A program made the position numbers and the translations under genes. From Astrocystis sublimbata (lineage: Eukaryota; Ascomycota; Sordariomycetes; Xylariales; Xylariaceae), in assembly GCA_022453515.1 (NCBI GenBank), contig JAJNNY010000135.1, positions 1-27,737 of the forward strand: a DNA stretch of 27,737 nt, given 5' to 3'. Below the pieces are notes generated by a model. That model saw only the letters and a list, made by a program, of their open reading frames with translations, did not search any database and was not told the origin of the DNA. Shown here in pieces: positions 1 to 27,737 of this stretch; the first letter of the stretch is position 1, and each line of letters opens with the position of its first letter.

Positions 1-770
1 ATAATTATATAAACTAGTATAATAAACAATTAAAAGTTATAAGCGTTATTATAATAATGAAAGTATTTAGTTTAGAATTTATTTTATATTTATTTTTTAT
101 AAATTTGCCGCGTTTTTATATATTATTATTTAAAAATTACTATTTTTATTATTTTAATTATTACTATTTTAAAAATTAAAGCAATAATGTACTACATAAG
201 TAGTCCGATCACTTTTCTTGGCAGTACTCTTGTACCAAATTTATTAAAAACAATACTTACTCCACTTTTAAATAACTTTACAAATAAAAATCGGAAAAAT
301 ATCGGATCTTTTTTTTAACTTAATTAAAATGTGGTATAGTTAAAAAGATTTTTTACAATTTACTCTAAATTTTCCCTGGTATTAAAACAAAAAAGTGGAG
401 ACGAGATATAGCTGGTTTTTAAATTTTAAACCAGATAAGTTTCGAGTTAAATCGGAAAAAATGAAATAAATATATGTATTATATAAGAAATTAAATAACA
501 AAAGTCTGATATTTTTCCGATTTTTATTCGTAAAATTATTTAAAAGTGGAGTTAGTACTGTTTTTAATAAATTTAGTACAAGAGTACCGCCAAGAAAAGT
601 GATCGGACTACTTGGGTGATCAAACTACTTATATAGTATGTTATTATATATTTATAAAAAAACAATTAGTATATTTTTTAAAAAAAGCTTTATAATATAA
701 ATTTAAATAATTTAAAGTTTACATTTATAAATATATAAATAAAAGCAATAAATATATTTATATAACAGGC
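1..770. other. AT-rich, gene-free block
   Basis: This stretch is very AT-rich and has no reading frame resembling a protein. It contains the MITE-like inverted-repeat element described separately (194-617). Inside that element a smaller hairpin is visible near 412-434 (CTGGTTT facing AAACCAG). Composition changes sharply near 770 to ordinary gene-bearing DNA. Such blocks are typical of RIP-affected repeat regions in filamentous ascomycetes; that origin is inferred from composition. Confidence 0.7.
194..617. mobile_element. MITE-like element with ~106-bp terminal inverted repeats
   Basis: The segments 199-304 and 507-612 are inverted copies of each other with about seven mismatches. Both start AGTAGTCCGATCACTTTTC when read inward from the outer end, and similarity continues weakly outward to about 194 and 617. 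Six of the seven mismatches are C/T or G/A transitions, which fits RIP-type decay. The roughly 200 bp between the arms is AT-rich and non-coding. This is the layout of a short non-autonomous DNA transposon, perhaps derived from a Tc1/mariner or pogo-like element. The exact ends and a target-site duplication could not be fixed, and no transposase was found. Confidence 0.7.
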
Positions 771-1377
771 TTACTTAAGCCTGCGGTTACTTAATCCAGT
801 AGGTCTACACCTCTTAGCATAACCCACTTATCCGTGATAACCTACTTATATTAGCTGCCACAGAACGCCTTATCCCCTAAGCCACGCCTCCAACTCCGAA
901 TCTGAAAAGTTAAAGGGTTTATTAATAAAGATTCTTGGCAGCTGTCTACTTGAAAAGTACTTTACCTACGGGCGCATCACCAAGGTCAACGGGGTTGCAA
1001 TAAGTACTAATCTTCTCGGCTTATCCTATATTAGTTATGGCGGCGTTTATTGCTTAGGGGATATGTGGTTGTTGGCAGCGTCGCGGTTGGTGAATGACAT
1101 CGTCGTATCTCGTGGCCCGCGACCCGCGTTTGCCTGCTATTCTGAGGCACAATGATGCAACACCATTCTTTACTGAATAGGAAGACACAGAGAGGCGCCG
1201 ATGCTTGCCCAACCCCGGCGGTTCTATTATATATTTAGAGGCAAATGTTCCGTCCTCTATTACAGGAGAGTTGGGCCGACACTCTTGTCTAAAAGCTTCT
1301 TATAGCTAGTAAAACAGACGTCTTGTGCCTGTTCTTGACTAAAAAGCAATCACCAGTAGACCACGTCGACAGCCGCG
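771..1377. other. Intergenic region upstream of the rhodopsin-domain gene
   Basis: About 600 bp of mixed composition between the AT-rich block and the first gene. No convincing gene, RNA or repeat was recognised. It presumably includes the promoter of the gene that starts at 1378. Confidence 0.5.
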
Positions 1378-2649
1378 ATGCGTACCAACTCCACTATCGA
1401 GTATGATAGCAGTCTCGAAGACGCAAGCGACGTGTCTGGCCTCTTTGGAGTCCTGATTCTCTTCACTATTCTGATCTCTCTATCGAGCACCACGCGCCTT
1501 GTAAACAGGATTTGGACGAAATCTGCTGGTTGGAGCGACTTGTTCATTTTCATGGGACTGGTAAGCGTGCGATCACGGTATATTCCTTCTCGAGTAATTA
1601 AGACCTGACAAAAAGGACCTGTAGGTACTTAACTTGGGGGCAAACGCTCTCGAGTTCCAAACACTTGCTGGCGGTTTTGGTCGACACTTGCAGTTCCTGA
1701 CGCTGGAGGAGGAGTTGACCTTGCGCAGATTGACTGCATATACACTCCTCCTTGCCTTCATTTCCAAGTGGGCTACCCAGCTCTCAGTGGCATTCTTCAT
1801 CCTTACACTTATCCGTGGATCCCATCGACGATCGCAATGGGTTTGCTATGGTTTGATCGTACTAACCACGGCAGCCACAATCGCCAGTAGCGTCGTTTGG
1901 GGCTTCCAGGCGCGACCCATCCAAAAGCTGTGGCAGCCCGAGATTCCGGGAACTATTGCACCTCCACAACAAGTGATTACTGAGATCATCGTATTATCAG
2001 GTTTGTCAGCTCGTTCTCCCAGTTTTCGATGATCATGGACACCTGATAAGGACCTTTGCAGCTATCAATTTAGTCTTCGACGTCTTCTTCGCGCTGTCAC
2101 CGATTTACTTCTTCGGACGTCTGCAAATGGACCTTAGGAAAAAACTAATAATTCTCACACTGACGGGCTTGGGACTCCTGTAGGTTTGGTCCGCTATCCA
2201 AGACATTCTAGGTCCAATACCATGCTGACTTACTTTCAAACACAAGAATTGTCATAGCTGCTGCCTTCCGATTAGTCCTTGTCCACAACTTTGTTAAACA
2301 CGACTTTACGTTTTATCTGCCAGGAGTATATTACGCTACGATTATCGAACGAAACTTCGCACAGCTCATAGCCGACATACCACCCTTGTACCCAATACTT
2401 CGCCCACTAGTTACTCGAGTGACTGTCCCACTCAGTTCCTTCGTGCACACATGGCGCCACGGTACTGGCTATGCCGGCGACTCTCAACCAACAGCCCCAC
2501 AGTCGAGCGGACGGCGAACCATCGTCACGATTGGTTCGGCAGGGAAACGGAAGGCCAAGGCAAGTGAGTTTTCCGAGCTGGGGTCTACAGTATCTGAAGA
2601 CCAGATACATCTAAGAGATATAGGGCGAAGCAACAATGACGTGTGTTGA
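1378..2649 (+). CDS. Rhodopsin-domain (PTH11-like) integral membrane protein, 4 exons
   Basis: Four exons (1378-1560, 1625-2000, 2062-2179, 2247-2649) join in frame to give 359 residues, a normal length for the fungal rhodopsin-domain family (Pfam Rhodopsin_dom_fun). Introns are 64, 61 and 67 nt with GT-AG ends; the third has a weak AAG acceptor but a good GCTGAC branch site. Several hydrophobic helices follow one another, first around SGLFGVLILFTILISL. Family hallmarks are the GGFGRH loop, the RLQMDLRKK cytoplasmic loop and the helix ending in YPILRPL. The last ~80 residues are polar and probably cytoplasmic. Members are seven-helix plasma-membrane proteins; some (PTH11) act as receptors, but most have no known ligand. 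The gene lies outside the palindrome, so it is present once here. Family assignment is firm; receptor function is inference. Confidence 0.85.
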
Positions 2650-3251
2650 AGAGACAATTGAAGAGAGCTATAAATTGCACGGCTATGCTTCATGCTCTCT
2701 CTACCGCTGCTGGCAAGCAACTTTTGTACTCAGCACCTGGATGATTAAAGCCCGTGCTACACCTGAAAACCCCCCGCTGGACTTCCATTTCTTATGATAA
2801 TTAGTCTGTTGGTTAAGGCAGTTTCCACCGCTTGTAAGAAGCGTTTGACATTCAAAACAGATTTTCCTTTGGGATTAAAGCAAAGCGCGTGTACAAATTG
2901 CTCGACATAAACATTATTTGTTAATCGCCCCTCTTGAAATACACATAACACAATTAAACTTATTAAAACTCCGCTTTTCAAACTTTATCAACAAGTTGTG
3001 AATTAACTTGAACTGGCCTGGGGCGTACAACCATTTGGTCAAACAAGCTGGGCTAAGGAAGCGTTGATATTTCATAGCACCAGTGCTAGTGCGAGTGACC
3101 ATAAAGTGTAGATTAGCAATAGTACAAATACCTACAGGCCACAGCTGTTATTGGACAATTACAACAAACCATGTCTCCTTAGCACAATTAGAGAACCCTT
3201 TATCGATGCATGTTTGTCCAAAACCTGTTCACATTGGACCACTGCAGACAT
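2650..3251. other. Intergenic region between convergent genes
   Basis: About 600 bp between the 3' ends of the rhodopsin-domain gene (+) and the oxygenase gene (-). It is somewhat AT-rich. Two overlapping minus-strand frames at 2757-3102 have no recognisable domain and were not called as genes; a decayed transposon fragment is possible but unsupported. Confidence 0.5.
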
Positions 3252-4356
3252 TCATATCTTGCCACCTTTACTCTCTACTGTGTCATCACCATTCGCGAAG
3301 GCGGTGAATTTCTTCACCTCCCATTCCCAAGTCACCAGATTGGTCCTGTTATCATCATCCACTTGCTGTTCGTTTGTGCGGATCAGACTTTTCATGCTGG
3401 CATTGCGTTCTGCTCTTGCTAATATTGCCAGGCTGTACCGGTCATGGAATCTCTGATCCCCCGGCGGGTATCGGATACGGTGTACGTTGCTTCGAAGCAA
3501 GCCACCGCTCCACTCTGTCATTGCGTCGCCTAGGTTCACGATGAGACAACCTGGCTGCGGGCGGACCCATAGCCATGCACCTTCATCCCTCGGTGACCTT
3601 TTTGGAGCCAGTATTTGTAAACCCCCTAGCACATTTGCAAGTAGTGTAATAGTACCAATGTCGCTATGGTGAACCATACTTGTACGTAGGTCCTCTTCAG
3701 ACGGGCATGCATATGCCTTGATCATCCGGATAGCGGTACCAGAGAGCTCGGTTGGCCGCTGCAGAGCCGTGAAGCTATCTATCGGAAGATCGAGCTGTAG
3801 AGCCAAAGTTTGGCAAACGAGTCGGATGATGTCTTGTCCATGCTCGAGGAACGATTTATAGAGTGGAAGGTTGGCGCGTATAGAGTCGGGAACGGGTTGA
3901 AGGTCGATCGTGCCCATCAAACCATCCTGACCGAGGTTAAACCATTCGAAACGATCAGGCTCCATGGTTTCGGTCTTACTACTGCCTTGGGGCTTAAACC
4001 TTCTCGTTGTTAGTAATACAGCGGCACAGACGGTTGAAGGAGATGTCTGGATGTACATGCCCGAGAAAGTTGCGAGGGGGGTCATTGCGATACTCGTGCT
4101 TCACCTCATCTGAGAGATTCATGACAACTCTGGTGGAATCGAATAAGCGGTCGATCTCGTCAACCACTTTGTTTCCGGTTTCATCGCCACTAAGATCCAG
4201 GAGGAAAAAGCCCAAGTGCTGAGCTGAGGCTAACAAGTTGCCAGAAGCGCTTGCGTCACCATTGCGAAGATCGGACAACGAGATGGTCGCAATTTCTGCC
4301 GTGGGAATATTGTCAGGAAATGGAGGAATCCCCTCAAACAGTCTACTGGACGCCAT
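3252..4356 (-). CDS. 2-oxoglutarate/Fe(II)-dependent oxygenase (IPNS/gibberellin-oxidase-like), 2 exons
   Basis: Exon 1 (4356-4057) and exon 2 (3992-3252) join in phase 0 across a 64-nt intron with donor GTACAT and acceptor TTTAAG, giving 346 residues. The N-terminal part (GFFLLDLSGD, then RNDPPRNFLGH) matches the DIOX_N region. The C-terminal part carries the full iron and co-substrate set: His209-x-Asp211 in HHSDIG, distal His271 in SNVHRI, and Arg285-Tyr-Ser287 in DRYSLAIL for 2-oxoglutarate. The enzyme should therefore be active, hydroxylating, desaturating or cyclising a small molecule in the cytosol. A start 23 codons upstream (4425) is open, but the one at MASSRLFEG better fits family length. 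Such enzymes are common tailoring enzymes in fungal secondary metabolism; the substrate cannot be read from sequence. It lies outside the palindrome. Confidence 0.88.
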
Positions 4357-6027
4357 TGCAACTTGGTGCGTAAATTTCGGTCTCGGAAGGCAACGGAAGA
4401 GGTGCGAAGAAATGCAGGTTAGCAAGGCAGAGAGGCTGGTCTCAATTCGTCAACGACGTGGGAGGAGAAGCCGAAGACAAAGACTGCCCGCCAACTACTG
4501 TTGGGGCAAGGCGAGCATTTGGGGGCGGAATCGACGGTTGTCACCAATATTACCATGGCCACACCCGCCGTTCACATATCAACTGTAAGCCTCAAAGCGA
4601 CGTTTGCCTACGCGTAGGAATATTGTAACGGTAACAGGCGGCAAACAGGGAACTGACCCCCAGTAGCTCAAATTCGACGCAACTACAAATTCTACGACCC
4701 GAGCACCCAAATTTCCCCCACGGCATGGGAATGCGCAAGAGTAGGACTACTAAAAAATAAAAACGCTAACGTATCGAACCGATTGGTGGGCTGGCCAACC
4801 CATCTCGTATTGAAAAATCATCGGGGTGGGATTGTTGTTAGAGTGCAGATGCTTTACCTGCAGCTCGGCCCTTCACAGGTTGCACAGGTTGCACTCACCG
4901 GTTTCAAGCCTGCCTCATTCCTCGAAAGTAGCTGATGCACGATACAACCATCCCATTCCGGACCAACACACACGCGGCTCCGCCGTGCTCTTGGAGTAAG
5001 GGGTACCCAGGAGTTCAACGCGGGTAGTTACATGTCAAAAGGCGGGAATTGGAAGTTATTCCAAGGACTCAGATCAGTATTTGTAGCATATAAGGTAGCA
5101 TTTATGCAAGAGATGTCACTGTGCATGCAACGACATGAAGCAGGCTGTACCTTGGTGGTCATGTTCAGCGAAAGGACAGCCCTTCTTACCTAGTGGACCA
5201 TTGAGAAGTCGGAATCGGTCCTAATCTCGGAAAGTGGTAATCGCATAATGCGATGCCCAAGTAGCAATATTGAGTGGTAATTTGGAGGAGGCTGAGAATG
5301 GATGCGACTTCTGTAATTTTCCCGTCGCAGGCAGGCACATGAAGGCGATTCCGTCACTTCCGTCGCATCTAACCGTCATCAACAGCCTGCAGTAATAGCG
5401 GTTCTCGAACGTGCCGTTGCAGAATCCTCTGAAATCGCCGCACCCGACATATTGTCTCTACAGTCTGGCTTATTGACGGGTAGAGCTCCCCGCCGAGTAG
5501 TACGTACGTTGTTTCTGAAGGGAAAAGCACTCAAACCGTTGCATTTAGCGTTGGCCGTGGGGGCTGCACTGTCACCGACATCGGCTCAGAAGAGTTACAA
5601 TAGCAAGTGCTGGATGCACTGGTACGTCCGTTGATCGCGATCTCACAGCCAGATAGTCGTACGTCTCCAGATTCCAAGGTCTAAACTCTACCCTGCGAAA
5701 CCCTATCGATGAGCTGACAGGTCATCTGTGCTATTGCCCCTGTCACAGTGAGTTTGCATCATAATATAGGTAATTACACACCAAAGATAACGTCGGCAAG
5801 ACCGAAAATGAAGTCAACGTTGATAGTAGCCTTACTAGTAAGGTAAAAGTTCACCTCTCTATCCAAGTATCGCTTTAACTGCGTATTCTTAGATCTTGAA
5901 CATTTAATCATGTGTAAATGTGGTCCTAGTGCACAAGTCCACTTTTAAGATATTGGAGTTAAATACGCAGTTAAAGAGATAGGACACAACTTGGAAGCTG
6001 CTTACCTAAGGTAGTGTAGGTAGGTAC
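4357..6027. other. Gene-poor region between the oxygenase gene and the palindrome arm
   Basis: About 1.6 kb with no gene I can support. Its left end holds the oxygenase promoter and 5' leader. A short plus-strand frame at 5452-5634 has no family resemblance. The region includes a short tandem CACAGGTTG near 4874-4895, the hairpin at 5873-5976, and TAGGTA-type repeats near 6010-6030, a simple-sequence style common between fungal genes. Confidence 0.5.
5873..5976. repeat. Short inverted repeat (15-bp arms), possible MITE remnant
   Basis: CTTTAACTGCGTATT at 5873-5887 is the exact reverse complement of AATACGCAGTTAAAG at 5962-5976. About 74 bp separates the arms, and the inner flanks show further weak complementarity. 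It could be a small MITE relic or a hairpin; there is no coding content. Confidence 0.6.
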
Positions 6028-6618
6028 CTAAGTACATCGTGGTCAACCTTGGAACCTTGGAAGGCCGGGAGAGTGGACACTGATGGGTGGATACCCGATA
6101 CTTGATGTACCGGTAGGTACGTCACCGGTGACATGCATTGAGGGGGGCCTAAGGTCTAGCTTCCGCACTTGCCGCATCCACCATACTCTTTCGAGTTAGA
6201 TACAGGTTTTCAAAAGTACCATGCCTAAGAGGCTAAGGCGCATCTAAACTTTACAGAGACAAGTCATGGCCGGGTCCGCTGATCGAGATCAACCAACCGA
6301 GCGAGCCGAGCTGCCTTGCTACATACGGTGCCTACTTTGAGTTGGCTGTGTTGAACGGGTAGGGCGATCCGCACCTGCATCTCGCGCACACGGGGACTTA
6401 GCCGACGCAACTTGTCACCTCGCTCAGCTTGATAATCGTCACACTTTTCGATAGCGAATAACGGGTTACGGCATGTCCGTAGATGGCTTGGAGCATTGCG
6501 GTTATCTAATCAGACCTAAGGGTGGGATATCTTCAATAGTACAGTCGAGTCAAATGTCCAAAACATGATAGCCCTGAAACAAGCCGTGTATCTTCCACAT
6601 GCCATTTGACGAGCCCGC
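6028..6618. other. Region downstream of the thioesterase-like gene (left arm)
   Basis: About 590 bp without a recognisable gene. It starts in TAGGTACCTA-type sequence and contains a tandem ACCTTGGA at about 6047-6062. It is mirrored at 27147-27737. Confidence 0.5.
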
Positions 6619-7345
6619 TTAAATCTTAGATTTTACATGTTCAGATTTGGCCTTTTCCCATTTCTCCTTGATGGCCTGAGCAGACTCAACTTTCTTTAGG
6701 TAGCCATCATATACCTTTATCCACCCTCCTCCAGCGCTACGGATGTCGACCGCACGACCGGTAGTAGCATTCATAAATGTGACGAACCCTTTAACCTCGG
6801 CTACTATGGTCTGCTGCTTGAGAGAAAAGAGAGATGTCGTTCCATGATACCGTGTTGGTTCCATACGGTCTGGTCTGTTGGCGACTATGAGCTGCCATGA
6901 GTGATCAGTGGAGGTTCAACCAGTAATTATGCGCAAGGTCCAAACATACCGAATCAGGGTATTTCACCTGTCGTCGAATCTGTAGCTCGATCTTATGGAC
7001 GACTGGGAGAATAGTCTTCGATTGAAGCATGTCAGAGTACTCGTCCTCGCTCATGAACTCGCTGTAGCTCTCCATCGTGCGATGAAAGCCAATACCTAAG
7101 AGCTCCATGAACTTGGATTGTTTGACATGGCCGAAGGGGTCTTGATCCTCTGCCCAGAGTACACCGCGCTCAGTCATGGTGCTGGGATCGTATCCCATGG
7201 CCTCGAGCTTCGAAAGAGCGCGGGCACGGAGGGGAGCGTACGGGTCGTCGCCTATCGGGTGCGGCTGCGGTGCACCAGATCGAGAGTACGGCGAATCATA
7301 CGCCGTCTGGGCTAACGCTGGCGCCTTCGCGGTACTGGGAGACAT
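6619..7345 (-). CDS. Hotdog-fold (4HBT-like) thioesterase-like protein, left copy
   Basis: Exon 1 (7345-6950) and exon 2 (6891-6619) join in phase 0 across a 58-nt intron (donor GTATGT, acceptor GGCAG) to give 222 residues. The core motif DQDPFGHVKQSKFMELL (Asp69, His73) resembles the 4HBT/YbgC-type thioesterase signature D-x-x-GH-x-N/Q, where the Asp is catalytic. It is followed by the strand VHKIELQIRRQVKYPDS and, in exon 2, TSLFSLKQQTIVAEVKGFVTFMN, typical hotdog strands. The C-terminus is charged and may be helical. Family members cleave acyl-CoA thioesters; here the substrate is unknown. The first ~40 residues are low-complexity and rich in Ser, Ala and Pro, possibly a targeting segment. 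It is divergently transcribed from the MFS gene. Hotdog assignment is fairly sure; activity is inferred. Confidence 0.75.
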
Positions 7346-8354
7346 GATAAAGACGCGAAAGAGCTGATGCAGTTTGCAGTTTGTTCGCGGAGAAATTCTA
7401 GTTCAAGTCAAGAAAGAATAGGATTCAAGTGCGAACTTTTCCTTTCCGATTAGGCCTGCAAATCATTCGAAATCTTGAAAGGTGGCGCGGGCCAACAAAG
7501 GGTGGTGGGCGGAGCACAAATCGTCGGTCTTACATTCCATCCATTCTTGCACATGTGTTCCTTTTCGATTTGTCATTTTGTACCTTGTACTACTGTGCAT
7601 ACTAGACAAACGGTACGGAGTATGCCGCAAGTCTGCGCAGCGCCACGTTTGTTGATCCCTTTAAAATGTCGGACATAAGCTCGCATCAACGGTCTGCATG
7701 TACTTTGCAGAAATACTACCCGACTTGCATGGATTAGGTATGCATGAGTCCCTCAACGCGATGGCCTGCCCGGAACCCTCTACACAGATACCAACGTCGA
7801 GATGCAAAGGTAGATGCCGAGGCTCAGGCAATGTTACATATAGCGATGGTTCACAGAACTACCAACAAACAGGACATGATGTCCTATCCACATCCCTGAA
7901 ATGTGCAATTTCCATTTAGCTCGATTGCTCTTCTTGACCGGGATATCAAGCCCAAGCAACACATAGGATGCAACGTTTAGCCAATCACATCCTAACATCA
8001 TATCTCAACCTATCTCCTGAAGTTGAGACCAACCAGCGCATGAATGAGGACCCACTTGAAAGATGGTGTTGGGGTGCGCCCTCTCCCCTATTCCGAAATC
8101 ACTACGCGTCTCGGGTTAATGAGGCTGGGGGTTGTACAAGTGTTTGAAGGGGACAATCAGAAAAACTGGTTGGTACTGTTTTCGATTCGTCTAGGTGCAA
8201 CTCTAGTCTATGTCTTGAGGCTCTGCAACAACTTACACATTTTATGATTCGTGAAATCGAGGCATCTCTTCACGTGCATTTCTCCCATCAGCTGTTAGCA
8301 AAGGCGCCTAAGTCTATCTATTTTGTTCCTATTAAATCTCCACCGTTTGCCACA
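7346..8354. promoter_or_regulatory. Divergent intergenic region, thioesterase-like / MFS (left arm)
   Basis: About 1 kb separates the two divergent start codons and should hold both promoters. Visible elements are a perfect 15-bp palindrome at 7871-7885, a CCAAT box at about 7980 and an inverted TCTCAAC/GTTGAGA pair at 8003-8028. Three short frames (7475-7678, 7698-7919, 8044-8247) show no family resemblance and were not called. The region is mirrored at 25411-26419. Confidence 0.45.
7871..7885. promoter_or_regulatory. Perfect palindrome AGGACATGATGTCCT, candidate dimer-binding site
   Basis: The 7-bp arms AGGACAT and ATGTCCT flank one central G. The site lies between two divergent genes, a plausible place for a homodimeric transcription factor. 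No factor can be named and a chance palindrome is possible. A mirror copy is at 25880-25894. Confidence 0.3.
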
Positions 8355-10379
8355 ATGACAACCCCCGCAACCTATTCCATCGAGATGCAGGGCCAACCGC
8401 AACATGACGAGACAATTAAAGCAGTGAACGCGGACCTGGTCGAAACCAGGTTGGCCCAGTCGGATAACAATGTATCAGACGGTGAGTTTGACATTGTGTA
8501 TCTCCAAGGCGCCCAATTCTGGCTCGTCTGCGCCGTGTAAGTCAACGCAGGCCTTCCCGATGGCGCCGACCGGGCTGACACAACACAGGGTTGCCATCAT
8601 GGTCTTCTTAGTAAACTTGGAAGTCCCCGTCGTGATCACCGCCTTGGTCTCTATTGCGAACGACTTGAAAGGCTTCGACATCATAAGCTGGATCGTTTCG
8701 AGTTACCTTCTCGGATACGTTGGCAAGTCTTGCGTCGCGTTTTTGTTCGAGCTGGGCTTACCTCTGTCCAGCTTTCATCGTTATCTGTGCCAAGTTCAGT
8801 GACATTTTCGGCCGCAAGATCATGTTCATACTGTCAATCATCATCTTCACCATCGCCTCTGGTGCATGCGCAGCTGCTCAAACCATGCCACAACTGTAAG
8901 CCGACGACACGCCCATCACGTATGTATCCCAAGTTCCCAACCGTGTTGACCACCGCCGCAGGATTGTCTTTCGCGGATTCCAGGGCGTTGGTGGTGGTGG
9001 ATGTTGGTCCCTCGCCACAATCTTCATCACTGAACTGGTCCCGCCCGTTAAACATGCCACGATCGTTTCGAACATAGCGATTGCTAGTGCGCTTGCGTTT
9101 CTTGTCGGGCCCATCATTGGTGGAGGCATAGCATCGAACGTCACGTGGAGATGGATCTTCATCATCAAGTGCGACTTTTTAGCCTCTGTCTCCTTTCTCA
9201 CAATAGCACTAACCAGTCTTTAGTATACCTCTATGCGCCCTAGCACTTATACTGGCTGTATTGTTCATCCCCAAAGAGTTTCCCTACCGTAGTCATTCTG
9301 AAAGCAGGTCGACATCCTACAAAACACTATTGGCGAGGTCCACCATTCAGCGCATTGACACACCAGGCACTATTTTGATCCTGCTTGCTACCTTGACCTT
9401 AGTTGCAGCCCTCCAAGAAGCTGGGCAACAATTTCCATGGAAGTCAGCCTACGTCATTACGTTATTAGTTATATCCGGTTTCCTTTGGGCTGGCTTAGCT
9501 ATCTGGGAACGACACGTGACTTTCTCGAATTCCATCCGTGAGCCAATTCTGCCATGGAGATTTCTCTTGAGTCGCGAGATTGTTGCAGTCTTATTGTAGG
9601 TCTCGAAGTGATCCTTCTGTCTTTGAGCTTCAGTGGCTAATCTACTCTCACAGAAACTTCGCTCTAGTTGGAGGGCCAACGCTGATCGGGACGTTGATTC
9701 TTCCTCAGCAATATCAGCTCGTATATGGCACGTCGGGTTTGGAGGCAGGAGTGAGAATCATCCCTTTCACTGCACTTATCGCGATTGGCGCAATGTTTTC
9801 GTCAGTTGCTGGAAAGCACAGGGTTTCGCCGGTATACCTCTTATTATTTGGGTCTTCTTTACAGATCCTCGGCTTTGCTCTCTTGGGGAAGTTGCCTGAT
9901 ACGCTAGAAATCCCTGCGCGCATATATGGTTTTCAAGTTCTTGCTGGTTTCGGCTGCGGCATGAATTTCTCCGTCCTTCTTGTCCTTATGCCCATTGTGA
10001 CCGAGAAACGTGACAATGGTAAGGCTTTCGAATAAACTACCAATATGTTGCCTGAGAACATACCGCTAACTACCCGGATTGTACAGCTGTTGGTCTCGGA
10101 GCGGGAAACCAACTGAGGTTTATTGGTGGCGCGGTCACTTTGTCAATTGCAACTGCCCTTTTCAATACCTACGTGCAACCTAGGTTGAAGTCACAACTGG
10201 GTCTTTCGAATGTCAACGAGCTTACTCAAGTTCTGCCGTCCCTAGTCCAAGAGGTACAAGAAGATGTCAGACATACCCTTGCCACGGGCTATAGTCGTCA
10301 AATTTTGGTTTTGGCGGTCTCGGCAGGCCTCCAGATTCCATCTACCCTGCTATTGTGGCGGAAGAAGCAACTTAAATAG
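8355..10379 (+). CDS. MFS transporter, DHA2 / 14-TM drug-efflux type, 7 exons, left copy
   Basis: Seven exons (8355-8536, 8589-8722, 8772-8895, 8962-9168, 9224-9595, 9654-10018, 10087-10379) join without a frame break into 558 residues, the usual length of 14-helix fungal efflux pumps. After a polar ~55-residue N-terminus come NLEVPVVITALVSIANDL (equivalent of LDxTIVxxALP), motif A-like KFSDIFGRKIM, and motif C-like GPIIGGGIA. The second intron (8723-8771) begins GCAAGT, a GC-AG intron whose removal restores a perfect family match (YLLGYVAFIVICAKFSDIFGRK). The other introns are GT-AG, 52-68 nt. It should export a small molecule across the plasma membrane in exchange for protons; the cargo is unknown. 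The clean seven-exon structure argues against frequent sequencing indels here. It sits between a thioesterase-like gene and the DUF1365 gene, converging with the latter. Confidence 0.92.
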
Positions 10380-11112
10380 TTCCGGCCAGATAAGAACTCT
10401 TAACAAGATGATAATAAAGTGAGATACTTTTAACCTTTATTAAACAGCTATTAAACTTAAAAAAATTTATTAATAAAAGGCAAAAAAACTAAAGTTTTAA
10501 CAACTTTTTTAGTACTTTTATTACGTTATAGCTGTAATATAAACCACTTAAAAGCTGTATATATAAACTACTTAAAAGCTATATATATAGACCTTTTTTT
10601 TAGCTGTTTATATAAACCACTTAGGAGCCGCACATATAGATCCCTCTTTAGCCGTACAGACCACCTGCACTTGGGAGCCTGTGGCTTGTGTGGCTAGGTA
10701 GGCTCCGTGGGGTCCTTTAGGTGTAGAAAATTACGCTTTTCGGCACTTAGAATTTGCTGGTTCCCGCGGCGTACACAAAACCTTTCGTTTCACTCCAGCA
10801 TTAAGAATGTGTAAGTAGGGTGGCTTATACAAGACGTGTTTTACCTGGGTGACGCAATCCTGGCCGGCAGGGGGTCGGCCGCCGGGAGGGTGGTTACTTT
10901 ACACAATGAGACGTATCCTGTCCTGTTTCTGTTTCTGTCCTTCAATAGGATGTAACTTTATTTTATTTCGATAATGTTGGTTTCACCGCTTCTTTACAAT
11001 AAGACGTTTTTTCAGGTGGCATGTTACCTTAAAAGGACAGCTGTCACATCTGGTCATACTCGCATAGAATACGACGTCGTGGTCACGGAGGACTCGTCGT
11101 TGGCTGTTCATT
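10380..11112. other. Region between convergent MFS and DUF1365 genes, AT-rich on the MFS side
   Basis: The first ~300 bp is AT-rich and includes the decayed tandem repeat described separately. The remainder (10683-11112) has normal composition, with an imperfect stem GGAGCCT/AGGCTCC at about 10674-10707. No gene was recognised. Mirrored at 22653-23385. Confidence 0.5.
10528..10682. repeat. Degenerate tandem repeat with a C-to-T decay gradient
   Basis: At least four imperfect copies of a unit containing CCACTTAGGAGCCG and a following ATATAGA are visible. Copies to the right keep G and C (CACTTGGGAGCCTG, CACTTAGGAGCCGCAC), while those to the left read CACTTAAAAGCTGTAT and TACTTAAAAGCTATAT. The changes are G-to-A and C-to-T, as expected from RIP. 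A mirror copy is at 23083-23237. Confidence 0.6.
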
Positions 11113-12996
11113 CTACTCGCCACCGATTGTATCCCATACCCAGGCTCGGATTCGTATAGCCAGCGAGGCTCTCATATATTGTAGCTGCACTTTGGCACTG
11201 CAATGGTTTCGTAGAAAAGGCTGCAGGAAGCATGACGACGTTCCTTGATGGTATGACAGTGGCGATCCTTCGTTGGTCGTCGAGGGTACCACTTTTCGTT
11301 GCATTGGAAGACCAGGACTTGGATAAGTCCCAAACGTAGGCTGTGTCTTCATCACCAACTGATAAAGTGACCATACGACCCTCAAAAGTCCTGCGTTCAC
11401 AGGATCGGAAATCACTTTCAAAGCGAATGGCCGTGCATTATCGCTGGCCTTTTGAGCGTCCTGTAGAAGACGTATCAGGTCGATGGGCCGATTGGACCAT
11501 ACCATGCGGTTCTCCTCCCAGGTACTCAGCATTGTGTGTGACAGGAGATCAGCAAGTCCTGCACTTAGGATCATGTGGCGATAAAATTTCGGTGTATGAA
11601 TCCGTAGGTCAACTAGATTTAGATTGGCTTGTGAAACTTGAGGCTGGCGCAGAGTGGCAATGTCCAGCAGGACATCCCCACCCCCAGCAACAGCACAACT
11701 GCCAATATCTCTGGGACTGTGAATCATAATTTGCATGTCCATCGGTAAGTAATGGCCGATGTAGCGTATGTATTCTGCGAAAATGCAGCCAAGGAACCGC
11801 TCCGAGGGTGTCGCCGCTCGAGCAATAGACGACGTATTTGGTTCTGGACGATACCACATATGTAGTCCACGCACGCGGGCTAGTAACAACGCTTGATAGA
11901 CTATTCTTGGAACTGCAAGTAAGGAATCAGCGCAAAGTATTCTCTCTAGGACCGGCGGCTCTTACACGTCGCGAACACTGTCCACGCCCAGTAAATCATG
12001 CACCGCAACAAAGGAATCAATGTAGATTCTGACGGAGTTATTGCCGGAGCGTCAAGCCCCCAGCGAGCCACAAGCTTCGGGCAGTTCTTGGAAGACCACA
12101 AGGTGACCCGAACGTCAAGGTCTTCGTTCCGTAATGGATCAGTAGTCGTCAAGCTATAGGTTCCTTTTCTCGAATTGAAAGGGGACACATGGAAGTCTTT
12201 GGCACATGTTTCTCTGAAAGTGTCGGCGCTCGTCTCAGATGATGGAAAGATGTATACACGTTTTTCTCCGAAGGTGTTATTCACTTCCGCCAGCACATAG
12301 CGAAGGCAAAGATCCCGTGTATACAAGTACCAGAATGAAGCTGGGCTGAAGCCGAAAGTAAAAATTCTAGCGCTAGTGAAAAGATAAACCACTGGAAACT
12401 GAGACGGGTCAAGTCCCTGAAAACGAATTGTCATCTCTGAGGCCTGAGCACGTGTAAGGATATTCATGGGGACATACATGTGTCTTTAGAAACTCGTCCA
12501 GACATTGTGATAGCGTGCAATGAGATTGAAAACGACCAAGATGATGTCTAGCGTCTACGTGAAGTAATCCGCGTTTCCACCACTTTGACTCATCGACAGA
12601 CAATGTCCAGCTTGACGTTGGCTTGCGTACGGTGATTCCGACCGACAGACAAGAGTAAATGAAGGCATGGCTTCTGGGGAATAGCCGGCGATGTGAGATT
12701 TTGCATCTTAGAAGTTGTGTCTTGTCAACGAGAATCCCACGACCAGAACGAGACCGTGAAACACGATTTATAGATCTACGGACGCGAAAATTGGAATAAA
12801 TTAGTCCGCAATAGTTGGCAATAATTACTGAGAAGAATGCGACGGGAACCAAGCCGAATGCTCTTACTCCCAGGCGGTCCACAACAGCTTCAAACACAGG
12901 GGCGACAGAATACATATTAGTTCGTACTTCCTGCACGTCGATGTTGAAGCTGGTTGAGTGATGACACAATTTTTTAAGTGCGTAGCTAGTGATCAT
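11113..12996 (-). CDS. DUF1365 family protein, 3 exons, left copy
   Basis: Exons 12996-12478, 12416-11966 and 11912-11113 give 589 residues. Intron 1 is 61 nt (GTATGT...TTTTCAG) and intron 2 is 53 nt. An N-terminal hydrophobic segment (FGLVPVAFFSVIIANYCGLIY, about residues 48-68) may be a membrane anchor. DUF1365 hallmarks follow in order: HRRLFPRSHAFIYSC, the core FGFSPASFWYLY near 194-205, EVNNTFGEKRVYIFP near 217-231, and KDFHVSPF near 246-253. The C-terminal ~270 residues (WYRPEP, LRIHTPKFY) are the extension found in fungal members. The biochemical role of DUF1365 is unproven. In bacteria its genes adjoin an FAD amine-oxidase-like protein and a cyclopropane-fatty-acid-synthase-like methyltransferase, implying lipid modification. 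Here the FAD partner lies about 1.8 kb away, beyond the methyltransferase relic. Confidence 0.88.
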
Positions 12997-13090
12997 GTGT
13001 AGATTTTATTGAAGTGAAAATTAAATAGCGGAAGTCCGCGAGTGCTGTTTGAACTGCTTTGCTATAAAGAATCATCATGGGCGCTCGTGG

Positions 13091-13965
13091 CTAAGAAGAA
13101 CCCTTCCTACCCACAATTGTCCATCTGGTAAAGTCCCAACTTGCTCCCTTGCTCGTCTCCTCTATCACCCTGGGTATCAGAATATGGAGGTCCCTGGCAA
13201 AGCCTTAACTCCCAGTAGCACGGGCCACTAGCTTGTGAATGACGAGGTTGCACTCGTGCATTGAAAATGCGAGATAGCCCGGAGCATCCTGTTTGACAGT
13301 TTGAACATCGCGCAGGCCTGCCTTGACCGCTGTCTCGGCTAAGTGCAACCAAGTTGGCGGCAGGCGCGGATCCTGTCCCGATGACAGCTCAATGAGACTC
13401 TTCAACCCCTCGGTTTTTCCTCCAGGCTGTGCCGTAGCAGTGCGAAGCGAGGACATATCGACCTCATCCCACTGGAGGTAACCACCAGGCTCTGCCAATA
13501 AGACCAGAATAGGTCAGTGCCGTGTTACGTTGCATGCAGAGGATATGCCCAACGTGATGATTGATCTAGGAAGAGTCCGAGGCGGCGCGTCGGCTAGGTA
13601 GGACGAAGATCAAAAGGCGGACATGCACAATGTCGTACTGGCCAACCAGGTCTTCAGGCACATCGCTCCTGATGTCCCACTCCCGGAATGAAACATTGGA
13701 CGGCAACCACTCCGCTGGGGGCGTGGCTTTAAGTGAGATGTCCAAGCCATCCAACTGCACGATCGCGGGCAATCGCACACCCATATCCGTGAGCCAGACC
13801 CTGCCCATTTGTTAGTCGAGCTCGTCCTCCAAGCCACTCGGAGGAGCTTTGCCTCGCTTTGCGAGTGCCAATATCGGCAATGTGGTGGTGGGGCTTGGGG
13901 GCCAGAATCGCTGGGCGGAGGCGGTAGCCGAAGAGTTCCACCCACTCACATGTCACTTGCAGCTA
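13091..13965 (-). pseudogene. LaeA/UMTA-like SAM methyltransferase relic, left copy
   Basis: Translated pieces match a fungal class-I SAM methyltransferase: WVELFGYRLRPAIL and IADIGT (start of motif I), VWLTDMGVRLP, a QLDGLDISL motif and HVRLLIFVL, then PGGYLQWDEVDMSSLR and a C-terminal stretch ending FTRWTIVGRK. They do not join. After IADIGT the glycine motif is not restored by any splice with a normal donor. After HVRLLIFVL the frame closes before any plausible donor. An in-frame TAA at 13205-13207, where the family suggests a CAA codon, is followed by 37 more family-like codons before the natural stop at 13091-13093. An upstream frame shift near 13960 is also likely. An intact gene would methylate a small molecule. 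It lies between DUF1365 (same strand) and the divergent FAD gene. Confidence 0.75.
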
Positions 13966-14811
13966 TGTATCTCAAACCCCAATTCGGGAAAGTAGGCTCC
14001 GGTACCATGTGTGTTGCATCGCGGGTGGGACTGCAAAGTCTCTTGTGGACAAGAACGTACACTTTTATGAATCAAATAGCAGGGGTTTTAGCTACTTCAA
14101 GTGCAGTGCCTATTAAATGTAAGAGGAAGTACTGGTAGTGGAATAGACTGATAATAGAGGCTGGGCATGTAGAAGTACTGATGTGTTGAGATGGCTTCTA
14201 AAGGGTGGTGATGTGACAACAGTGTACTCTCGCACGGCACTCTCGTTCTCTGACTACGGCGCTCTGCCGTGTTAGAGCCACGAGAGCCAGGAGGCTGTGG
14301 GTATGACTTAGAGGGACCGCATTTGCAATTGAGTTTGAGCGGCTCAATGTCAATTGAAGTACCTATGACAGGCCCACCAGCCATTCCATTCGCTACAAGA
14401 AATGTCACCAGAAACAATATTCAAATACGACGGCCCAACGGGACAATGCATGTAGCGAGGGTACGAGCGCTTGAGTCAGTTCAAGCGCCTCTACTATGCG
14501 CTCGGTGCGCTTGAGAGTACATTACCTATATATACGAATTTTATCACACAACAGGTGTTAGATTCGTTGTGATCAGATGTATCATTGTTTGACAGCTACC
14601 ATAGCCACCACTTTGTGACCGGGTACTCTACTGATTAATCCACTACTATTACTTAGTCAACCCTTGACACCTGTTAGTACCCTGAGAAATCCCAAGGATT
14701 AAAAAAGGGCAGCATTCAACTAATGACGGAAGCAACAGCCACTGACTAATGCCCTAACTGGTCGAATTTATAGTTACTAAACAACAAACCACGCTGTTAT
14801 CAGTAATATTA
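13966..14811. promoter_or_regulatory. Divergent intergenic region, methyltransferase relic / FAD gene (left arm)
   Basis: Roughly 850 bp, probably including the lost 5' exon of the methyltransferase and the FAD gene promoter. It contains the CGCTTGA site cluster and a TATATATA run at about 14527. Short frames here have no family resemblance. Mirrored at 18954-19799. Confidence 0.45.
14466..14516. promoter_or_regulatory. Cluster of three GCGCTTGA sites, candidate regulator-binding sites
   Basis: GCGCTTGA at 14467-14474 faces its exact reverse complement TCAAGCGC at 14481-14488 across 6 bp, and a third GCGCTTGA lies at 14508-14515. The cluster is about 300 bp upstream of the FAD start codon and just before a TATA-like run. 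This could be a paired operator for a dimeric factor; no factor can be named. Confidence 0.35.
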
Positions 14812-16570
14812 ATGAATTCCCACGCAGATACCCTCTCTCCCGATCGGCGGCGTGTTGCCATTGTCGGCGGAGGGGTCTCAGGGATCGCATGTTCGTGGGA
14901 GCTTTTGAAGCTTGGGTATACAGTAGACATGTTTGAGTCTGAAGGAACACTTGGTGGACACGCAAATTCTGTACCATTTCGAGGCAACGGCCTAAGTATA
15001 GATGTCGACACAGGTTTCATTGCATGGGAACAGGCGACATATCGTGAGTTCACCCTTGAGCACAAGAGATGAATCTCTAACAACATTATTACAGCGCGAT
15101 TCTCAGAGTTTCTGTCTGAGCTTGGTGTACCTGGTATCCCCACAGATATGTCATTCAGTGTCTCAACCACGGATAAAAGCGGCTTCGGATGGAGCAGCCA
15201 CTCCGTCTGGACTGTGATCGGAAGCTACTCGAATCTATTGCGTTTTGAGTTCTGGCGACTGCTGTTCGAAATAGTTTGGTTTGCTCTATTCGCTCCGATA
15301 GATATGCTCTTTCGGGATGCCCAGTTGTCCAGATCTGCACAGGGTTACGCTCATAACCCCGGTAGTAGACTTGATACACGCAAGCCAACAGCTGTATATG
15401 AGACTTTGGGCGCCTATCTTGAAAGAAACAGATACTCGACCATCTTCATTGACTACTTCCTGCTACCCATGTTGGCTTCACCATGGTGCACGGATCCGAA
15501 AGAACTTGCCCAAACTTTTCCAGTAATCCCTATGATACAATTCATGCAAGTCCCCTTGTTTTTCCCTGTACGCTCAATCTTTCTGCGGTTTATGGATGTT
15601 AATTACTAACTTTAGCGTAGGCTCAAGCATAACTTGCTAGATACGCCAATAAAGAAGCTTCACTGGCAATCATTCAAACATGGATCAAAAGTTTACATAG
15701 ACGCAGCGCAGCAACTCATCTCTCGGCATCACCGCTTGTATCTCAATTCACCCATCACTCAAATAGAGAGAAGAAAAGATGGTGTTATCTTGCGGATACC
15801 AAATCATGAATCCCGACGCTACGATCAAGTCGTGCTCGCGATACCCGCAAAGCATGCCCTCACCCTTCTTGGTGACCATGCCACAGACCATGAGCGAGAA
15901 ATTCTTGGCTGTTTTCGGACAACTCAGAATACGTGCTACTTACACTCCGATACTTCCGTGAGTGACGCCTTGCATGTTCTTGATGACCTTGAAAGGTAGC
16001 AGGTAATTTTAACAACTTTGATGGAATGCTAATTCCTTTCAGTTTCTTCCTAGTAATCCAAGGAACCATGCAGCATGGAATTGTCTGCTAGAGGACACAG
16101 ACTTTGGTGTTGATGGCGGGGATGCGGCGCGCCACACGGTCATTGAAGCACGAAAAACACGAAAGGTATCTGTGACCTTTGATATGAATAAGCTACAGGC
16201 AATTCCATTTCCAGGCCAGTCGGGAAGTCCTGGGAGAGTCCTGGTTACAATGAACCCAGTCTCTATTCCAGAGGCACCTCAAGCAGTTCATAGATACGAC
16301 CACCCTCTACTGACATTCGAAAGTCTTGAAATAATGCCTCGCCTTCGCGAGATCAACGGAACTAACAAGATTAGTTTCGCCGGTGCTTGGATGGGTTTCG
16401 GATTTCATGAAGATGGTTTTTCGGCGGGGATCCACGCTGCTCAAATCGTGGCCCTTGGGCATAAATCTGCTGGGCCATTGAACCTTGTTGCAGACACCAG
16501 GAAGATGGCCCTGAGCCAAGTAGGACTACTAAGGTCTTTAGTGAGATTAGTAGTGTACGCTTTTCGCTAG
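14812..16570 (+). CDS. FAD-dependent amine-oxidase-like oxidoreductase (COG2907-like), 4 exons, left copy
   Basis: Exons 14812-15043, 15095-15545, 15621-15957 and 16043-16570 give 515 residues. Introns are 51, 75 and 85 nt; the second starts GCAAGT (a GC-AG intron) and contains a perfect TACTAAC branch site. Removing it restores the conserved FPVIPMIQFM-LKHNLLDT stretch. The N-terminus is a dinucleotide-binding fold: VAIVGGGVSG (glycines 19, 20, 21, 24), acidic Glu42 for the FAD ribose, then GTLGGH. VDTGFIAWEQATYPRF follows, a COG2907 signature. The C-terminal GAWMGFGFHEDGFSAG is the second FAD-contact region. Bacterial relatives accompany DUF1365 and CFA-synthase-like methyltransferases; some act as fatty-acyl desaturases in furan fatty acid synthesis. 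Similar lipid chemistry is inferred here. The gene ends about 300 bp from the palindrome centre, tail to tail with its copy. Confidence 0.9.
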
Positions 16571-17194
16571 TTTAATTTAGCATGTATTATAAAAAGATTT
16601 TACTATTTATATAGCTAGCTAACACTTATATAAGCCTAGTTTTTAGCTTTTATTAAAAAGGCGTTTTTTAATATAATTAAATAAAATTAAAAATAATAGT
16701 ATTTTTTATTAATTTAATTAATTTTAATATATTATAATATTTTTATTAAATAATTAAATAATATTACTTTTATAATATTTAATATTTTATAAAAATTTAA
16801 TTATTATATATTATTGTTTTAAAAATATAAAATTAAAAATATTTTAGTTATATAATAGTTTAACTTATATTATATATTTATTATACTAAATATTAATATA
16901 AGTTAAACTATTATATAACTAAAATATTTTTAATTTTATATTTTTAAACAATAATATATAATAATTAAATTTTTATAAAATATTAAATATTATAAAAAGT
17001 AATATTATTTAATTATTTAATTAAAAATATTATAATATATTAAAATTAATTAAATTAATAAAAAATACTATTATTTTTAATTTTATTTAATTATATTAAA
17101 AACGCCTTTTTAATAAAAGCTAAAAACTAGGCTTATATAAGTGTTAGCTAGCTTATAAATAGTAAAATCTTTTTATAATACATGCTAAATTAAA
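16571..17194. other. AT-rich core of the palindrome
   Basis: About 620 bp, overwhelmingly A and T, between the stop codons of the two converging FAD genes. The two halves are mutual reverse complements apart from five single-base length differences: near 16613/17153 (TATATAGC against TATAAGC), 16664-16669/17096-17100 (six T against five), 16741-16746/17021-17026 (TTTTTATT against TTTTTAATT), 16768-16771/16994-16998 (four T against five) and 16817-16820/16946-16948 (four T against three). Most lie in homopolymer runs. Confidence 0.9.
16873..16893. other. Unpaired spacer at the palindrome hinge
   Basis: Pairing of the two arms stops at 16872/16894. The ~21 bp between them are almost entirely A and T and not self-complementary over their length. 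They would form the loop if the repeat folded back. Confidence 0.85.
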
Positions 17195-18953
17195 CTAGCG
17201 AAAAGCGTACACTACTAATCTCACTAAAGACCTTAGTAGTCCTACTTGGCTCAGGGCCATCTTCCTGGTGTCTGCAACAAGGTTCAATGGCCCAGCAGAT
17301 TTATGCCCAAGGGCCACGATTTGAGCAGCGTGGATCCCCGCCGAAAAACCATCTTCATGAAATCCGAAACCCATCCAAGCACCGGCGAAACTAATCTTGT
17401 TAGTTCCGTTGATCTCGCGAAGGCGAGGCATTATTTCAAGACTTTCGAATGTCAGTAGAGGGTGGTCGTATCTATGAACTGCTTGAGGTGCCTCTGGAAT
17501 AGAGACTGGGTTCATTGTAACCAGGACTCTCCCAGGACTTCCCGACTGGCCTGGAAATGGAATTGCCTGTAGCTTATTCATATCAAAGGTCACAGATACC
17601 TTTCGTGTTTTTCGTGCTTCAATGACCGTGTGGCGCGCCGCATCCCCGCCATCAACACCAAAGTCTGTGTCCTCTAGCAGACAATTCCATGCTGCATGGT
17701 TCCTTGGATTACTAGGAAGAAACTGAAAGGAATTAGCATTCCATCAAAGTTGTTAAAATTACCTGCTACCTTTCAAGGTCATCAAGAACATGCAAGGCGT
17801 CACTCACGGAAGTATCGGAGTGTAAGTAGCACGTATTCTGAGTTGTCCGAAAACAGCCAAGAATTTCTCGCTCATGGTCTGTGGCATGGTCACCAAGAAG
17901 GGTGAGGGCATGCTTTGCGGGTATCGCGAGCACGACTTGATCGTAGCGTCGGGATTCATGATTTGGTATCCGCAAGATAACACCATCTTTTCTTCTCTCT
18001 ATTTGAGTGATGGGTGAATTGAGATACAAGCGGTGATGCCGAGAGATGAGTTGCTGCGCTGCGTCTATGTAAACTTTTGATCCATGTTTGAATGATTGCC
18101 AGTGAAGCTTCTTTATTGGCGTATCTAGCAAGTTATGCTTGAGCCTACGCTAAAGTTAGTAATTAACATCCATAAACCGCAGAAAGATTGAGCGTACAGG
18201 GAAAAACAAGGGGACTTGCATGAATTGTATCATAGGGATTACTGGAAAAGTTTGGGCAAGTTCTTTCGGATCCGTGCACCATGGTGAAGCCAACATGGGT
18301 AGCAGGAAGTAGTCAATGAAGATGGTCGAGTATCTGTTTCTTTCAAGATAGGCGCCCAAAGTCTCATATACAGCTGTTGGCTTGCGTGTATCAAGTCTAC
18401 TACCGGGGTTATGAGCGTAACCCTGTGCAGATCTGGACAACTGGGCATCCCGAAAGAGCATATCTATCGGAGCGAATAGAGCAAACCAAACTATTTCGAA
18501 CAGCAGTCGCCAGAACTCAAAACGCAATAGATTCGAGTAGCTTCCGATCACAGTCCAGACGGAGTGGCTGCTCCATCCGAAGCCGCTTTTATCCGTGGTT
18601 GAGACACTGAATGACATATCTGTGGGGATACCAGGTACACCAAGCTCAGACAGAAACTCTGAGAATCGCGCTGTAATAATGTTGTTAGAGATTCATCTCT
18701 TGTGCTCAAGGGTGAACTCACGATATGTCGCCTGTTCCCATGCAATGAAACCTGTGTCGACATCTATACTTAGGCCGTTGCCTCGAAATGGTACAGAATT
18801 TGCGTGTCCACCAAGTGTTCCTTCAGACTCAAACATGTCTACTGTATACCCAAGCTTCAAAAGCTCCCACGAACATGCGATCCCTGAGACCCCTCCGCCG
18901 ACAATGGCAACACGCCGCCGATCGGGAGAGAGGGTATCTGCGTGGGAATTCAT
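17195..18953 (-). CDS. FAD-dependent amine-oxidase-like oxidoreductase, right copy
   Basis: Mirror copy of the gene at 14812-16570 with the same 515-residue product. Exons are 18953-18722, 18670-18220, 18144-17808 and 17722-17195, including the same GC-AG second intron. No difference from the left copy was found in the coding frames. Its function and the significance of the DUF1365 neighbour are as described for the left copy. If the palindrome is a fold-back artefact, this is not a second gene. Confidence 0.85.
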
Positions 18954-19799
18954 TAATATTACTGATAACAGCGTGGTTTGTTGTTTAGTAACTATAAATT
19001 CGACCAGTTAGGGCATTAGTCAGTGGCTGTTGCTTCCGTCATTAGTTGAATGCTGCCCTTTTTTAATCCTTGGGATTTCTCAGGGTACTAACAGGTGTCA
19101 AGGGTTGACTAAGTAATAGTAGTGGATTAATCAGTAGAGTACCCGGTCACAAAGTGGTGGCTATGGTAGCTGTCAAACAATGATACATCTGATCACAACG
19201 AATCTAACACCTGTTGTGTGATAAAATTCGTATATATAGGTAATGTACTCTCAAGCGCACCGAGCGCATAGTAGAGGCGCTTGAACTGACTCAAGCGCTC
19301 GTACCCTCGCTACATGCATTGTCCCGTTGGGCCGTCGTATTTGAATATTGTTTCTGGTGACATTTCTTGTAGCGAATGGAATGGCTGGTGGGCCTGTCAT
19401 AGGTACTTCAATTGACATTGAGCCGCTCAAACTCAATTGCAAATGCGGTCCCTCTAAGTCATACCCACAGCCTCCTGGCTCTCGTGGCTCTAACACGGCA
19501 GAGCGCCGTAGTCAGAGAACGAGAGTGCCGTGCGAGAGTACACTGTTGTCACATCACCACCCTTTAGAAGCCATCTCAACACATCAGTACTTCTACATGC
19601 CCAGCCTCTATTATCAGTCTATTCCACTACCAGTACTTCCTCTTACATTTAATAGGCACTGCACTTGAAGTAGCTAAAACCCCTGCTATTTGATTCATAA
19701 AAGTGTACGTTCTTGTCCACAAGAGACTTTGCAGTCCCACCCGCGATGCAACACACATGGTACCGGAGCCTACTTTCCCGAATTGGGGTTTGAGATACA
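18954..19799. promoter_or_regulatory. Divergent intergenic region, FAD gene / methyltransferase relic (right arm)
   Basis: Mirror of 13966-14811. It carries the same GCGCTTGA cluster at 19249-19299 and the TATATATA run near 19232. No gene was recognised. Confidence 0.45.
19249..19299. promoter_or_regulatory. GCGCTTGA site cluster, right copy
   Basis: Mirror of 14466-14516, with the inverted pair at 19277-19298 and the third site at 19250-19257. Same tentative reading as a candidate operator for the FAD gene. Confidence 0.35.
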
Positions 19800-20674
19800 T
19801 AGCTGCAAGTGACATGTGAGTGGGTGGAACTCTTCGGCTACCGCCTCCGCCCAGCGATTCTGGCCCCCAAGCCCCACCACCACATTGCCGATATTGGCAC
19901 TCGCAAAGCGAGGCAAAGCTCCTCCGAGTGGCTTGGAGGACGAGCTCGACTAACAAATGGGCAGGGTCTGGCTCACGGATATGGGTGTGCGATTGCCCGC
20001 GATCGTGCAGTTGGATGGCTTGGACATCTCACTTAAAGCCACGCCCCCAGCGGAGTGGTTGCCGTCCAATGTTTCATTCCGGGAGTGGGACATCAGGAGC
20101 GATGTGCCTGAAGACCTGGTTGGCCAGTACGACATTGTGCATGTCCGCCTTTTGATCTTCGTCCTACCTAGCCGACGCGCCGCCTCGGACTCTTCCTAGA
20201 TCAATCATCACGTTGGGCATATCCTCTGCATGCAACGTAACACGGCACTGACCTATTCTGGTCTTATTGGCAGAGCCTGGTGGTTACCTCCAGTGGGATG
20301 AGGTCGATATGTCCTCGCTTCGCACTGCTACGGCACAGCCTGGAGGAAAAACCGAGGGGTTGAAGAGTCTCATTGAGCTGTCATCGGGACAGGATCCGCG
20401 CCTGCCGCCAACTTGGTTGCACTTAGCCGAGACAGCGGTCAAGGCAGGCCTGCGCGATGTTCAAACTGTCAAACAGGATGCTCCGGGCTATCTCGCATTT
20501 TCAATGCACGAGTGCAACCTCGTCATTCACAAGCTAGTGGCCCGTGCTACTGGGAGTTAAGGCTTTGCCAGGGACCTCCATATTCTGATACCCAGGGTGA
20601 TAGAGGAGACGAGCAAGGGAGCAAGTTGGGACTTTACCAGATGGACAATTGTGGGTAGGAAGGGTTCTTCTTAG
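19800..20674 (+). pseudogene. LaeA/UMTA-like SAM methyltransferase relic, right copy
   Basis: Mirror of the relic at 13091-13965, with the same lesions. The in-frame TAA is at 20558-20560 and the natural stop at 20672-20674. Family-like codons resume directly after the premature stop (GFARDLHILIPRV, then FTRWTIVGRK). The segment around 19902-19964 is the failed motif-I splice. Sharing every lesion with the left copy means decay came before the duplication, or that both are one sequence assembled twice. Confidence 0.75.
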
Positions 20675-20768
20675 CCACGAGCGCCCATGATGATTCTTTA
20701 TAGCAAAGCAGTTCAAACAGCACTCGCGGACTTCCGCTATTTAATTTTCACTTCAATAAAATCTACAC

Positions 20769-22652
20769 ATGATCACTAGCTACGCACTTAAAAAATTGTG
20801 TCATCACTCAACCAGCTTCAACATCGACGTGCAGGAAGTACGAACTAATATGTATTCTGTCGCCCCTGTGTTTGAAGCTGTTGTGGACCGCCTGGGAGTA
20901 AGAGCATTCGGCTTGGTTCCCGTCGCATTCTTCTCAGTAATTATTGCCAACTATTGCGGACTAATTTATTCCAATTTTCGCGTCCGTAGATCTATAAATC
21001 GTGTTTCACGGTCTCGTTCTGGTCGTGGGATTCTCGTTGACAAGACACAACTTCTAAGATGCAAAATCTCACATCGCCGGCTATTCCCCAGAAGCCATGC
21101 CTTCATTTACTCTTGTCTGTCGGTCGGAATCACCGTACGCAAGCCAACGTCAAGCTGGACATTGTCTGTCGATGAGTCAAAGTGGTGGAAACGCGGATTA
21201 CTTCACGTAGACGCTAGACATCATCTTGGTCGTTTTCAATCTCATTGCACGCTATCACAATGTCTGGACGAGTTTCTAAAGACACATGTATGTCCCCATG
21301 AATATCCTTACACGTGCTCAGGCCTCAGAGATGACAATTCGTTTTCAGGGACTTGACCCGTCTCAGTTTCCAGTGGTTTATCTTTTCACTAGCGCTAGAA
21401 TTTTTACTTTCGGCTTCAGCCCAGCTTCATTCTGGTACTTGTATACACGGGATCTTTGCCTTCGCTATGTGCTGGCGGAAGTGAATAACACCTTCGGAGA
21501 AAAACGTGTATACATCTTTCCATCATCTGAGACGAGCGCCGACACTTTCAGAGAAACATGTGCCAAAGACTTCCATGTGTCCCCTTTCAATTCGAGAAAA
21601 GGAACCTATAGCTTGACGACTACTGATCCATTACGGAACGAAGACCTTGACGTTCGGGTCACCTTGTGGTCTTCCAAGAACTGCCCGAAGCTTGTGGCTC
21701 GCTGGGGGCTTGACGCTCCGGCAATAACTCCGTCAGAATCTACATTGATTCCTTTGTTGCGGTGCATGATTTACTGGGCGTGGACAGTGTTCGCGACGTG
21801 TAAGAGCCGCCGGTCCTAGAGAGAATACTTTGCGCTGATTCCTTACTTGCAGTTCCAAGAATAGTCTATCAAGCGTTGTTACTAGCCCGCGTGCGTGGAC
21901 TACATATGTGGTATCGTCCAGAACCAAATACGTCGTCTATTGCTCGAGCGGCGACACCCTCGGAGCGGTTCCTTGGCTGCATTTTCGCAGAATACATACG
22001 CTACATCGGCCATTACTTACCGATGGACATGCAAATTATGATTCACAGTCCCAGAGATATTGGCAGTTGTGCTGTTGCTGGGGGTGGGGATGTCCTGCTG
22101 GACATTGCCACTCTGCGCCAGCCTCAAGTTTCACAAGCCAATCTAAATCTAGTTGACCTACGGATTCATACACCGAAATTTTATCGCCACATGATCCTAA
22201 GTGCAGGACTTGCTGATCTCCTGTCACACACAATGCTGAGTACCTGGGAGGAGAACCGCATGGTATGGTCCAATCGGCCCATCGACCTGATACGTCTTCT
22301 ACAGGACGCTCAAAAGGCCAGCGATAATGCACGGCCATTCGCTTTGAAAGTGATTTCCGATCCTGTGAACGCAGGACTTTTGAGGGTCGTATGGTCACTT
22401 TATCAGTTGGTGATGAAGACACAGCCTACGTTTGGGACTTATCCAAGTCCTGGTCTTCCAATGCAACGAAAAGTGGTACCCTCGACGACCAACGAAGGAT
22501 CGCCACTGTCATACCATCAAGGAACGTCGTCATGCTTCCTGCAGCCTTTTCTACGAAACCATTGCAGTGCCAAAGTGCAGCTACAATATATGAGAGCCTC
22601 GCTGGCTATACGAATCCGAGCCTGGGTATGGGATACAATCGGTGGCGAGTAG
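20769..22652 (+). CDS. DUF1365 family protein, right copy
   Basis: Mirror copy of the gene at 11113-12996 with the same 589-residue product. Exons are 20769-21287, 21349-21799 and 21853-22652. The motifs FGFSPASFWYLY, NNTFGEKRVYIFP and KDFHVSPF lie in exon 2, and the fungal C-terminal extension in exon 3. It is divergent from the FAD copy across the methyltransferase relic, as on the left. Confidence 0.85.
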
Positions 22653-23385
22653 AATGAACAGCCAACGACGAGTCCTCCGTGACCACGACGTCGTATTCTA
22701 TGCGAGTATGACCAGATGTGACAGCTGTCCTTTTAAGGTAACATGCCACCTGAAAAAACGTCTTATTGTAAAGAAGCGGTGAAACCAACATTATCGAAAT
22801 AAAATAAAGTTACATCCTATTGAAGGACAGAAACAGAAACAGGACAGGATACGTCTCATTGTGTAAAGTAACCACCCTCCCGGCGGCCGACCCCCTGCCG
22901 GCCAGGATTGCGTCACCCAGGTAAAACACGTCTTGTATAAGCCACCCTACTTACACATTCTTAATGCTGGAGTGAAACGAAAGGTTTTGTGTACGCCGCG
23001 GGAACCAGCAAATTCTAAGTGCCGAAAAGCGTAATTTTCTACACCTAAAGGACCCCACGGAGCCTACCTAGCCACACAAGCCACAGGCTCCCAAGTGCAG
23101 GTGGTCTGTACGGCTAAAGAGGGATCTATATGTGCGGCTCCTAAGTGGTTTATATAAACAGCTAAAAAAAAGGTCTATATATATAGCTTTTAAGTAGTTT
23201 ATATATACAGCTTTTAAGTGGTTTATATTACAGCTATAACGTAATAAAAGTACTAAAAAAGTTGTTAAAACTTTAGTTTTTTTGCCTTTTATTAATAAAT
23301 TTTTTTAAGTTTAATAGCTGTTTAATAAAGGTTAAAAGTATCTCACTTTATTATCATCTTGTTAAGAGTTCTTATCTGGCCGGAA
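22653..23385. other. Region between convergent DUF1365 and MFS genes (right arm)
   Basis: Mirror of 10380-11112. It includes the decayed tandem repeat at 23083-23237 and an AT-rich stretch next to the MFS 3' end. No gene was recognised. Confidence 0.5.
23083..23237. repeat. Degenerate tandem repeat with decay gradient, right copy
   Basis: Mirror of 10528-10682. The G/C-retaining copies lie toward 23083 and the A/T-converted copies toward 23237. Confidence 0.6.
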
Positions 23386-25410
23386 CTATTTAAGTTGCTT
23401 CTTCCGCCACAATAGCAGGGTAGATGGAATCTGGAGGCCTGCCGAGACCGCCAAAACCAAAATTTGACGACTATAGCCCGTGGCAAGGGTATGTCTGACA
23501 TCTTCTTGTACCTCTTGGACTAGGGACGGCAGAACTTGAGTAAGCTCGTTGACATTCGAAAGACCCAGTTGTGACTTCAACCTAGGTTGCACGTAGGTAT
23601 TGAAAAGGGCAGTTGCAATTGACAAAGTGACCGCGCCACCAATAAACCTCAGTTGGTTTCCCGCTCCGAGACCAACAGCTGTACAATCCGGGTAGTTAGC
23701 GGTATGTTCTCAGGCAACATATTGGTAGTTTATTCGAAAGCCTTACCATTGTCACGTTTCTCGGTCACAATGGGCATAAGGACAAGAAGGACGGAGAAAT
23801 TCATGCCGCAGCCGAAACCAGCAAGAACTTGAAAACCATATATGCGCGCAGGGATTTCTAGCGTATCAGGCAACTTCCCCAAGAGAGCAAAGCCGAGGAT
23901 CTGTAAAGAAGACCCAAATAATAAGAGGTATACCGGCGAAACCCTGTGCTTTCCAGCAACTGACGAAAACATTGCGCCAATCGCGATAAGTGCAGTGAAA
24001 GGGATGATTCTCACTCCTGCCTCCAAACCCGACGTGCCATATACGAGCTGATATTGCTGAGGAAGAATCAACGTCCCGATCAGCGTTGGCCCTCCAACTA
24101 GAGCGAAGTTTCTGTGAGAGTAGATTAGCCACTGAAGCTCAAAGACAGAAGGATCACTTCGAGACCTACAATAAGACTGCAACAATCTCGCGACTCAAGA
24201 GAAATCTCCATGGCAGAATTGGCTCACGGATGGAATTCGAGAAAGTCACGTGTCGTTCCCAGATAGCTAAGCCAGCCCAAAGGAAACCGGATATAACTAA
24301 TAACGTAATGACGTAGGCTGACTTCCATGGAAATTGTTGCCCAGCTTCTTGGAGGGCTGCAACTAAGGTCAAGGTAGCAAGCAGGATCAAAATAGTGCCT
24401 GGTGTGTCAATGCGCTGAATGGTGGACCTCGCCAATAGTGTTTTGTAGGATGTCGACCTGCTTTCAGAATGACTACGGTAGGGAAACTCTTTGGGGATGA
24501 ACAATACAGCCAGTATAAGTGCTAGGGCGCATAGAGGTATACTAAAGACTGGTTAGTGCTATTGTGAGAAAGGAGACAGAGGCTAAAAAGTCGCACTTGA
24601 TGATGAAGATCCATCTCCACGTGACGTTCGATGCTATGCCTCCACCAATGATGGGCCCGACAAGAAACGCAAGCGCACTAGCAATCGCTATGTTCGAAAC
24701 GATCGTGGCATGTTTAACGGGCGGGACCAGTTCAGTGATGAAGATTGTGGCGAGGGACCAACATCCACCACCACCAACGCCCTGGAATCCGCGAAAGACA
24801 ATCCTGCGGCGGTGGTCAACACGGTTGGGAACTTGGGATACATACGTGATGGGCGTGTCGTCGGCTTACAGTTGTGGCATGGTTTGAGCAGCTGCGCATG
24901 CACCAGAGGCGATGGTGAAGATGATGATTGACAGTATGAACATGATCTTGCGGCCGAAAATGTCACTGAACTTGGCACAGATAACGATGAAAGCTGGACA
25001 GAGGTAAGCCCAGCTCGAACAAAAACGCGACGCAAGACTTGCCAACGTATCCGAGAAGGTAACTCGAAACGATCCAGCTTATGATGTCGAAGCCTTTCAA
25101 GTCGTTCGCAATAGAGACCAAGGCGGTGATCACGACGGGGACTTCCAAGTTTACTAAGAAGACCATGATGGCAACCCTGTGTTGTGTCAGCCCGGTCGGC
25201 GCCATCGGGAAGGCCTGCGTTGACTTACACGGCGCAGACGAGCCAGAATTGGGCGCCTTGGAGATACACAATGTCAAACTCACCGTCTGATACATTGTTA
25301 TCCGACTGGGCCAACCTGGTTTCGACCAGGTCCGCGTTCACTGCTTTAATTGTCTCGTCATGTTGCGGTTGGCCCTGCATCTCGATGGAATAGGTTGCGG
25401 GGGTTGTCAT
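23386..25410 (-). CDS. MFS transporter, DHA2 / 14-TM drug-efflux type, right copy
   Basis: Mirror copy of the gene at 8355-10379 with the same 558-residue product. Exons are 25410-25229, 25176-25043, 24993-24870, 24803-24597, 24541-24170, 24111-23747 and 23678-23386, with the same GC-AG second intron. Efflux role inferred as for the left copy. Confidence 0.87.
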
Positions 25411-26419
25411 TGTGGCAAACGGTGGAGATTTAATAGGAACAAAATAGATAGACTTAGGCGCCTTTGCTAACAGCTGATGGGAGAAATGCACGTGAAGAGA
25501 TGCCTCGATTTCACGAATCATAAAATGTGTAAGTTGTTGCAGAGCCTCAAGACATAGACTAGAGTTGCACCTAGACGAATCGAAAACAGTACCAACCAGT
25601 TTTTCTGATTGTCCCCTTCAAACACTTGTACAACCCCCAGCCTCATTAACCCGAGACGCGTAGTGATTTCGGAATAGGGGAGAGGGCGCACCCCAACACC
25701 ATCTTTCAAGTGGGTCCTCATTCATGCGCTGGTTGGTCTCAACTTCAGGAGATAGGTTGAGATATGATGTTAGGATGTGATTGGCTAAACGTTGCATCCT
25801 ATGTGTTGCTTGGGCTTGATATCCCGGTCAAGAAGAGCAATCGAGCTAAATGGAAATTGCACATTTCAGGGATGTGGATAGGACATCATGTCCTGTTTGT
25901 TGGTAGTTCTGTGAACCATCGCTATATGTAACATTGCCTGAGCCTCGGCATCTACCTTTGCATCTCGACGTTGGTATCTGTGTAGAGGGTTCCGGGCAGG
26001 CCATCGCGTTGAGGGACTCATGCATACCTAATCCATGCAAGTCGGGTAGTATTTCTGCAAAGTACATGCAGACCGTTGATGCGAGCTTATGTCCGACATT
26101 TTAAAGGGATCAACAAACGTGGCGCTGCGCAGACTTGCGGCATACTCCGTACCGTTTGTCTAGTATGCACAGTAGTACAAGGTACAAAATGACAAATCGA
26201 AAAGGAACACATGTGCAAGAATGGATGGAATGTAAGACCGACGATTTGTGCTCCGCCCACCACCCTTTGTTGGCCCGCGCCACCTTTCAAGATTTCGAAT
26301 GATTTGCAGGCCTAATCGGAAAGGAAAAGTTCGCACTTGAATCCTATTCTTTCTTGACTTGAACTAGAATTTCTCCGCGAACAAACTGCAAACTGCATCA
26401 GCTCTTTCGCGTCTTTATC
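25411..26419. promoter_or_regulatory. Divergent intergenic region, MFS / thioesterase-like (right arm)
   Basis: Mirror of 7346-8354, with the perfect 15-bp palindrome at 25880-25894 and the CCAAT box in reverse orientation near 25780. Nothing else was recognised. Confidence 0.45.
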
Positions 26420-27146
26420 ATGTCTCCCAGTACCGCGAAGGCGCCAGCGTTAGCCCAGACGGCGTATGATTCGCCGTACTCTCGATCTGGTGCACCGCAG
26501 CCGCACCCGATAGGCGACGACCCGTACGCTCCCCTCCGTGCCCGCGCTCTTTCGAAGCTCGAGGCCATGGGATACGATCCCAGCACCATGACTGAGCGCG
26601 GTGTACTCTGGGCAGAGGATCAAGACCCCTTCGGCCATGTCAAACAATCCAAGTTCATGGAGCTCTTAGGTATTGGCTTTCATCGCACGATGGAGAGCTA
26701 CAGCGAGTTCATGAGCGAGGACGAGTACTCTGACATGCTTCAATCGAAGACTATTCTCCCAGTCGTCCATAAGATCGAGCTACAGATTCGACGACAGGTG
26801 AAATACCCTGATTCGGTATGTTTGGACCTTGCGCATAATTACTGGTTGAACCTCCACTGATCACTCATGGCAGCTCATAGTCGCCAACAGACCAGACCGT
26901 ATGGAACCAACACGGTATCATGGAACGACATCTCTCTTTTCTCTCAAGCAGCAGACCATAGTAGCCGAGGTTAAAGGGTTCGTCACATTTATGAATGCTA
27001 CTACCGGTCGTGCGGTCGACATCCGTAGCGCTGGAGGAGGGTGGATAAAGGTATATGATGGCTACCTAAAGAAAGTTGAGTCTGCTCAGGCCATCAAGGA
27101 GAAATGGGAAAAGGCCAAATCTGAACATGTAAAATCTAAGATTTAA
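26420..27146 (+). CDS. Hotdog-fold (4HBT-like) thioesterase-like protein, right copy
   Basis: Mirror copy of the gene at 6619-7345 with the same 222-residue product. Exons are 26420-26815 and 26874-27146, separated by a 58-nt intron. The DQDPFGHV motif is in exon 1. Same functional reading as the left copy. Confidence 0.72.
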
Positions 27147-27737
27147 GCGGGCTCGTCAAATGGCATGTGGAAGATACACGGCTTGTTTCAGGGCTATCAT
27201 GTTTTGGACATTTGACTCGACTGTACTATTGAAGATATCCCACCCTTAGGTCTGATTAGATAACCGCAATGCTCCAAGCCATCTACGGACATGCCGTAAC
27301 CCGTTATTCGCTATCGAAAAGTGTGACGATTATCAAGCTGAGCGAGGTGACAAGTTGCGTCGGCTAAGTCCCCGTGTGCGCGAGATGCAGGTGCGGATCG
27401 CCCTACCCGTTCAACACAGCCAACTCAAAGTAGGCACCGTATGTAGCAAGGCAGCTCGGCTCGCTCGGTTGGTTGATCTCGATCAGCGGACCCGGCCATG
27501 ACTTGTCTCTGTAAAGTTTAGATGCGCCTTAGCCTCTTAGGCATGGTACTTTTGAAAACCTGTATCTAACTCGAAAGAGTATGGTGGATGCGGCAAGTGC
27601 GGAAGCTAGACCTTAGGCCCCCCTCAATGCATGTCACCGGTGACGTACCTACCGGTACATCAAGTATCGGGTATCCACCCATCAGTGTCCACTCTCCCGG
27701 CCTTCCAAGGTTCCAAGGTTGACCACGATGTACTTAG
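27147..27737. other. Region downstream of the thioesterase-like gene (right arm), to window end
   Basis: Mirror of 6028-6618. No gene was recognised. The sequence stops at the window edge while still matching the left arm. Confidence 0.5.

Follow-up and report, generated by a model that had tools for sequence, protein, structure and literature searches.

A giant palindrome at the end of an Astrocystis sublimbata contig is very probably a fold-back chimera

The right arm of a giant palindrome on contig C41 of the Astrocystis sublimbata assembly is very probably a fold-back (snap-back) chimera and not a feature of the chromosome. The assembly comprises 42,594,959 bases in 189 contigs, and the window, that is the whole stretch of DNA analysed, is the entire contig C41 (27,737 bases). 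An artefact was favoured because the same arrangement recurred at unrelated sites, lay flush with contig ends, lacked substitutions between its arms and, at one site, had a junction that survived unfolded elsewhere in the assembly. No unfolded counterpart of the hinge of C41 was found there, so the conclusion for this contig is drawn by analogy. The features of the contig are listed in Table 1.

Table 1. Features of contig C41 (positions within the window of 27,737 bases).
Feature	Position	Strand	Basis
Single-copy flank, unmirrored	1..6027		Full-length only here in the own-genome search; no self-alignment partner
Left arm, interpreted as the true single-copy locus	6028..16880	+	Self-alignment, arm comparison
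AT-rich stretch around the hinge, RIP-like composition	16600..17165		Composition
Tip hairpin: 7-bp stem, 6-nt loop (16881-16886), 1-base bulge (16873)	16874..16893		Folding
Right arm, repeating the left arm in inverted orientation up to the last contig base; taken as the fold-back copy	16887..27737	-	

The inverted duplication spanned positions 6028-27737, centred at 16882/16883. A giant near-perfect palindrome, as claimed in the original prediction, was borne out by a gapped self-alignment that covered this whole span at 99.936% identity, with 10,584 uninterrupted identical bases (6028 to 16611) making up the outer part of each arm. Position x had been said to mirror position 33765-x exactly; this held for 10,725 of the 10,854 paired positions, whereas 20 other pairing offsets (33755-33775) gave matches at only about 25-28% of positions. 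A palindrome arising by chance was rejected on these figures. All differences between the arms lay within 270 bases of the hinge and consisted of the tip and six 1-base A/T indels (16612, 16664, 16744, 16767, 16817 and 16873 in left-arm coordinates). Comparison of arm against arm revealed no substitutions outside the tip and no C-to-T changes, though the contig is partly RIP-like in composition. The palindrome terminated exactly at base 27737, which is the true end of the contig and not, as had been supposed, a window edge falling inside the right arm; since the window is the complete contig, the arms as assembled are 10.85 kb long and untouched by any such edge. Unique sequence flanked the palindrome on the left only, the right side being the contig end. 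An old palindrome with arms held identical by gene conversion would likewise show long identical arms, but is extremely unlikely here, given that the differences were exclusively A/T indels adjoining the hinge, that substitutions were lacking and that no unique sequence followed the right arm. When the whole left arm served as query, only one of three candidates was scored and even the window itself went undetected, which makes that search uninformative on copy number.

The central 300 bases around the hinge had a GC content of 0.037. Within the unfolded part of C41 itself the hinge window ranked among the AT-richest 0.42% of windows, the corresponding values being 0.16% for the hinge of contig C2 and 0.26% for that of C20, both described below. 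Among 3,880 windows from 20 contig starts, in which the hinges of C2 and C20 were themselves counted, none was as AT-rich as the hinge of C41, against 2.9% for C2 and 0.31% for C20. Folding of the tip gave a short bulged hairpin leading directly into the perfect arm, and the hinge previously put at about 21 bp shrank to an unpaired loop of about 6 nt. Searches of the assembly for an unfolded counterpart of the hinge returned only AT-rich similarities of 66-80% identity (on C134, C108 and C140), and no partner contig continuing past the hinge was found there. A 28-base tip pattern, with up to three mismatches allowed, matched nowhere in the genome except at the tip itself; a 20-base pattern with up to two mismatches gave 19 matches, two of them C41 itself and the other 17 each carrying two mismatches. 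Natural hairpin and copied arm are indistinguishable in this contig. No Rfam match in the window reached its gathering score.

The same architecture was found in other contigs. Twenty other contigs (C1 to C20) were sampled over their first 10 kb, and two of them, C2 and C20, carried a large inverted duplication, in both cases from base 1. The other 18 showed no inverted duplication of more than 200 bases at the settings used, which counts against an artefact; the last 8.6 kb of C134 also lacked a large one. The palindrome of C20 ran from base 1 to 10570, with all 5,268 paired positions ahead of the tip in agreement. That of C2 ran from 1 to 7062 and differed between its arms by one indel in a C run, the remaining differences being confined to the tip; neither contig had substitutions outside the tip. 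Two further cases were not randomly drawn. Contig C132 surfaced through mirrored TTAGGG matches and has arms of about 18.5 kb, of which the sequence compared comprised the hinge, a near-perfect palindrome, and the last 201 bases, which are the reverse complement of C132:259224-259424. Contig C48 surfaced in the search with the C2 hinge, and its base 1 pairs with 7131. It was identical to C2 at the three spots compared (1-150, 6980-7250 and 24969-25126), so that C48 is possibly an alternative version of the end seen in C2, and the two are not independent. In all five contigs (C41, C2, C20, C48 and C132) the palindrome was flush with one end of the contig, and in none did the sequence leave the palindrome on the folded side. 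The hinge sequences of C2, C20 and C132 differed from one another. Sequences resembling the C20 tip and its flank were present on many other contigs; in the two copies that were read (C98 and C183) the tip-like stretch was not accompanied by the perfect arm of C20.

These observations bear on the proposal that the structure is a hairpin telomere, a palindromic chromosome end or a linear mini-chromosome. Copied hairpin ends have a closed hairpin tip with identical arms, and the tip and arms of C41 resemble them. Such an end is nonetheless scarcely credible here: ordinary TTAGGG arrays exist in the assembly (for example on C15, 58,027 bases long, where one extends to base 58025), whereas the window holds only single TTAGGG/CCCTAA hexamers, the 28-base tip pattern matched only itself, the hinges of the other contigs are different sequences, and neither telomeric nor shared terminal sequence was found at the hinge of C41. 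As a separate observation, two TTAGGG patches about 492 bases apart occurred both at the end of C15 (C15:57306-58025) and internally on C132 (C132:275136-275658, mirrored on its folded arm), and are perhaps a shared subtelomeric repeat.

At one site the hairpin was seen both folded and unfolded. In contig C48 an imperfect natural hairpin whose outer stem measures 8 bp (C48:3510-3555) separates the left flank (L) from the right flank (R), and R is the continuation sequence of the 555-kb contig C106 (C48 matches C106:15-237). Read in the same direction, C2 passes from L through the hairpin into reverse-complemented L, while C106 starts with 14 bases of reverse-complemented R followed by the hairpin and R. 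Both depart from the natural order at the final base of the natural stem, and C48 enters R for about 125 bases before folding back onto the C2 arm. From this arrangement of sequences, the hairpin evidently joined C2 to C106 and was folded back from each side, and the pattern in C2 and C106 is the one expected when a strand end primes on itself, or is sealed, at a hairpin. The unfolded hairpin had a folding energy of -7.7 kcal/mol and 6 of 200 shuffled sequences folded equally well, so that its stability is only moderate, which counts against an artefact. A unit of about 50 bases was present twice in C106 (C106:1-450) and once in C48 (C48:3510-3682), the junction otherwise matching.

C41 has the same anatomy as the other cases, that is a single-copy flank, an AT-rich stretch, a bulged hairpin and a flush inverted copy devoid of substitutions. 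As in a fold-back, the right half of its palindrome repeats the left half in reverse complement across a very small spacer, no new sequence lies past the copied arm (likewise in C2, C20, C48 and C132), and the arrangement recurs at unrelated places (2 of 20 contig starts, plus C48 and C132); an unfolded hinge is present for the C2/C106 site and was not found for C41. A 3' end at a natural AT-rich quasi-palindrome would have annealed to its own strand and been extended or sealed, and reads would then run through the insert and return on the opposite strand. The assembler would follow such a fold-back read wherever few ordinary reads spanned the site. The contig as assembled enters the AT-rich stretch, turns at the small imperfect hairpin and repeats itself backwards to its end. 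The outer arms would be identical because one locus was written twice, and the A/T indels near the hinge would be uncorrected sequencing errors. The step of origin may have been amplification, library preparation or sequencing.

Published precedents exist. About 0.55-0.6% of ONT genomic reads were reported to be fold-backs; typically under half of these had a gap exceeding 11 bases between their halves, and they recurred at the same places (PMC12870357). C41 resembles these reads in its symmetric inverted copy with almost nothing between the halves and in recurrence, but here the pattern stands in assembled contigs rather than in reads; the same source gives virtually no fold-backs for PacBio HiFi, which would count against an artefact if C41 came from that platform. 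Palindromes in 0.5% of non-amplified PacBio reads were explained by false positives and by adaptors that had been missed or were absent, with amplification a frequent source of palindromes and palindromic reads harmful to de novo assembly (PMC6218980). In those reads too the sequence returns as its own reverse complement; a missed SMRTbell adaptor, however, requires no natural hairpin at the turn, whereas the turn in C41 sits at one. In multiple displacement amplification, more than 85% of rearrangements were inverted and more than 70% were primed at 2-21 complementary bases (PMC1855051). The likeness lies in a 3' end priming on a nearby complementary stretch with a mostly inverted product, and this route would apply to C41 only if its DNA had been amplified. 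Palindromic contigs have been mentioned elsewhere as a likely assembly error (PMC9455707).

The tip anatomy of C41 is also what fold-back in living cells would leave, and this counts against an artefact. The contig could then record a genuine event of very recent date in the sequenced culture, either an inverted duplication or a break capped by a hairpin, formed by in-cell fold-back priming at the AT-rich hairpin and subsequently replicated. A short-hairpin tip with perfect arms is the expected remnant of such priming, identical arms suit a very young event, and priming at short natural inverted repeats has been described for yeast lacking Sae2/Mre11 nuclease (PMC10622511). We nevertheless regard this origin as improbable. 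Several hinges of this one assembly, unrelated to each other, show the structure, which in each of the five contigs seen is flush with one end and has no exit from the palindrome, whereas the yeast product is a dicentric chromosome that is later rearranged (PMC10622511). Moreover, the unfolded junction survives at the C2/C106 site, and the arms lack C-to-T changes despite the RIP-like parts of the contig; if repeat-induced mutation is active in this lineage, a 10-kb duplicate free of such changes would be unexpected. It is very improbable, too, that AT-rich quasi-palindromes, perhaps themselves derived from repeat-induced mutation, fold and break in living nuclei to give recurrent hairpin-capped ends and short-lived inverted duplications, of which C41, C2, C20, C48, C106 and C132 would be snapshots. 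If folding did occur in living cells, it would suggest that AT-rich hairpins are fragile sites of a fungal genome. The cause had originally been left open between several origins; among these the fold-back chimera is now strongly supported, by five flush contigs and one unfolded counterpart, while a palindromic end, a mini-chromosome and gene conversion are unsupported.

As a fold-back artefact, about 10.85 kb of C41 and the genes it carries would have been written twice, which matters for annotation, and at least four further contigs (C2, C20, C48 and C132) would carry the same error. The C2/C48/C106 site offers a guide to recognition, namely a palindrome flush with a contig end that turns at a hairpin existing unfolded elsewhere, and C41 would be a clear worked example of hairpins yielding false palindromes at contig ends.

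Open reading frames in the window encoded Pfam domains of fungal rhodopsin, 2OG-Fe(II) oxygenase, DUF1365 and FAD amine oxidase, and matches to MFS and DIOX_N fell under the curated cut-offs. Together with the TTAGGG array of C15 and the RIP-like indices given below, these domains suggest a filamentous ascomycete. A DUF1365 search gave 394 proteins at E <= 0.001 among 411 candidates, and at least four of them carry names of lichen fungi. The DUF1365 and FAD amine oxidase genes lie close together (11946-12996 and 15634-15999); such gene pairs occur in lipid-modifying gene clusters. RIP-like dinucleotide indices were obtained for 1-1500, 5501-6500, 10001-11500, 16501-17500 and 22501-24000, the last block approximately mirroring 10001-11500. 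In the AT-rich, RIP-like left end, positions 198-613 form a self-inverted repeat that is imperfect (79% identity) and has inverted ends; it is perhaps a transposon-like element altered by mutation, and the own-genome search found no further copy of it. Two other parts of the window, 3391-3695 and 6619-7277, had relatives of 66-69% identity neighbouring each other on C120:332601-335224, which perhaps represent a related gene cluster.
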